Shown here piece by piece: positions 1 to 64,000 of a stretch of DNA of 64,000 bases. Below the pieces are notes generated by a model. It was not told where the DNA came from, made no database searches, and saw nothing but the letters and a program-made list of their open reading frames with translations. The position numbers and the translations under genes are program-made. Source of the stretch: Bradyrhizobium sp. 200 (GTDB lineage: Bacteria; Pseudomonadota; Alphaproteobacteria; Rhizobiales; Xanthobacteraceae); the NCBI RefSeq assembly GCF_023100945.1, contig NZ_CP064689.1, forward strand, positions 7,050,001 through 7,114,000. The letters run 5' to 3'. Positions within the stretch are counted from its first letter, which is position 1. Every line of letters begins with the position of its first letter.

Positions 1-1
1 C

Positions 2-850
2 ACATCCGGCCTATGGCATTCGAACTTCAGCCGTGACAGCTACATTGCGGCCGTACAGCGCGTCATCGACTTGATTCTGGCCGGAGACGTCTTCCAAGCC
101 AACATTGCGCAGCGCTTCAGTGCCAGGCTGTCGCCCTCATTTGATCCGCTTGCCTTCTACTGCCAGCTGCGCTCATTGAACGCAGCGCCCTTTGCAGCCC
201 TCCTGCGCTACGGCAAGTTGACCATCGCATCCAGCTCCCCGGAACGGTTCCTAAAGCTTGCCGGACGAAAGGTCGAGACGCGCCCCATCAAGGGCACGAT
301 TGCGCGTTCCGCTGACTCCGAGGAAGACCAGCGTCGCGCTGAAATCCTAGTCGCGTCCGAAAAGGACCGTGCCGAGAACATTATGATTGTCGACCTCCTG
401 CGTAACGATCTTTCGCGCGTTTGCACGGCGCACTCGGTCGAAGTTCCAGCGTTTTGCAACCTCGAATCCTATGCCTCAGTGCACCACCTCGTGTCGATCG
501 TTACGGGTGAACTTGCAGAGGAGCAAGATGCCGTTACCCTACTGCGAGCTTGCTTTCCCGGCGGCTCCATTACCGGGGCGCCAAAGGTGCGATCAATGGA
601 AATTATTGCCGAAATCGAGCGTGTGGCGCGAGATGTTTATTGCGGGGCGATCGGCTTCATTGGCTTCAACGGGCACATGGACACGAATATTGCGATCCGC
701 ACCGTAACGATCGACGACGGTCTAGCTGTGTTTCATGCCGGTGGCGGGATCACGGCGATGTCGGATCCAGAGGCCGAATACGAGGAGACGCTTGCCAAGG
801 CGCGGCGAATCTTTGACGCATTTCGTGCTGAAGCATGCGGTGCATCTTGA
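2..850 (+). CDS. pabB: Aminodeoxychorismate synthase component I (PabB), 5' end outside window
   Basis: This enzyme aminates chorismate to 4-amino-4-deoxychorismate, the step towards 4-aminobenzoate and folate. The frame is open from base 2, so the N-terminus lies outside the window; what remains is the C-terminal chorismate-binding domain. It contains the motif PIKGT, whose lysine is the signature of PabB; anthranilate synthase TrpE has PIAGT. The later motifs FPGGSITGAPK and YCGAIGF are also typical of the family. The stop codon overlaps the start of pabA by 16 bases, so the two subunits are probably translationally coupled. TrpE is the alternative, made less likely by the lysine. Confidence 0.88.
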   Translation, partial: TSGLWHSNFSRDSYIAAVQRVIDLILAGDVFQANIAQRFSARLSPSFDPLAFYCQLRSLNAAPFAALLRYGKLTIASSSPERFLKLAGRKVETRPIKGTIARSADSEEDQRRAEILVASEKDRAENIMIVDLLRNDLSRVCTAHSVEVPAFCNLESYASVHHLVSIVTGELAEEQDAVTLLRACFPGGSITGAPKVRSMEIIAEIERVARDVYCGAIGFIGFNGHMDTNIAIRTVTIDDGLAVFHAGGGITAMSDPEAEYEETLAKARRIFDAFRAEACGAS

Positions 851-1431
851 TTGTCATCATCGACAACTACGACTCCTTCGTATTCAACATTGCCCGCTAT
901 TTCCATAACCTTGGTGAAGCAACGGAGGTCATCCGGAACGACGCGCTGACCGTCAGTGAGCTTGTCGGCCGCAGGCCGCGCGCAGTGGTCATCTCCCCCG
1001 GTCCCTGCACTCCAATTGAGGCCGGAATATCTACGGCCATCATCCGCGAATTTTCAGGTCGCGTGCCAATTCTCGGCATCTGCCTCGGACACCAGTGTAT
1101 TGGGAGCGTGTTCGGCGGGCGCGTAGTGCGTGCACGTCGCCCTATGCACGGGCGGTCTTCGCATATAACCCATGACGGCCGGGGGCTATTCACTGGACTC
1201 TCATCGCCGCTTTGCGTTGGACGCTACCATTCTCTTGTGGTTCAGCTCGATGAGAGATCCGCCCGGCATCTCAAGGTGACCGCGCGTTCCGAGGAAGGCG
1301 AGATCATGGCCCTCGCACATCGGTATCAACTAACTTATGGCGTACAGTTCCATCCCGAATCGATACTTACCCAACAAGGGCACCTACTTCTTTCAAACTT
1401 CTTGCGAATAGCAGAAACTTCGTTCGCCTGA
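835..1431 (+). CDS. pabA: Aminodeoxychorismate synthase glutamine amidotransferase (PabA)
   Basis: This is a class I glutamine amidotransferase of 198 residues that supplies ammonia to PabB. The nucleophile is Cys83 in GICLGHQ, and the His173/Glu175 pair lies in FHPES. Other family motifs are IDNYDSF near the N-terminus and ISPGPCTP at about 53-60. Length and motifs match PabA and the related TrpG. PabA is chosen because the partner just upstream has the PabB lysine. The ATG at 835 lies inside pabB; a TTG at 847 would trim four residues and give a more usual N-terminus. Confidence 0.88.
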   Translation: MRCILIVIIDNYDSFVFNIARYFHNLGEATEVIRNDALTVSELVGRRPRAVVISPGPCTPIEAGISTAIIREFSGRVPILGICLGHQCIGSVFGGRVVRARRPMHGRSSHITHDGRGLFTGLSSPLCVGRYHSLVVQLDERSARHLKVTARSEEGEIMALAHRYQLTYGVQFHPESILTQQGHLLLSNFLRIAETSFA

Positions 1432-1739
1432 GAATCGAATACTATGGCGTCCGTCTGACGTCCGTAAGAAGCGTGCTGCGCAACGTGAGAGTGAGCTGGC
1501 TCCCTCCTCAGCTCCTCCTCAGCAAACGAAACTCGATCCAAGATGCCAGCAGAAGCGCGGTAACCGCACTCAATTCGAAGAGAACTCCGCTGCGAAAGAA
1601 CGTGACTTTATGCGAGGAGGTTGATGCACTCTCATGGTTGGATCATCTCATTTGCTTTATGCCGCTTCTGAAGTGGATCCGAAGACCTCCCGACAGATCA
1701 CGTTGCGCAAGACGAGGTCGAGAAAACGAGGTGGTAGGC
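1432..1739. other. No gene recognised
   Basis: The stretch between pabA and the convergent methyltransferase gene has an open frame on the plus strand, but its product resembles nothing recognisable. I saw no clear terminator. Confidence 0.4.
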
Positions 1740-2387
1740 TTAGACTACCTTCACGCAGAGCTCCGCGCCAACTTTGATTGGCAACATTAAACGCAGAAAC
1801 CCGTTTGCTGGGTCCCGGACAAACTCGAGAAAGTCCGGCTCAGCATTCTCGTTCATCACATAGCCCCCAATCCGCACTTGCGGTGCGACAATCTCTATAA
1901 CTTGTCGGGCCAACGAGGGACCCTCATTCAGAAGCCAGCCGTCCATCAGAACAAAATCTACTGGTCCACCGAGATCACGCAGAGTCCGCCGGGCGTCCCC
2001 TTCCCTAATCTCGGCGTAGTCCGAGAGACCTACATGGCGCAGGTTGCGACGCGCTGCTGCTGCCTTCGCGGAGACGAGTTCTGATCCAATCACGATCCCA
2101 CCGCCATTGTCACGCATTGCGGCGGCGAGATAGAGCGTCGACATTCCGGTAGACGTCCCAAATTCCGCAACGCGCTTCGTACGCAGCCATCGACAGAGCA
2201 GATAGATCAGTTCGCCCTGCTCCGGCGCAATGCCGAGACCGTATTCCACGTAGTCAAAGGGGTTGCGGCTCGCTTTGGGGTTGTTACGTGGTCCACCGTC
2301 AAGGGGATACTGTTCCGAAAGCAGGCGCGCAGTTACCGCGTGAAAATTCTCATCCTGAATGAGACTAGGCGCAACAGCATTCGACAT
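1740..2387 (-). CDS. Class I SAM-dependent methyltransferase, O-methyltransferase-like
   Basis: The protein is about 215 residues with a Rossmann-type methyltransferase fold. Motif I reads RVAEFGTSTGMSTLYLA and binds S-adenosylmethionine. An acidic residue follows in the next strand (GSELVSAKA), and DFVLMDGW looks like motif IV, as in catechol/caffeoyl-CoA O-methyltransferases. The substrate cannot be read from sequence. The ATG at 2387 is preferred over an in-frame ATG 62 codons upstream, because GGAGA lies about 10 bases before it and the upstream residues look non-coding. It converges on pabA. Confidence 0.7.
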   Translation of the reverse strand: MSNAVAPSLIQDENFHAVTARLLSEQYPLDGGPRNNPKASRNPFDYVEYGLGIAPEQGELIYLLCRWLRTKRVAEFGTSTGMSTLYLAAAMRDNGGGIVIGSELVSAKAAAARRNLRHVGLSDYAEIREGDARRTLRDLGGPVDFVLMDGWLLNEGPSLARQVIEIVAPQVRIGGYVMNENAEPDFLEFVRDPANGFLRLMLPIKVGAELCVKVV

Positions 2388-3459
2388 GGCTTGATTTCTC
2401 CGTTCGAGTGGATTGCATCTCAGTTGAAGGTCCAGGAAAACTTCAGGATCGCTTGCGCGTCGGTTACTTGGCAGTACGCGCTGCCTCACATGGCACCTAA
2501 GGTGGTACTTAGAGTTTCTGGGAGCTCCCATGCTACGGACCCTGAAAACTAATGCTGTCAGTACCGCCATCATTAGATCTTGATGGCTTCACGGCCTGCT
2601 CGACCGCATCGAATCCAGCGGGGTGCCAAAAATGTACGAGCGTGTCGCCTCTCATGCTGTGCGGCCAAGAACTTCGCAACTGTCCATTCCACAGCTGAAA
2701 AAGTGGCACCATGTTGCGGCCGAAGCTTCGAAACAATTTTCCATCTTTCTCAACCTTAAGAAACTGCCTGCCTCAGACACGCCCTAACGCAACTAATAGT
2801 AGCAACGATTCATTTCAAGTTTGTGTCGTGCAAGTAGAGTTCAAGCATGTGTGAAGTCGGCCCAGCCTATCAGGATGAGAAGATAAACTCTTCGACTTGG
2901 CCTATTTGTAGAGGATCCTTGCAGAAGAATACGAGAACGCCATTTTTTCCAGAATATTGAGAGACACCGTATTGCAACACGTTACGACAAACTGGCGCGC
3001 ATCTGGCTTCGTCTGCCTGGCCGCCGCTCTTGCAATGAATGGATTTAACGAGCCCGCAGGACTTAGAGCTTCGTGAACTGACAAGATATCACTGACGAAG
3101 GTAGCGGGTGCCTTGTGCCGACTTCTTGGAACGCGTCTACACGCCCGATTCCCGTTTCGGACAGCAACAGCAATTCACATTTGCGCTTAATCTTCCTCAA
3201 TCGATACCGGCGGCGCGTGCCCGCGCAACGGCTTTTCCTCCCTGCGCGTCAAGGCAGCGGCGCCATGACCTGAGAGCGGCTGCATAGAACAGCGGAAGCC
3301 ATCAGCGATCTGCGTGCGCGTACTACCGTCAAGGACGGAGATTCCCGAGCCGATGTGCAAGGCGATACCGGTCGTGCGCACGATGGTGCTCAGGCCTCCG
3401 AGACCAACGACCAGCCCTAGTGATCGCAAGAAGACGAACGTCGCTGTAGCGATACCGAG
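2388..3459. other. Intergenic/decayed DNA
   Basis: No gene is supported here. Short frames exist on both strands. One on the minus strand ending at 3187 begins near the patatin relic, but I do not recognise it. Confidence 0.4.
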
Positions 3460-3775
3460 GTCACGCTGTTCGATTCCACAGGTGGACCGAGAAGATCAGC
3501 GAGCCCAGCCTCGGTTGTCGTCCAATACCATTCTGTAGGCGCGTTGGAGAGGATGCCGCCGTCCCAGTAAAGCTCGCCATTGACGCGAACCGGCTGAAAC
3601 GCTCGCGGCAGGGTTCCCGAAGCGATGATGCGCCTGATGTCGACCTTCGAAACTACGCGTCTTGGTGGAGCGCGCGTGCGCGGCGCCTACTGTGAGGCGA
3701 AGCGTTCCATTATTGATTAGATCGAATTTCACGAGCTGCGCAGCCTGTGTACTTCCGCCGGTACGCAGCTAAAAA
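3460..3775 (-). pseudogene. Patatin-like phospholipase relic
   Basis: Minus-strand fragments in at least two frames match the middle of bacterial patatin-like phospholipases. These are FDLINNGTLRLTVGA, then a degenerate stretch that should read VNGELYWDGG, then MVLDDNR, then SLIFSVHLWN in another frame. The catalytic GxSxG region and both ends are missing, so this is a remnant. It lies downstream of the E1 gene and is probably unrelated to that operon. Confidence 0.6.
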
Positions 3776-3857
3776 GTCTTCGTCAGCGCAGATGCACCGT
3801 CCCGACGTATCTTTCGCCTTGGGATCGTGAAGATGCGATGCGAGTGGACGAAGCAGG

Positions 3858-5264
3858 TTAATTCGTGTGCTTGTAGTCCGCATGTTCAGAAGCCCCCGAA
3901 GCGTGCTTCACGAGATCTGCCGCCAACATTATGCCAGCAAGAGCCGACTGAAACGACATCGGTACGACCGCTCTCACGGGCTGCGCTCCATCCGTCAGGC
4001 GCATGACAATCCCGCCGCAGATTGCCCGCTGGTGAAAGGATCGGACGGACAGTCCGATGAACTCTCTAAGGGCTTCGGACGGGATGTCGAAGGCCTTAGC
4101 GACGCGCTCGACGAAACCGGTATCCACCGGCCTGTTTGTCTGAAGAAGATGCCGGATCTCCTGTCGGGCCTCCGGCATCTTCAGCTCCTCAGCCATCTTC
4201 TCGTCCTCGTCCTTTATCTTCCCGTGAGGCAAGTAAAGGCAGGCCAGACAAGCCCGGCCGTCATCAAAGCCATGGCGCGATACCCCGAGATCGAGTTCCT
4301 GCGTCCAGGCGTTTACGATCCATTTCGGCAACACTCCTTGCACGGCAATGCGATCCGGAGCGTTGTCCAATGCGACAGCGATTCTTTCGAACATCCAATC
4401 GTTCCGATCACTCAAATACACGTCCCATTTGGCACAATACGCCGACACTTCCAGCGCCGCCTCCGCGAGCGCGGCACGCGCCAGATCCACTTTTGGTGAA
4501 CCAACATCAGATTGGCTGGTCAGCACGTAGCGCTGCAGATTCGAGAGGTCGACCTCCTCATGGTCAACCAGACGGAGCGATCCCTTAAGGCCCACTGCAC
4601 GAGCCAAGGCCCAAATGGCGCCATTCCCGATAGCGCCGAGGCCTACGAGGTGGGTGTCGCCGATATCCGTTCCCTCAAAGCTCGGACCAGAACCAGCGGT
4701 GTCATGGTCATAGGTCAGCATCGATAGGTCGATATGGTCGTCGTCGTCGCCCTGCTCCAGCTGTTCGGCAAACACCGTGCGAAAGACGTTGGCGGCGGCG
4801 AAGCATGACGCAGCCCCTGCACCGAACGGATTCATCGACTCGCCCGAACCAACTGGGCCGTTGCTCGAAAGTTTGGCTCTCCATCCGTCCGAACCGATGA
4901 AGAAAGTCGGACACTTAGTCTGCGACGGACTGCATCCAATAACCACGCAAACAGTGATAGCCTTCCTGGTCTTGGCGAGTTCGATTTGCGGATTGATGGA
5001 CTTCGCTAGGAGCTCCAGGGTGGGAACGTAACGCTTCGCCTCTGGATCGAGCGGCCGCAGCGCGATCGTTGGATAAAAACGCGACAGCAGCCTGATAATC
5101 AAGTCCAGGCTAGCCCTGCCTTCAAAGGTCTTCACGGCTGTGCCGTCGAAAGATACCCCGATCACCTGCGTCGAAATTCTATCCTCGAACGCCGACATCT
5201 TGAAATTGGTCAGGACCCGTGACGCCGCCGACGCTGCACGGTCCATGAAGTTGGCCATGGCCAT
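3858..5264 (-). CDS. E1-like ThiF-family adenylyltransferase of a Ubl conjugation operon
   Basis: A 468-residue protein with a C-terminal ThiF/E1 fold. The nucleotide-binding loop GLGAIGNG is at 208-215, followed by VDHEEVDLSNLQR (233-245), the classic E1 acid and Asn-Leu-x-Arg motif that contacts ATP and the Ubl tail. A CxxC pair at 339/342 may bind zinc. The first 190 residues form a separate N-terminal domain I do not recognise. It should adenylate the Ubl C-terminus and pass it to the E2-like protein. It is the last gene of the set Ubl-E2-JAB-E1 and starts four bases after the JAB stop, so the four are one transcript. Confidence 0.88.
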   Translation of the reverse strand: MAMANFMDRAASAASRVLTNFKMSAFEDRISTQVIGVSFDGTAVKTFEGRASLDLIIRLLSRFYPTIALRPLDPEAKRYVPTLELLAKSINPQIELAKTRKAITVCVVIGCSPSQTKCPTFFIGSDGWRAKLSSNGPVGSGESMNPFGAGAASCFAAANVFRTVFAEQLEQGDDDDHIDLSMLTYDHDTAGSGPSFEGTDIGDTHLVGLGAIGNGAIWALARAVGLKGSLRLVDHEEVDLSNLQRYVLTSQSDVGSPKVDLARAALAEAALEVSAYCAKWDVYLSDRNDWMFERIAVALDNAPDRIAVQGVLPKWIVNAWTQELDLGVSRHGFDDGRACLACLYLPHGKIKDEDEKMAEELKMPEARQEIRHLLQTNRPVDTGFVERVAKAFDIPSEALREFIGLSVRSFHQRAICGGIVMRLTDGAQPVRAVVPMSFQSALAGIMLAADLVKHASGASEHADYKHTN

Positions 5265-5268
5265 TCGT

Positions 5269-5757
5269 TCAATCCTTGACTGAAATCATCCGCGTAAGCT
5301 GGCCAGCGGACAGGGGTCGCCACACTCCGGTCCCATCAAGCCGGTACGATGCGACGTTCCTGAGATCGAAGGCCGCTCGCGCGAAGTCCGGCACGACCAA
5401 AGATAAGCATCCCACCGTCGTGGCGATCGCGTACTCGTCGTCCGTGCTGGAATGATAGGCTCGGCCGGGATGACTGTGTATCTGGGCGATGAGCGCAAGT
5501 TTCTCCCGGTAAAGCCATACATTTATCCGATGCAGCTCTTCTGGTCCTGTCACGACGCACACCCCGTCGGGAGTGCGTATGTGACGCTGGGCAGGAATGA
5601 GTGTCCTATGTACTTGAAAATGGTGCCCCGTCTGACGGCCTACCCAAAGGCCAAGACCTTCATGCCCCTCACGCCCCACTTTCCGTAAATGGGTATGGAG
5701 TTCGTCCATGCAGCTACTTGGTACCGAGATGGCGGCAACGTCCGCGATCTGATTCAT
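5269..5757 (-). CDS. JAB/Mov34 (JAMM) metallopeptidase, predicted Ubl-removing enzyme
   Basis: A 162-residue JAMM-fold peptidase. The zinc site is complete: Glu33 in HEGLGLW, His94 and His96 in IHSHP, then Ser104 and Asp107, fitting HxHx7SxxD. Such proteins process Ubl precursors or remove Ubl from targets. The start at 5757 forms an ATGA overlap with the E2 stop, which indicates translational coupling. A longer frame from 5913 would run through the end of the E2 gene and is rejected. The neighbours on both sides are the E2 and E1 of the same system. Confidence 0.87.
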   Translation of the reverse strand: MNQIADVAAISVPSSCMDELHTHLRKVGREGHEGLGLWVGRQTGHHFQVHRTLIPAQRHIRTPDGVCVVTGPEELHRINVWLYREKLALIAQIHSHPGRAYHSSTDDEYAIATTVGCLSLVVPDFARAAFDLRNVASYRLDGTGVWRPLSAGQLTRMISVKD

Positions 5758-6377
5758 TCCGGTACCGCCAGTAATGAGGGCAGCGCGCTCACCGCCGGGA
5801 CCTGCACCTGCACTTGCACCTGGTAATGCTCGATCGGCTTTACCCCGTGCTCCCAAATCTTTTCGAGGATAAAGACTAACGATCCTTCGCCAGAGCTTCG
5901 ATGCATCAGCCATGAATCACCAGTATGAGCGGGATTGTCGTGATATTCGCGAATGCCGGGAAGACAAATAAATGGTCGATCATCAGGGCTGTTGGACTGA
6001 ATCATGTTTGCCAGTTGCACTCCCCCCTGCTGGGCCAGCGCCAGAATGGTTTCGGGAGTTGCGCCGGGGATTGCCGCGCGGCGAAGCATTTGCACCTGGA
6101 GCAATTTGGCAGGTATTGGTTCGCGCGTGAAAGGATCCACGAAGATGACGGAGGGAGGCCGCAGATCGTAATCTGTAAAGTTCAGCACGATGGCAGCGAC
6201 GATCGGAGGCGGTCTAGGCTTAGTCGCCGCGAAAACCACGAAGATCTCCGGAAACTCCGCGTCAAGCAGGATCCAGCCTCTCTTACGATAGGTCGATTCC
6301 ATGTTCCGATAGTTGGCAAGCTCCCGCTCGAACTTTGCGCGTGAGACTTCGGGATCGACCGTTTGGAGATCAGACAC
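5754..6377 (-). CDS. E2-like protein of a bacterial Ubl conjugation system
   Basis: A 207-residue protein resembling prokaryotic E2-fold families found with ThiF and JAB genes. The conserved core is the motif FICLPGIREY with Cys138, the best candidate for the Ubl-carrying cysteine, then HDNPAH (146-151) and a further His159. The C-terminus carries a QVQVQVQV run encoded by a hexanucleotide repeat. It starts with GTG at 6377, overlapping the end of the Ubl frame by eight bases, and ends in the ATGA that starts the JAB gene. Family assignment rests on motifs and operon context. The cysteine role is inference. Confidence 0.78.
   Translation of the reverse strand: MSDLQTVDPEVSRAKFERELANYRNMESTYRKRGWILLDAEFPEIFVVFAATKPRPPPIVAAIVLNFTDYDLRPPSVIFVDPFTREPIPAKLLQVQMLRRAAIPGATPETILALAQQGGVQLANMIQSNSPDDRPFICLPGIREYHDNPAHTGDSWLMHRSSGEGSLVFILEKIWEHGVKPIEHYQVQVQVQVPAVSALPSLLAVPE
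5801..5822 (-). repeat. Hexanucleotide repeat in the E2-like gene
   Basis: Three to four units of CCTGCA (one with a single change) lie in the coding region and produce alternating Gln-Val at the E2 C-terminus. Unit changes keep the frame. Confidence 0.8.
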
Positions 6378-6659
6378 CGGCCACGCCAGCCTTGAGACTC
6401 AGGAACAGCGTCACTTCCTTGCCGAATCCAAACTCTCCCACCTTCTTGTCCGGGTCCAACAGCTCGCCCGCCTCGTTCTTGATCTCCCAATTCTCGGGCG
6501 GTTGAGCCAGGTTCTTCGTCTTCGCGCTTTTTGGCGGGCCACATGCAGCGGCTGCTGCGCTACGGCCTTAATCACGACAGGCTGACCGTTCACGACCATT
6601 GTGATTTCAACGAAATCCGCGCCGTGATCATTTCCTGGCTTCTTCTCGCTATTCTTCAT
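6370..6659 (-). pseudogene. Ubiquitin-like protein (DUF2604-like) gene with one-base frameshift
   Basis: The first gene of the conjugation operon. From ATG 6659 (AAAGG upstream) the product begins with an acidic/lysine-rich tail and then ITMVVNGQPVVIKAV, a beta-grasp hairpin. After the run of five A (6528-6532 on the opposite strand) the similarity jumps one frame to NLAQPPENWEIKNEAG and ends KAGVAGV at 6370. Adding one A gives an intact 96-residue Ubl, the usual size. As read, the protein would be about half foreign sequence. This is either true decay, a slippage site or a sequence error. The tail ends near Gly-Val instead of Gly-Gly. Assignment to DUF2604 is from memory of the family. Confidence 0.75.
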
Positions 6660-7371
6660 TATTGGACCTTTTGTGTGTGGCCGGCGCTTGGAATCGATGC
6701 TGCCGATTGAACGCGGGGAACGAAAAAATGGGAGCATGCCACAAGACCCAATCGAAAAAGCCTTCATTTTGCGCGTCCCGACGCAGTTTTCAGGCGTCCT
6801 CCCGGTTGCAGGCGTCTAGCGCTAACTCATCGACATCTCCGACCCGTAGCGGCTTGATGATGCGGACGGCGCCCGCGCATCATCGCGGGATGGGCACCAA
6901 GTGCGACAATACATCTACGGTGCGATGATCCGTGCGTGGCCAAGCGCGTGAAGGCAGCGGAAAAGGAATCAGCTTGATTATCCAACGATTTCTAGGCGCG
7001 TTTGGAAAAACCAACAAAAAAACTGCTTCAGCAACTTCTCTGGCTTGGCAGCCGTTTCCTAACGCTTGTCATGGCCTCATGAGCAAATTTACGAAAGTCG
7101 CGGCTACATCGGGGACCTTGGACAGTCCGACACGAACTTGACCAAAAGCGAACACGCTGATCGACCGCGCTATCTCCACCAGCTCGGAAAGCCCACGTGG
7201 CAACGCCGCTACACCCCTTGTTGCAGAAGCACGTTTTCGTATCGCCGGGCAGCCGAAAACGCCGAGCGGTTATTCTCTGGGAGTGCCGCCCGACTTGATC
7301 TGCGAGTTACAACACCAGTCGAACTGCGTTAGTGGACTCGTTGTCTCCGAAGAAAACGCCACTTGTCTCCC
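6660..7371. other. Upstream region of the Ubl operon, no gene recognised
   Basis: About 700 bases with only short, unconvincing frames. The operon promoter should be here, but I could not identify one by eye. Confidence 0.4.
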
Positions 7372-7401
7372 AAAAAAAGGGCCACTCCGAAGGAGTGGCC
7401 C
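7372..7401 (-). terminator. Rho-independent terminator of ald
   Basis: On the minus strand a perfect 10-bp stem, GGGCCACTCC with its complement around a TTC loop, is followed directly by seven T. It lies 36 bases after the ald stop codon. Confidence 0.92.
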
Positions 7402-7437
7402 AAGTAAGGGAGGAAACGCCCTTCAGGGCCTCTGGGA

Positions 7438-8550
7438 TCAGGCCGCAGCCTGTTCGATCGGTGAGAATGGTAGGCCGAGACTCTCGGCCACAGCCTTGTA
7501 AGTTAGCCGGCCCCTATAGACGTTGAGGCCTGCGCGCAGGTGCGGATTTTCGAGGACGGCTGCAAATCCCTTGCTGGCGAGCGCCAAGCCGAATGGCAGC
7601 GTAGCGTTATTCAGCGCCTGGCTTGAGGTCAGCGGCACAGCTCCCGGCATATTGGCGACGCAGTAATGAATGACGTCGTCAATCTCGTAGGTTGGATCAG
7701 CGTGCGTCGTTGGACGGGATGTCTCGAAGCACCCGCCCTGATCGATAGCTACATCCACGATCACGGAGCCCTTGCGCATCGAGCTCAACATGCCGCGGCT
7801 GACAAGTTTCGGCGCGCTTGCGCCGGGAACGAGCACCGCGCCAATCACGACGTCGGCCGCAAATACCTCCTCCTCAACAGAGTCTATCGTCGAGAACCTG
7901 GTACGAACGCGGCCTTCGAACAGTTCATCCAGCTCGCGAAGCCGGGGTATCGAACGGTCGAGGATTGTGACTTCGGCACCCAAGCCCGCCGCCATGCGTG
8001 CCGCATGCGTACCGACAACCCCGCCTCCGATCACCACGATACGGGCCGGCTGGACACCCGGCACGCCACCAATCAACAGCCCCCGCCCACCTGTATACCG
8101 CTTCAGGGCCGCTCCGGCCGCTTCGATGGCAAGCTTTCCCGCGACCTCGCTCATCGGCGCAAGCAGCGGCAGTCCGCCATGCGCGTCAGTTACGGTTTCA
8201 TAGGCTATTGCCGTGCACCCTGACTTGATCAGGCCCTTGGCCTGCTCCGGGTCCGGGGCCAGATGCAGATAAGTGAAGAGAATCTGGTTCTCTCGCAGCT
8301 GGCTCCATTCGGAAGGCTGCGGCTCCTTGACTTTTACGATCATGTCGCTCGATGCAAACACCTCGCGAGCGGAGTCCAGAATCGTTGCGCCAGCCTTGCG
8401 ATAATTGTCATCTGTAGCGCCTATACCAGCACCGGCATTTGTCTCGAGCAGTACGCTGTGCCCTGCGGCCACATACTCGCGGACCGCTCCAGGGGTCAGG
8501 CCCAAGCGGTATTCGTGCGTCTTGATTTCCTTGGGAACGCCGACCTTCAA
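7438..8550 (-). CDS. ald: Alanine dehydrogenase
   Basis: NAD-dependent oxidative deamination of L-alanine to pyruvate and ammonia, a cytosolic enzyme. It opens with KVGVPKEIKTHEYR, and has KVKEPQ, the active-site region LHLAPD, the Rossmann loop GGGVVGTHAARMA and the C-terminal NMPGAVPLTSSQALNNAT, all standard for Ald. The start is a TTG at 8550, with GGAG about 8 bases upstream. It gives 370 residues, the normal family length. An ATG 30 codons earlier adds residues no homologue has. The gene stands alone with its own terminator. Alanine handling is relevant to nodule nitrogen exchange, but that link is inference. Confidence 0.95.
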   Translation of the reverse strand: MKVGVPKEIKTHEYRLGLTPGAVREYVAAGHSVLLETNAGAGIGATDDNYRKAGATILDSAREVFASSDMIVKVKEPQPSEWSQLRENQILFTYLHLAPDPEQAKGLIKSGCTAIAYETVTDAHGGLPLLAPMSEVAGKLAIEAAGAALKRYTGGRGLLIGGVPGVQPARIVVIGGGVVGTHAARMAAGLGAEVTILDRSIPRLRELDELFEGRVRTRFSTIDSVEEEVFAADVVIGAVLVPGASAPKLVSRGMLSSMRKGSVIVDVAIDQGGCFETSRPTTHADPTYEIDDVIHYCVANMPGAVPLTSSQALNNATLPFGLALASKGFAAVLENPHLRAGLNVYRGRLTYKAVAESLGLPFSPIEQAAA

Positions 8551-8917
8551 TTGCAATCTCCTAACTTGGACAAACGCTTTTATAATCGAAAGAGCGGTGC
8601 AAACCTGCGACGCCTGCAGCCAAGTATCGTCTAAATTCACCGATTATTAGCAGCATCATGCAGGATTCCATCGGAATGACACCCCAGCGCCGACGCGCGG
8701 ATCGACTCGAATGGATTATCCAGCATCGCGACCGCGCGCTGGCAGCGCGCGCTGGAGACGAAGATATATCATCGGGTATCAGGGCGATGACCTGAACCCA
8801 TTCAGGCCTCAACACTACCATGCTGGTTAAAGTCACGCTGGACTGCCAAAGTAACGAGGCACTGAATTGTTCGAAACCGGCATTGTCAAATGCCAGTCAG
8901 TGAATCGCTGGTTTCTG
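8551..8917. other. Upstream region of ald, no gene recognised
   Basis: The ald promoter should lie here. I saw no gene or clear operator. Confidence 0.4.
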
Positions 8918-9765
8918 ATGTCGGCAAGCGACTATCTCCTCACAGTTCTGGCTCGTGATATTCAAAGGCTTTCGAGAGAATTCAATGGAACGGCCATCCA
9001 ACAAATCGATGTAACCTGCCACTGCGTATTTCCTCCAGATGGATTTAGAGGCCGCGGCGAGCCGCGCTAAAGCGCGCCGCCCATCGGGTAAGGCGCTCTC
9101 CTGATTTCAGGTTAGAATGCTCTCCGCTTGGGTTTTTGAGTGGGGCGAACGCAAGGCGCGTTGCGCTCGCGCTGGAGGAGCCATGCGCTCACGGCGTAAG
9201 CTGTGCCGAACACAGCGAAAAAGATCGACAGCAAAGTGAAAAACAGCATCGGCGACACACTTAGCTTTGTTTGCGGAACGCGGGTCTCGTCAGATTTCCT
9301 GTCGGACACCCCGGCTAATCAGCTTGCTGAGAATCTCTACACCCTGACGCTACGTAAGGTTCAAGCCACTTGAACAGATTCAGTACGAAGCGCGTGCAGC
9401 TGCAGTTTTTCAGTTCGGCACGTCGCTTGCTTGTTCAGGCAGTATCACCGATACATCATTGATATAGGGGCTCCGAGCGTCCTCGGCACCGTCGGGTCTG
9501 CTCCGCCAACTCTCTGCGGCCAATCGGCAGGAGGTGCGATATGAAACTGCACGTTCGGGCAGCTGTAGCTGCGTTCGCATTGGCTCATAATCCCTGGGTC
9601 GTCTTGTAGTCGGAGTGTATGACCTCGAAAGATTGTGCATGTAGCGGATCGGCTTGTTCCACGGCGGCGTGGTTGGCGGATACGATTATGTCAGCCACGG
9701 CTACGTCGCTGGCGAGTAACCTAACCTGTACCACCACGGTGAGAAGTCGGACTTAATACTCACAC
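8918..9765 (+). repeat. Long direct repeat, copy 1
   Basis: About 850 bases that recur with scattered changes and small indels at 13094-13950, same strand. Shared landmarks are ATGTCGGCAAGCGACTATCT at the left, a stretch with the small membrane protein gene on the minus strand, and GTTGGCGGATACGA near the right. Confidence 0.85.
9112..9309 (-). CDS. Small single-span membrane protein, unknown function
   Basis: A 65-residue protein starting with GTG. It has a short polar N-terminus, one hydrophobic segment at about 20-44 (MLFFTLLSIFFAVFGTAYAV) and a basic tail ending RPTQKPKRRAF. I do not recognise the family. The second copy of the surrounding repeat carries the same gene with a frameshift. 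The C-terminal residues are kept between copies despite DNA changes, which suggests the sequence was once under selection. Confidence 0.5.
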   Translation of the reverse strand: MSDRKSDETRVPQTKLSVSPMLFFTLLSIFFAVFGTAYAVSAWLLQRERNAPCVRPTQKPKRRAF

Positions 9766-9824
9766 CGAATGTCTTGGGAGACAGGGGCTTTACCACGACA
9801 CGTCATCCGACTTCGCAGTGAGTA

Positions 9825-10380
9825 ACGCGAGGTGAAGCCCACATGTTCGTATTACAGCGTTTGATCGTTGCAGGTGGCCTGCCGCCTTCCTACGTGAGTG
9901 GCTGAGTTTACAAGCATCTGGCGTTCGATGAAAAGCTATCAACCATTCGCCCTGATGGGCCGTTCCTTCAACTGGCGAGTAGTCCTGCGGATCACAGCGA
10001 TTCCGGCCTTCGCGTGGCTATTCGTGCAGCTAGCACAGATCTCGAGCGGCACTCGATCGGCACAAGCCGGCGCTCCGCCAAGCGGAGCTCCCGTCAATCC
10101 GGCCCCCCCTGATGACCTGGATGCGGATTACAAGTCAGTTAACGCTCGCTCACTCCCGGCCGGGCACTGTCGCGTCAAGGACTCGGAGCTCAGCACTGTT
10201 AAGTTGGGCTCAAACTACGCGGACGTCGTCTACGTGTTCGGCTGCGCTGGCACTATAACTTCAAGTAAGATCGTCCAAGGGATCAAGTTTCACGTGCTTG
10301 CTTGGAATGACGGGCAGGTCTTAGCGCTATTCGTTAACGGAAAGCTGTCGATCACATCGCAGTCCGGCCTTCGGTAGAAG
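9825..10380 (+). repeat. Repeat unit with secreted-protein gene, inverted copy at 63.3-63.9 kb
   Basis: About 560 bases, including about 100 bases upstream of the gene (CCTTCCTACGTGAGTGGCTGAG), recur in inverted orientation at 63330-63895. Confidence 0.85.
9928..10377 (+). CDS. Exported or membrane-anchored protein of unknown function, paralogue of 63333-63782
   Basis: A 149-residue protein with a hydrophobic N-terminal segment (ITAIPAFAWLFVQLA, about 20-35), a Pro/Ala-rich linker and a compact C-terminal domain with two cysteines (AGHCRVK and VFGCAGTI) that could form a disulfide. I do not recognise the family. The start at 9928 is chosen because the paralogue at the other end of the window begins at the same residue; an ATG ten codons earlier is not shared. 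The two proteins are about 80 percent identical by eye, which argues that both are, or were recently, functional. Confidence 0.6.
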   Translation: MKSYQPFALMGRSFNWRVVLRITAIPAFAWLFVQLAQISSGTRSAQAGAPPSGAPVNPAPPDDLDADYKSVNARSLPAGHCRVKDSELSTVKLGSNYADVVYVFGCAGTITSSKIVQGIKFHVLAWNDGQVLALFVNGKLSITSQSGLR

Positions 10381-10539
10381 ATTCGAGGCTCTCGTAAGCC
10401 TGGCGAGCGCATTTGCTCTTATCCTTTTGCATCACCGCCTTACACATGTGCTGATCTCGCAAGGCGTACGATACCAGAGCGCCGATTTCTTAGCCTGAAG
10501 ACAATCCCAACAATTTGACGTCACGTGCGGTTCGAGCCT

Positions 10540-10770
10540 TCGAACACAACCAGCGCGAAGTGCCTGCAGACGCTGCCATTTTTCGTTCAGTACGCTGCTT
10601 GCATTGTTCAAGGCAGCATCGCCAATAGCCGTCGCGGTGATGTAGGGGCGGCTTCCGGCGCTTGACAGCGGGTCGGGTCGCTCCGCCCAGCTTGGGCGGC
10701 GATTGGCTGCGTGTGTATTTGTGAGGCGATATGAAACCGCACTTGGCGGCTGCGGTCGCATTCGCTCACG
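10540..10770 (+). repeat. Third, partial copy of the 8.9/13.1-kb repeat
   Basis: Degenerate match to the part of the repeat around 13575-13760: CGAAGTGCCTGCAGA, the TTGTTCAAGGCAGCA stretch, GTAGGGGC and GGCGATATGAAACCGC in the same order. Confidence 0.55.
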
Positions 10771-10978
10771 GTCTCCGCCGTGATGTCCTCAGCGTGTACG
10801 AACGTGAAACCCGTGGGTATGATAGAATCAGTGCTCTCCGCACGCGGGTACAGAGCGGCCGGATACGGCCATGACACGCGAATGGTCCAATGCGATAACC
10901 GGCGACACACGAAATGTAGGAGCAAAGTCTCGCTTGCCTCGTTCTGCTCTCGACGAAGGCGGCAACAATGCTTCGGGA

Positions 10979-12167
10979 TCAGTTGCCAAGTGCCTGCGCG
11001 ACCAGCGCCTTAATCATGCGGTAGTAGTAGGTGCGAGTAGATCCTGGGGTCTGCGCCATGAAAACGGCTGCTAGTTGCTCCGTTGGATCGATCCAGAACA
11101 ACGTTCCACCGTAGCCTGCCAACATGTACTCGCCTTCGGAACCCGGCACGCCCGCGAGGCCTGGCCCTTGCCGGACCAAAAAGGCCGAGTCCGAACGTAT
11201 AACCATCCAAACCCATCAGAGAGATGCCGGGTGATGCTGGTACCACGGGACGATTGCCGAGGTGATCTGAAGTCATCAGTTTAACCGTGGTTGGGTTCAG
11301 GTACCGACGGCCGTCCGGAGTTCCGCCATTCAGCATCATTTGACAGAAGCGCAGGTAATCGGCCGCTGTCGATACGCCGCCTTCTCCGGCAAGGTCATTC
11401 GACGGATCGATCTTCATGTCGAGAAATTGTTCCTCCTTGCGCAGCGGCTCGGCAATGCGACTCCAATTTGCCTGAGGAACCTTAAAACCAGTGTCAGCCA
11501 TCTTCAGGGGGCGGAATAGCCGCTCATCAAGAAACGCCGATAGGGGCTGGCCCGAGACCGCCTCGACGACGTGGCCGAGCACATCTACAGCCAAGCCGTA
11601 CTCAAAGGCGGTGCCCGGCTCACGGACCAGAGGCCCTCTGGCAATCCCGGCGGTGAATTGTTAGGGCGTGATCAAGCGTGACGGCTCAATAAGAAGGTTT
11701 GCTTCGGTGTAAGCCGCTTTGATCTCCGGAATTTTTGAGAACTTTCCGTAAGTAAGCCCAGCCGTACGTCGGAAGAGATCGTGGATGGTCATCCGACGTT
11801 TGGCGGGCTCGCGGGTCGTCTTGCCGTCTTTGTCCGTGGCCAGGACGTCCATTTTGGCCAACTCCGGCAGGAACTTGGAAACGTGATCGTTGAGCTGGAC
11901 CTTGCCTTCCTCGACCAGCATCATGGCACCAACTGAAGCGAGTGGCTTTGTCATGGAACAGAGGCGAAACATCGCGTCCTCGGTCATCGGCTTGCCCACC
12001 GCCTTATCGAGGAAACCGACAGCTTCTGAATAGATCAGATTGCCTCGCTGGGTGATCATAACGACGGCGCCCGGCATGCGCTCCGCATCGACTTCCTGTT
12101 GCAGCACCGCGCGAATTCGGGAGAGCCGCTCTGGCGAAACACCGACGGCTTCGGGTTGGGCGCCTGG
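10979..12167 (-). pseudogene. Serine hydrolase (beta-lactamase/EstB-type) pseudogene
   Basis: Class C beta-lactamase-like esterase in pieces. The first part, down to 11661, has the SxxK nucleophile motif in LCSMTKPLAS and EGKVQLNDHVSKFLPEL. The second part (from about 11594) is in another frame, with GHVVEAVSGQPL and EGGVSTAADYLRFCQMMLNGG. The third part (from 11206) shifts again, with GYGGTLFWIDPTEQLAAVFM. A stop or frameshift separates each. The N-terminus has been replaced by an IS3 transposase fragment in frame. Family members are periplasmic or cytosolic esterases or peptidases; this copy cannot make one. Confidence 0.85.
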
Positions 12168-12290
12168 CCACGTGTGGATGCTATTGTCGCTGACGACATG
12201 CTTGCGGCAACGATCGGGCTCCGAAACGCCGGCCTCATGCTCCTTCAAAATCTCGATGATCTGTCCTTCCGAAAAGCGATTGCGCTTCAT
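12168..12290 (-). mobile_element. IS3-family transposase OrfA N-terminal fragment
   Basis: ATG at 12290 begins a stretch close to the helix-turn-helix of IS3-family OrfA proteins (MKRNRFSEGQIIEILKEHEA, then CRKHVVSDNSIHTW). It stops matching after about 41 residues and runs in frame into the serine hydrolase. No inverted repeats or OrfB were seen, so this is a remnant. Confidence 0.8.
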
Positions 12291-12398
12291 GCTCTGATCG
12301 TTGTCTTGGGCAAGAGCGAACTTCAAACCGGTTAAGCCCGCGGGCACGGTCAGCGAGGTCTTGTCCCCAGTAATCCTAGTTGTAAGTGAGCACGCGTC

Positions 12399-12917
12399 TC
12401 ACTTCAGTTGTGAAGCTTCACGCCAATCTGTAAACTCTAGCTCAAATCGACCAAAACCCGCGGGCTTGGTTGTGAATTTGACGATCTTTCCTGAGAGGGC
12501 CGCCAATGTGCCGGAAGCGAACTTAAACACCGTCTTACCGGAAGCGTCGACGCCAACAGCTTTACCGTCCTCCATGACAGTAGAGCCGGTGCCCTCCAAG
12601 ACCTGCCCAACCGCAAATCCGTCAGGCGCATGGTGAAGGTCGAGAGAAGCCAAATACGTTCCTTTCTGACCATCCCATTCACTCACCGATACTGCTGTAA
12701 CAAGGGCTTCCTTCAAGAGACCATCCACGCCGCGACAGGTATATTGAAAGCTGACAATGTCGTGATCATTCCGATCACCTATTGGCTCCCGAGCAGCGAC
12801 TATGGCGGTACATTCGTAGCGCTCGATTGTGTCAGCGAGGGCAACCCCGCTTATCCCAATCAAACCGAGAGCGGAACATAGTGCAGTAGCGAGAAAGGGC
12901 TTTGTCATTTTGGCCAT
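12399..12917 (-). CDS. Secreted protein of unknown function
   Basis: A 172-residue protein with a clear signal peptide (MAKMTKPFLATALCSALGLI, cleavage probably after GVALA). The mature part is predicted beta-rich, with two cysteines (YECTAIV and YTCRGVD) about 30 residues apart. I do not recognise the family. The ATG at 12917 has GAAGG just upstream and places the signal peptide at the N-terminus; an ATG 12 codons earlier would bury it. It lies upstream of the serine-hydrolase relic, with no operon partner. Confidence 0.6.
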   Translation of the reverse strand: MAKMTKPFLATALCSALGLIGISGVALADTIERYECTAIVAAREPIGDRNDHDIVSFQYTCRGVDGLLKEALVTAVSVSEWDGQKGTYLASLDLHHAPDGFAVGQVLEGTGSTVMEDGKAVGVDASGKTVFKFASGTLAALSGKIVKFTTKPAGFGRFELEFTDWREASQLK

Positions 12918-13291
12918 GCCTTCGCGGATGGATTCTTCGCCTGGTACGTACAACCTGACGCCACGTGCGATTCAAGGCCCTCGATGGCTTGTCGCGTGAG
13001 CGCTTCCCATAGCTAGGACGAGCGGTCTAGGTGCCATCATTGACGCAGCAGGGAAGGAGCACCACTTCTACTTTGATTGCCTCCGTGAATGGAAAGGATG
13101 TCGGCAAGCGACTATCTCCTCATAGTTCTGGCTCGTGATATCCAACGGCTTTCGAGAGAATTCAATACAGTCGGCCATCCAACAAATGGATGTGACCTGC
13201 CACTGCGTATTTGCTCCAGATGGATTTAGGGCCGCGGCGAGCCGCGCTAAAGCGTGCGGCCCATCGGGTAAGGCGCTCTCCTGATTTCAGA

Positions 13292-13500
13292 TTAGAATGC
13301 TCGCCGCGTGGGTTTTTGGGTGGGGCGAATGCAAGGCGCGTCGCGCTCGCGCTCGCGCTGCCCATGACAGAGCCGTGCGCTCACGGCGTAAACTGTGCCG
13401 AACACAGCGAAGAAGATCGACAGCAAAACTAAAAATACCATCGGCGACACACTTTGTTTGTTTGCGGAACGCGGGTCTCGTCAGATTCCCTGTCGGACAC
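13292..13500 (-). pseudogene. Broken copy of the small membrane protein
   Basis: Same gene as at 9112-9309. One base is lost after the codons for VPQTN, so the frame from GTG 13500 ends early. The membrane segment (LLSIFFAVFGTVYAVSA) and the tail RPTQKPTRRAF are in another frame. It also carries extra Arg-Glu codons from a hexanucleotide expansion. Confidence 0.7.
13342..13359. repeat. Hexanucleotide repeat CGCGCT x3
   Basis: Three units within the small membrane protein copy. The copy at 9.1 kb has fewer units at the same place, so this is an in-frame expansion or contraction. Confidence 0.7.
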
Positions 13501-13914
13501 CGGCAGCCTGGTTGGTTAGCTTGGTCAGATCTCTACACCCTGACGCTACGTAAGGTTCAAGCCACTTGAACAAATTCAGTGCGAAGCGCCTGCAGAAGCT
13601 GACGTTTATCAGGTCCGCACATTGCCTGCTTATTCAGGCAGATCACCAATGCGCCTGTCATATAGGGGCTCCGCGTTCTCGGCCACCGTCGGATCCGCTC
13701 CGCCCAACTCTCTGCGGCCAATCGGCAGAGATGCGGTATGAAACCGCGCGTTCGGGCAGTTGCGGTCGCGTTGCCTCCTAGTCTTGTCGTCGGAGTGTAT
13801 GATTCCGAAAGGTGTGTGTGTGTATTGCGGGATCGGCGTGTTCGTACGCGGCGGTGTAGTTGGCGGATACGACAATGTCAGCCACTTCTACATCGCGGGC
13901 GAGTTACCGAACCT

Positions 13915-14187
13915 TTACCACCACGGTGAAGCGTCACACCTAGTACTCGCACTGAATGGCTTGGGCACAGGGGTATCGACGACATCGCCGTAAATCGACG
14001 GACCATAGGGATCACTGAACGATGTCCGGCCGCTGCCCCCGCCGACGTGCCCGCCAATATATCCTCCGGTCCAGCTCCACAGTGCCGGTGGGACCTTTAC
14101 TGCCGGCTGGAGATCCGCCGACTTGACGGCACCGCTTGCAACGAGCGCCGCTGTTGCGGCACCCCAATAAAGAAGTTCAGATCGCAT
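13915..14187 (-). pseudogene. Outer-membrane beta-barrel protein, N-terminal fragment
   Basis: ATG 14187 opens a signal peptide (LLYWGAATAALVASGAVKSA), followed by VKVPPALWSWTGGYIGGHVG and SDPYGPSIYGD, the start of Omp25/Omp31-type porin-like proteins common in rhizobia. Similarity ends near DTPV (about 13966), where the duplicated repeat begins. The barrel is therefore missing and the gene was truncated at the repeat boundary. Confidence 0.7.
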
Positions 14188-15742
14188 ATCACCTCTCGAA
14201 CCCATACGCGCGCGCCATGTTGCAACGAAGGCCGAATGGCCGACGTTGTTGGCCGCTTCCACGCCGCTTGTGGTGTGCAGGATCCAGGCCAGCTGACGCG
14301 ATGCGCATCTCTGCGATTTATTGATCGCGATGTCGTCTTCGCAACAAGACCAGCGGATTTTGAAACAAGCGCGGGTTTGATGTCGGACACAAAGCGCATG
14401 CTGCTCGGCATTTCCGGCGGATTGTATAGGTGACCGCTCTTTTTGCGAATGGTTCGTCTCTTGGTCCAGTCTCCTCGCAACCGTGCAATGAAATTATGAG
14501 CCTTTAGCTGTACCACACGATCTTTCGGGAAGTCGTTTCAATGCACGATAGATTCCCGGAAACGGCTTTGCGAAATTCCTGCCACCGGTTAGGCTGGTCA
14601 GCGAATGCGGCGGAGCTTGCTGACCGGCTGCAGGCTATGAGAGCGCTGTCGTCGAGAAGCGCCGGCATAAGCGCGGCGATCTGTATGGGGAGCGCTACAA
14701 TCAGGATGGTGTGTCAGTGTCCCGGTATATGCGCTTATTTTTCGCGGCAGCTCGCCGCATTGGCAGATTGCTCACGACATCTCCATCCGCAAGGCCCGAG
14801 CGACGCTGGAGCTTGTCATCGTCATCTAGATACAGCTGATCCCTACTTTCATACGGATAGCGAAGACGACTTTGGCTTGGCAGGATTCTCGCGGATGGCA
14901 TTCCGCGCCGCATACGAGGACGTGCCAATGTCTCTCCTCGAGCGGCGCAGGCTGATGAAAAATTAATATGGCGGGCGCCTGGTGAAGTTGCGCGGAATTG
15001 ACCATGGCAACATCGACTGGCGCTCGGTCACCGACAAAACGGTTCGTGGCGCGAAAGGCTTTGGTTCGCACGGGAGGCGCCCGAGACCTAGTCATTGGAT
15101 GCGCAGCTAGTCGTATAGGCTCCAGTTAACGAGCCGGATCATTGCGCCCATTGTCGACATCTGGCGTAATTGTCTGCCAATGAGCCGAGATGGCTGCGGC
15201 CGCATAAAGTCCCAACTCTATGACGAGATCGAGAAACGATCTGTCGCGGGAGCGAAGGCCGGCGGGCTCGGCTGCGGTTAGTAGGTCACCTTCGAGGATG
15301 AGCCGTCCGTCGCCTCCCGTAGTTTCTCTTCGGACAACAGGGGACCGCAAAGGATGGCAGCGCTCGTCTACTTGTATCCCGCGCTTCTTCGTTGAAGTGC
15401 GTCGCGGATCTCGCCGAAAGGGGCGCGCGTTGGAGGTGACGCGATTGGTCCGGACGCCGCCTTCATCATTGTCAAGCAGTCGGCCACGCTCGCACGAGAG
15501 GCGACCGGCATCACATGATGCATCCATCTTGTCGCGGCAGCTGTGTCCGGTTGAAGACGGCCATGTCGGAGCCCCGACATGCGAGCCCGCCATTCCACAG
15601 GGCACGCTAGCCCCCCATGCGTGTTTCACTCCTGTCAAGCAAGGCGCGCAACATGCGCGAGCGGCACGCCGTTTGCTGGGAAGAGTAGCAAAGAGCGGCC
15701 GGGGGCAAAAAGGTCGCCCGGCTTCATTCCAGGACGTTCCCG
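14188..15742. other. Decayed region, no gene recognised
   Basis: About 1.5 kb with several open frames on both strands, none resembling a protein family I know. Base composition stays GC-rich, and it probably holds old gene remnants. Confidence 0.4.
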
Positions 15743-16492
15743 ATGAGACTTGCCCGATTTATCCTGATCAACGCAACTCTGATGCTGGTTATGCTCGGAA
15801 ATGCGGAGGCGGCGAATATCAATGTCGCGGCCGCTGCGAACTTCACCGAGCCGGCGAAGATTGCAGCCTCGTTCAAGTGGAAGACCTGGCACGAGGATCT
15901 GTTTAGCTTTGGCGCGCGCGATCAGCTTTGCAGCCAGATCACCCAAGGAGCGCAATTTCACGTGTTTCTCTCGGCACGCGGCTCCCGCCCGAAGAACCAA
16001 GTTGAGCACAGTCTCCCGGTTCAGGAAATCCGCTTCAGCTATGCGATCGGCAAGCTCGTGCTGTGGAATTCGATTGCGAAGTTTGTGAATGGTGCGAAGA
16101 CGCTCAAGACGGCGGGTTTCGCAAACCTGTCGATCTGCAATCCGGCCCCGGCGCCTGATGGCGCAGCCGCTGTCCAGGCAATAAGCGTGCTCGGCCTCTA
16201 TGAGGCAATGCAGCCGAAACTGGTCGAGGGCGCAACTACGACGCAAGCCTATCAATTCACCGAGACCGCCTCAGCCGAGCTCTCTGTCGCGCCGTCACAG
16301 CTCATAGTTACCATCGGCAGTTGGCGTTGTATGATTCCGCGGGAGCTTCATCTCCCCATCCCCGCGGGTCCCGTGCTGGTCTTGATTTGCGTCGATGGCA
16401 ATACCAGACGCGCCTCCCTCGATTTTCTCAGAAGGCCGCAAGCCTACGCGGTCAACGCGCGCGAAGGCTACGTGCGCGGCGAGCAGAGTTGA
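15743..16492 (+). pseudogene. modA: Molybdate-binding protein ModA, degenerate
   Basis: The 249-codon frame has a signal peptide and the ModA pattern: INVAAAANFTEP, SFGARDQL with [58 protein letters not shown]. Many conserved residues are replaced and the last third (from about residue 185) is barely recognisable, including the QEL and DFL regions. The frame is open, but divergence and the truncated modB next to it suggest a decaying gene. If functional it would bind molybdate in the periplasm. Confidence 0.65.
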
Positions 16493-16497
16493 CGCGC

Positions 16498-17001
16498 ATG
16501 GAACTCTTTTCCGCCGAGATCTGGCAGTCGCTCGCGCTCACGATCGAGCTCGCGAGCCTGACGACCGTGGTCCTGCTAATCGTTGGTACGCCGCTCGCGT
16601 GGTGGCTAGCACGCTCGAAGAGCCTTTGGACTGAGGCGGTGGGCACGATCATCGCGCTGCCGCTGGTGCTGCCGCAAACGGTACTCGGCTTCTATGTGCT
16701 GTTCATGCTCGGCCCGAACGGCCCCGGCGGCTTTCTCGCCTCTATCTGGGGCGGGCGTACGCTCGCCTTCACCTTTGCAGGGCTAGTGGTTGGATCGGTT
16801 TTGTGCGCGCTGCCTTTAGTGGTGCAGCCCATCCGCAATGCCTTCGCTACGATGGGCGACCGCCCGCTGGAAGTAGCAGCCACTCGGGAGAGCCCGTTGG
16901 GTCAACGCACTTTCAAGTGCATGCGAACGATTGGGACCCGATCCACGCAGAGCATTAGGGCCAGCGGCTACACCTGCCGCATCAACAGGCCGGACACGTG
17001 A
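16498..17001 (+). pseudogene. modB: Molybdate ABC permease ModB, truncated
   Basis: ATG 16498 begins a typical Mod[21 protein letters not shown], then [20 protein letters not shown], then the [14 protein letters not shown] stretch before the EAA loop. Similarity stops at EVAAT (about 16895), and the frame runs on through unrelated sequence to 17001. The last membrane segments and modC are absent. The break coincides with a minus-strand iron-sulfur subunit fragment. Confidence 0.85.
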
Positions 17002-17049
17002 CCGCACCCGACCAATGCTGCAAAACGTCAGAAAGTTCTTGCCAGGGCG

Positions 17050-17133
17050 CCGTCCACACGTGACCCAGAGCAGCGGCATATCGCGTGCCGCATCCACGGA
17101 GAGATCTCTGCCGTTGATGTTTAACTTTGCCAT
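17050..17133 (-). pseudogene. [2Fe-2S] subunit (xanthine dehydrogenase/isoquinoline oxidoreductase type), N-terminal fragment
   Basis: ATG 17133, preceded by a strong TAAGGAGGT ribosome site, starts MAKLNINGRDLSVDAARDMP and PLLWV, the N-terminus of small iron-sulfur subunits of molybdenum hydroxylases. Similarity ends after about 25 residues, before any cluster cysteines. A molybdoenzyme fragment against a molybdate transporter relic may reflect an ancestral neighbourhood. Confidence 0.7.
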
Positions 17134-17559
17134 TTGCCAAAAACCTCCTTACGGGACGAATTCGAGGCGATTGAACTTAACTACATTCCGGTGAAAACGA
17201 ATGGCAGCATCGCAAAGCTGCTCCAACTCGCAAATTTACGGCACCCGCCCGCCGCTGACCTGCACCGGGCCGATCAGGCAACAGGCGAAAAACCTCAAAC
17301 GAAGCCTACCGTCCGGAATAACGACCGCGGCTGGCACATACGTACATGTTGATTTCCATGCCGACCGGCAGTTCTATGATCTTCGGCGCGTTCCACTTCA
17401 TCTCTTCTTTCCTGGAGAGGCTGAGCTTGTTTCCTGGAGAGGCTGAGCTTGGCCTGCGTATCGAGCACACGCCCTCTTGCATCCTCGGCAACTCTCCAAA
17501 CCCGATGACGCAAGTTGAAAAACTGGAAACCACCAACGTACCGGCTCCGCAGAGGAGCC
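17134..17559. other. Intergenic region with a tandem repeat
   Basis: No gene recognised. It holds the 22-bp duplication listed separately. Confidence 0.4.
17408..17451. repeat. 22-bp perfect tandem duplication
   Basis: The 22 bases starting TTTCCTGGAGAGGCTGAG occur twice back to back. Confidence 0.95.
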
Positions 17560-18192
17560 CTATTGCATCTCCCGGGTAATCCGAACATACGTCCGATCAA
17601 CGAAGTCCCTCACGTCTCGGCCGGCTCGCCTGAACAAGTTGCGCTCGACGGTGAGCAACCGGTTGGGCAGTGACTTTCTGCATGTCTCGCGGATGAAAAC
17701 ACCGCCGACCGGTTGCTCGTCGGCTTCCGCCTTTCGTTCGGTACATGCCCATCCTTCGCCGCCGTAACGAGACCTGACCTGCGCAGCGAGTAGAAAGGCC
17801 TTCTTCCGAGCATACAGTCTTGCATTCGGATCGGTTTCGATATCGAGGCCCGATACGATGCCCTTGCCGTCAATGAAGACCGTGAAAAGCACCGGGTGAC
17901 CCGCGATTATCGTGCCCTCTCGGCTCGTCTCACGATCGAACTCGAAGTGAATTGCTCGCACCCCATCGGGCTCGGCCGGGCACTCATCCCACGCGGACCA
18001 AGCTGGCAGCTTGTCCTTTGGACCCCTGGCGCAGCTCAGATTCGCGTAGCCGGCGTCCGATACAATACTGACGGGCCTGCCAACGGTGATATCGCGAACA
18101 TCATGTTCGGGCTCGACCTGCGCGACGGCGGCTTGCATACAAATGGCAAGAATGAGCCCAACCGATATCACGGCGCGACGTGCCGATTTCAT
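17560..18192 (-). CDS. Secreted protein of unknown function linked to the PQQ dehydrogenase operon
   Basis: A 210-residue protein with a signal peptide (AVISVGLILAICMQAAVA) and a mature part with four cysteines (NLSCARG, WDECPAE, WACTERK, ETCRKS), suggesting disulfides in the periplasm. I do not recognise the family. Its ATG overlaps the cytochrome c stop (ATGA), so it is translated together with that gene. The position suggests a periplasmic role in alcohol oxidation, such as assembly or electron transfer, but this is only context. Confidence 0.75.
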   Translation of the reverse strand: MKSARRAVISVGLILAICMQAAVAQVEPEHDVRDITVGRPVSIVSDAGYANLSCARGPKDKLPAWSAWDECPAEPDGVRAIHFEFDRETSREGTIIAGHPVLFTVFIDGKGIVSGLDIETDPNARLYARKKAFLLAAQVRSRYGGEGWACTERKAEADEQPVGGVFIRETCRKSLPNRLLTVERNLFRRAGRDVRDFVDRTYVRITREMQ

Positions 18193-18758
18193 TTCGAACC
18201 CTCAGTCCCCGTCTTGCTGGATGATTCGCCACCCGCCTTGTAGATGTCACATACGCGCGAGGTGTTGCCAAAGAAGGTCGTACATTGCGCGTAGGTCGGC
18301 TCGCCCGCGCCCTTAACGTGGGCGATCACATAGTCAGCAACCGCTGCGATATCGTTCGGTCGCAGAAACGTGCCGCCCTCGGGCGGCATGCGTTCACCGA
18401 CATCCTGTCGCGTCATGTCGTAGCAGCTGGTGGTGTCATAGGCGCCTCGCACGAAGAACGGCATGCCGGTCCCGGGCCGGCCGCAAGCCACGGTCTCGAT
18501 GATCTGCTCCTTGGTCAGCTCGGTCTTGCGCAGCGACAGCGCATCACCGCCGTAGCCGCCGCCGCCATCGCCGTGCCATTTGTGGCAGCCCATGCAATTG
18601 GCCTTGCTGAATACCGCCTTGCCGGCACTGGTCGGGTCCGACACTGGTGCTTGCGCCGCCTGACCATGGGCGAGGCCTGACATCGAAAGATTCAGGGCGA
18701 CGACGCTCACGAGCAGGATACTCGTCGCCGCTGGAGATGCGTTGAAAGCCATCATCAC
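18189..18758 (-). CDS. Periplasmic c-type cytochrome, XoxG-like electron acceptor
   Basis: A 189-residue protein with a signal peptide ending near GLAHGQA and one haem site, CMGCH (55-59). Further features are GTGMPFF and RMPPEGGTF, which may hold the distal Met, and two later cysteines (AQCTTFF, VCDIY). It is the second gene after the PQQ alcohol dehydrogenase and probably takes electrons from PQQH2 to the oxidase chain. A hairpin separates it from the dehydrogenase gene. The xoxG name fits the context but is not proven. Confidence 0.82.
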   Translation of the reverse strand: MMMAFNASPAATSILLVSVVALNLSMSGLAHGQAAQAPVSDPTSAGKAVFSKANCMGCHKWHGDGGGGYGGDALSLRKTELTKEQIIETVACGRPGTGMPFFVRGAYDTTSCYDMTRQDVGERMPPEGGTFLRPNDIAAVADYVIAHVKGAGEPTYAQCTTFFGNTSRVCDIYKAGGESSSKTGTEGSK

Positions 18759-18778
18759 GTCTCTTTTCGAAAAGGTTT

Positions 18779-18802
18779 GAGGGTCCGGATTAACGGACCC
18801 TC
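18779..18802 (-). terminator. Intra-operon stem-loop between dehydrogenase and cytochrome genes
   Basis: A perfect 9-bp stem, GAGGGTCCG with its complement and a 6-base loop, lies 14 bases after the dehydrogenase stop and just before the cytochrome ribosome site. Only short, interrupted T runs follow, so it may act as a partial terminator or as a 3' stabiliser of the dehydrogenase message. Confidence 0.7.
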
Positions 18803-18815
18803 CTTTGCGAGCACG

Positions 18816-20603
18816 TCAGAGCGCGAACACGTAGAGCATCGATCCCGGCTGAATCTTCTTCAGCTCGCGCGTCGAATCGATGAACCATTTGTCCCAGGCG
18901 CCGCCCAGGCCGACCAGGATGGCGACATACTGCTTACCGTCCACGGTGAAGGTCATGGGCGGCGCGTTGACGCCGCCGCCGGTATTAAACTCCCAAAGCT
19001 TCTGCAGCGATTTGGCGTCAAGCGCCATCACTTCGCCGGACGGCTGCCCGGTGAAGACGAGGTCGGGAGTAGCCAACATGCCACCCAGATTGGGGAACGG
19101 CGTTTCCATTTTTTGGGCGATCTTGCCGGTCGTCACATCGATCGCGGTCACGCTGCCCGTGATCTTGAACGGCTGGCTCGTGCCGCCGCCGGTCCAGAAC
19201 TCACGCGGCTTCAGTTTCTCCGGCGTCATCACCTCGACCTTGACGCGATTGCAGCTCTCGATCACTGGGATGTACCAAGGCTTCAGGTCGGGATTATAGG
19301 CCGTCGGCGGCCAGTTCTTGCCGCCCATGTTGCCGGGGCAGATGTCGGTCTCCATGTTGGTGCGGCTCGGCGTCACCGATGCAATGTAAGTCTGCACGGC
19401 CTTGTTCGGGTCATACTCGACCGGCTTGCCGGTCTCCGGGTCGAGTCCCTTGGTCCAAGTGACCTTTTTGACGAACGGCACCCCCCACACGAACTTGCCG
19501 GTGGTGCGATCGATCGCATAGGCGAAGCCGTTGCGGTCCGCTTCAAGCGCGAGCTTGCGCGGGCCACTCGGTCCGGGTATGTCGACCAGCACGTTCTCTG
19601 CCACGCTGTCGTAGTCATAGGGATCGTTCGGCGTGTGCTGAAAGTGCCACTTGACCTTGCCGGTTGAGGCATCAAGGGCCAGCGAGCTGTCGGTGTAGAG
19701 GTTGTCGCCCGGCCGATAGGCGCTGTCCCAGTCAGGCCCGGGATTGCCGACGCCCCAGATGATGGTGTCCGTGGCGGGATCGTAGCTGCCGGTAACCCAA
19801 GTCGAACCGCCGCCGGAGGCGGCCGCGTTGTTGCTGTCTTTCCAGGTTTCGCTGCCGGGCTCGCCCTTGCCGGGGATTGTGTAGGTGCGCCAGATCTCCT
19901 TCTGGGTCGCGAGGTCGGTGGCGGCGAGCCAGCCTCGAATGCCGTACTCCGCGCCGGCGACGCCCGTGATCGCCATGTTCTTGACGATCAGTGGCGCGCC
20001 GGTGATGACCTCGCCCTTGTCCGGATCGGCTACAGTCCGTTGCCACGCAACCTGGCCGGTTTCCTTGTTGGTCGCGATCAGCCGGCCATCGAGCGTATGC
20101 GAAATGACGAGATCACCCCACAGCGCGACGCCGCGATTGTCGACGCCGCAACAGGCCACGGCACCAGCCCAGTCACGGTCCGTCTTGGGATCCATCTTCC
20201 AGACCAGGACGCCACGGCCACCATGGGCATCGATCTTGTAGACTGAGCCCCAGCCATCGGTCACGTAGAGAAAGCCGTTCTCGGCAATCGGAGTGCCTTC
20301 CAGCCCGCCATGGCTCCAGATCCCACCGCCTTCGACCCCGCCGAGGTGCATGGTCCAGGCGACCTTCAGGTTCTTCACGTTATCGCGGTTGATCTCCTTT
20401 AGAGTGGAGAACCGGTGAGCCGAATAATTCTGATGATGATGAAGCCAATTGCCCGGCTCCTTATCGACCTTGAGCAGCCGTTCCTGAGTGACCTCATCCG
20501 CGGCGCAGACCTGCGCTGCCGCGATCATGCCTCCCGCGACGATTGCAACCGCAACCAGCCGCGCTCGCGTCGATATTCTTGCGTGATTTGACAATCGCTC
20601 CAT
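18816..20603 (-). CDS. PQQ-dependent alcohol dehydrogenase, lanthanide-type
   Basis: A 595-residue periplasmic quinoprotein with an eight-bladed propeller. A signal peptide ends near VCAADE. The vicinal disulfide Cys151-Cys152 sits over PQQ, and Glu219 (AGAEYGIRGW) and Asn287 (GVGNPGP) are metal ligands. The catalytic base is Asp330 in YDYDSV. The second Asp at position 332 is the extra ligand that marks lanthanide-dependent enzymes (XoxF, ExaF/PedH); calcium enzymes have Ala, Ser or Thr there. AAGGAGGG precedes the ATG. The sequence looks more like an alcohol dehydrogenase than the common XoxF methanol type, so the substrate is left open. Confidence 0.9.
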   Translation of the reverse strand: MERLSNHARISTRARLVAVAIVAGGMIAAAQVCAADEVTQERLLKVDKEPGNWLHHHQNYSAHRFSTLKEINRDNVKNLKVAWTMHLGGVEGGGIWSHGGLEGTPIAENGFLYVTDGWGSVYKIDAHGGRGVLVWKMDPKTDRDWAGAVACCGVDNRGVALWGDLVISHTLDGRLIATNKETGQVAWQRTVADPDKGEVITGAPLIVKNMAITGVAGAEYGIRGWLAATDLATQKEIWRTYTIPGKGEPGSETWKDSNNAAASGGGSTWVTGSYDPATDTIIWGVGNPGPDWDSAYRPGDNLYTDSSLALDASTGKVKWHFQHTPNDPYDYDSVAENVLVDIPGPSGPRKLALEADRNGFAYAIDRTTGKFVWGVPFVKKVTWTKGLDPETGKPVEYDPNKAVQTYIASVTPSRTNMETDICPGNMGGKNWPPTAYNPDLKPWYIPVIESCNRVKVEVMTPEKLKPREFWTGGGTSQPFKITGSVTAIDVTTGKIAQKMETPFPNLGGMLATPDLVFTGQPSGEVMALDAKSLQKLWEFNTGGGVNAPPMTFTVDGKQYVAILVGLGGAWDKWFIDSTRELKKIQPGSMLYVFAL

Positions 20604-20691
20604 GAGTAGTGCCCTCCTTTGGTATGGTTATGATTGATCGAACGTCCGGCAAGCGTCCGGGCGTTCGGCTGGGAAGCCTTATCCAGCGGGC

Positions 20692-21168
20692 TCACCGGTC
20701 CGCTGTCTGAGATCCGGGCGTTCGTGAAACTTGCACCTCCGTTTCTTTTGTTCCGGCTTTCTGGAAAACGATGGCGCATGTGAACGTCTCGCCTTCGACA
20801 AGTTTCTGCCGAGACTGGAGCAACATGACGTGGTATCCATCCGGCCTGAGCTCGAGCGTCTCCTTCTCCGGAATCGGAATGGACTTGATCGCACGCATGG
20901 CGGGAGCACCTTCGCCGCGATCGACAGTGTGCTTTTCCGAAAAGTTCGCGAATGGACAGCGGACGCGCAAGATGGCGTCAGCTTCGGCTGCATCGTTTTT
21001 GATTGTCATCAAAAGCGGCAGATCGATACCGATCTGATCGGATGCGGAAACCCGAGCATTCGTCACCTTCAGCGCCTCGCCTGCAGCGGCAAACCCGGGC
21101 AGCGTCAGCCCAAGCCCGACAATCAAACGTCGGATCGAAAAGAGCCGCAACCCGCCACCATCGCGCAC
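20692..21168 (-). CDS. Copper chaperone, PCu(A)C family
   Basis: A periplasmic copper chaperone of about 158 residues. The copper site is visible: His in SEKHTVDRGEGAPAM, ten residues later the Met, and downstream HVM, fitting Hx10M...HxM. A signal sequence (SIRRLIVGLGLTLPGFAAA) precedes the domain. Such proteins deliver Cu(I) to cytochrome oxidase. The frame is open upstream into a TRAP permease remnant, so the start is uncertain; GTG 21168 puts the signal peptide at the N-terminus. It lies 88 bases upstream of the dehydrogenase, same strand. Confidence 0.7.
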   Translation of the reverse strand: MRDGGGLRLFSIRRLIVGLGLTLPGFAAAGEALKVTNARVSASDQIGIDLPLLMTIKNDAAEADAILRVRCPFANFSEKHTVDRGEGAPAMRAIKSIPIPEKETLELRPDGYHVMLLQSRQKLVEGETFTCAIVFQKAGTKETEVQVSRTPGSQTADR

Positions 21169-21189
21169 AATCCGCTTGCCGCGATCGAT

Positions 21190-21411
21190 GTCGGTGCGGC
21201 CGCGAAGTTCGTAGCGATCGGCGTCAATGAAAGACGGAATCGCCAGCGGGCCGACACTATACAGGTTGGCAAAGAGCTGCTGTGGAGCGACCAGCAGCCG
21301 CGCGCCGGTCGACGCGACGGCACGCGTGCTCGCAATTCCAGTGCAGATCGGCGCGACGAGCCCAAGAAGGACGTTGCCAACACGAAGACCCCACACGATC
21401 GCGCCTCCCAA
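21190..21411 (-). pseudogene. TRAP transporter large permease (DctM) N-terminal relic
   Basis: GLRVGNVLLGLVAPI, PQQLFANLYSVGPLAIPSFI follow the DctM N-terminus, with drift. After about 70 residues the frame runs into the copper chaperone. Confidence 0.6.
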
Positions 21412-21439
21412 CTGTTAGATGTGGTCGATATTCCGACGC

Positions 21440-21745
21440 GCCGACGGGTGTCTCCCCATACCGGGCGACAGGCGCGACGACCATCCGCACCAGCGCATGC
21501 AAAATGAGCAGTGCACCGCCGACCAGAACGACAAGATAGAGATAGAGATAGAGATAGACCATCGAGATCGGCAGTGACCACGCGGTAGCCGTCTCTATTA
21601 GCGAGAGCATTTCGCCGCCATAGAGGACGAAGAGAATGCGAAGTCCGATCATCGCGAGGGCGGTAATGTCCTGCACCGCGCCATGTGTAATCACGGGCAG
21701 ACGGTCCGCCGGCGCCTTGAACTCAGGATGGACCCGAAGCTTCAC
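21440..21745 (-). pseudogene. TRAP transporter small permease (DctQ) C-terminal relic
   Basis: Membrane segments GGEMLSLIETATAWSLPISM and VVLVGGALLILHALVRMV match the C-terminal half of DctQ. A YLYLYLYL run from a hexanucleotide repeat sits in between. The N-terminal half and the binding protein are missing. Confidence 0.65.
21534..21557. repeat. Hexanucleotide repeat AGATAG x4
   Basis: Four perfect units within the DctQ relic, encoding alternating Tyr-Leu on the minus strand. Confidence 0.95.
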
Positions 21746-21808
21746 GCCAATGTTTCACGCTGCCACTCCCCCTTCGCGCTTTCTTGATACACGACGATAG
21801 AACTTCAA

Positions 21809-22285
21809 TTGAGCGAAAGTATTGGCGAACAGAGCGCAACGCGTTAGGACGCATTTCCGAATTTCTTGTACTTTCTTACGTGACATCGGCATCTGGATGG
21901 CTGCGCCGATCCATTCGCCGCGACGCACAATCACTTCGGCGGTGACAAGTGCGTGCCCTTCTGCGAGTCCCCAGCGCGCAGTTGCCGAAAAGTCCAAGCA
22001 TTCGCACGAAGTGTCCTAACCCCGGCACGGGGTCGCTTCTACCATTGGACGAGTAAGCCCACACGTCGACGGCAGCCGAAGCTTACTTCCAGGTTCGCAG
22101 ATGTCGAGACGATCAGGAAGAGGCAGCTCGAAAGATCGATCCCAACATCATGGCTAAGCGACCTAACATGAACTGTTATGCCATCGGCGATATCGCCGAC
22201 ATCGCGAAGACCGTGACCGAATATGACGTAAATGCATGCGCAGACATTGTCAGCGACTTCTGCCGCCTGCACCTCAACGAGGAGT
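21809..22285 (+). repeat. Direct repeat at the border of catabolic module A (partner at 49.4 kb)
   Basis: Starts TTGAGCGAAAGTATTGGCGA and recurs, with changes and gaps, at 49386-49825. It includes the start of a MaoC relic in both places. Confidence 0.8.
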
Positions 22286-22535
22286 ACGTCAATCTCTCGG
22301 CCGGCCTTCTCTCCACCGTGATGAGATATATGGTAGCAAAGGTTCCGGAAGCGCAGTGCCCTTCGGATATGGCGTCACCTTCGATGCCACGTTCTATTTC
22401 GGGGACACCATCACCACAAAGCTGGTGGTGCGTGAGAAGGACGAGGAGCGCAACACCCGCATCTTTACTACGAGGTAACGAACCAGAGAGCGGCACTATC
22501 GCGGCCTCGGGCAACAACTACCTGAAGGTCCTTTG
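22150..22535 (+). pseudogene. MaoC-type hydratase relic, module A
   Basis: GDIADIAKTVTEYDVNACAD, DFCRLHLNEEY, then in other frames GDTITTKLVVREKDEE and GTIAASG follow the order of MaoC/hotdog hydratases. The His-containing FGRRIAHG region is missing and at least two frameshifts are needed. It lies directly before the enoyl-CoA hydratase. Confidence 0.75.
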
Positions 22536-23357
22536 ATGCAAAAAGCTGACGACGACAGCCTGGTGCTGATGGAGCAGCTTGGCGCCGTGCGCGTGCTCAC
22601 TATCAATCGCGCCGACAAGCTGAACGCGTTCACGCCGGCGTTGATGCACGAGCTTGACCTCATGCTTGACGATGCTGCGCGGGATAGCTCTACCCGCGTC
22701 GTCATGATCACGGGGGCGGGTCAAAAGGCCTTTGTGGCTGGCAACGACATCGACAGCCTTATCGAGATGAATGGCGTGGAGGCCTATCGAGACATGCAAA
22801 GGGGTCAGCGCGTCCTGTTCAGGCTCTATGAATTCGCAAAGCCGACTATCGCCATGGTGAATGGCTATGCATTGGGCGGCGGCTTCGAGCTCGCGCTGGC
22901 GTGCGACTTCATCGTCGCGTCCGATACGGCGCGATTTGGCTTTCCGGAGATTACACTCAATACCATCCCGGGTTGGGGCGGAACGCAGCTCGCGGTTAGA
23001 AAGATGGGGTTGGCGCGCGCCAAGCAAATGGTGTTGACCGGGCGCCACTATACGACCGCGGAATGCCGGGAGTTTGGTTTTATTCATGTTTTCGCTTCCG
23101 CGCCTGAGCTGAAGTCGGCGGCGCTGGCCTTTGCCGAAGAGCTGGCGACGCACGATTCGTTCGCGATGGAAATGGCCAAGCGCAGCGTCAACCGCGCCGG
23201 CGAGATCCCGCTGAATGCGGGACTGGATCTGGAGGCCGCGAACTACGCCGTCAACTTCGGCACCACTGCCGCCCGCGCGGGTTTGCGCGCCTTTGCCGCG
23301 CGCCGCAAGCCCAAAAAAGCGCTCACCGACAATTCGACTTCCGAGAAATTCAAGTGA
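22536..23357 (+). CDS. Enoyl-CoA hydratase/isomerase family protein, module A
   Basis: A 273-residue crotonase-fold enzyme. The oxyanion-hole regions are AFVAGNDI and YALGGGFELALACDF, and the catalytic region has Glu in GFPEITLNTIPGWGGTQ, so both usual acidic positions look present. It should hydrate or isomerise an enoyl-CoA intermediate. The ATG at 22536 has AAGG about 10 bases upstream; a TTG one codon earlier is possible. It is followed by an acyl-CoA dehydrogenase relic and a CoA-transferase on the same strand. The paralogue is at 53000-53782. Confidence 0.88.
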   Translation: MQKADDDSLVLMEQLGAVRVLTINRADKLNAFTPALMHELDLMLDDAARDSSTRVVMITGAGQKAFVAGNDIDSLIEMNGVEAYRDMQRGQRVLFRLYEFAKPTIAMVNGYALGGGFELALACDFIVASDTARFGFPEITLNTIPGWGGTQLAVRKMGLARAKQMVLTGRHYTTAECREFGFIHVFASAPELKSAALAFAEELATHDSFAMEMAKRSVNRAGEIPLNAGLDLEAANYAVNFGTTAARAGLRAFAARRKPKKALTDNSTSEKFK

Positions 23358-23374
23358 TCCCATGTGCGTGCCCC

Positions 23375-23716
23375 ATTCGCTGAACGATCAGCACACGATG
23401 ATCCGCAATTCCGTTCGGCTTCTCGCGAAAAGCCAGGCCGCAGCCCTGTCCCGGCAGTTGTGGGAAGAAGAAGCATTTTTGTACGAAATAAGGCTTGCAG
23501 GCTCGGCCTTGCCGGCGTGCCCTACCCGGCGTGTATGGCAGTGGCGGAGGCGAATGGCTGTCCTTCATTATCGTGCTCGAGGAGCTGTCGCGTGTCGACT
23601 GCGCGGTCGCCGATTCGCCGCTGATGGCAAATTTCGATGCCAAGGTACTGAAAATCGTGGAAGGCACATCCGAAATCCAGCGCACGATCATCTCGCGCGA
23701 ACTACTCGCGCAATGA
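23375..23716 (+). pseudogene. Acyl-CoA dehydrogenase relic
   Basis: Pieces in several frames: LNDQHTMIRNSVRLLAK and LWEEEAF from the N-terminus, GEWLSFIIVLEELSRVDCAV from the middle, and the family C-terminus KVLKIVEGTSEIQRTIISRE at 23637-23716. Most of the core is deleted. Module A therefore once had an acyl-CoA oxidation step. Confidence 0.82.
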
Positions 23717-23775
23717 GAGCAAAGCGTGAGCGCTGACGTTTGAGAACAACTGCTGGGTCCAGCCATGAGGTTTCC

Positions 23776-24969
23776 ATGCTCGAGGGCATTAAGGTTTTGA
23801 GTTTCACGCACTTTCTGCAGGGGCCTGCGGCCGTGCAGATGCTGGCGGACGCCGGGGCGGACGTAATCAAGATCGAGCCTCCTGGAGGCGCATTTGAGCG
23901 CGGCTGGTCCGGCTTCGATGCCTTCAAGGAAGGCGTGAGCATTTTCTTTCTGCTCGGCAACCGCAATCAGCGGAGCCTCTCGCTAGATCTTCGCAATGAA
24001 AAGGCGAAAGAGATCGTGTTGCACATGGTGCGCGAAGCCGACGTCCTGGTTGAAAACTACCGCCCGGGTGTCCTGGAGCGGCTTGGCTTCGGCTATGAAG
24101 ACATGAAGGCCGTCAACCCGCGCCTCGTATATTGCTCCTGCTCGGGCTATGGATCGTCCGGCCCCTACTTGAAACGGCCGGGCCAAGACATGTTGCTACA
24201 GGCGATGAGCGGCATGACCATGCTCTCGGGCGGAGCCGACGCGCCGCCTACCCCGGTTGGCTCCGCAATTGTCGATCAGCACGCCGCCGTGCTTGCAGCG
24301 TTCGGCGTCGTTTCGGCGCTGCTTTCGCGTCAGCGCACCGGACGCGGCGCGCTGGTAGAGAGCAACCTTCTCAATGCAGCCCTCGATCTGCAGATTGAGC
24401 CGTTTACCTATTACCTAAACAAGGGCCGGCTCTGGGCGCGCACGGACCCGCCGCTGGGCAGCCGCTTCCACCCCGCTCCGTACGGGATCTATCGCACGGC
24501 GGACGGCTGGATCGCGATTTCGCTAACCCCTATACCGCAGATGGCGGCGGCGCTCGACTATCCGACGCTGGCAGCTTTCAACGACCCTAAGGATCCGATG
24601 CGTCGGCGCGACGAGATCCATCACATCGTCTATGAGCGCGTGCAGACCCGTAAGACGGCGGAGTGGATGGAGATCTTCGATGCCCACAACATCTGGTACG
24701 CGCCGGTGAATGACTATGAGGAGGTCGAAAGCGATCCGCAGGTCGCACATAACAAGATGATCATGACAATCGAGCACCCTCAAGCGGGCGAGGTGCGGCT
24801 CTTGGCGCATCCGGTCCGCTACGATGGCGAGGCGCCACCGCTACGGCGATTGCCGCCGCAGCAAGGCGAACATACCAGGGAAATCTTGGCCGAGCTGGGC
24901 TATGCAGCGGACGAAATCGACGCATTGTCTAACGGCGGAATAGCCATCACCAATAAGGCCGCCTCGTGA
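23776..24969 (+). CDS. Class III CoA-transferase (CaiB/BaiF), module A
   Basis: A 397-residue family III CoA-transferase that moves CoA between carboxylic acids via a mixed anhydride on Asp. Family features are ADAGADVIKIEPPGGA, RNQRSLSLDL, LVENYRPGVLERLG, CSGYGSSGPY and RPGQDMLLQAMSG with Asp138 as the probable catalytic residue. ATG 23776 aligns with the start of the paralogue at 51523; an ATG 12 codons earlier is weaker. It probably activates the acid substrate of module A. The donor and acceptor are unknown. Confidence 0.9.
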   Translation: MLEGIKVLSFTHFLQGPAAVQMLADAGADVIKIEPPGGAFERGWSGFDAFKEGVSIFFLLGNRNQRSLSLDLRNEKAKEIVLHMVREADVLVENYRPGVLERLGFGYEDMKAVNPRLVYCSCSGYGSSGPYLKRPGQDMLLQAMSGMTMLSGGADAPPTPVGSAIVDQHAAVLAAFGVVSALLSRQRTGRGALVESNLLNAALDLQIEPFTYYLNKGRLWARTDPPLGSRFHPAPYGIYRTADGWIAISLTPIPQMAAALDYPTLAAFNDPKDPMRRRDEIHHIVYERVQTRKTAEWMEIFDAHNIWYAPVNDYEEVESDPQVAHNKMIMTIEHPQAGEVRLLAHPVRYDGEAPPLRRLPPQQGEHTREILAELGYAADEIDALSNGGIAITNKAAS

Positions 24970-25040
24970 TCATCGCAACCTAGCCGGAATCCTGGCGGCT
25001 ACCGAGCTTCAGCAAGTTCGAGATTGGCCGAACGCATGCG

Positions 25041-25412
25041 GTGACCCGCACTTTCACCGAAACGGAAGTGGACGCATTCGGCTATCTCTCCGGAGACCTC
25101 AACCCACTGCACATGGATGACGAGTTCGCCTCGCGTTCCCCGTTCGGCAGGCGGGTTGTGCACGGCCTGCTCACCGCTGCCGTGGTGTCGCGGACGTATA
25201 CCGAACTGACGGGACCCGGGTTCGCCTATGTCGGACAGGAACTGCGATTTCTGAAGCCGGTTTTCATCGGCGACAAGATCACGGCTGAGGTCGCTATCGT
25301 CGGCAAGAAGGAAACCAAACGGATCCTGATCCTGGATACGATGGTCCGCAAACAGACGGGCGAGGCAGTCCTCAGCGGACTTTCGGCTTACAAGTATCTG
25401 CGTTTCAGATAG
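25041..25412 (+). CDS. MaoC-family (R)-enoyl-CoA hydratase, module A
   Basis: A hotdog-fold hydratase with the catalytic Asp/His motif in YLSGDLNPLHMDDEFA, followed by FGRRVVHGLL, the usual second motif. The length of 123 residues is slightly short. Similarity extends upstream in frame (SFSKFEIGRTHAV) with no ATG before a stop at 24981, so either GTG 25041 is used or the original start has been lost. It lies 71 bases after the CoA-transferase on the same strand. Confidence 0.8.
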   Translation: MTRTFTETEVDAFGYLSGDLNPLHMDDEFASRSPFGRRVVHGLLTAAVVSRTYTELTGPGFAYVGQELRFLKPVFIGDKITAEVAIVGKKETKRILILDTMVRKQTGEAVLSGLSAYKYLRFR

Positions 25413-25505
25413 GGCCTTCGTCCCACTGCAGCAGAAATTCGCCAGACGGCGAATCCTCAAGAAGACGGGGCTGGCATATTACCGCGACTGATGCTATAAA
25501 AATGA

Positions 25506-25521
25506 CTGAAATCGTTTTCAG
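25506..25521. promoter_or_regulatory. Putative LacI-family operator, module A
   Basis: CTGAAATCGTTTTCAG is a 16-bp near-palindrome with a central CG. Near-identical sites lie at 51595 and 52944, flanking the lacI-type gene of module B. It overlaps the first possible ATG (25502) of the AraC gene, so that start is unlikely. Confidence 0.65.
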
Positions 25522-25540
25522 AATTCAACGATCACCAACC

Positions 25541-26533
25541 ATGGCGTCCTCAGAGCCGATGGATGACGTAGAAGGATCACCGGCGAGACTGGGCCAACGA
25601 CCGGCGGCAGTCCGCTCCTTCTTTTCACGAAGCCAGCCAGCGCACCGGCATCCGTGTTGTTCACTGCCGGTCGTGAAGATTGAGCACTACGATTACGGCT
25701 CCGAGATCAAGTCGCTCAACATCCATTTTGCACCGCTGGAGAAGATGAAATCGACGCTGCCCTACCCGCATCGGCACGATTTCTATCATATCGTCTGGGT
25801 GACCCGCGGCACCGGCTGTCACATCATCGACTCCGTCAAATATGAGGTCCGGCCGAACAGCCTGTTCTTCATGGCCCCAGGGCAGATCCACGATTTTACG
25901 TTATCGGAAGACGCGATCGGGCACACCATCAGCTTCAGCCCGGAATTCTTCGCTTTCAGAGTTCACAACCGGCATTCGCTCACCGACATTCCGATATACA
26001 GTATCGAAAATCTCAACAATGCGCTTTATCTGGACGATATGCAGGCCGAGAGCCTCCGCCAGATCACGGATGCCATGATCGAAGAATACATGGCGGAGAA
26101 GACCGGGCATGAGGATGTGATCTGGTCCTATTTGCGGATCTTCCTCATGAAGACGTCGCGTATAGCCGTACCTTCCGCCATCGCCGACTTGTCGTCCCGA
26201 AACCTGCTCCTGTCACGCCGCTTCAAGAGCGCGCTGGAGAAGAATTTCGGCACCATCAACGAGACCGCGGAATATGCCAGGCTTCTGAAGGTAACCGAGC
26301 GCGCGCTCAACGAAGCCACTCGCCAAGCCCTTGGTTCAACTGCGGCCCAGCTCATTCGCGAGCGGATCATGTTAGAGGCCAAGCGGCTGCTGCTGCACTC
26401 CGATATCAGCGTGGCCGAGATCGCCGATCGTCTCGGCTTTGAGGACCCCGCCTATTTCAGCCGCTGTTTCAAGAAGCACACCAGCCGATCGCCGATCGAA
26501 TTTCGCCAAAGCCTCGCCACGCTAAACCTCTGA
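25541..26533 (+). CDS. AraC-family transcriptional regulator, module A
   Basis: About 330 residues: an N-terminal cupin-like sensor domain (PYPHRHDFYHIVWVTRGTG, then the APGQIHDF strand) and a C-terminal double helix-turn-helix (LLLHSDISVAEIADRLGF, DPAYFSRCFKKHTSRSP). It probably senses the substrate or an intermediate of module A and activates nearby promoters. The start is uncertain: ATG 25502 is overlapped by the operator-like palindrome, so ATG 25541 is given. It lies between the MaoC and GH88-like genes. Confidence 0.85.
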   Translation: MASSEPMDDVEGSPARLGQRPAAVRSFFSRSQPAHRHPCCSLPVVKIEHYDYGSEIKSLNIHFAPLEKMKSTLPYPHRHDFYHIVWVTRGTGCHIIDSVKYEVRPNSLFFMAPGQIHDFTLSEDAIGHTISFSPEFFAFRVHNRHSLTDIPIYSIENLNNALYLDDMQAESLRQITDAMIEEYMAEKTGHEDVIWSYLRIFLMKTSRIAVPSAIADLSSRNLLLSRRFKSALEKNFGTINETAEYARLLKVTERALNEATRQALGSTAAQLIRERIMLEAKRLLLHSDISVAEIADRLGFEDPAYFSRCFKKHTSRSPIEFRQSLATLNL

Positions 26534-26624
26534 TCCGTCGCCGAACAGCCACGATGGCTGCCTCCAACACATCAGGCGGTCGCCACGAAGATCTCACCTA
26601 ACCTATGTTCTCTCGGAAAGAAGC

Positions 26625-27848
26625 ATGCCGGACACCACCAACAATTCGATCGAGCTCACTGCCGCGCAGCGGCGATTGTTCACAGAGGTCCTAGACGTCG
26701 TGGCCCGCAAAGTGGCCGAAGACGAGCCGACATTGGGCGTCGAATTTCCGCATGTCACGGCACCGGACGGCTCCTGGATTAAGCTGCCGGCTTCGCTGTC
26801 TGCTGGCTATAACGGCGAAGCCTGGAGCCATGGTAACTGGTTGTGCGGCTTCTGGGTGGGCCTGTTGTTGACCTGTTATCTGCATACCAATGAGACGAAA
26901 TACCTGATCTGGGCGCGCGAACGCATGCGGCTAGTGGCTCAGCGCGCGGACGACCCCAACACCCACGATATCGGCTTCATATTTGACAGCAGCGCTATTC
27001 CCGCGCACGTGATCACTGGCGATCGCTGGTATGCGGATATCGCGATGAGGGCGGCCGACAAGCTGCGGGCACGGATTATCAGCACGCGAAGCGGCGCGTA
27101 TCTAGCCTCTTGGGGCCCGCTGGACGACCCCCGCGGGCAATGCAGTTCAGCGATCGACACCATGGCTAATCTCTCGCTGCTGTATTGGGCAACTCATTAT
27201 AGCGGCGATGGCAGCTATCGCCTGGCCGCCGAAGCGCATGCCGACATGACCGCAAAGGCTTTCATTCGCCCCGATCATTCCACCTATCATGCGGTGGAGT
27301 ACGACGTGGTGAGCGGCGCGCGGAAGCGCGGCTATACGTTCCAAGGAGCAGGCAACGAATCCGCCTGGACCCGCGGTCAGGGCTGGGCCATCTACGGCTA
27401 TGTCAACTCCGCGCGGGAGACCGGGCAGCGCCGATATCTGGACCTCGCGGAACAGCTTGCAAATTACCATATGAAGCGGCTCGCTGGACGTCAGGTCCCG
27501 CCGTGGGACTTCGATGCAGCGGAAGCCGACGCCGACATTAAGGATACGGCAGCAGCGGCCGTGATTTCATCCGCGTTGCTCGAACTGGGGCGGCTGCATC
27601 CCGATGGCACCGCAGCTTCAGCGTGGACCGACCAGGGATTGGCGATGCTGGAAGCGCTGTGCCGCGATGAGTTCGCGCGAGAGGGGTCGCATCGCGGCTT
27701 GTTGAAGAATTCCTGCTACTCGAAGCCGCACAATGAGGGTGTGCGCAGCGCGACCATGTTCGGCGACTTCTTCTTCACCGAGGCGCTGTGCCGCGTCATG
27801 CTGCCCGGTCAATTCCGACCTCTGATGGCGGTGCCGACACTCGCGTGA
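26625..27848 (+). CDS. GH88/GH105-type unsaturated glycuronyl hydrolase-like protein, module A
   Basis: A 407-residue alpha/alpha-barrel glycosidase. The two Asp residues that define the catalytic site of unsaturated glucuronyl hydrolases are present: Asp115 in THDIGF and Asp178 in AIDTMANL, about 60 residues apart as in the family. Other features are GAGNESAWTRGQGWAIYG and a conserved C-terminal region. The family hydrates the double bond of 4,5-unsaturated uronic acid glycosides. No signal peptide is seen, so it acts in the cytosol on an imported substrate. The paralogue at 43413-44621 lacks the first Asp. Confidence 0.85.
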   Translation: MPDTTNNSIELTAAQRRLFTEVLDVVARKVAEDEPTLGVEFPHVTAPDGSWIKLPASLSAGYNGEAWSHGNWLCGFWVGLLLTCYLHTNETKYLIWARERMRLVAQRADDPNTHDIGFIFDSSAIPAHVITGDRWYADIAMRAADKLRARIISTRSGAYLASWGPLDDPRGQCSSAIDTMANLSLLYWATHYSGDGSYRLAAEAHADMTAKAFIRPDHSTYHAVEYDVVSGARKRGYTFQGAGNESAWTRGQGWAIYGYVNSARETGQRRYLDLAEQLANYHMKRLAGRQVPPWDFDAAEADADIKDTAAAAVISSALLELGRLHPDGTAASAWTDQGLAMLEALCRDEFAREGSHRGLLKNSCYSKPHNEGVRSATMFGDFFFTEALCRVMLPGQFRPLMAVPTLA

Positions 27849-28279
27849 GGTGAACTGGCATTGCCGACCTGATCTGCCCGGCACGCGCGACTTCCGGGAA
27901 TCTCGGTCGATGTCGCCTGAACGTCGGGCTTTCGCCACGTCTGGGGATCGTCTGCCGCATTCCAACGTTTCTCGTGAATGATTGTCTCTTGCTGGGTCCG
28001 CTCGTAAGCTGCGTTCAATAAGCTGCTTGATCCGCTTGTGCGCTTCGCTTTCGCGCAGACCGTGATATTTTCGTGTGCGAATTTCTTCTTCGCTCAACGA
28101 ATTCCGCGTCACCGCCGGACATGAGCCATCTAATGGCGAAAGAAGAAGCGTTTACGCATGTTAGCGACAGGTGCACCGGCGTGCCGCAATTCGCGCATAT
28201 ATGCCGTGGCTGCCCCTTCTTCATTGCCTTGCGCACGGCGACGCGCACGTGAACCGATTCGCTGTAGCGGTGTGCTGCT
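27849..28279. other. Intergenic region, no gene recognised
   Basis: About 430 bases between the hydrolase and the integrase relic. Nothing could be assigned. Confidence 0.4.
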
Positions 28280-28788
28280 ATGAACGTCATTGCGCGCAGT
28301 ACCTCACCTGAAATGAGGTCGATAGCGGCGTACACCGGCTGCCGGATTGCCGAGGCGCTGCAACTTCGCAAGGAAGATATCCGCAAAGAGGCTGGGCGCC
28401 ACATTTTCGATCTCAATCCACTGGCCGGCAGCATCAAATCGGGAATGTACCGGCTGGTGCCGTGCATCAACACTTGGTCGCCTTGGGCCTTGCGTTTCGT
28501 TGAGGAATACGAAATGGCCCTCTGTTCGCAAAGGGCAGCTACATGCGGGTGGTTGAATTTGTTCGAACGATTGTGACCGACGAGCGAGTCCAGCCCAACA
28601 ATGCATGGCGGCACCGCTTCAAGACGATCACCCGTAACCTTGGGCTTGATCACCGAGATGCCATTCAAGGGCACGCGCCGCGAACATCGGGCGAGGACTA
28701 CGGTGATGTGTCAGTGATTGCGATGGCCCGCGCGATTGATGCCATTCTCCAGCCGTTGCCATCTCTGAAACGGGACATCACACTTTAA
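28280..28788 (+). pseudogene. Tyrosine recombinase (integrase) relic
   Basis: AAYTGCRIAEALQLRKEDIR and FDLNPLAGSIKSGMYRLVPC come from one frame. A second frame gives NNAWRHRFKTITRNLG and IQGHAPRTSGEDYGDVS, the HxxR and the region of the tyrosine nucleophile. At least one frameshift splits it, and the N-terminal half is missing. It lies about 1.1 kb before the Wadjet operon and could be the remains of the element that brought it. Confidence 0.75.
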
Positions 28789-29872
28789 AATTACTGCCGG
28801 AATGAGCGTACTGGCGGCTAATTTCCCATTAGCTTCTCACCACCTCGCCACGTTGGCATGTAGGGGCAAGGCCCAACAGCGCCGGCTGAGGACGTCGGAG
28901 GAACCACTCGATGGCCGTAGCTTGGGAGAGTAGTCGAAGGACCATACCCTGCGACGGGTCGATATGGAGGCCCACCGTACGGAGGAGGAACGATCTTTCC
29001 TGGAATACCCAACATCGTTGGCGCCTGACAGTAGGTTCCTACTGGTTGAGGCGGCACTAACGCTAACGAGCCACTTTGGGTAAGGCAAAACTGACTAAAA
29101 GACGGTTGAGGAGGAGGATAACCACTCGGTGCTGCGGGGTAGGTATCAAGTGGCGCTCCAATACTCTTGTGTACGCCATCTAGGCACCCGCCCCCTCCCG
29201 GTCCGCGTCGGACTTGTAGAGATCGAGCCGGAGGCGCCGCTGGCAATCCGAGCGGATGAACTGGGAGATGGCGCGCTTGCCGAGACGATAGACCATGAGA
29301 CCGGAGCTCCATGCTCAAGCCGCCAAGGAGCCTGATCCTTGGGTGTCAGAGTTGCGGGACGCGGACGGAAACGCGGAGATTGATTCAGGGGAACAGGCGA
29401 AGTCAATGAGCGGAATGGCTCGCAGTAGGGCTTTCCCTATAATTCTGAGGGGCTTGCGGCAGGGACCGCTCGCACGCACCCGTATTTTCCCCAGTGGCCG
29501 GTCCCGGATTGCCGTGCCGACTGCGGAACAGATGGACAAGCCGCAGCGAACCCGATCGGGAATTCCTTACTGTCCTAGGGCGGCGCTTCTCGGTTCCCCC
29601 CCCCGCGTCGATGCCCCCGCCGGAAATCCCATCCAGCCGCGTAAGCTGTCCGAGATCGGCCGTCACGTGCTGCGGGTCTCTTGGCGTCGCCCGTCACCGT
29701 GATGGCGTCTGGCCCCTCGACGTGATGTTGCGGAGCATGCTAGAACATACAGGGAACATTTATCCACCCGGTTGCAAGGTGACTACATTGCATTGTGAAC
29801 TGAGCCGATCTCGGTGGCCAGGCCCCGCCCGCGCCAGCGGCCCTCTTTGTCTGCGTTGAGTACGATTTCGAT
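28789..29872. other. Region between integrase relic and Wadjet operon
   Basis: A proline-rich minus-strand frame (about 28818-29170) and a 38-codon minus-strand fragment beginning at 29296 (MVYRLGKRAISQFIRSDCQR) are open, but neither is a confident gene. A run of nine C lies at 29596-29604. No promoter could be assigned. Confidence 0.35.
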
Positions 29873-31399
29873 ATGACCCTTTTCCGCCATCTGCACGACG
29901 ACGCATTTCTGGTTTTCTCGAGAGACCACAAGCATCTCTATGCGGCGTGTCTTCTCGATCTGCATGAGCGGTACTTCACCGGCGCCCCCGCATTTCCGAC
30001 CCCGCAGCAGGTGGTGCACTCCATCTACGACGTCATGCGCGCGAACCCGTCCTTGTGGAATGAAGGCGACGACTTCGGCGAGGCTCTGCCGGAGGTGATT
30101 TCGTCGGGCCGCCGCCGCATCCGACGCGTCGATGTTTCCGCAACCTCAGACAAGGGAGACAAGGCCCTCATCCTGGCCCGTCAACTCTATTCACGCTTGG
30201 TCGCATGGGGATGGCTCGAAGAGGAAGAGTACGGACTTCGGGTCACCGTCGACATGGCGATGGGGCCATTGCTGGTCATTCAGCGACTGGCGAGCCTGAA
30301 CAAGGACCTTTCTCAGCGGTTCGGGGGACTGATCGTCCAAATTCGCCTCAACCTCGAGGCCGTCGAGAAGCTGACGCCGGAGGTGACCGACCGCTTGCAG
30401 CGTGAAGCGGCCCTCGCCGTGCGCGAAGCTCGCAACCAGGCCGACCAGTTCACCAAGAGCCTGCGCGCCATACTCGCCGACCTCAAGCGCATACGGCGGA
30501 CCGTTATGGAGTCGAAGACGGTCGGCGACCGTTTGGAGGCCTTCTTCGAGGAGTTCGTCGACCAGCTCCTGCTCAAGGATTTCGAGTCGATTCTCACCGT
30601 CAATCATCCCTACCGATTCCGCGACGCTATCGTCGATCTCGCGCGGAAGATCTCCTACACACCGGAAACCATGCAGGTTCTCGCGGAGGAATACGCCGCC
30701 GCCAGCATGTCTCCAGACGTTGAGGACGGACGCATGGCGGCCGCCGACGACCTGCTCGCGATCGAGAGCATCTTCGAGCAGATCGGCGAGATGTTCGAGC
30801 GCATCGAGACCTTCAGGCGGCAGTTGGAGGCGCGGGTTCGGAACACGATCAAGTACGCCGAGCGCGGCACGCAGGGACTCGTCGGTCGAGCCGGCGACCT
30901 GGTGCGCCGGCTCGACGCCTTGCTGCGGGACGGCCGCCACGACGGGGCTACCGTCGAATGGAGCATCGAGCCGCTGCGGTCTCCGTGGTCAGAACATCAC
31001 CAGGCGCCGACCCGGCAACCGCGCCGTCCCGTTGAAGCGAGAGAGCTTGCCGCGCCGCCGTCAGACCCCTTGTACGAACTGCGCAAACAATTGCGGCTCG
31101 AGTACATCGCGCGCATCGCTCCTCGCCCCGAGGACGTCATGCGGTTCCTCGAGACCCAGGTTCCGCCGTTCGGCACGAAGGAAGCGAGGTTCATGGAGTT
31201 CGAGACGGTGGACGATTTCCTTGCATTCGACACCGCGCGCCGCTACGCGCTGACCGGCGACGTCCCGCCGCAGGTCGCCAAGGGTTTCGACCTAGAACAG
31301 TCGCAGGATACACCGCCGCACGATAGCGACTGGCTCAGGTGCGCGAACTTCGTGGTCAGGCGCTCCGGCGCGCTGCGCAAGGACAAATCCCATGCTTAG
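29873..31399 (+). CDS. jetA: Wadjet anti-plasmid system protein JetA
   Basis: A 508-residue protein in the kleisin-like position of a Wadjet operon. Wadjet is an SMC-like complex that recognises and cleaves circular plasmid DNA. The N-terminus (LFRHLHDDAFLVFSRDHKHL) and helical middle (about 150-330) resemble JetA proteins. It is the first of four same-strand genes and overlaps jetB by eight bases. Assignment rests mainly on the operon: DUF4194-like JetB, MukB-like JetC and JetD follow in the canonical order. No strong ribosome site is seen before ATG 29873. Confidence 0.85.
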   Translation: MTLFRHLHDDAFLVFSRDHKHLYAACLLDLHERYFTGAPAFPTPQQVVHSIYDVMRANPSLWNEGDDFGEALPEVISSGRRRIRRVDVSATSDKGDKALILARQLYSRLVAWGWLEEEEYGLRVTVDMAMGPLLVIQRLASLNKDLSQRFGGLIVQIRLNLEAVEKLTPEVTDRLQREAALAVREARNQADQFTKSLRAILADLKRIRRTVMESKTVGDRLEAFFEEFVDQLLLKDFESILTVNHPYRFRDAIVDLARKISYTPETMQVLAEEYAAASMSPDVEDGRMAAADDLLAIESIFEQIGEMFERIETFRRQLEARVRNTIKYAERGTQGLVGRAGDLVRRLDALLRDGRHDGATVEWSIEPLRSPWSEHHQAPTRQPRRPVEARELAAPPSDPLYELRKQLRLEYIARIAPRPEDVMRFLETQVPPFGTKEARFMEFETVDDFLAFDTARRYALTGDVPPQVAKGFDLEQSQDTPPHDSDWLRCANFVVRRSGALRKDKSHA

Positions 31400-32030
31400 C
31401 GAATTCGACAACATCGAACGGTCCGCCGGCGCTGACAAGGCCGCCGATCTGCGGAGGGCGCTGCACTTCCTGCTGCGCAGACAGTTCGTGTTCGCGGGCG
31501 ATCCCCGCACGGGGATGGTCTACAACATGATCATGGACGGCCGCTTCCGTGACGTCGTGGACGGGTTCTTCGATAGTTGCGGCTACCGGGTCCACCGCGA
31601 TCCAGAAGCCCAGTGGGCCGGGATCCTTGCGATCGACGAGGACGTGCCTCTGCCGCGCATGCGTCTTGACGAGACGATCGTGACGCTCGTCCTCGCGGCA
31701 CACTGGCAGGAGGAGGTCAACGTCGGCGCCGTCGAGGACCGCGCCGTCGTCGTCACGACGCTGAACGCGCTGCACGATCGCTACAAGGACATGGTGCAGC
31801 CCAACGGCGGCAGCGCCATCGGCATCAATCGCTTCCGCGACATCCTGAAGGAAGCTGCCCAGCGCAGCCTGGTCGAGATCGGCGACTACGACAACGAACA
31901 ACAGGACTGCGAAATCCGGATCCGGCCGATGATCAAGCTGATCAGTGGCGGCGATGCCCTCCAGCGGCTCGAGCGGTACGCCCGCAGCGAGGAAGCCAGA
32001 TCGCCCCAACCTGCAGGGGATGAAGCATGA
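31392..32030 (+). CDS. jetB: Wadjet protein JetB (DUF4194-like)
   Basis: A 212-residue winged-helix protein similar to DUF4194 (MukE/KITE-like) partners of SMC complexes: ALHFLLRRQFVFAGDP, FRDVVDGFFDSCGYRVHRDP and RMRLDETIVTLVLAAHWQEE. It starts within jetA and ends in the ATGATG that begins jetC, so all three are translationally coupled. In Wadjet, JetB bridges the JetC heads with JetA. Confidence 0.88.
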   Translation: MLSEFDNIERSAGADKAADLRRALHFLLRRQFVFAGDPRTGMVYNMIMDGRFRDVVDGFFDSCGYRVHRDPEAQWAGILAIDEDVPLPRMRLDETIVTLVLAAHWQEEVNVGAVEDRAVVVTTLNALHDRYKDMVQPNGGSAIGINRFRDILKEAAQRSLVEIGDYDNEQQDCEIRIRPMIKLISGGDALQRLERYARSEEARSPQPAGDEA

Positions 32031-35000
32031 TGGAATTGTGTCATCTCGCCATGGTGAACTGGCACCTGTTCGATGTCGCCGACGTCCCCGTCGCCGGCCA
32101 CATCGGCGTGCTCGGCGAGAACCGGTCCGGCAAGTCGACCATCCTCGACATGGCTCAGGTCGTGCTCACCGGAGGCAACCGCCGCTTCCTGCGCCTGAAC
32201 GCCGTCGCGGGCGATAGCGGCAAGTCGCGTAGCGGCTCCAAGCGTAGCGTCGTCGACTACTGTCTCGGGACCCTGGGCGAAGACCAGCGGCGGCGGGACG
32301 ATGCGCGCACCTACGTCGCGCTCGGCTTCGAGGACACCGAAGGCCTTCGTCCGCCCGTGACAATCGGCATGGCGCTTGAGGCGCGCAAGGCCGACAGTAA
32401 GGAGACGGTCCTCGCCCTGTTCGTCGCCGTGGGGACGATCCTCACCACCAAGGACTTCATCGAGCAGCGCGGAGCCTCGCAGTTCCCGGCCCAATGGGAA
32501 GACGTACGCGCGCGCATCATGACGAGGGTCGGCGAGCAGAACTTCGTCAACCACCGCGACAGGGCGGGAGATTACGTCCGCGAATACATGCGCCATCTCC
32601 TACCTCACGCGCCCTATGGCGAACAGAACGCGAGCGCACTGCAGAAATCCATCGTCAACGCGATGACGCTGGATCACAACCAGACCGCAACCCAGTTCGT
32701 CCGGACTTACATCCTCGAAGACAGTCCGATCGGAATCAAGGACCTGCGCGAGTCGATCCAGACCTACCGGAACATCAGCGAGACCATCCGGAAGATGCGC
32801 CTCAAGCTGGAGGCGCTGAAGGAATTGAGGACGATCCTCGCGACGCTCGAGGAGGCGCTCGAGGCCAAGTTCCGCGAGCAATGGGTGGCCAAGCGAGCGG
32901 AATGGCTCGCGGCTCGGGCGACCAACCGCGACTTCAGGACCAAACTCCAGCTTGCGACCGCGCAGCGCGACGCCGCCGCCGGCGAACTCAAGTTCCTAAC
33001 CGATGACATTAAGGCGATCGACGACGAGATCGAACGGCTCACCGAAGCCATCGCCGAGCACGACGCCAAGACCGGCAGGAAATCGCTGCAGCAGACCGCA
33101 TCGATCGCCAGCCAATCCGCGCAACGGGCCGCGGCCGACTTCAAGGCGCGTCTCGACACGATCCGACGCCTGCAGCCGCTTTGCGCCATGCACGGGCGCG
33201 GCTTGGACGATTTCATCCTCATCGTGGACAGGCTACTCGCCGCGGCCGACGGTGCCGCGGTCGGGGCTGTCTCCGAGGAACTCTCGGCCGCCGAGAAAGC
33301 TCTCGCCACGTCAGGATCGGAACGGCTCGTCAAGGTCGACGAGGTGCGACAAGAAATCATCGCCAAGGCCGCGACGCTACGCACGCAGCGCGACGAGTTG
33401 CTGGGGCGGATCCGGCAGCATTCCTCGGGAGGGGCGCGGGCACATCTCGAGCCGGACACTGAGCGCCTTTGCCAAAGACTCCGACAGAAGGGAATGGCGC
33501 CGCGGGTGCTCTGCGAGCTGATCGAGGTCACGGAACCCGAATGGGCGGGGGCCGCCGAAGCGCTCCTCGGCCGCGACCGCGATGCGGTCTTCGTCGACAG
33601 ACCGGACATCGGCGCTGCGACGGCGATCTTCAAGGATGGACGCCGAGACTTCCGGCGCACTTCCCTAGTGAGCCTAAACAAGCTGGAGCAGTTCAGAGCC
33701 AAGCCGGACCGCGGAACGTTTCCTTCGATCTTCCGCACCGACGATCCGGACGCCTTGTCGTTCATCATGCGCCGGTACGGCTCCGTGCGCCTCGCCGACA
33801 CGCTGGAACAGTTCAACAAGCCGGGCCGTGCGATCATGAAGGACGGCCTCTACGATGACGGCCTGGTGCGGACTCACCGCTCGATCGATCCCTCGCAGCA
33901 CAAGATCGGTAAGGCCGCCCAAGCCAATGCGCTGCGCTCGCTGCAGGACCAGGTGGATGATCTAACAACTTCACTCAGCGAGGCGACGAAGGAGGCCGAG
34001 ATCGCCGACAGCACCTTCATTGCGCTAAAGACGTTGTGCGAGACGACGGCAGAGGATTTGAAGGCCCACGCCACCGTTCATGCCGCCGCCCAGACCGAAA
34101 AGGCCGAGGCGGACGCCAAGCTTGCCGCGCTGGACGGTACCGGCGACGGAGGCCTTCGAGACAAGAAACTGGCACAGCAGCAACTGAAGATACTTAGACT
34201 CGGCGAACAAAAGAGCCAGCAGATCGCCTTCAACAAGCACGACGGCGAAGTGAGGACGGCGAAGAGCCGGCTCGGCGAGGGTGAAAACGTTCCGGGCTCC
34301 GAACTCAATCTGAAGATCGCCTGGTCGCTTTTCGCCAAGAACCAGGCGCTTTACGCCGCGGCCAAGGGCCGGTCCGTGTACCGAACCCGTCTCGACGACC
34401 GCGCGCAGAAGACCGAGGCCGAAAAGCACCGCGCCATCGCCGAGAAGGCGCTAAAGGATGCCGATGCCGCCGACACAGAGCGCGGACGGATCGAACGGCG
34501 CGTGCGCGAATTCCTGGACGGCTATTTCGAAGAGTTCGGTATGCAGTCGCAGATCGGCATCGAGAGCGAACCGCTCCGCGAGGTCAAGCCCTGGATGGAA
34601 CTGCTGATCAACGACATCGAGTCAAACGAACTGCGGCAATACGAACGGCAGGCGCACGACGCCGCGGAGAAGGCCAAGACGCTGCTGCGTGGCGAGTTCA
34701 TCAACGCGCTGACCTCGCGCATCGGCAAGATGGAGCGGGACCTGCAGTCGCTGAACCGCAGCCTGCACATGCATCCGTTCCACAACGAACGCTACTCCTT
34801 CCACCGCACCCAGGTCGTCGAATTCCAGCCGATCCTCAAGATCATCGAGATCGGCAAGACCTCGCCGGAGGCGCTCGACATGCTTTTCCGCGGCCACGTG
34901 CCCGAAGACTTCCCGCACAAGGACACGATCCTCGCGCTGGAAGCGCTGCTGGAGGATCCGGAGAAGGACTTTACAGAGTTCGAGGACTACCGGAACTTCT

Positions 35001-35464
35001 ACACCTTCGAGATCCACATGGAGGACGTCGTGACGGGCCGATCGACCCGATGGGAGCAGCGACGGGGGACGGGATCCGGAGCCGAACAGCAGGTCCCGAT
35101 CTACGTCGCGATCGGCGCTTCGCTGGCCGCGGTCTACGGCAGCGCCGACCGGCGGGCCGGCAAGCCCTCGGGCTTCGCTCTCGCAATGTTCGACGAGGCG
35201 TTCTCGAAGATGGACGGCCGCAACCAGCGTCAGATGATGAGCTTCTACAAGAACCTCGGCCTGCAGTTCGTCATCGCAGCCCCCTTCGAGAAGCGCGTCG
35301 CCGTGCTTGAGCACATGGACACGATCGTCGAGGTCGACCGAATCGGTGAACAGTCCAGAGCGACGGTGGTCTCCCTGAAAGAAAAGGCCAAGCAGGAACT
35401 GATGGCAATCGATCCCGACCTGATCTCCGACGCGGATCTCTCCGTGCGGCTCGCGGCCGAGTAG
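32027..35464 (+). CDS. jetC: Wadjet SMC/MukB-like ATPase JetC
   Basis: A 1145-residue SMC-type ATPase. Walker A is GENRSGKST (30-38); the signature region near SGAEQQVPIYVAIGASLA and Walker B ALAMFDEAFSKMD (about 1050-1062) are at the C-terminus, with long coiled coils between (about 250-480 and 640-850). It extrudes DNA loops using ATP and measures circle size in characterised Wadjet systems. The overlap with jetB is four bases, and jetD begins three bases after its stop. The frame is intact over its full length. Confidence 0.93.
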   Translation: MMELCHLAMVNWHLFDVADVPVAGHIGVLGENRSGKSTILDMAQVVLTGGNRRFLRLNAVAGDSGKSRSGSKRSVVDYCLGTLGEDQRRRDDARTYVALGFEDTEGLRPPVTIGMALEARKADSKETVLALFVAVGTILTTKDFIEQRGASQFPAQWEDVRARIMTRVGEQNFVNHRDRAGDYVREYMRHLLPHAPYGEQNASALQKSIVNAMTLDHNQTATQFVRTYILEDSPIGIKDLRESIQTYRNISETIRKMRLKLEALKELRTILATLEEALEAKFREQWVAKRAEWLAARATNRDFRTKLQLATAQRDAAAGELKFLTDDIKAIDDEIERLTEAIAEHDAKTGRKSLQQTASIASQSAQRAAADFKARLDTIRRLQPLCAMHGRGLDDFILIVDRLLAAADGAAVGAVSEELSAAEKALATSGSERLVKVDEVRQEIIAKAATLRTQRDELLGRIRQHSSGGARAHLEPDTERLCQRLRQKGMAPRVLCELIEVTEPEWAGAAEALLGRDRDAVFVDRPDIGAATAIFKDGRRDFRRTSLVSLNKLEQFRAKPDRGTFPSIFRTDDPDALSFIMRRYGSVRLADTLEQFNKPGRAIMKDGLYDDGLVRTHRSIDPSQHKIGKAAQANALRSLQDQVDDLTTSLSEATKEAEIADSTFIALKTLCETTAEDLKAHATVHAAAQTEKAEADAKLAALDGTGDGGLRDKKLAQQQLKILRLGEQKSQQIAFNKHDGEVRTAKSRLGEGENVPGSELNLKIAWSLFAKNQALYAAAKGRSVYRTRLDDRAQKTEAEKHRAIAEKALKDADAADTERGRIERRVREFLDGYFEEFGMQSQIGIESEPLREVKPWMELLINDIESNELRQYERQAHDAAEKAKTLLRGEFINALTSRIGKMERDLQSLNRSLHMHPFHNERYSFHRTQVVEFQPILKIIEIGKTSPEALDMLFRGHVPEDFPHKDTILALEALLEDPEKDFTEFEDYRNFYTFEIHMEDVVTGRSTRWEQRRGTGSGAEQQVPIYVAIGASLAAVYGSADRRAGKPSGFALAMFDEAFSKMDGRNQRQMMSFYKNLGLQFVIAAPFEKRVAVLEHMDTIVEVDRIGEQSRATVVSLKEKAKQELMAIDPDLISDADLSVRLAAE

Positions 35465-35466
35465 CC

Positions 35467-36673
35467 ATGCCACGCCTTTTCACCGATGCGAAAGAGCTTT
35501 TGGGCGACCTGCTCGACCGGTTCGAGGCCGGCAGGGCGAGCCCGATCGGCTATCCCGATTACGGCGCGTTCGCATCGGTCGTGGCCGCGGACGCCTTTCT
35601 CAAGGAAATCTCGCGCGCCGAAGAGGCCGGTGCGGTGAGCTTGGCGCGCGGACGCGGCCCCAAGCGCAACGAGATCGCGCACGTCCGGCTGACATCGGCC
35701 GAGTCGCTGTATCGGTATCTCGGCAGAACTCCCGCCCCCAAGATCGCAGAGGATGCCGTCGGGCGGCTCGTCGCAGGGCTCGAATTGGATCCTCGCCTGA
35801 AGGACGCTGCGGCCGCCATCGCTGCCGCGTGGAGCAAGGCAAAGACTTGGAACACTTTTACCCCGGCGGGCGCCGATCGCCTGCGCGACGCCTTCGTGCT
35901 CGCGCAGGCGATTCTCGACGGCAAGCACCTGAACGTCGACTACCGGACCTTCTCCAGAAGAGCAGTCGGGCATAGCAAGACCCTCGAACGCCTCGAAAGT
36001 GCGGTCGTCCGCCTTCTCGGTGGCATTATTGATTTTCCGCCGGAAGCAAACGCGGACCGCGCTACGGGCCATCGGCCTCGAACGGTTCGCTCCTCCGTTC
36101 CTGATCGCGGGACAGATCGATCTTGATGGCGCCGATCTTTCGGCGGTCTCGCCACTCTACCTGGGGATCACGCCGAACGAGGCGGACCGCATCCGCTTCC
36201 GAAAGCCGCCGGCCTATCTCCTCACGATCGAGAACTTCGCGAGCTTCAGCAGGCACATCGTCGAAGCCGACCCCGCACGCCTGGGCGCGACCTTGTACGT
36301 CGGCGGGTACCCGTCGCTGGCGACGCAGCAAGCGCTGCGCATTCTCGCCGATGCGGTCCCGGACGGCACGCCGATCTTCCACTGGTCCGACATCGATCCG
36401 GACGGGACCTGGATCTTCCGGACCATCGAGCAAGCGGTCGGGCGCAGCATCAGGCCGCACCTCATGACGCCCGACATCGCGGAAGCCCTCGGCAGCGCCC
36501 CCTCAATGAAGGCGCCTCCCGCGCGATGCCCGCCGGAGTCCGGCATCGCCGCACTGGCCGCCTACTTGTCCGAAGACGGTGCGAAGACTCTGGAGCAGGA
36601 AGAACTCGATCCGGAGCTGCCCGAGATGCTGAGGCCGAGGCAGAAAGTCAGTTCTGACGCGGCAGCCATTTGA
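35467..36673 (+). pseudogene. jetD: Wadjet nuclease JetD, frameshifted
   Basis: JetD is the TOPRIM-like nuclease that cuts the trapped plasmid. The first frame (from ATG 35467) carries the N-terminal domain and reads correctly through RLLGGIIDFPPEA (to about 36045). From about 36055 the match continues one frame over: LRAIGLERFAPPFLIAGQID, the acidic TIEN (codon at 36230) and SDIDPDG (36386-36406), ending at 36673. A single small indel near 36045-36060 explains this. The catalytic half has no good start of its own, so the system is probably inactive unless the shift is a sequence error or is bypassed. Confidence 0.85.
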
Positions 36674-36722
36674 GGCTTGTCAGCTTCAACCGAGATTGCG
36701 TCGCGCTGCAGACGGGCGCGCA

Positions 36723-37517
36723 TCACTTAGTGGCTTTTCCCGCGACGGCATCCTCACCGTCGGCATCTTCTTTCGATAGCACGACACCTGCGCCAAACAG
36801 CGACTGACGAAATTTGATGAAGTATGCCGAGGCGCTGAGGTCGTCGGCGACCCGATAACGATAGTCGAACTGATCCGAGAGATCTTTGGCATTGCGGACG
36901 AGCTTGGGCTCGCCGTCGAGACCGGCGACGAACGCCTGCATCTGCTCAGTCATGAAGTCTGGCAGCGCCGCATTCGTCGCCCACTTCACGGTGATCACGG
37001 CATCGGCAGGCAAGATCTCGCCTGTGTGCTTGTAGTGGAACGCACACATCAACTTCCTAAAGACCGCGTCCACGGCGGCACCAGCGACCTTCGGGTCGAT
37101 CGCCACCATTGGAAGCTCCAACGGAAACGCACGCCCGACCGGCACCCACACGCCTTGCGATTGAATGAAACCTTGCTTCTCGTCCGGCCGAAGCACGCGC
37201 AGGAGACCGGGAAAATTGTTGCGCATCGCCTTGGCGAATTTGGCGAAGTCGACATCCCGCTGTTCGTTCGGCTCGCCGTCGCCCTTCAGCCTAACAAGTG
37301 TTGTGAGAGCGTGTTCGTAGTCTTTCGACCTTTTGTTGCAAGGCTCGCAGGCTGGAAATTCGTAGCCTACCGGAGCGTGCTTCGCGTCAAAGAACGCGCG
37401 GGCTGGTTGGTGGTCGCCCGTCGAGGCTGGCGAGGCCCCACCACAGAAGATGCACAGCGGCTCCCGATCAAGAAGATCGAGTTGCCTGCGCTTCTTTTCG
37501 CCCAGCCTCGCGTTCAT
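36723..37517 (-). CDS. HNH-type endonuclease domain protein
   Basis: A 264-residue protein with an N-terminal zinc-bound HNH-like motif: Cys22 and Cys25 in CIFCGG, Asp35-His36 in TGDHQPARAFF, and Cys57-Cys60-Asn61 in FPACEPCN. The rest, about 190 residues, is an unfamiliar domain that could recognise DNA or a partner. It faces jetD convergently with a 49-base gap and so is not in that operon, but its nuclease motif and position fit a defence gene. Function is not known. Confidence 0.75.
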   Translation of the reverse strand: MNARLGEKKRRQLDLLDREPLCIFCGGASPASTGDHQPARAFFDAKHAPVGYEFPACEPCNKRSKDYEHALTTLVRLKGDGEPNEQRDVDFAKFAKAMRNNFPGLLRVLRPDEKQGFIQSQGVWVPVGRAFPLELPMVAIDPKVAGAAVDAVFRKLMCAFHYKHTGEILPADAVITVKWATNAALPDFMTEQMQAFVAGLDGEPKLVRNAKDLSDQFDYRYRVADDLSASAYFIKFRQSLFGAGVVLSKEDADGEDAVAGKATK

Positions 37518-37751
37518 TCGGCACGTTCACGATTTCTTGGATCGGACAGTAAACTTGGTGACAAAGTCGTTCGGCGTCAGTCCGAAATGATTCAACTGAG
37601 CGGCCACCACCTTTGCGTCCACGTAGCCGTTCTTTTGTGACTGATGGCCACCGAATACTTCCTCACCGCTTCAACAGTTGCATTTTTTCAAGGATTCGTC
37701 TGCCGTAAGTTACTGATGCAGCTTGGCTTTTTCGAAGATTCAGGTTGATCT
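37518..37751. other. Short intergenic with an ORF tail
   Basis: On the minus strand an open stretch encodes GYVDAKVVAAQLNHFGLTP and ends RSKKS just before the HNH gene, with no start codon before a stop. It may be the tail of a lost upstream gene. Confidence 0.3.
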
Positions 37752-38177
37752 TCACCGGGGCATGGTTTCAGCTGGCCGCAGGCCCGCGCCCCCAAATGAC
37801 GGAATGCGATCACGTTGAATATAGACTTGCTCACCCCTGATACGTCCAACTTCGACCGCGCGGAAGCCGATCTTATAGCAGGTAGAGATATTGGAGAGAG
37901 CGTACGACGAAATTCGTTTTATGGCTTCGACATTCTGCCGCCTGCTCTTGGGATTGCCATTGGTCAAACAGTACAGCTCTGCTTGCTCCGGAGTTATGTT
38001 TCCGCGAAAGAGCTCGAAGGTCATGTTGATAGCGGGGTTGTAATTGAAACCCCTCACCGCTTCTTCATGTACTCTGCGACAAGCCACTGGGCCACACTCT
38101 CGGGAGTGACCCTTGTGGGATCAATACCAAGCGATCTCGCCACATCAAGAACATTCACCAGATAGACGCCTGCCATA
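37752..38177 (-). pseudogene. Third gene of the toxin-antitoxin operon, frameshifted, unknown function
   Basis: ATG 38177, with GAGAAGG just upstream, begins MAGVYLVNVLDVARSLGIDP and reaches a stop after 40 codons (AEYMKKR). A second frame continues at once with GFNYNPAINMTFELF and GRIRGEQVYIQ, so one base seems lost near 38053. The family is not recognised. Before the IS630 insertion it lay about 19 bases after the HigA-ImmA stop codon, so it belonged to that operon. Confidence 0.55.
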
Positions 38178-38200
38178 ACCTTCTCGCTTTCGTGTTCTAG

Positions 38201-39317
38201 TACCCGGAATCATAGCTGAGTGATACGTCGAGCTTTGAAGGGGCGCTGGCGGACTTTTTTCTTGGTCCAGACGAAGGGCTCAGCTTTGACGTTGTAGGCT
38301 TTGATATAGGCATCGATGTGCTGCTCGAGCTGTTTGAGGCTGGTGAATGAGGCGCCGCTCAAGGATTGCCCTTGTAAGATCGAAAACCACACCTCGACCT
38401 GATTGAGCCAGGACGCGCTGGTGGGCGTGAAATGAAATTTCACATTGGGATGTGCCTCGAGCCATTCCTCGTTCTTCTTGTGGGTGCTGAGATTGTCGAG
38501 AATGACGTGAAGCTGGCGGTTCGGAAATGCTGCGGTCACGCGATCCATGAAGTCGAGAAACTCGACCCGGCGACGCCGTTTCGAATGCGTCGCAAGGATC
38601 TTCCCGGTGGCGACTTCCAGCGCCGCAAACAGCGTGGTCGTGCCGTGCCGCTTGTAGTCGTGGCTTTGCCCGGTCAGGGACCTGCCGTTGGGCAGCTTCA
38701 GATAGCCCTGCGCTCTTTCCAAGGCCTGGATCGAGGGCTTCTCGTCCACGCATAGCACGATGGCCTTCCTTGGCGGGGCGACATAGAGGCCAACCACGTC
38801 GGCGGCTTTGGCCGTAAACTGCGGGTCGTTGCTCTCGCACCAGGACTTGCGAGCGGCGAGATCGATCTTGTTGCTGCGCAAGAACCGCCAGACATATTGC
38901 ACGTCGACATCGCCAAGTTCCCCAGCCAGCAGAGGCCCCGTCCAGCGCGCGTACCCGGCGGGAGGCGATTTATCGAGCAACTTCAAAATCCGCTTGTCGG
39001 TGACCTTCGTATAGATCGGCTGCTTGCCCGGCAGAGGCTTGCTTTGCAGACCTTCAAGACCATGATCCGCATAGCGATGCCGCCAAAGGCTGACAATCCG
39101 TGGCTGGACCCCAACCTCCTTGGCGATCGATCGGGTGCTGCGACCGGCCGCTGCCAGCAGCACGATCCGTGCCCGCTTCAAATCGCGCTGCAACGTCACC
39201 GGTGAGCGGCAACGTTCCTCAAGCACCTTGCGATCTTTCCTCGAAAGGTGGACTTCTCTTGCTTCGGGTATCATCCCGATGTTGAATCATGACTCACTTC
39301 CCAGGGAAAGTGGGTAC
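38201..39317 (-). mobile_element. IS630-family insertion sequence, 1117 bp
   Basis: Both ends read GTACCC inward and are flanked by TA at 38199-38200 and 39318-39319, the usual IS630 target duplication. It contains one transposase gene and looks intact. The target TA is part of the TAG stop codon of the HigA-ImmA gene. Confidence 0.88.
38210..39274 (-). CDS. IS630-family transposase
   Basis: A 354-residue single-frame transposase. The N-terminal helix-turn-helix region includes GRSTRSIAKEVGVQPRIVSL. The DDE catalytic residues sit in VLCVDEKPSIQ, HVILDNLSTHK and SWLNQVEVWFSIL. The frame spans almost the whole element and shows no interruption, so it may be active. Confidence 0.95.
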   Translation of the reverse strand: MIPEAREVHLSRKDRKVLEERCRSPVTLQRDLKRARIVLLAAAGRSTRSIAKEVGVQPRIVSLWRHRYADHGLEGLQSKPLPGKQPIYTKVTDKRILKLLDKSPPAGYARWTGPLLAGELGDVDVQYVWRFLRSNKIDLAARKSWCESNDPQFTAKAADVVGLYVAPPRKAIVLCVDEKPSIQALERAQGYLKLPNGRSLTGQSHDYKRHGTTTLFAALEVATGKILATHSKRRRRVEFLDFMDRVTAAFPNRQLHVILDNLSTHKKNEEWLEAHPNVKFHFTPTSASWLNQVEVWFSILQGQSLSGASFTSLKQLEQHIDAYIKAYNVKAEPFVWTKKKVRQRPFKARRITQL

Positions 39318-40540
39318 TAGTGAGACATTTCGTGACTCTTGAAGTGCTTTCGCACCTCCCCTGTACCCACAAAATGAGATAGCAACCGATAATTCCGAAA
39401 CTGATGTCTAACTTTCCCAGCGACAATAGCCGGATGAATCTGAAGTGCATTAGCGAGATTGATCACGCCGGTTGCAGTGGGGTGAAACCGCACATCAGTA
39501 TTCTCCCAAATGGATCGGGGGACGCATGCTTCTTCGACCCATTGGTCTGCTTCATCTTCTCTAGAATCGCGATTCGCTCCAGCACTATCACGCAACGTGA
39601 GATCATCAACAAAGCCAACCTCTGCTGCATTCTCAAGGTGTCTACCGACGTGGGCCAGCTCATGAAGTAAGCAGAACCAGAAATTATCAATCCGGTCATA
39701 ACGCAGCGTTAGCCCAACAACGGGCGTGCCATCCGCCAACTTTAGAGCGGCTCCATCCAGGTGCGTCTTGGAAAGATGCTCTAAGATGATCAGATGAATG
39801 CCGTTCTTTTCAAGAAACTCCTTTGCCAAAAGCGGCCCATTCTCAGACCAGCTCAATTTCGCAACCACCCTAAGGAAATCCGGAGTAACTGTTCCCGGCC
39901 TATATTCCTTGGGTAGCTTTTTCTCTGAGGCTAACGCTAGTAGCTGTAAGCACCATGCATTCAGAGCAAACGGATCGGCCTTTGCATTTGCGCGTGCATG
40001 ATCATTCTTTCTGTACATGGCTTCGACAACTAGACTTGTTCGCCCGGCTCGATGCATGAGGTCGCGCATTATTTCCTCAGCATGATGGGTTACCTTCGGC
40101 CGCTTCGGGAGCCATTTGAGCTTCATCATTTCGGCGACGGGAAATTTGGCCCAATCGATCTCAGACTCTTCAATGTTTCCAACAGAGCTTCCCTTGAGCA
40201 GTACATCGCTCGGAATACCTAGATGCTCGTGAAGAGCGCGCGCCATCGTCATAGTAATTTGGCGCTTCCCGGAAAGCACTTCAGAGACTTTCGCGCGACT
40301 GCCGATAAACGGCACTAAGTCCCGCGCCGAAAGTCCCGACTGCTCCATACGAAATTCAATAGCAGCGACGGGGCTCGGAAAGCCCATAGGAATATTCTTG
40401 GATTCGTACAGCTCAACAAGATCAGCGAGCACATCCAATTCGGTGCCTTCGGGCGTACCGGCGCCCGCTTCCATCAGCTCGGAAATGCGATCTAAAGCCG
40501 CTTCATAGTCAGCCTTGGTTCTAATCGGCTTCACATTCAT
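39317..40540 (-). CDS. HigA-type antitoxin fused to ImmA/IrrE metallopeptidase
   Basis: A 407-residue protein. The HTH domain (about 58-110, with SGLSARDLVPFIGSRAKVSE) is of the Xre/HigA type. The C-terminal domain has the zinc-peptidase motif HELAH (293-297) of ImmA/IrrE regulators. ATG 40540 follows GGAGGAGG and lies one base after the HigB stop codon, so this start is preferred to the one 17 codons upstream. It probably represses the operon and neutralises the toxin, with the peptidase domain allowing controlled loss. The stop codon sits at the IS630 junction and is preserved. Confidence 0.88.
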   Translation of the reverse strand: MNVKPIRTKADYEAALDRISELMEAGAGTPEGTELDVLADLVELYESKNIPMGFPSPVAAIEFRMEQSGLSARDLVPFIGSRAKVSEVLSGKRQITMTMARALHEHLGIPSDVLLKGSSVGNIEESEIDWAKFPVAEMMKLKWLPKRPKVTHHAEEIMRDLMHRAGRTSLVVEAMYRKNDHARANAKADPFALNAWCLQLLALASEKKLPKEYRPGTVTPDFLRVVAKLSWSENGPLLAKEFLEKNGIHLIILEHLSKTHLDGAALKLADGTPVVGLTLRYDRIDNFWFCLLHELAHVGRHLENAAEVGFVDDLTLRDSAGANRDSREDEADQWVEEACVPRSIWENTDVRFHPTATGVINLANALQIHPAIVAGKVRHQFRNYRLLSHFVGTGEVRKHFKSHEMSH

Positions 40541-40541
40541 C

Positions 40542-40835
40542 TCACACCTCCTCCGCATCAATCCCGTCGTACTCCGCATGTGTCCCCACAAAGCGGATAT
40601 AGATGACCCGATAGGGATAATTGATGCTAACGACTAACCGGAATTCGTTCCCTTTGATGTTGAAGACGACTCTGCTGTTCTTCAGAACGCTGCTGTTCCG
40701 GTACTGAGCCTTAACGGCCGACGGTTGATCCCAATCGGCTGCTTCGGCTTCGCGATACCAAGCAAGCAGCGGCTCCTCCGCCTCGGGGTATCGGCACCAG
40801 AAGTCGCGCAGCGTTCCTTTCGCAATGACACGCAT
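40542..40835 (-). CDS. HigB-type toxin (mRNA interferase)
   Basis: A toxin of about 97 residues: MRVIAKGTLRDFWCRYPEAE, then the HigB core VVFNIKGNEFRLVVSINYPY and IYIRFVGTHAEYD. HigB toxins cut mRNA on the ribosome. ATG 40835 gives the family N-terminus; another ATG lies 7 codons upstream. As in most higBA loci the toxin precedes the antitoxin. This is a host-inhibition module, and its origin in defence or plasmid maintenance is unclear. Confidence 0.9.
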   Translation of the reverse strand: MRVIAKGTLRDFWCRYPEAEEPLLAWYREAEAADWDQPSAVKAQYRNSSVLKNSRVVFNIKGNEFRLVVSINYPYRVIYIRFVGTHAEYDGIDAEEV

Positions 40836-40856
40836 GACAATATAAGCCGTTCCCAA

Positions 40857-41191
40857 AACGTTCGCAAGCTATTTGATCCCAAAATGTATGGAAGTGGTGG
40901 AAGCGTGTCAAATTCATTTTCTATTAGTATAATCAATAAGTTATGTAAAGCGAGGGGAATCGGAGGCGAAGCGGCCGAGCTCAGGCCGTGTGGCTGGTAT
41001 GAGAAGCGTGAATTCTGGAACGACGTGCCGTAAACCGCCTGTCCGGGCTAGGAGCATCGGTCCGCCGCGGCGCCACGCCCTTGATGCAGCCCCTTTGACC
41101 GACAGGGCCTCTCACTGATTGCGTGAGCAATGCGGCCGAGTGGGTTCTCCAGCGGGACCTCAAACCGATGGCCGCCCCTACGCGTCGTTGG
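40857..41191. other. Intergenic region upstream of the toxin-antitoxin operon
   Basis: An AT-rich patch at about 40905-40945 is the likely promoter area. No gene recognised. Confidence 0.4.
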
Positions 41192-41668
41192 TCACCAGCA
41201 TGCGATAGAAGCCATTGGTAAAGTGAAGCCCGCTTTGACTCTGTCCAAAACGACCATACTTTCAAAGCGCTTAATGTCTGGGTTTTCGTGTCCTAGACAC
41301 CGAGTGAAGTGCTCGTACTCTTCCATACTATTTGCTGTTACGAGGAGAACGAAGTCGGTCTGTCCGGTGACGTAGAATCCGCTCATCACCTCAGGCATTT
41401 TGCGGATTGCCCGCTTAAAGCGATCGATTATGTCGCTCCGATCACGCTCAAACGAAATGAGAACCAGCAGGGTCACGTTTCGTCCGATTGCTTTTGGGGA
41501 GACGATTGAAACATCTCCTTCTATGATGCGCTCCGATCGTAGGCGTTTCAGTCGACGCTGAACTCCGGATGCAGACAAACCGACCTTCGCGCCGAGTTCT
41601 TCACTGCTCAAACGATTGTTGCGCTGCACGAGGTCAAGAAGACGAGCATCGATTTTGTCGAGTTGCAT
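41192..41668 (-). CDS. Lrp/AsnC-family transcriptional regulator
   Basis: A 158-residue feast/famine regulator. The N-terminal winged HTH reads LDKIDARLLDLVQRNNRLSS with GLSASGVQRRLKRLRSERII, and the C-terminal RAM domain contains VTGQTDFVLLVTANSMEEYE. The start at 41668 matches the family; an ATG four codons earlier exists. It lies 119 bases after the stop of the FAH-family gene on the same strand. It may regulate that cluster or act elsewhere. Confidence 0.93.
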   Translation of the reverse strand: MQLDKIDARLLDLVQRNNRLSSEELGAKVGLSASGVQRRLKRLRSERIIEGDVSIVSPKAIGRNVTLLVLISFERDRSDIIDRFKRAIRKMPEVMSGFYVTGQTDFVLLVTANSMEEYEHFTRCLGHENPDIKRFESMVVLDRVKAGFTLPMASIACW

Positions 41669-41787
41669 GGGTTCGACCATGTTTAAGAGATCGAAATTCG
41701 GGAAACCTGATGAGCAGTTCGCGATCGGACGAGGTAGTAGAGTAAACGTTGGAAAGCGCCTATGCGCGCTTTCGGTGCGGGATCAGA

Positions 41788-42966
41788 TTACAGATATCTC
41801 CGCGCAGCCAAGTTTTTCATCAATGCGGTCAAGCCGAAAGTCCAGTGCTCGCATTCGTCGCTCGGACGCATCCGGTTGACGAGCTTTCCAAGCTTTGGCG
41901 ATTTGATGGTGACGATATCATCGCGCTTGTGGGTAAAGCCTTGGCCGGCAATATCGCGGTCCTTTATCGGCGCGAACATCGTACCAAGAAACAACACGAA
42001 ACCGTCAGGGTACTGATGCGCGGGCTCGAGGGTCTGCGCAACCAGATCCTCAGGGTCTCTGCTGATCTTGCACATCGATGAATGCGCCTCGAGAATGAAT
42101 CCATCGTTGCCGGTGACGGTCATTGCAATGTCCATCTTGCGGATATCGTCGAGCGAAAAAGTCCGGTCGAACAGCCGCAGCAGCGGTCCAATGGCGCAGG
42201 ATGCATTGTTGTCCTTGGCCTTCGACAGCAACAGTGCCGAACGCCCCTCGAAATCGCGCAAGTTGACGTCATTGCCAAGTGCAGCGCCGACAATCTTGCC
42301 GCGGCTGGAGACCGCGAGCACGACCTCCGGTTCCGGGTTATTCCAGGTCGATTTGGGATGAAGCCCCGCGTCCATTCCCGTTCCGACTGAGGACAGCACC
42401 GGCGCCTTGGTGAAAACCTCAGCATCAGGCCCGATTCCGACCTCAAGATACTGGCTCCAGGCCTGCTGTTCGATCAGTACCTCCTTCAAGCGCGTCGCCT
42501 GTGGTGAGCTAGGCTTGAGTTTGGAAAGATCATCGCCGACCAGGCGGACCACCTCAGCGCGAATTTCTGCGGCCGCCGAGGGATTGCCGAGCGCCCGCTC
42601 CTCGATCACCCGCTCCAGCATTGAGACTGCGAAAGTCACGCCGGCGGCCTTCAACACCTGAAGATCGATCGGCGGCAGAAGCCAAGGCTTGCCTAGGTCG
42701 CGGCTATCCGGAGGCGTGTTGCTTAGGATGCTATCGAGATCCGAGATCCGGGTGACGGGGACCTCGCGAATCGCGCCAACCGGGTCAGCCTCCTCGGCCA
42801 GCATGCTCACGGTCGGAAACCGCGCGGTTAAGTCGTAGACGCCGTCCTCCCAAACAGCCACCACCGCAGGCCCGCCCGCAGAAGGCAGCCAGACCCGGCC
42901 GATCATTGTCCCGGCGGTGCCGTCATCTGGCAGAACTGATGCAGCGTTCAGTGATATCATGTGCAA
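41788..42966 (-). CDS. Fumarylacetoacetate hydrolase-family protein, probable 2-keto-3-deoxy sugar acid dehydratase
   Basis: A 392-residue FAH-fold enzyme. The metal-binding motif is NNPEPEVVLAVSSRGKIVG, followed by GNDVNLRDFEGRSALLLSKA, typical of the subgroup that handles 2-keto-3-deoxy sugar acids in non-phosphorylative pentose or uronate pathways. A DHDPS-like gene (broken) and a sugar ABC transporter nearby support sugar-acid use. The specific substrate is inference. A Lrp regulator follows and the cluster genes precede it on the same strand. Confidence 0.82.
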   Translation of the reverse strand: MHMISLNAASVLPDDGTAGTMIGRVWLPSAGGPAVVAVWEDGVYDLTARFPTVSMLAEEADPVGAIREVPVTRISDLDSILSNTPPDSRDLGKPWLLPPIDLQVLKAAGVTFAVSMLERVIEERALGNPSAAAEIRAEVVRLVGDDLSKLKPSSPQATRLKEVLIEQQAWSQYLEVGIGPDAEVFTKAPVLSSVGTGMDAGLHPKSTWNNPEPEVVLAVSSRGKIVGAALGNDVNLRDFEGRSALLLSKAKDNNASCAIGPLLRLFDRTFSLDDIRKMDIAMTVTGNDGFILEAHSSMCKISRDPEDLVAQTLEPAHQYPDGFVLFLGTMFAPIKDRDIAGQGFTHKRDDIVTIKSPKLGKLVNRMRPSDECEHWTFGLTALMKNLAARRYL

Positions 42967-42969
42967 TCC

Positions 42970-43367
42970 TCAGGATTTCGCTCGACCTGCGTCGGCAACT
43001 GAAAGCCGCGCATCAGCGTCCCCACAGCCCGGCCCATGCCATGGTAGGGTGGCATCAGCACCAGCGCCGCGCTCGGTCGCATAGCGCGCCCGCTTCTGCG
43101 CGATCGCGGTACTGAAATGGCTGCATGTCACCATCACCGGCTTGCGGCCGGCGACGTGCGGCAGGCAGAGATCGACCACCCGCTCCTTGTTCGACAACAG
43201 GAACTGCTCGGAATAATTGGCCAGAATGCAGATGCCGTCGATATCCTGGTCGATCATGCATTTACGCACACGCTTGTGGGCTTCGAGGTCGAGGTCACGG
43301 TTTCCGTGGACGGGGTGGGAGCGACCGGGAACAGGCCGCTGTAGACCGGAGACTCTGCTCTTGTCAT
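42970..43367 (-). pseudogene. Dihydrodipicolinate synthase/N-acetylneuraminate lyase-family relic
   Basis: ATG 43367 begins a proper N-terminus (YSGLFPVAPTP). After a frameshift the match resumes with HKRVRKCMIDQDIDGICILA, NYSEQFLLSNKERVV and HVAGRKPVMVTCSHFSTAIA, then decays. The catalytic Lys half is missing. Intact relatives cleave or dehydrate 2-keto-3-deoxy sugar acids. Confidence 0.82.
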
Positions 43368-43412
43368 GACATGCTTCCCACTTATCGGGAGAGGTGAGTT
43401 CGATCGAAACGT

Positions 43413-44621
43413 CTAGATCTTTTCAGCGTCGATCAAACCATCGAGGACGTTCAGCGACTCCAGCAGATAATAGGAGCCGAAGATCGTCTCAGCATTGGTC
43501 GCGGAGTCCCGCGCGCGGGCGTCGCGTCGTTTGTTGAAGCAGGCGCCGACCAGCATGCCCTGGGGACGGTCCTCCCCTGCCCCGACTGGCGTAAGATAGT
43601 CGTCGATCAGAGCCCTAGCTGTGCGCTCGCCTGCGTCTTGATATTTCGCGCGGAGATCGGCGGACGGCGCAAGTCGCCCCAGCTTCAGCAGCGCCGAGCA
43701 AACGATTGCAGTAGCCGCCGTATCGGTCTCCGCATTGGGGATCGCAGGATCATCGAAATCCCAGAACGCCACGAGGTTGGGAGGCACATGCGACAACCAC
43801 CAGTCCGCGCCCGCGACCAACTGGTCCATCCAGCGCTTTTCCTGCGGAAGATGGGCAAGCGCGACTGCGGCATAGACGAGACCCCAGGCCTGCGCCCTCC
43901 CCCAAACGCTGCTGTCGCTAAAGCCCTTGTGAGTAAACTGTCGGACGACCTCGCCGTTCGCCGGATTGAGCTCGCTCGACTGTACGATCGAGCCATCGGG
44001 CCGCATGTGAATATCGAGCACCCGCGTCGTATGCCGCGCAGCGACGTCGGCGAATGACGCTTCCCCTGTCTTGTCCGCTGCCCAGAACAGGAGCGGAACC
44101 GCCTGCAAGGAATCGATACTGCTGAAGGAACTGCCGACGTCCTCCGACTCCTCCGCGTCACTACCGAGCGGAATGAGGTCCAGCCTCGGGTCATACTGGC
44201 TCTTCAGCGATTGGGCAGCATCCAGCGCGAATGCCGCGGCATCCTTGTCCGCGCACAGGAGATCGCCAAGTGCAACGCCGTAATAGAAACCAAAGCCCTT
44301 GAACGCCGTTTGCAGGTGCGCCCGTGGTTTGAGCCGGCTGCTCCACAGCGCGGCAGCATCCTGATATCTGGAGCTGCCTGTTCGCCGCGCAAACCACCAC
44401 AACATGCCCGGCCACGCGCCGCCGGTCCAGTCGCCGTCGACAGTCGTCGTCCACTTTCCCGTCGCGGCCTCGGCCCAATGCGGGAACTCAGATTGTAGGC
44501 TCTCGAGCGTCTGATCGACTCGGCAGCGCATCCGCTCGATCGCCTCTCCCCATCGCGCCTCTGCGGTGCTCACCATTTCCTCCAGTTTTCTTTCCGGCCG
44601 CCTCTTCCCCTCAACTTGCAT
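43413..44621 (-). CDS. GH88/GH105-type hydrolase-like protein, module B
   Basis: A 402-residue alpha/alpha-barrel protein, paralogous to 26625-27848. It keeps Asp170 (SSIDSLQAVPLLFWA), SSVWGRAQAWGLVYAA and WDFDDPAIPNAETDTAATAI. The HDIGF motif with the other catalytic Asp is replaced by GFGFYYG (110-116), as in several GH105-like subgroups. Chemistry may therefore differ. No signal peptide. The start is uncertain: GGAGG lies before a later ATG/GTG pair at 44576/44573. It follows the MaoC gene in the transporter operon. Confidence 0.78.
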   Translation of the reverse strand: MQVEGKRRPERKLEEMVSTAEARWGEAIERMRCRVDQTLESLQSEFPHWAEAATGKWTTTVDGDWTGGAWPGMLWWFARRTGSSRYQDAAALWSSRLKPRAHLQTAFKGFGFYYGVALGDLLCADKDAAAFALDAAQSLKSQYDPRLDLIPLGSDAEESEDVGSSFSSIDSLQAVPLLFWAADKTGEASFADVAARHTTRVLDIHMRPDGSIVQSSELNPANGEVVRQFTHKGFSDSSVWGRAQAWGLVYAAVALAHLPQEKRWMDQLVAGADWWLSHVPPNLVAFWDFDDPAIPNAETDTAATAIVCSALLKLGRLAPSADLRAKYQDAGERTARALIDDYLTPVGAGEDRPQGMLVGACFNKRRDARARDSATNAETIFGSYYLLESLNVLDGLIDAEKI

Positions 44622-44648
44622 CTGCGATCGCCTTCTCGACGGGATCGC

Positions 44649-45104
44649 CTAGAACGCAGCCCTGTTCGTCGCGTTTTGCGTCCATTTGAGGTGATGCTTG
44701 CCTACGGCGACGAGTTCGCCGCGCTGATTGGTGACGTCTACATTGGCGAGCGTGCGGCGGCGCTCCTCGTCAATTTTGCTAATGGTATAGGTCACTATCA
44801 CGGTGTCGTTGATGTAGACGGGTTTTAGAAACCGCACGCCGTCGTAGCCAAGCGACACGGGCGTCGACTCAACACCCTTCCGGAGGCTTTCTTCAATCAT
44901 TCGGGTCGAGGCCGTGGATATGAAGCCGACCATCAACGCGCCATGGGCAATGCGCTTGCCGTAAATCGAATGGCTCATGAATTCGTCGTCGATATGATTT
45001 TGCGAAAGATCTCCGGTCAGCCCCGCGAAGAGATAGATATCGGACTCTCCGACTGTCTTCGAAAATCGAACGCTATCGCCGACCTTCGCCTGCATCGCGG
45101 TCAT
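44649..45104 (-). CDS. MaoC-family hydratase, module B
   Basis: A hotdog-fold hydratase of about 151 residues with AGLTGDLSQNHIDDEFM carrying the catalytic Asp/His, then YGKRIAHGALMVGFIS and VRFLKPVYINDTV. ATG 45104 is preferred because it begins the usual KVGDSVRFSKTV strand; an upstream start at 45152 would overlap the ABC ATPase gene. It probably hydrates an enoyl-CoA or enol intermediate of module B. Confidence 0.85.
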   Translation of the reverse strand: MTAMQAKVGDSVRFSKTVGESDIYLFAGLTGDLSQNHIDDEFMSHSIYGKRIAHGALMVGFISTASTRMIEESLRKGVESTPVSLGYDGVRFLKPVYINDTVIVTYTISKIDEERRRTLANVDVTNQRGELVAVGKHHLKWTQNATNRAAF

Positions 45105-45132
45105 TGTTCTTGCCTTTCCGCTGTTCGCTATT

Positions 45133-46248
45133 TCAAAGTGCATGACGCGCACATTCTAATCGCCGTTCCGTTTTATGATCAAAGAATTGCAGCGCCTTGC
45201 CATCCACCCACATCTGCACCCTGGCATGAGGGCTGACCTCGGCCTCTGGCGAAATGCGCGACGCCATGATCGTGCTGTCCGCAACGTTGAGAGCGATCAC
45301 CAGTTCCGAGCCAAGCTGCTCGGTGACGGTGACGACGCCGCTGAAGGGTGAACCCGCATTGCCGGATGGAATGCCAAGACGGATATGCTCGGGCCGGATG
45401 CCCAAAGTCACCGCTTTGTCGCCATGCTTGCGCAGGACCGCCGCCTGTTCAAGCGGCAGCTCGACTTTGAAATCCTTCGCCTGCGCCGACATGACGCCGC
45501 GTTCTTCGACAAGCTCGACTTCCATAAAATTCATGGCAGGCGCCCCGATGAAGCTCGCGACGAACCGGTTGGCCGGCCGATTGTAGATCTCCAGCGGCGT
45601 GCCGATCTGCTGAATCCAACCGTCCTTCATGACTACAACCCGGTCACCAAGCGTCATCGCCTCGACCTGATCATGGGTGACATAGACCGAAGTGGTGGGC
45701 ACGCGCTCGCGCAGCGCCTTGATCTCGATCCGCATCTGTGCACGCAGCTTGGCATCTAGGTTTGAGAGCGGCTCGTCGAACAGGAAGACTTGTGGCCGCC
45801 TTACGATACACCGTCCGAGAGCCACACGCTGCTGCTGTCCGCCGGAGAGTTGAAACGGCTTGCGAGCCAGGAGGGGCTCCAGACCAAGCATTTGCGTTGC
45901 GCGGGTGACTTCGCTCCTGATTTCCATCTCCCGGACCTTCCGGTTTCGCAACCCGAATGCCAGGTTGTCGAACACGGTCATGTGCTGATAAAGCGCATAG
46001 TTCTGGAACACCATCGCGATGTCCCGATCTTTTGGCGGCACGTCATTGACGACTTTGTCGCCGATCCGGATAGTCCCTGCGCTGATGCTCTCGAGACCCG
46101 CAATCATGCGAAGCGTCGTCGACTTGCCACATCCGGATGGACCGACAAGCACCACGAATTCACCGTCTGCGATATTGAGGTTGACCTCGTGAACAACCTG
46201 AAGGGTGCCGTACTTCTTTACGACATCATGTAGAACGATCTGTGCCAT
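45133..46248 (-). CDS. Sugar ABC transporter ATP-binding protein (UgpC/MsmK type)
   Basis: A 371-residue importer ATPase with Walker [10 protein letters not shown] (36-44), signature LSGGQQQR (134-141) and Walker B VFLFDEP (154-160), plus a C-terminal regulatory OB-fold domain, as in MalK/UgpC. ATG 46248 with AGAGGAAGG upstream is the clear start; the longer frame from 46371 runs into the permease gene. It completes the transporter encoded upstream on the same strand. Confidence 0.95.
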
Positions 46249-46271
46249 AACCTTCCTCTGACTCGCGCCGG

Positions 46272-47084
46272 CTACATGCGTAGCCCGCGAATGACGTATT
46301 TCTGACCAAAGATGGTCACCAGCAGCGCCGGCAGCATCGCAAGCACGGCCGTCGCGCTCATCAAATTCCATTCCGTTCCGGTCTCAGTGACGAATTGCGC
46401 CATAGTCGACGTAATCAGCGGCGTGCGTTTGCCCGAGAGGATCAGGGCGAACAAAAACTCATTCCACGTCGAGAGCCAGCAAAGGATCGCCAGCGCGGCA
46501 ATCCCAGGCATAGCGGCGGGAAGCGCGACCCGACAGAACGCACCCCATCGCGTGCAGCCGTCGATCAGGGCCGCATACTCCATCGACGGGTTGACGCCGT
46601 CGAAAAAGCCCTTCATCAGCCATGAGAAGAAGCAGACGTGCACCGCGATGTGCGGCAGTAACAGACCGAGATAGGTGTCGTAGATCCCAAGGCGGGTATT
46701 GACCAGATAAAGCGGCAGCACCCAGGAGATGTAGGGAACGGTACGGAAGACGTAGATGGTGGCAAACCAGCTGCGCTGGATCCACCCGCCGAAGCGCGAC
46801 AGCATATAGCCGCTTCCGACCGTGATGCCGAGCGAGAGGATGGTCGCCAATGTTGAAAGCACGAAGCTGTTCCACATCGCTTCCACCACCTGGGACTGAT
46901 GCAGCACCTCGACAAAGTTGTTGAGCGTGAAATTGGTGCCGCGCCAGATGTAGAATGCGCCAGACGCGGGACGGACCGACGTCACGCCCAAGATCATAAT
47001 GGGACCGACGAACAGAACGAATATAGCAACGATGCCGATCGCAAAGATAGCACGCCGTAGACCATCAAGGGCGAGCGCAATCAT
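46272..47084 (-). CDS. Sugar ABC transporter permease (MalG type)
   Basis: A 270-residue inner-membrane permease with six predicted helices. The EAA loop that docks on the ATPase reads [20 protein letters not shown] followed by PAAMPG. The C-terminus ([12 protein letters not shown]) is typical of MalG-type permeases. The ATG overlaps the previous permease stop by four bases. Confidence 0.93.
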
Positions 47085-47983
47085 CGCGATACGTCCACGC
47101 TTCGGTTGACGAGCTTATAGAGGACGCCGCCAACAAACAGCATGATGATCGCGCCGACCCCGGCGGCGGCCGCGCCACGACCGATGTCCAAATCAACGAA
47201 AGCCAGAACATAGGTGTAGACGCTGAATACTTCCGTTGATCGGGCAGGCCCGCCGCCGGTCAGGATCCAGACCTGGTCGAAAGTGCGAAACGCGTCAATT
47301 GCGCGGATCAGGACACAAACGATGATCACCGGACGCAGCATTGGCATCGTGATGCGCCTGAAGATACACCATGGCGTTGCGGCATCGATCCGCGCGGCCT
47401 CGAACGGTTCGGGCGGCAGGCCCTGCAATGCGGCTAGCAGGATGATGGTGAACCACGGTGTCCAGATCCAGATGTCAGTCATGATGACCAGCGCAAAGCT
47501 CGGCCAGCGGTCGGATAGCCAGCCGATATCGGCAAGACCGAGAAACGAGAGGAAGTTAGTAATTACGCCGAACTGATCATTGAAAGACCACCTTATCATA
47601 GTCGAGGTGATAACAGGCGCGATCGTCAGCGGCAGCAAGATGATGGTCCGCACAACTGCTCTGCCAAAGAACGGACGGTTGAGCAATGATGCCAGAGCGA
47701 GGCCGAATGCAAGCGACAGGCCAACCGAGGCGGTCATCAGGAGAAACGTATTGGGCAGAACGATCTTCAAGAAAACAGGGTCGGTGAAGACGGCGACGTA
47801 CTGCTTCAGTCCGACCCAGGTCCTTTGCGGGTTGACAAGCGACCAGTCGCGGAAGCTCGCATTCATTCCGATCAAGATCGGAATGATCTCGAAGCAAGCG
47901 AGAACGATCGCAGCCGGCGCAATGAGAAAGAGCATGAAGCGCTCTTTCTCATCGAATCCTAATTTCGTGGAACGAACACTCAT
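47081..47983 (-). CDS. Sugar ABC transporter permease (MalF/UgpA type)
   Basis: A 300-residue permease with six predicted helices and the EAA loop EPFEAARIDAATPWCIFRRI followed by TMPMLRP. The N-terminus is short and lacks the long extra loop of enteric MalF. It is coupled to the binding-protein gene (ATGA) and to the second permease (4-base overlap). Confidence 0.93.
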   Translation of the reverse strand: MSVRSTKLGFDEKERFMLFLIAPAAIVLACFEIIPILIGMNASFRDWSLVNPQRTWVGLKQYVAVFTDPVFLKIVLPNTFLLMTASVGLSLAFGLALASLLNRPFFGRAVVRTIILLPLTIAPVITSTMIRWSFNDQFGVITNFLSFLGLADIGWLSDRWPSFALVIMTDIWIWTPWFTIILLAALQGLPPEPFEAARIDAATPWCIFRRITMPMLRPVIIVCVLIRAIDAFRTFDQVWILTGGGPARSTEVFSVYTYVLAFVDLDIGRGAAAAGVGAIIMLFVGGVLYKLVNRSVDVSR

Positions 47984-49281
47984 CAGTCGTTAGCCACAGC
48001 GCCGGCACGAATGGCATCGGAACTGGCCTTAAGGGTAGCAGCAATGTCCTCACGCTTGCCCTTCATTGCGCGTATCAGCGTGTCCGAATAGACCTTGTGC
48101 ACGGTCGCCCAGTTGCGGAAATAGTAGGCAGCATGGACATGATCAGGCTTGAAAAGGATCATGCGGAGCCTGCGCCAGGTCAGGTCGTTCTTTTCGAGCG
48201 TGGGCCAGACGTCGGTGTTTGGCGGCGGGGCCCCGGTCTGCTTCCACTGCTCGATCTGACCGTCGGAATCGCCGAGCATCGCGCCAAGCAGCTTTTTGGC
48301 CGCAGTCTTGCGATCATTTGGAAGGATTTTTGGGATTGACCAGCCCCAGACGTCGATCCAGGTGCGGACGCCGTCGCTCATCGGGCCAACCGGAAACGGC
48401 GCAATCCCGACCTTTCCTGCGACCGATGACCTCTCGGGGTTATTGAAGGTACCGAGGAAAGTGGTGTCGGCTACCGTAAATGCGGCATCACCAGCCTGAA
48501 AGATTGCATTCGCCTCATCGCGCGAATAGGTCGTCATGCCAAGCGGGCTTATTTTCTTGCTATTGAGAGCATCCCACCAAAACTCCGCAGTCTGCACCTG
48601 GCACGGAGAGTAAATCATCGGCTTCCAACCGTCGGCTGCAAGCTTCTTGTTGTCGCGCTCATAGGCGGGTGCATAGATGTCGCAATTATTGTTCCAGAGC
48701 GTCCACCAAAAGCTGAAGAAGGTGTTGGTGTAACTCATGCCGCCGACATAACCCCACTTCACCTTCTTTTCGGACTGCAGGGTCTGACTGATCTTGACGA
48801 GATCCTCCCATGTCTTAGGCAGCTCCGCCTCTTGAACGAGGTCGGTCCGATAGAACAGAATGCCGGCCGTGGTCGTCATCGACACTGCCGTCGTCTTTCC
48901 GTCGGCAGTATGGAATGGCTCAAGCTGCCCCACCTCGACCTTGCGGGCATTGAGGACGTCGTCGAGCGGTTCAAGATATTGGGCGAGATCCTGTCCCCAG
49001 TCGTCATTATTCCAGATGATGTCGCATTGGTCGCTCGCCCCGGAGGTCAGCATCTGGGTGATCTTCGGCAAATAGACGGCATAGGAAGTTACCGTCTTAT
49101 TCAGCTTGACACCTTGCTTGATTGCCCATTTCTCCAGGATCGCGACGTTTGCGACTTGCACCGGATGATTGATGTAACAGATGCTCAGCGCTGTTTCCGC
49201 TTGCGCCGCTGTCGAAGAGCAAACGGCACTAAAGGCGCCGCCAACAAGAAGCGCGCGCGCGAGCTTATTTTCCATTCGCAT
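47983..49281 (-). CDS. Extracellular solute-binding protein, sugar ABC transporter
   Basis: A 432-residue family 1 binding protein with a signal peptide (LARALLVGGAFSAVCSSTAA, cleavage after AQA). Mature features include CDIIWNNDDWGQDLAQYLEP and several Trp residues likely to stack on sugar rings. ATG 49281 has AGGAGG seven bases upstream. It is the first gene of the module B operon: binding protein, two permeases, ATPase, MaoC, GH88-like, DHDPS relic, FAH. Such operons import oligosaccharides or glycosides. Confidence 0.94.
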   Translation of the reverse strand: MRMENKLARALLVGGAFSAVCSSTAAQAETALSICYINHPVQVANVAILEKWAIKQGVKLNKTVTSYAVYLPKITQMLTSGASDQCDIIWNNDDWGQDLAQYLEPLDDVLNARKVEVGQLEPFHTADGKTTAVSMTTTAGILFYRTDLVQEAELPKTWEDLVKISQTLQSEKKVKWGYVGGMSYTNTFFSFWWTLWNNNCDIYAPAYERDNKKLAADGWKPMIYSPCQVQTAEFWWDALNSKKISPLGMTTYSRDEANAIFQAGDAAFTVADTTFLGTFNNPERSSVAGKVGIAPFPVGPMSDGVRTWIDVWGWSIPKILPNDRKTAAKKLLGAMLGDSDGQIEQWKQTGAPPPNTDVWPTLEKNDLTWRRLRMILFKPDHVHAAYYFRNWATVHKVYSDTLIRAMKGKREDIAATLKASSDAIRAGAVAND

Positions 49282-49385
49282 GGTTTTCCTCCTCTGGGCA
49301 AAGCGTGCTTCTGCAGAAGCTTGTTCTTGTTCATTTGAGAGATGTCACAGAGCCGACGGGCCCTTTTGTAGAGAACTAACGCCGG

Positions 49386-49825
49386 TTGAGCGAAAGTATT
49401 GGCGAACAGAGCGCGACGCGTTAGGACGCCTTTCCGAATTTCTTGTACTTTCTTGCGTGCGATCCATTCGCTGCGACGCACAATCGCCTCTCGCGGCGAC
49501 AAGTGCGCGCAGTTCTATCGAGAACCTGCGCGCGGCTTGCCGAAGGTACAAGTGTTCGCAAAGCTGTACTAACGCTGGCCCGGCTTCGCTTTTATTTGTG
49601 GAAGAATAGTTCAGACATCCCTTACAGCCGAAGTCTGCTTCCAGGTTCGCCGATGACCAGGCCATCAGGAAGCCCGCAGCTCGAAAATCGAATCCAACAT
49701 CATTGCTAAACGAGCTGAACCACGATCGGCGATGCCGCCAATGTCGCAAAGGCCGTGACTGATATGATGTATATGCATTCGCCGGCATCGTTGGCGATTT
49801 CTATGACGTCCGCCTCAACCGGGAA
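49386..49825 (+). repeat. Direct repeat, partner of 21809-22285
   Basis: Starts TTGAGCGAAAGTATTGGCGA as in the first copy. It includes GGACGC, TTCTTGTACTTTCTT and CTTCCAGGTTCGC landmarks in order. Confidence 0.8.
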
Positions 49826-49990
49826 AAGGCGAAGACCACGCGCCCTCAGAAGCGATCGTGCAGGAAAGCACTCTCGGTCGCCTTTCTGCCCACCGTGAAA
49901 AGATCCATTGCAGCAAAGGCACGCGTTTGCTCATCATCAATCGTCTTTGACACGCTGACGCGTTCACACCGGCGCTGATGCGCTAGCTGG
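49690..49990 (+). pseudogene. Relics of a MaoC and an enoyl-CoA hydratase gene (module A-like)
   Basis: IGDAANVAKAVTD followed by degenerate codons matches the MaoC relic at 22.2 kb. Further on (49935-49985) LLIINRL, a stop, then DAFTPALMR matches VLTINRADKLNAFTPALMH of the enoyl-CoA hydratase at 22.6 kb. Only short pieces survive. Confidence 0.65.
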
Positions 49991-50079
49991 ACGATGCCTG
50001 GCACGGCATTGAGGGGTAATCTTTGGAAAAGCCGGACCGCGCCGACTGGGAGACCACGATGACGTCCCAACTTGAGCAA

Positions 50080-50335
50080 GGCCTGCAGACGATTGCAGTG
50101 GCTGCCATACCTGTTTCCCTATCGGGAATCGCCGGATCTTGGAAATCCAGATCGCCACCCGGCGGGCGCCGGCCATGCGACAGCCACAGTCGGCCCCCCG
50201 CGATCAACTGCTGCTCCAGCGCGTTTTTTTTTGCTGATGATGGCCGAGCGCAACGGCGGCATAGAGGAGACCGAAAGCCTGCGCGCGCTCGATAGGCCGC
50301 CGCTGTCGCTAAAGCCCTTTTGAGTGAACGGATGT
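50080..50335 (-). pseudogene. GH88-like hydrolase relic
   Basis: On the minus strand DLDFQDPAIPDRETGMAATA matches WDFDDPAIPNAETDTAATAI of the 43.4-44.6 kb gene. The flanking DNA (AGGCCTGCGC, CGCTGTCGCTAAAGCCC) matches too. It is truncated at both ends and runs into the CoA-transferase stop codon. Confidence 0.75.
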
Positions 50336-51523
50336 CACTGAGCCGACGGCGCCTTTGTCGTAGAGATCCTTCAATTGCCGGGCGCCGTAGCCGAGCTCTT
50401 TGAGGATTTCTTCCGTCTGCGCCCCGAGCTTCTGCGGCGGCAAACGTACTTCCGGCACCTCGCCGTCATAAACCACGGGATGGCTGACGAGGGTAATCGG
50501 CGCCCCGGTTGCCCCTTTCACGACCTGGAAGCTCTTGTTGTGAATCACCTGCGGGTCGACGACGACGTCGGAATAGTCGTTGATGCGGGCGTGCCAGATT
50601 CCGCCGGCCTCAAGCAGCGCAAGGCATTCCGATGTCGTGCGCTTGGCGATGTTGGCCGCAATTGCTGCCGATGCGTGATCGCGCCGTCGATAAGCTTCGG
50701 TGTCGGGAACGCGCTGATCGGGGGGAATTGAAAGCACATCTGCCAACACTTCGAGTGATCCGAGCGAGATCGCGATGTGCCCGTCGCCGGTAGCATAGAT
50801 GCCGTAAGGTGCGCCATAATACCATCCTGCGATTGGACCCGGCTGGCGCACGTCGTTTGGTCTTTGCCCGTTGAGATAGCAGGTGAAGGACTCCATTTGA
50901 AGGTCGAGCGCTGCAGACAGCAGGCTGACGTCGACCCGACACCCCTGCCCCGTGCGCGCTTTTCTCACCAATGCGGCCAGGATGCCAGCCGCAAAGAGAA
51001 CGGCGCCGTGATGATCAACTGCCGAAACACCCACGGCGCGAGGGCCGTGCTCGCGGCTTCCCGTGATGGTAGCAAGCCCCGCCAGAGCTTGAACCAAGAG
51101 GTCCTGGCCGGGTCGGTTGACGTACGGCCCGTCCCGGCCATATCCGGATGCTGCGGCATAGATGATGTCGGACTTAATGTTCCTGGCGTCCTCATATCCA
51201 AGCCCAAGCTTGTCGAGCACGCCAGGCCGGAAGTTCTCAGTGACGACGTCCGCAGTTGCGATCAGTTTTTTCGCAACGACAACCGCATCCGGCTTTTTGA
51301 GATCGAGCGTCAGACTCCGCTTGTTGCGATTGCCGGTCAGAAGCAGCATGGATTGACCATCCACCTGCTTGTCCGCCCCACCCCATTTCCGCTGGAAGGC
51401 GCCGTCAGGCGGCTCCACAGCGATCACGTCCGCGCCAAGGTCCGCGAGAAATTGCACACCCATAGGGCCCATCAGGAAGTGGTTGAAGCTGAGGACCCGA
51501 ACGCCCTTGAGAAGATCGGCCAT
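50309..51523 (-). CDS. Class III CoA-transferase (CaiB/BaiF), module B
   Basis: A 404-residue family III CoA-transferase, paralogue of 23776-24969. Features: LADLGADVIAVEPPDGAFQR, RNKRSLTLDL, VTENFRPGVLDKLG, SGYGRDGPYVNRPGQ and Asp141 (GQDLLVQALAGL) as the probable catalytic residue. The last 10 or so residues run into the GH88 relic and look non-native, so the C-terminus may have been altered. It is divergent from the lacI-type gene, with an operator-like palindrome in between. Confidence 0.9.
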   Translation of the reverse strand: MADLLKGVRVLSFNHFLMGPMGVQFLADLGADVIAVEPPDGAFQRKWGGADKQVDGQSMLLLTGNRNKRSLTLDLKKPDAVVVAKKLIATADVVTENFRPGVLDKLGLGYEDARNIKSDIIYAAASGYGRDGPYVNRPGQDLLVQALAGLATITGSREHGPRAVGVSAVDHHGAVLFAAGILAALVRKARTGQGCRVDVSLLSAALDLQMESFTCYLNGQRPNDVRQPGPIAGWYYGAPYGIYATGDGHIAISLGSLEVLADVLSIPPDQRVPDTEAYRRRDHASAAIAANIAKRTTSECLALLEAGGIWHARINDYSDVVVDPQVIHNKSFQVVKGATGAPITLVSHPVVYDGEVPEVRLPPQKLGAQTEEILKELGYGARQLKDLYDKGAVGSVTSVHSKGL

Positions 51524-51594
51524 AACTGTTCTTGCTTGGCTCTCTTTAATTATCTCGCGCCAATGTCGGGGACATTCTGTCCTGTTCGAACTTT

Positions 51595-51610
51595 ATGAAA
51601 TCGTTTTCAG
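51595..51610. promoter_or_regulatory. Putative LacI-family operator between CoA-transferase and lacI-type gene
   Basis: ATGAAATCGTTTTCAG differs from the 25506 site at one base. It lies 72 bases upstream of the CoA-transferase start in the divergent promoter region, the classic place for autoregulation plus pathway control. Confidence 0.7.
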
Positions 51611-51828
51611 GTTTAGCACCCCGATTGGCGGCGTCAAGCCGGTTAAGCGCCGCACATTCCGAGCATGGCCGCCGGCGCGCTCTGCTTGATGTGGCTTGGA
51701 CGCGCACATACTGTTCAATGGGAGCCACGGATCTCCTGCACACTCGCTTGAGATAGCAATCCTCCAGGTAGGTGGTTCACCTCGAACGGATGTTAACAGC
51801 CCGTTATGGGCCAATCCGAGCAGATCAG

Positions 51829-52905
51829 ATGGACAAGAAATCGATCGCCGATCCCAGAGGCCGATCGCAGCCCAGGGTGAAGATCGAGGACGTCGCGAGA
51901 GAGGCGAACGTATCTCCGGCGACCGTGTCGCGGGTTATAAATCATCCAGAAATTGTCAGGCCCGAACTGCGCGACAAAGTGATGCGCCACATCGCCAATC
52001 TCTCCTATACGCCGGACAGCGCGGCCCGGGCATTAAAATCGGGACGCATGCGGACGATCGGCGCGATTGTTCCGACGCTAGCCCTTGGCATCTTTGCCGA
52101 AGGCGTGGAGGCCCTGCAGAACCGCCTAAGCGAAAGCGGCTACACGTTATTCATTGCCAATTCGCAGTATGATCAACGCCGCGAGTTGCAGGAGATGCAG
52201 AACCTCATCGAGCGTGGCATCGACGGGATCGTGCTGGTGGGCGGCTCGCATGGTCGAGAATTGAGAGCTCTGGTAGAGCAAACTGGTGTCCCCGTCATAA
52301 CAACTTACATTTCTAAGGCGGTTGGCGGCATTCCCGCCATTGGCATCGACAACGAACGTGCCACGCGCGAAATGACTGAATTTCTTCTCAGCCTCGGACA
52401 CGTTCGCTTCGGTGCAATTGCCAACATTTCGCCATCGAATGACCGTTCGCGCGCGCGACTCGATGGCATTCAGCGCGCTCTCGCTGAAGCCGGTATCCGG
52501 CTCCAGTCAACTCAAGTCATCAGGGCCGACTACTCGCTCGCGCAAGGACGAAGCGCGCTTCGCCAACTGCTGACCGACCATCCGGACACGACCGCCGTGA
52601 TCTGCACGACCGACACGCTGGCCATCGGCGCGATGTCCGAAGCCCGCAAGATGGGTTTGAGCGTGCCGCAGGCGCTTTCAATTACCGGCTTTGACGACGT
52701 GGAACTGTCGGCACAGGTGGATCCGCCGCTTACGACAATTAGTATTCCCGCTGCTGAAATCGGCCGCGGCGCAGCCGACTATCTCATCAATGCGATCGCG
52801 GGAAGGCCCGTCCCCAAGAGCGTCCTGTTGCCCTACCGGCTGGTGATGCGCTCGTCCACCGCCTCACCACGAACAGCCAAACGCCTGCCGAGGCGGCCAC
52901 CATGA
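51829..52905 (+). CDS. LacI-family transcriptional repressor, module B
   Basis: A 358-residue LacI/PurR-type regulator. The HTH reads VKIEDVAREANVSPATVSRV with hinge PDSAARALKSGRMRTIGAIV, followed by a periplasmic-binding-like sensor domain and GFDDVELSAQVDPPLTTI. ATG 51829 is preferred; a frame from 51772 adds 19 residues before the HTH. Operator-like palindromes flank the gene. The effector is probably a sugar or sugar acid. Confidence 0.93.
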   Translation: MDKKSIADPRGRSQPRVKIEDVAREANVSPATVSRVINHPEIVRPELRDKVMRHIANLSYTPDSAARALKSGRMRTIGAIVPTLALGIFAEGVEALQNRLSESGYTLFIANSQYDQRRELQEMQNLIERGIDGIVLVGGSHGRELRALVEQTGVPVITTYISKAVGGIPAIGIDNERATREMTEFLLSLGHVRFGAIANISPSNDRSRARLDGIQRALAEAGIRLQSTQVIRADYSLAQGRSALRQLLTDHPDTTAVICTTDTLAIGAMSEARKMGLSVPQALSITGFDDVELSAQVDPPLTTISIPAAEIGRGAADYLINAIAGRPVPKSVLLPYRLVMRSSTASPRTAKRLPRRPP

Positions 52906-52943
52906 AGCCTCGCAAGCTAAGCTGGCATGCAGCACGGCTGTTC

Positions 52944-52959
52944 GCGAAAACGGTTTCAG
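52944..52959. promoter_or_regulatory. Putative LacI-family operator upstream of the enoyl-CoA hydratase
   Basis: GCGAAAACGGTTTCAG, whose reverse complement CTGAAACCGTTTTCGC matches the other two sites at 13 of 16 positions. It lies about 40 bases before the start of the module B enoyl-CoA hydratase. Confidence 0.6.
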
Positions 52960-52999
52960 TGTATATGACGCTGATCCGAAACTTGCAAAGGGTGCTACG

Positions 53000-53782
53000 T
53001 TGAACGCCGAGCCTGACCTCATTCTTTGCTCGTCTCCTTTGCCCCATGTGGTCCTTTTGGCGTTAAATAGGGCATCCAAACGAAACGCGCTGAGCAATGA
53101 TTTGATCGCGGAGCTCGGGGCCTGCTTCCGCAAGGCCGCACTCGATGATGAGGTCCGTTGCGTCGTCCTTACTGGCGGCGATGCATTCTTTTCCGCCGGC
53201 GCCGATATCAAGGAAATGCGGCAACGAGGGTTCGAAGCCATCGACAATTACGCGCGACGTTCTGCATGGCGGGACGTTGCCAATTTCCCTAAGCCACTTG
53301 TTGCCGCGGTTGAGGGGATTTGTTTTGGCGGCGGTCACGAGCTCGCGCTGCTGGCCGACATCGTGATCGCCGGTGAAGGCGCCACCTTCGCGCAACCGGA
53401 GATCAATATTGGGATATTGCCAGGCGACGGAGCAACCCAGCGATTGACCCGCGTGGCCGGCAAATCGCTTGCGATGCTCATGATCCTGACCGGAGAACCC
53501 ATCTCTGCGCGCGCAGCCCTTCAGGCTGGGATTGTTGCCGAGGTCACGGCTGACGGCAAGGCGCAGAGCCGCGCCCTCGAAATAGCCGAAATTGTTGCGC
53601 ACAAGCCGCCGCGTTCCACGGAGCTGGCTAAAGCGGCTGTACTCGCCGCCTACCAAACGCCGCTTGATGTCGGTCTAGAGTTTGAACGACAATCCATCAG
53701 GCACGCATTCACGACGTCTGATCAGCAAGAGGGAATGAACGCCTTTTTTGAGAAGCGGTCGCCTAATTATCGGGGGACTTAG
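53000..53782 (+). CDS. Enoyl-CoA hydratase/isomerase family protein, module B
   Basis: A 260-residue crotonase-fold protein: LNRASKRNALSNDLIAEL, AFFSAGADIKEM, GICFGGGHELALLADIVIAG and EINIGILPGDGATQRLTR. The start is TTG 53000 with AAAGG upstream; no ATG fits. It is same-strand with the lacI-type gene, 94 bases downstream, with an operator-like site between. Paralogue in module A at 22536. Confidence 0.87.
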   Translation: MNAEPDLILCSSPLPHVVLLALNRASKRNALSNDLIAELGACFRKAALDDEVRCVVLTGGDAFFSAGADIKEMRQRGFEAIDNYARRSAWRDVANFPKPLVAAVEGICFGGGHELALLADIVIAGEGATFAQPEINIGILPGDGATQRLTRVAGKSLAMLMILTGEPISARAALQAGIVAEVTADGKAQSRALEIAEIVAHKPPRSTELAKAAVLAAYQTPLDVGLEFERQSIRHAFTTSDQQEGMNAFFEKRSPNYRGT

Positions 53783-54709
53783 AAGACAGAAGATCATCCG
53801 AGCTCTGCGCCGGCGGAAACAACAATTGGACTCTCGCTTCCGAAATCGTGCTCCGGAGAACTTCCATCAACTCGCCGAACTCGGCGGAATGTCGTTGTAC
53901 ACCGCAAAGCCGGCGAATGACCGCGGAGGACATCCCACTTCGCTCGGCCAGCTGACCGACCAGTTCAGAATGCCCCTGGACGGCCCGCAGTTTGCGTCCC
54001 GATGATCCTTGATGGGCCATTGTGCCGGCCAGGAAGTTTGCCTTGGTGCACATCCCTCCAAATTCCCAAGCATTCCCGAACGCTACCGCCCAGATTCCTG
54101 AGCGGCGCCGCCCTGCATCGTTACTAGCGGTAAGCGCCGTCTGGCTTTCGCAACCGATGTTCAACCCCGGTAAGCCCGCCCGCCTCGACGCATATTCTAT
54201 GAGAGCTGTATCACGGTCTTCTTGCTGGAGTGATCCATGCACTCTTCTACAAAAGACCTATTGTTCTTCGGGTAGAGACGCGGGTTTCGTACCAAGACAC
54301 ACGGTTAATAACGACTCCTCAGTGCGGCGGTTGTGACATCGCGATCGATGCCGAGCACCTCAACGGCACCGATTATCTGCAGCTCGCCTGCTCCTCCCTA
54401 CGATCCAATCGCTTCGAAGCCGGAGCGGATTGCGCCCACCGGGGAGCGTTAGGCCGACCCTGCAACCCGTCGGTCAAGCCGCAGAGCTTTCGTTATAGTC
54501 AGGCGCATGTCCTTCTTGAGGCTGATTGCGTCATCCGCACTCACGCGGACCGCATACGGTGCACCGGGCCGATGATCTTGTAACCAATCACCGCGACATC
54601 GCAGGCAGGCCATCGTGAAGATTTTCGCCTTGCCGCCGCTGCCGCTGCCGCTGCGGACGTTCAATTCGTGACACCTATTTGGCAAAGCGTGTCGTGCCTC
54701 AGCTAACGT
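53783..54709. other. Decayed region, no gene recognised
   Basis: About 930 bases with open frames on both strands but no recognisable product. Confidence 0.4.
54635..54652. repeat. Hexanucleotide repeat GCCGCT x3
   Basis: Three perfect units in non-coding or decayed DNA. Confidence 0.85.
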
Positions 54710-54725
54710 GTCGCAGATCCAACAG
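54710..54725 (+). promoter_or_regulatory. NifA upstream activator sequence
   Basis: TGT-N10-ACA (TGTCGCAGATCCAACA) matches the NifA binding consensus. It lies about 85 bases upstream of a perfect -24/-12 promoter, the normal spacing. Confidence 0.75.
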
Positions 54726-54809
54726 TTCGGACCGCGGCCGAATGATCAAAACGCGCGCATTTCAAAACCCGCAGCGAATATGCCCGCACGAGCACGCCGC
54801 CTGAGACGC

Positions 54810-54825
54810 TGGCACGGGCCTTGCT
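54810..54825 (+). promoter_or_regulatory. Sigma-54 (RpoN) -24/-12 promoter
   Basis: TGGCACGGGCCTTGCT fits the consensus TGGCAC-N5-TTGC(A/T) at every position. Transcription would begin near 54836, about 130 bases before the PurF-like start. Confidence 0.85.
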
Positions 54826-55242
54826 AAAACGCGAGTAGAACGACGTGCTTCGCGCCGCGCCGGCGGAATACATCTGCGTCAGGGGTCGGACTCGGGACGC
54901 GGGAGTCTTGGTTGAGCACGACACACGCAGTGTCGAATGAACTGTCGTCTTTGAAGGATAAATAGCATGTCTGGTGTGGCTGGCGCTTTTCTGTTGCCTT
55001 CAAGTCACTCCCAGCAGACGGTTTATGATCGGCTCAAGCATATGGTTCCGAAACTTGCACTTCGTGGGCAGGCGGGGTTCGGTCTTGCCGCCTACATGCA
55101 TGGAAAGCGCGTTCAATATACAAGGTCGTCTCAGTCGCCAAGCGAATTGATAAACTTTGACTATAATGAACAGTATGCGAATTTCAGGCCTCGCGCAGCG
55201 ATTGCACACATTAGTAGTCCGTCTAGTGGCTCTGCACAGTGA

Positions 55243-56364
55243 TTATGACTCTTTGGAAGTAGTTGGATAGGCACGGCCCATTTTGGCGCGGGCCTTGTCT
55301 GTTGTGAACATCCATTTGATGCGTGAGCGGGCGGCATTTCGCTTGCGTTCCCAGGCGGCGATTTCGCGGCGCAGCCGCTTGGGATCGTCGATCCTGCGAT
55401 CCAGGCATTGGCCGCGCAGGACGCCGATCTCGATCTCAACCATGTTGAGCCAGCTTGCGTGCTTGGGGGTGTAGTGGAACTCGAGCCGTCGCAAAATCCG
55501 CCTGGCTTCGGCGGGAGGAAACGCCTGGTACAGGGCGCCGGCAGAATGGGTCGATAAATTGTCCTGAATGACCCGGATGGCCTCCGCATCGGGATAATGG
55601 ATATCGACGAGATCGCGCATGCATCGGGCATAGTCTTCCGCCGCTCGCCGTTCGGTGACTTTGACCTTGCGCCAGGGACGATGCACGTCGAGGAAAACGA
55701 AGAGATTGACCGTGCCATTGCGACGATACTCGTAATCGTAACGTTCGAGCCGACCCGGCCTGGCCGGGATGGGCTGACGCGCCTCGCCGATGAGCTGCAC
55801 CGGGCTTTCGTCGAAGCACACCACCGGCCGCTTGGGATCGGGCACCTCGGCGTAGAGATCAAGCACGTCCTCCATGCGGGCGACGTATTCGCCGTCGACC
55901 TGCGGAATGCACCACATGTCCTTGCGCCAGGGCTTGAGGCCATTCTCGGCCAGGCGCCGCCGAACGGTCTCGTGCGACAGGCTCCTGTGTTCGGTGAGCT
56001 TGACCATCGCACCTGCCAGCAGATCGAGCGTCCAGCGGGCGCGGCCTTCCGGGGGACTGGCGCAGGCCGTCGCCACCAGCAGGGCTTCTTCCTTGACCGT
56101 GAGCTTGCGTTCCGCCCCGGGACGCGGGTCGTCGCTCAGCGCCCGCTCCAGATTGCCTTCCACGAAGCGGCGCTTGATCCGGTACACGGTCGAGCCGCCC
56201 ACGCCGACGCTCCGTGCGATCTCCTCGTCGCCGGCACCGGCATCGGCGGCCAGCAAGATCTGTGCTCGCTTGAGCTTGCGCGATGCATGCTTGCCGCCGC
56301 TGAGCAGCGCCCTGAGTTCCGTGCGCTCGATTTGGCTGAGGTCGACCCGATAGCGTACATTCAT
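55243..56364 (-). CDS. IS630-family transposase
   Basis: A 373-residue transposase. The N-terminus has a homeodomain-like HTH (ADAGAGDEEIARSVGVGGST). The catalytic residues sit in RPVVCFDESPVQLIGEAR, AIRVIQDNLSTHSAGALY and SWLNMVEIEIGVLRGQCLD. ATG 56364 is preferred over one 26 codons earlier. The frame is unbroken, so it may be active. Confidence 0.95.
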   Translation of the reverse strand: MNVRYRVDLSQIERTELRALLSGGKHASRKLKRAQILLAADAGAGDEEIARSVGVGGSTVYRIKRRFVEGNLERALSDDPRPGAERKLTVKEEALLVATACASPPEGRARWTLDLLAGAMVKLTEHRSLSHETVRRRLAENGLKPWRKDMWCIPQVDGEYVARMEDVLDLYAEVPDPKRPVVCFDESPVQLIGEARQPIPARPGRLERYDYEYRRNGTVNLFVFLDVHRPWRKVKVTERRAAEDYARCMRDLVDIHYPDAEAIRVIQDNLSTHSAGALYQAFPPAEARRILRRLEFHYTPKHASWLNMVEIEIGVLRGQCLDRRIDDPKRLRREIAAWERKRNAARSRIKWMFTTDKARAKMGRAYPTTSKES

Positions 56365-56407
56365 GGCGTGCCTCCGTGTTCGAAGCACGCACAAACAACT
56401 GAATCGG

Positions 56408-56674
56408 ATGGCCGGCGTGAGTCCTTCGGCAAAAGCCTTCACGCCCAGGCAGGGGCAGTATCTGGCGTATATCCACCTCTACACGCGCCTCCACCGCCGG
56501 CCTCCCGCCGAAGCCGACATGCAGAAATACTTCCGCGTCAGCCCGCCTTCGGTTCACCAGATGGTGCTGACGCTCGAACGACAAGGCTTCATCAGACGCC
56601 AGCCGGCGACCGCACGCAGCATCGAATTGCTCGTAGATCCCAAATGCCTGCCGGAGCTAGAACCGCAAGTCTAA
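56408..56674 (+). CDS. LexA-like winged-helix passenger protein of the IS630 element
   Basis: A protein of about 88 residues with a winged-helix fold resembling the LexA DNA-binding domain: FTPRQGQYLAYIHLYTRLHR, MQKYFRVSPPSVHQMVLTLE and GFIRRQPATARSIELLV. It is transcribed divergently from the transposase inside the same element and may control transposition. ATG 56408 is given; an in-frame ATG at 56363 overlaps the transposase start codon. Confidence 0.7.
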   Translation: MAGVSPSAKAFTPRQGQYLAYIHLYTRLHRRPPAEADMQKYFRVSPPSVHQMVLTLERQGFIRRQPATARSIELLVDPKCLPELEPQV

Positions 56675-58038
56675 CCGGTCATAATCACTGTGCAGGGGTA
56701 CTAGGAGGGAACAGGACGAGAGCGACGTTCAACCTGCTAACAACGATAAAGCCGGTTTCCGCCATTTGGCTATTTCCCTAGACGGCGCCTTGGTCAACGC
56801 TGATGAACTTAGAGAAGAATTGCTCGTCCAAGGGCATCGCTTTGACAGCGAAACGGATGCCGAGCTCTTGCTCAAACTGATTGAGCGCACTTGTGAAGAT
56901 GATTATTGGCGGCATGGTCTTCCGGTGAATCAGGAAAGACTGTTTCGAGAGATCGATAACCGTATCGATGGCGCCGTCAGCGCACTGTTGTTGGATGGTG
57001 AAGGGAATCTGATCGCTTTCCGCAACCGATATGGTCTGCGCCCCCTAGAATTCATGCAAACCGATGACGGCTTTTTGCTTTTTGCTTCGGAAAACTGTGC
57101 TTTTGCCGGACTCCAAGGCAAGGCAGAAGAAATTTTGCCGGGCCACATCAAGTATGTGAACGGAAAAACGGGAGTATGTCTTGATCACTCTCTGTGCGAT
57201 GCTCGACATAACACCAGGCTGTGCGCCTATGAAACGCTTTACCTGGGAAGCCCCAACACGTCGAAACGCCAATCTAATCTCGAAACCCGTTACAATATCG
57301 GGGTTGCCCTTGGTACAATTATTGCGCCAAGACTGGCAGCAGAATTGGGGTCCGCCCCTGTTATCGTTTCTTCTATGCCGCGAACTGGAGGGCCGTATGC
57401 TGATGGTCTGTTTGCATCACTGGCCGAAGGCGGCGCCATCGTCCAACGTCACGAACTCATCGCAACACAACTTTCTCAACGGACGCTTATAGGTTTCGTT
57501 GGCGAGCGCAAATCTCTTATTGCCCAAAAATACCGCGTCGCAGAGAAGGACGTTACCGACAGCACCATAATCATGGCCGATGAAGCCCTCATTCGCGGCG
57601 ATACAAGTCGGGCTGTCACGAATATGCTCCTTGCCGCCGGGGCCAAGGCTGTGCATTGGGCAATCGGTTCACCGCCCATAGTGGCCCCAAATTACTACGG
57701 CATGGGTATCGACACCATGGATGAGTTGGCGTTCTGGCAAACATGGAAGACCCTGCCACCCGAACAGCGCAAGCAAAGCCTGCGTTTTCATAACATCGAA
57801 CCGCAAATGCTCAGGATCATCGAAAGCACAATTGCTGTATCCATCAATGCTGCGGCGATCACTTATCTACCCTTCCAAGTTCTCGTATCCTTGCTTCCGC
57901 AGGGGCATGATGGAATCGATTTGTCGCCGTTTACGTTTGAGATGCCAACCCCAGCGGGGCAAAAGCGCGCGAATAAGAATTTGAACAAGTTAATCGCCGA
58001 TCTTTCCTTCCCAGAATCCGCCGTTGCCTGAGGTCATC

Positions 58039-58719
58039 ATGAAACCTACTCTAGTATTTGATTGGAATGGCACGCTGCTCGATGACGCCGATGCGTTGCT
58101 GAAAGCGATCAATGCCATTCTAGGGCGCTTCGGTCGCCCTGATATCGATATGCCAACTTTTCGGGAACAGTGCGAGCTCCCGCTGTCTGTCCTTTACCGC
58201 AGTGTCGGAATGTCGGAAGGTGAAGCCGCAATCGTGGATAGCGATGGCAGCGCTATTTTTCACGACACCTACGAACCGCTGGCGAGCAAGGCCGATTTGC
58301 GCAAAGGCGCGCGCTGCATTTTAGAAGCGGCACGTCAACAGGCGGTCTCAACGATCGTTCTCAGTAGCTATATAGTCGATCCTCTTCGTTCCCAAATCCG
58401 CAGGCTTGGAATCGACGATTGCGTCAAGGAGGTTCTGGCCTTCGAAAGCCGCGCCACTCAATTTAAAAGCATGAGCAAAGGCGAACGGCTTCGCCTGTAT
58501 ATGCAAGCAAATAATCTGAAGCCCGAGTCAACCTTTATCATCGGCGACATGCCGGTTGAAACGGACATTGCACGCGACCTCGGGCTTATCAGCGTATCCA
58601 TTACCGGCGGATTTGTTTCCGAGTCGCGTTTGCAGGCTGCACAGCCGGATTACATCATTCATGACCATCATGAGCTGCTGCCAATCTTGCAAAGGCACGG
58701 CTTTTTTCGAAACGCATAG
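58039..58719 (+). CDS. HAD-superfamily phosphatase-like hydrolase
   Basis: A 226-residue HAD protein. Motif I is FDWNGTLLDD: the nucleophile Asp8 is present but the usual second Asp is Asn10, as in one HAD clade. Motif II is VLSSY, and motif IV is IIGDMPVETDIARD. A cap domain lies at about 20-90. ATG 58039 follows GAGG and lies just after the PurF-like stop, so the two formed one operon. It would act on a phosphorylated product of the PurF-like step. The upstream IS probably cuts it off from the sigma-54 promoter. Confidence 0.85.
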   Translation: MKPTLVFDWNGTLLDDADALLKAINAILGRFGRPDIDMPTFREQCELPLSVLYRSVGMSEGEAAIVDSDGSAIFHDTYEPLASKADLRKGARCILEAARQQAVSTIVLSSYIVDPLRSQIRRLGIDDCVKEVLAFESRATQFKSMSKGERLRLYMQANNLKPESTFIIGDMPVETDIARDLGLISVSITGGFVSESRLQAAQPDYIIHDHHELLPILQRHGFFRNA

Positions 58720-58754
58720 GACCATGACCTGAAACTCCGCTGATAACCGCCCTC

Positions 58755-59077
58755 CTACGACGGCGGGACAAAGGATCGGCCTTCGGCGCAGGACGCTATC
58801 GGAACTGACATGGATCGACGTGGAAGCCTATGAACGGGCTTCCTTGCTAAATTGGCGCGGCATGTAGATGCTTTGTACGCATCCGGCGTAGGCCACAGGC
58901 CGATTGGATTAGTCGGCCAGCGCTTGAGCCAAGTCGGATGTTCTTTGTGCATCCGGACGAGCTCGATCAGGTTTTCGTTTCCGAAGTCGGTGAATGCCAT
59001 GACGCCGTGTTCGCCGGCGCCATAGACCCAGATGACGCCGTCCTCGGGATTTGGCCGCTCCGGCCCTTGAAACCGGG
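58755..59077 (-). other. Unrecognised minus-strand ORF fragment
   Basis: An open frame encodes PNPEDGVIWVYGAGEHGVMA, then FTDFGNENLIELVRMHKEHP. It has a protein-like composition but no family I know, and starts after a stop without an ATG until the MAF codon at 59000. Confidence 0.3.
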
Positions 59078-59125
59078 AGGCCTATTTAGGAAATAGTCTC
59101 GGTTGCCAAACGCTTTATCGGCATA

Positions 59126-59320
59126 TTGAACGGTCGAAGGGATGATCGCTTGGACATGCTGGTGGCAGGCTCGAAGGGTGGCCGGGTACTGCTGGTGCGG
59201 TGGCGCGGCGACGAGCTTTGGATGTTTCCTGGCGGATGCCGGCGCGGCCGCGAAGCGGCGGAGCAGTGCCTCTGGCGCGAGATCAAATCTCCATGCGGTA
59301 TGTGGCGTCGCAGGATTTAG
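59126..59320 (+). pseudogene. Nudix hydrolase fragment
   Basis: GRVLLVRWRGDELWMFPGG and the following EAAEQCLWREI fit the Nudix box (GX5EX7REUXEEXG) up to REI, where the match stops. The remaining half is absent and the frame ends at 59320. Confidence 0.55.
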
Positions 59321-59596
59321 GCCAGCGCGAGGCGGCGAGTTGTCGTGCGTTTCGTGTGCAACGTCGTGTTCGCAACATGTTGGCGGATACCAAACAAGTG
59401 CGGGTTGGCTTTAGGAAGAGAAAGCACGCGCCACGCTTCGTTTTGCGTTCAGTTGCCCGCGCAGCGGTCCGTGCGCGGGAGCATCAGGCAATTGGCCCGG
59501 CTTTTGCTCCCCTGCTTGCCACGGCATGCGGCTCCCCTGCTTTGTCGGGATCGTCCGCTGCAGAATGAGGATCTCTATGCGACCAAAGGTGATGCC

Positions 59597-61060
59597 ATGA
59601 AGAATTGGAGTTCCGTGACGACCAAGGTGCTAAGCACGGCCACTGTTGCAATGGCCTTGATGACGCGCACCGCGCTGGCGAACGAATACAACACGGATAA
59701 TAGCAGCAATGCTAGCCTGCGGTACGTTCCTGAAAACAGGATCGTCCTTGCCCAGACCACGCTCACCTCGGAACGACCGACAAGCTTCACGCTTCAGAAC
59801 GGGATGCAGGTGGTGGTGATCCCGGATCACCGCACACCCGTCGTGACGCAGATGATCTGGTACAAGGTGGGCTCCGCCGACGAGACGCCCGGCAAATCGG
59901 GGCTTGCGCATTTCCTCGAACACCTGATGTTCAAGGGCACCGCCAAGCATCCGCCCGGCGAATTCTCCCAGACCGTTCTGCGCGTCGGCGGCAACCAGAA
60001 CGCCTTCACCTCGATGGACTACACCAGCTATTTCCAGAGTGTGCCGCGCGAGCAGCTGACGAAGATGATGGAACTCGAGGCTGACCGGATGACCGGTCTC
60101 ATTCTCCAAGATGAGAACGTGCTGTCCGAGCGCGACGTCGTGCTCGAAGAGTTCAACATGCGCGTCGCCAACAATCCCGATGCGCGGCTCGACGAGCAGA
60201 TGATGGCGGCGCTTTACCTCAACCACCCCTACGGCCGCCCCATTATCGGCTGGCGGCAGGAGATCGAAAAGCTCGACCGCGAAGATGGGCTCGCGTTCTA
60301 CAAGCGCTTCTACGCGCCCAACAATGCGATCCTGATCATCGCGGGCGACGTCGATCCCAAGGAAATCCGCCCGATGGTGGAGAAGAACTTTGGCGACATC
60401 CCCGCGCAGCCCTCGATCCCTGCAAAACGCCTGCGGCCACAGGAGCCGACGCCGGCGGCGCCGCGCACCGTGACCCTGTCCGATCCGCGCGTCGAGCAGC
60501 CGGCTTTGCGCCGCTACTATCTGGTGCCGTCGGCTCACACCGCGGCCGCGGGCGAGAGTCCTGCGCTTGACGTGCTCGCGCAATTGATGGGCGGGGGCAG
60601 CAACTCCTATCTCTATCGCACGCTGGTGATCGACAAGCAGCTCGTGATCAGCACGGACGCAAGCTACCAAGGCACCTCGCTCGATCCCTCGCAGTTCATG
60701 ATCTCCGCCACGCCGAAGCCCGGCGTCGAGTTCACGCAGATCGAGGATGCCATCGACAAGGTGATCGCCGACCTCGCGCAAAATCCCGCGCGCGCCGAGG
60801 ATCTCGAGCGCGTCAAGACTCGGCTGATTGCGGGAGCAATCTACGCCCAGGATGACCAGACGACGCTTGCATTCTGGTATGGCGACGCGCTCACCACTGG
60901 GCTCAGCGTTGACGATATCCGAAGCTGGCCGGACCGCATCCGCGCGGTCACCGCCGAGCAGGTGCGCGAAGCCGCGCAAGCATTGCTCGACAAGAAACGC
61001 TCGGTGACCGGCTATCTGATCAAGGATGCCGCGCCCAAACGCGAGGAGAAGCGCTCATGA
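59597..61060 (+). CDS. M16-family zinc metallopeptidase (active subunit)
   Basis: A 487-residue pitrilysin-family peptidase with a signal peptide (VLSTATVAMALMTRTALA). The inverted zinc motif HFLEH is at 105-109 in GLAHFLEHLMFKGT; the third ligand Glu lies in ELEADRM. FNMRVANNPDARLDEQM and AGDVDPKEI are further family markers. ATG 59597 puts the signal peptide at the N-terminus; a longer frame from 59345 is unsupported. It overlaps the second M16 gene by four bases. Such pairs form periplasmic heterodimers. Confidence 0.92.
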   Translation: MKNWSSVTTKVLSTATVAMALMTRTALANEYNTDNSSNASLRYVPENRIVLAQTTLTSERPTSFTLQNGMQVVVIPDHRTPVVTQMIWYKVGSADETPGKSGLAHFLEHLMFKGTAKHPPGEFSQTVLRVGGNQNAFTSMDYTSYFQSVPREQLTKMMELEADRMTGLILQDENVLSERDVVLEEFNMRVANNPDARLDEQMMAALYLNHPYGRPIIGWRQEIEKLDREDGLAFYKRFYAPNNAILIIAGDVDPKEIRPMVEKNFGDIPAQPSIPAKRLRPQEPTPAAPRTVTLSDPRVEQPALRRYYLVPSAHTAAAGESPALDVLAQLMGGGSNSYLYRTLVIDKQLVISTDASYQGTSLDPSQFMISATPKPGVEFTQIEDAIDKVIADLAQNPARAEDLERVKTRLIAGAIYAQDDQTTLAFWYGDALTTGLSVDDIRSWPDRIRAVTAEQVREAAQALLDKKRSVTGYLIKDAAPKREEKRS

Positions 61061-62484
61061 CCTATTCCTTCACACGGCGTGCGGCCCTCATCGGCGGAGC
61101 TTCGCTTGCAATCGCGATGCTCGCCTCGGCACCTTCGCAGGCCGCCCCCAAGATCCAGCGCCTGGTCTCGCCCGGCGGCATCGAAGCCTGGTTCGTGCAG
61201 GACGCCACCGTCCCGCTGATCGCGATGGAATATGCCTTCGGCGGCGGAGCGACCCAGGACCCCACCGACAAGCCCGGCGTTGGCCACTTGACGGCCAGCC
61301 TGCTCGACGAAGGCTCCGGCGACCTCGACTCGAAGACCTATCACGAGCGGCTCGATCGCCGCGCCATCGAGCTGAGCTTTACCTCGACCCGCGACCAATT
61401 CCGCGGTTCCTTGCGCATGCTCAAGGACAACAAGGATGAGGCCTTTGACCTCCTGCGGATGGCGCTGACCTCGCCGCGTTTCGATGCGCCCGACGTCGTA
61501 CGCATCCGCGCGCAGGTGCTCTCGAGCTTGCGGCGTGAGTCCACCAACCCGAGTTCGCTCGCCAATCGCAAGTTCCTCGAAGTCGCCTTCAACGGCCATC
61601 CTTACGGGCGGCAATCCCAGGGCACGCTGGACAGCGTGCCGAGAATCGAGATCGCCGATCTCAAGGACTATGTCCGCCGCGTGATCGCGAAGGACACACT
61701 CAAGATTGCGGTGGTCGGTGACGTCGATCCCGAGACCCTCGGCAAGCTGCTTGACAAGACCTTTGGCAGCCTGCCGGCCAAGGCGCAGTTGACAGAGGTG
61801 CCCGACGTGCTCGCGGCAAAGCCGCCGCAGCGCGTCTGCATTCCGCTCGACGTGCCGCAGACGGTCGTGACCTTCGGCGGTCCCGGCGTCCGCCGCAGCG
61901 AGCCGGATTTCATGGCGGCCTACGTCGTCAACCAGATCCTTGGCGGCCGCGGTCTGTCATCGCGGCTCTACCGCGAAGTCCGCGAGAAGCGCGGGCTTGC
62001 TTATTCCGTCTATGAGAAGCTCTTGTGGATGGATCATTCCGCCCTGTTCGTCGGCAATACCGGCACCCGCGCCGATCGCGCCGGCGAGACGGTGGAAGAG
62101 ATCGAGAAGCAGGTCCGCCGGATGGCCGAGGAAGGCCCGACCCAGCAGGAGCTCGACGAGGCCAAGTCGTATCTGAAGGGCTCGCAGATGCTCGCGCTCG
62201 ATACGTCGTCAAATCTCGCACAGGCGCTGCTGCAGTATCAGCTCGACAAGCTGCCGATCGACTATATCGAGAAGCGCAATGCCCTCGTCGACGCGGTGAC
62301 GCTGGAGGATGCCAGGAAGGTCGCGCGGCGGCTGTGGGGCCAGGGCCTGCTCACCGTCATTGTCGGCCGCTCCCCGCAGGCCGCAGCCCAGCCAACCACC
62401 GCGCCATCGGCCACGACGCAGCCGCCACCGGCGGTACAGCCAGGCGCCGCGCCATCAGCCACAACGCCGGGACCACCCAATTGA
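61057..62484 (+). CDS. M16-family peptidase-like protein (inactive partner subunit)
   Basis: A 475-residue M16 protein with a signal peptide starting TRRAALIGGASLAIAMLASA (two Arg, possibly a Tat signal). At the place of HxxEH it has GHLTASLLDEGS, so the zinc site is lost. The rest of the fold is kept, including RGSLRMLKDNKDEAFDLL and LGGRGLSSRLYREVREKRGL. The C-terminus is a Pro/Ala/Thr-rich tail. It is translationally coupled to the active subunit. Confidence 0.92.
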   Translation: MTYSFTRRAALIGGASLAIAMLASAPSQAAPKIQRLVSPGGIEAWFVQDATVPLIAMEYAFGGGATQDPTDKPGVGHLTASLLDEGSGDLDSKTYHERLDRRAIELSFTSTRDQFRGSLRMLKDNKDEAFDLLRMALTSPRFDAPDVVRIRAQVLSSLRRESTNPSSLANRKFLEVAFNGHPYGRQSQGTLDSVPRIEIADLKDYVRRVIAKDTLKIAVVGDVDPETLGKLLDKTFGSLPAKAQLTEVPDVLAAKPPQRVCIPLDVPQTVVTFGGPGVRRSEPDFMAAYVVNQILGGRGLSSRLYREVREKRGLAYSVYEKLLWMDHSALFVGNTGTRADRAGETVEEIEKQVRRMAEEGPTQQELDEAKSYLKGSQMLALDTSSNLAQALLQYQLDKLPIDYIEKRNALVDAVTLEDARKVARRLWGQGLLTVIVGRSPQAAAQPTTAPSATTQPPPAVQPGAAPSATTPGPPN

Positions 62485-63332
62485 CCTTTGTGTCGTGAGG
62501 TGACATTCGGTGCGCGTTAAGGACAAGCTGTCCCATAGCCGTTATTTGGCCGACATCCGACCTGCCTACATCAAGGGGCGGCCTCACGAGAGCCCGTCAG
62601 TGCAGTTAGTCGCTCCTGCTGAAAGCTGTTGCCACGCCGCTACGAGTCGAACACCAAGGCCGTGCCGAGACTACCGCTGACGGTCGCATCGAATGTGGCC
62701 CTCACGGGTCCCCGGCGAGCCCCGCCAGCTGGCGTCAGCCACACGGCGGCTACGGCGGCTATTCAAGTTTCGGTGACGATTGGGCAGCTGCGATGGGCCT
62801 AACAAGGACCGTCTTTGGTTCGATCCATCTGGCCGCGCACTCCAATCCCGCTCCCCCGTTGCGGCTGGTGAAGCTAAAAAGATGTTCAGCCCAACTTTTC
62901 GCCAAAAAGGCTCAATGTCCTTACTAGGGTTTCGGGAGCTGTTTGGCTGCTCTGCTGAACTGCTGGATGGTATGATGGGGAACTTTTGTCATCGTCGCCT
63001 GAACCGGAAGCGAAGAGGAGCGAACCGCTACGAATATGTTTGCCAGTCAGCTGCTATCACAACCACCGTGATCGGCATTGTTGGCATGGCCACGTGGCTC
63101 CTCAATAAACAGGCGAGGTTGAGAGATTTGGCCGAGCTGAAGCTCCATGATCTTAAGCCCTCTAACCTCTGCTGAGCAGGATGCGATCAGACGACCCGCG
63201 TCTGGCAACGTTACGCATATCTGCGATCTGCACTTTAATGGGAAAACGGTTCGCGCTCCTCGCATTGAGCGGACTGGTGCCCACGGGCTCGTCCTCCCGT
63301 ACGCCGGGCGGGATCGGTGCATTGCTCCGGAT
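62485..63332. other. Intergenic/decayed region
   Basis: About 850 bases with a few short frames. No gene recognised and no clear terminator after the M16 pair. Confidence 0.4.
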
Positions 63333-63895
63333 CTACCGAAGGGCGGACGGCGATGTGATCGAGAGCTTTCCATTAACGAATAGGGCTAAGATCTGCCCAT
63401 CATTCCAAGCAAGCACGTGAAACTGTATTCCTTGGACGGTCTCACGAGAAGTAATGGTGCCTGCGCAGCCGAACAGGTAAACAACGTCTGCGTAGTTTGA
63501 GCCAAGCCGAACGTTGCTGAGCTCCAAATCCTTGACGCGACAATGCCCGGCCGGGAGTGAGCGAGCATTAACTGACTTGTAATCCGCATCCAGGTCACCA
63601 GGCGTGGCCGGATTGACGGGAGCTCCGCTTGGCGGGACGCCGGCTTGTGCCGGTGGAGGGCCGCTCGAGATCTGGGCCAGCTGCACGAATAACCACGTGA
63701 AGGCCGGAATCGCTTTGATCCGCAGGACTACTCGCCAGTTGATGGAACAGCCTATCAGGGCGACTGCTTGATAGATTTTCATCGAATGCCAATGCGTTCA
63801 AACGTCCATACTCAGCCACTCACGTAGGAAGGCGGCACGTCACCTGCAATCCACAATCAAACGCTGTATGCGAAAATGTGCGGTTCACCTCGAGT
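63330..63895 (-). repeat. Inverted copy of the 9.8-10.4 kb repeat unit
   Basis: Matches 9825-10380 in inverted orientation, gene plus about 110 bases of upstream DNA. Confidence 0.85.
63333..63782 (-). CDS. Exported or membrane-anchored protein of unknown function, paralogue of 9928-10377
   Basis: A 149-residue protein with the same layout as the 9.9 kb paralogue: hydrophobic N-terminal segment (IKAIPAFTWLFVQLAQISSG), Pro-rich linker, domain with two cysteines and ending VNGKLSITSPSALR. Changes are mostly single residues and no frameshift separates the two. The family is not recognised. It is the last gene of the window, and the remaining 218 bases hold nothing I can assign. Confidence 0.6.
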   Translation of the reverse strand: MKIYQAVALIGCSINWRVVLRIKAIPAFTWLFVQLAQISSGPPPAQAGVPPSGAPVNPATPGDLDADYKSVNARSLPAGHCRVKDLELSNVRLGSNYADVVYLFGCAGTITSRETVQGIQFHVLAWNDGQILALFVNGKLSITSPSALR

Positions 63896-64000
63896 TACTT
63901 TCATTAAGAAGTCGGACCACTTGGAGTGGTCAAAGCACCTGTACTCTCAAGCCATTCGGTGCGAGTGTTAAGTTCGTCTTTTCACTGGACATTAATAACC

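Follow-up and report, generated by a model that had tools for sequence, protein, structure and literature searches.

Nodulating, nif-bearing members of Bradyrhizobium carry a putative operon of a PurF paralog gene and a HAD-family gene, joined in roughly half of the loci by a gene resembling 3-hydroxyisobutyrate dehydrogenase. We give an even chance to the combined interpretation that this operon is driven by NifA and sigma-54, that the paralog uses ammonia or another amine and that its product is modified by the HAD protein and the dehydrogenase.

The window, i.e. the whole stretch of 64 kb that was analysed, covers positions 7,050,001-7,114,000 of a 9.49 Mb single-contig Bradyrhizobium genome. 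It is set amid symbiosis genes, as judged from the genome positions of nifH (intact at 7,302,076; a second match at 7,146,752-7,147,571 is broken across two frames), nifA (6,775,549 and 7,274,675) and nodC (6,787,178 and 7,286,104). The features are listed in Table 1. An activator element, a perfect -24/-12 box, the PurF-like gene and the HAD gene follow each other in the order and at the places given by a previous reading of the DNA (the sequence-only reading).

Table 1. Features of the PurF-like/HAD locus. Coordinates are window positions.
Feature	Position	Strand	Basis or remark
Weaker tandem copy of the NifA upstream activator element (UAS), two mismatches in TGT/ACA, 19 bp upstream of the perfect copy	54690-54705	+	
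Perfect TGT-N10-ACA UAS, TGTCGCAGATCCAACA	54709-54724	+	sequence
Sigma-54 -24/-12 promoter, TGGCACGGGCCTTGCT	54810-54825	+	pattern match
Shine-Dalgarno-like GAAGGA, 8 nt 5' of the PurF-like ATG	54953-54958	+	sequence
PurF-like gene, 5' piece, N terminus MSGVAGAF, reads into the IS630 element	54967-55242	+	ORF list
IS630-family insertion sequence inside the PurF-like gene	55226-56701		repeats, TA, transposase, copies
IS630 transposase	55243-56442	-	NF033545, 247.5 bits (cut-off 100)
Small passenger ORF of the IS630 element, encoding a LexA-type DNA-binding domain	56363-56674	+	PF01726, 30 bits (cut-off 23.7)
PurF-like gene, 3' piece	56704-58031	+	first listed start 56766; 421 aa
HAD-family gene, motif I DWNGTLLDD	58039-58719	+	PF13419, 43.1 bits (cut-off 23.8)

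In this strain an IS630 element interrupts the PurF-like gene. The 5' piece shows 79% identity to residues 1-87 of an intact relative (P0003). The 3' piece comprises the remainder of the GATase half, the PRTase half with DEALIRGDTS and the C-terminal part; its nearest named relatives are found in B. australiense, B. murdochi and B. archetypum (92-96% over this piece). Its stop codon is separated by 7 nt from the ATG of the HAD gene, whose product has 226 aa with this start or 231 aa if translation begins at the TTG at 58024. The features of the IS630 family are all present, namely a transposase, terminal inverted repeats (27 nt, 89%) and the target TA on both sides. Since the genome holds two additional full and identical copies, the insertion is probably recent. 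The split was absent from the reasoning of the sequence-only reading, whereas the test it proposed, in a relative with an intact gene, implied it. The whole enzyme is not produced in this strain, and polarity probably lowers the expression of the HAD gene. A few relatives also have a broken or partial copy (L029, L031, G062, G192).

A match to the PurF-like gene at E 1e-60 or better is present in 68 of 265 Bradyrhizobium genomes. Scores for nodC exceed the cut-off in 66 of these carriers compared to 69 of the 197 other genomes (Fisher p 1.3e-21), and nifH (E 1e-100 or better) is found in 65 carriers compared to 94 others (p 4.9e-14), both p values ignoring relatedness and the overlaps being tallied by hand from the match lists. 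Both carriers negative for nodC (G184, G188) possess nifH, and all three carrier drafts negative for nifH (G037, G108, G133) possess nodC. Outside Bradyrhizobium the gene is rare. A sample of the phylum yielded 2 of 398 genomes at E 1e-50, both Bradyrhizobium, with one ordinary PurF set aside, and a sample of the order the same two of 397 at E 1e-80. The phylum match G622 was rejected as a family member, being an ordinary PurF with MCGI and VDDSIVRGTTS. Protein searches beyond the genus returned Rhizobium mongolense, R. calliandrae, Paraburkholderia and Mycobacteroides/Mycobacterium as well as one further protein (P0070). P0072 and P0073 are mycobacterial relatives with 42% identity to the 3' piece (421 aa); when their genomic context was sought, all 10 records at E 1e-40 or better were Bradyrhizobium plasmids. 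A search of viral contigs gave no match.

Regarding the promoter, TGT-N10-ACA alone is about as frequent in the window as expected by chance (8 sites, expectation 7.3). Of the five sites in the 64 kb that match the -24/-12 pattern with at most one mismatch, only that of the operon is perfect; five sites are not unusual, as 9 of 100 shuffles reach this number. Across the genome, TGGYACN5TTGCT has 31 sites, compared to 14 for the reversed control pattern, and 21 of them are located in 6.5-7.5 Mb. A TGT-N10-ACA lies 60-180 bp upstream of 11 of these sites, that of the window included, while 200 dinucleotide shuffles of each site give an expectation of 0.44. Ten of the 11 sites with both elements fall in 6.5-7.5 Mb, including that of the window and another located 170 bp above nifH. 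The pairing of UAS and -24/-12 box is beyond chance.

The box is found in all relatives within the genus for which upstream DNA was inspected. With TGGYAY-N5-TTGCW as the pattern for regulon membership, all 31 Bradyrhizobium loci (the window, L003-L030, L032 and L033; 29 distinct 250-bp upstream sequences) carry a TGGYAYN5TTGCT box, located 52-170 bp upstream of the gene start. In the alignment of these 29 sequences it is the best conserved 16-column block within 60 bp, with a mean majority fraction of 0.894 and 0.573 for the next block. A second set comprised 60 of 78 listed Bradyrhizobium gene places, leaving out 11 same-score copies of included ones and 7 that were partial, broken or our own. 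Here the box occurs within 320 bp in 60 of 60 places, corresponding to 30 of 30 new distinct regions, while shuffling produced it in 1 of 1,200 regions (mononucleotide shuffles; relatives not independent). The UAS is less firm. A perfect copy, counted if located 60-150 bp upstream of the box as it is in the window, is present in 11 of the 31 loci and 5 of the 30 further regions. Most relatives without it have candidates with one mismatch, often two near-palindromes ~19 bp apart; 25 of the 30 further regions have a UAS within one mismatch, and none within this limit was seen in L015, L016 and the remaining five. The expectation of the sequence-only reading that relatives with the gene would share its promoter sites thus holds for the box, but for the perfect UAS only in part.

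Expression data come from a more distant relative. Bphy_7471 of Paraburkholderia phymatum (BPHY_RS40825, symbiotic plasmid pBPHY02) belongs to the family, with 90% identity to P0068 and 44% to P0003 over residues 1-374, but is a truncated copy with no HAD gene found within 9 kb. In nodules of a nifA mutant its log2 fold change is -5.75 (PMC8305402, Table 1), and the same table gives -5.89 for nifE, -4.88 for nifH and -4.06 for the IS5/IS1182 transposase BPHY_RS40820, its neighbour by locus number. At this locus, the sole one from Paraburkholderia examined, the box is absent within 450 bp. The only box-like site found in the 3 kb nearby is TGGTATGAGACTTGCA, 1,224 bp upstream and with no perfect UAS within 200 bp, from which Bphy_7471 is presumably transcribed by read-through. 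For family members of Bradyrhizobium, we found no nifA-mutant expression data in the literature.

One may argue that the match to the promoter pattern is a coincidence and that the PurF-like gene is not a member of the NifA regulon. The lack of a perfect UAS in most relatives, its chance-level frequency in the window and the P. phymatum locus without a nearby box would agree with such a coincidence. The presence of the box in both sets of relatives, compared to its near absence from shuffled regions, its conservation above the next block and the published NifA dependence of Bphy_7471 contradict it, leaving it highly improbable. Control of the operon by NifA and sigma-54, as proposed in the sequence-only reading, is almost certain, given the box, the association with nodC and nifH and the tabulated nifA dependence of the beta-rhizobial relative (PMC8305402).

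Among the papers that searches of the open-licence literature listed, the family is represented only by the expression values of Bphy_7471, and none deals with these proteins, their chemistry or their promoter, in line with the earlier statement that no described pathway matches. By word search of the main texts, amidotransferase is absent from PMC3538637, PMC6515984, PMC5979394 (on an rpoN mutant of P. phymatum) and PMC9927569 (on bacteroids of B. arachidis), as are purF from PMC3538637 and phosphoribosyl from PMC4926349. Two leads were dropped: blr2038 of B. diazoefficiens, first considered a NifA-regulated glutamine amidotransferase, is fixA, and for a FixV-like link through the upstream LacI regulator the main text of PMC3538637 does not mention an amidotransferase.

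The structure model of the PurF-like protein shows an Ntn and a type-I PRTase domain and follows the two-domain PurF fold for most of its length. Among solved structures PurF is closest both in sequence (1ao0, 106 bits) and in fold, and ppGpp-bound structures of E. coli PurF (6czf) are among the fold matches. Active site residues were surveyed in the 57 family proteins of 500 aa or more (77 in all). The Cys1 of PurF was not seen in any of the 57. Position 1 is Ser in 49, Ala in three (two from Paraburkholderia, one from Mycobacterium), Pro in one and Asp in one; three annotated starts fall after this position, and 54 proteins show a residue other than Cys. Read from the DNA, all 31 Bradyrhizobium loci have Ser here, and L031 has Ala. 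Gly102 is kept in 57 and Asp127 in 56 of the 57, Arg73 in 38 (His in 14), and the position of Asn101 is Asp in 46. In the PRTase half, the flexible-loop Lys, the Arg-Thr, the first PRPP-loop Asp and the Thr-Ser pair are invariant among the 57 proteins, of which 55 also keep the loop Gly. The PRPP loop itself is altered in all 57 to DEA[LI]I..DTS with Asp-Glu replacing the two adjacent Asp, and the PurF loop DDS.VRGTT is found in none of the 77. Purifying selection was seen in the pairs tested, including the PRTase half. Whole-protein scores against TIGR01134, obtained for three of the 77 proteins, are 134 (P0001), 121 (P0072) and 112 bits (P0068), and the 3' piece of the window reaches 128 bits, all below the cut-off of 350; a separate, normal PurF of the same genome scores 504 bits. 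By sequence, the protein is a PurF paralog with altered active sites outside the TIGR01134 equivalog, and it has very probably lost glutaminase activity.

Of 32 loci, 29 have the HAD gene downstream of the PurF-like gene; it is missing there in L012, L014 and L031. In 27 of the 29 the gap to the stop of an intact PurF-like gene is -4 to 21 nt; in the other two (the window and L029) the PurF-like gene itself is broken. Motif I reads DWNGTL, with the nucleophile Asp in 111 of 112 aligned relatives. Position D+2, usually the acid/base Asp of HAD phosphatases, is Asn in all 112, and the pair of Asp expected of a phosphatase is therefore incomplete. As some of these relatives stem from other alphaproteobacteria with <40% identity, the Asn characterises the subgroup rather than the pathway. 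Phosphoglycolate phosphatase models score at most 37.3 bits (cut-offs at least 180), and the nearest solved structures are too weak as matches to indicate a substrate. A second shared gene is close by in 17 of the 32 loci, downstream of the PurF-like gene in 16; domains of 6-phosphogluconate / 3-hydroxyisobutyrate dehydrogenases were detected in both copies tested. In the close relatives of the window, no such gene occurs within about 9 kb.

The sequence-only reading had suggested a phosphoribosyl product that is dephosphorylated by the HAD protein. Such ordinary chemistry, with glutamine-dependent synthesis of phosphoribosylamine, would suit the proximity to PurF in sequence and fold, yet we rate it very unlikely in view of the missing Cys1, the loop changed throughout the family, the low TIGR01134 scores and the normal PurF already encoded in the genome; the Asn at D+2 further weakens the suggested dephosphorylation. 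Doubtful, though less remote, is a Ser-nucleophile Ntn amidohydrolase in which Ser1 replaces Cys1, the amide donor is not glutamine and the PRTase half takes the released amine. Ser nucleophiles are known from other Ntn hydrolases, and the frequent Ser1 with Gly102, Asp127 and mostly Arg73 kept may leave room for such an amidase. The Ala, Asp and Pro found at position 1 in a few members and the Asp at the position of Asn101 do not fit. A non-catalytic PurF derivative, serving as sensor or regulator of bacteroid purine flux or of the HAD protein by binding PRPP, nucleotides or ppGpp, is likewise improbable. Both PurF active sites and the acid/base position of the HAD protein are altered and a ppGpp-bound PurF is among the fold matches, but the retained PRTase residues, the purifying selection on this half and the pathway-like downstream genes argue for catalysis.

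The use of ammonia or an amine is the best reading because Cys1 is lost, most PRTase residues are kept and the gene is co-induced with nitrogenase. In this reaction, glutamine would not be hydrolysed. In the PRTase half, free ammonia, abundant at nitrogenase, or a different amine would be the nucleophile that attacks PRPP or a PRPP-like donor, the GATase half would be retained as scaffold or amine-binding lid, and the HAD protein and dehydrogenase would then modify the product. Cys1 mutants of PurF, described in papers by Zalkin, reportedly keep ammonia-dependent activity. Since the second loop acid is Glu and an Asp falls in what we take to be the phosphate-binding part of the PRPP loop, the donor may be other than PRPP. 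According to the passages seen of PMC12017579, the PRTase site of ordinary PurF is able to accept ambient ammonia, and the two adjacent Asp are crucial for PRPP binding.

More speculatively, and with a rather low probability, a bacteroid enzyme might capture nitrogenase-derived ammonia onto a (phospho)ribosyl-type donor, skirting glutamine and the feedback-controlled PurF, while HAD protein and dehydrogenase lead to an exported aminosugar- or nucleoside-like nodule compound. If true, part of Bradyrhizobium and some Rhizobium and Paraburkholderia would have a glutamine-independent path from fixed nitrogen to a symbiosis-specific product, and the NifA regulon would include a dedicated bacteroid biosynthetic branch built from a glutamine-free PurF. 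This would provide a handle on fates of fixed ammonia besides export and on NifA targets without assigned function. Cultured Bradyrhizobium with intact copies, such as B. guangxiense and sp. BWA-3-5, make the hypothesis testable. Moreover, several database entries label family members amidophosphoribosyltransferase, a label that annotators can drop by means of the family signature (no Cys1, DEA(L/I)IxxDTS).

Compared to known systems, the paralog resembles PurF (TIGR01134; 1ao0, 1ecb, 8w7d) in the two-domain fold, the flexible-loop Lys, the Arg-Thr, the first loop Asp and the Thr-Ser, and differs by the Cys1 not seen, the mostly replaced Asn101, the altered loop and a changed C-terminal part. 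Beta-lactam synthetase and carbapenam synthetase are glutaminase-dead GATase-II relatives, but their second domain is an adenylating synthetase and not a phosphoribosyltransferase. The HAD protein shares the Asp nucleophile, the GD motif and a similar length with DWNGTL-type hydrolases (phosphoglycolate-phosphatase-like, PF13419), from which the Asn at D+2 and the low phosphoglycolate phosphatase scores set it apart. Regarding regulation, the predicted control by NifA and RpoN is shared with nrgABC of B. diazoefficiens, accessory genes of the NifA-RpoN regulon, and with the NifA2 targets of M. loti R7A. Most genes of the latter regulon are dispensable for fixation according to the abstract of the respective study.

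Genes for a CoA-transferase, a LacI-type regulator and an enoyl-CoA hydratase precede the operon, and genes resembling these again adjoin it in close relatives, for example at L003-L007 and L033 (loci of the PurF-like gene); the full trio is not found in the locus of every close relative.

The PurF-like gene is present in two copies on one contig of B. zhengyangense (L018 and L027, ~35 kb between them), and the -24/-12 box, i.e. the sigma-54 promoter upstream of the gene, is present at both. It also occurs at two places on each of seven peanut-strain plasmids. In the genome of strain 200, nifA and nodC are each found twice above their cut-offs, and a second nifH match, split across two frames, accompanies the intact gene.

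Coordinates of features in the window and in the genome (whole contig)
Feature	Window	Genome
Genes preceding the operon (CoA-transferase, LacI-type regulator, enoyl-CoA hydratase)	50309-53782	
Small ORF with LexA-type DNA-binding domain, inside IS630 element, adjoining transposase	56363-56674	
Wadjet type-I defence genes	29873-36673	
Protein with PD-Lambda-2_B match	39317-40591	
Protein weakly matching BilD / E1-E2 ubiquitin-like defence enzymes	3858-5264	
Second nifH match		7146752-7147571
Intact nifH		7302076

Defence-type genes are located elsewhere in the window. Among the Wadjet genes JetA and JetC match with 793 and 1719 bits, respectively, and JetD is a piece whose match is limited to profile positions 195-390 of 395. 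The PD-Lambda-2_B match (474 bits) spans almost the full length; the BilD-type match reaches 61.8 bits.

The DEA(L/I)IxxDTS signature, the PRPP loop of the PurF-like family, is common to P0072 and P0073, its relatives from Mycobacteroides/Mycobacterium. At the position of Cys1, the catalytic residue of ordinary PurF, these two proteins carry Asp and Ala.
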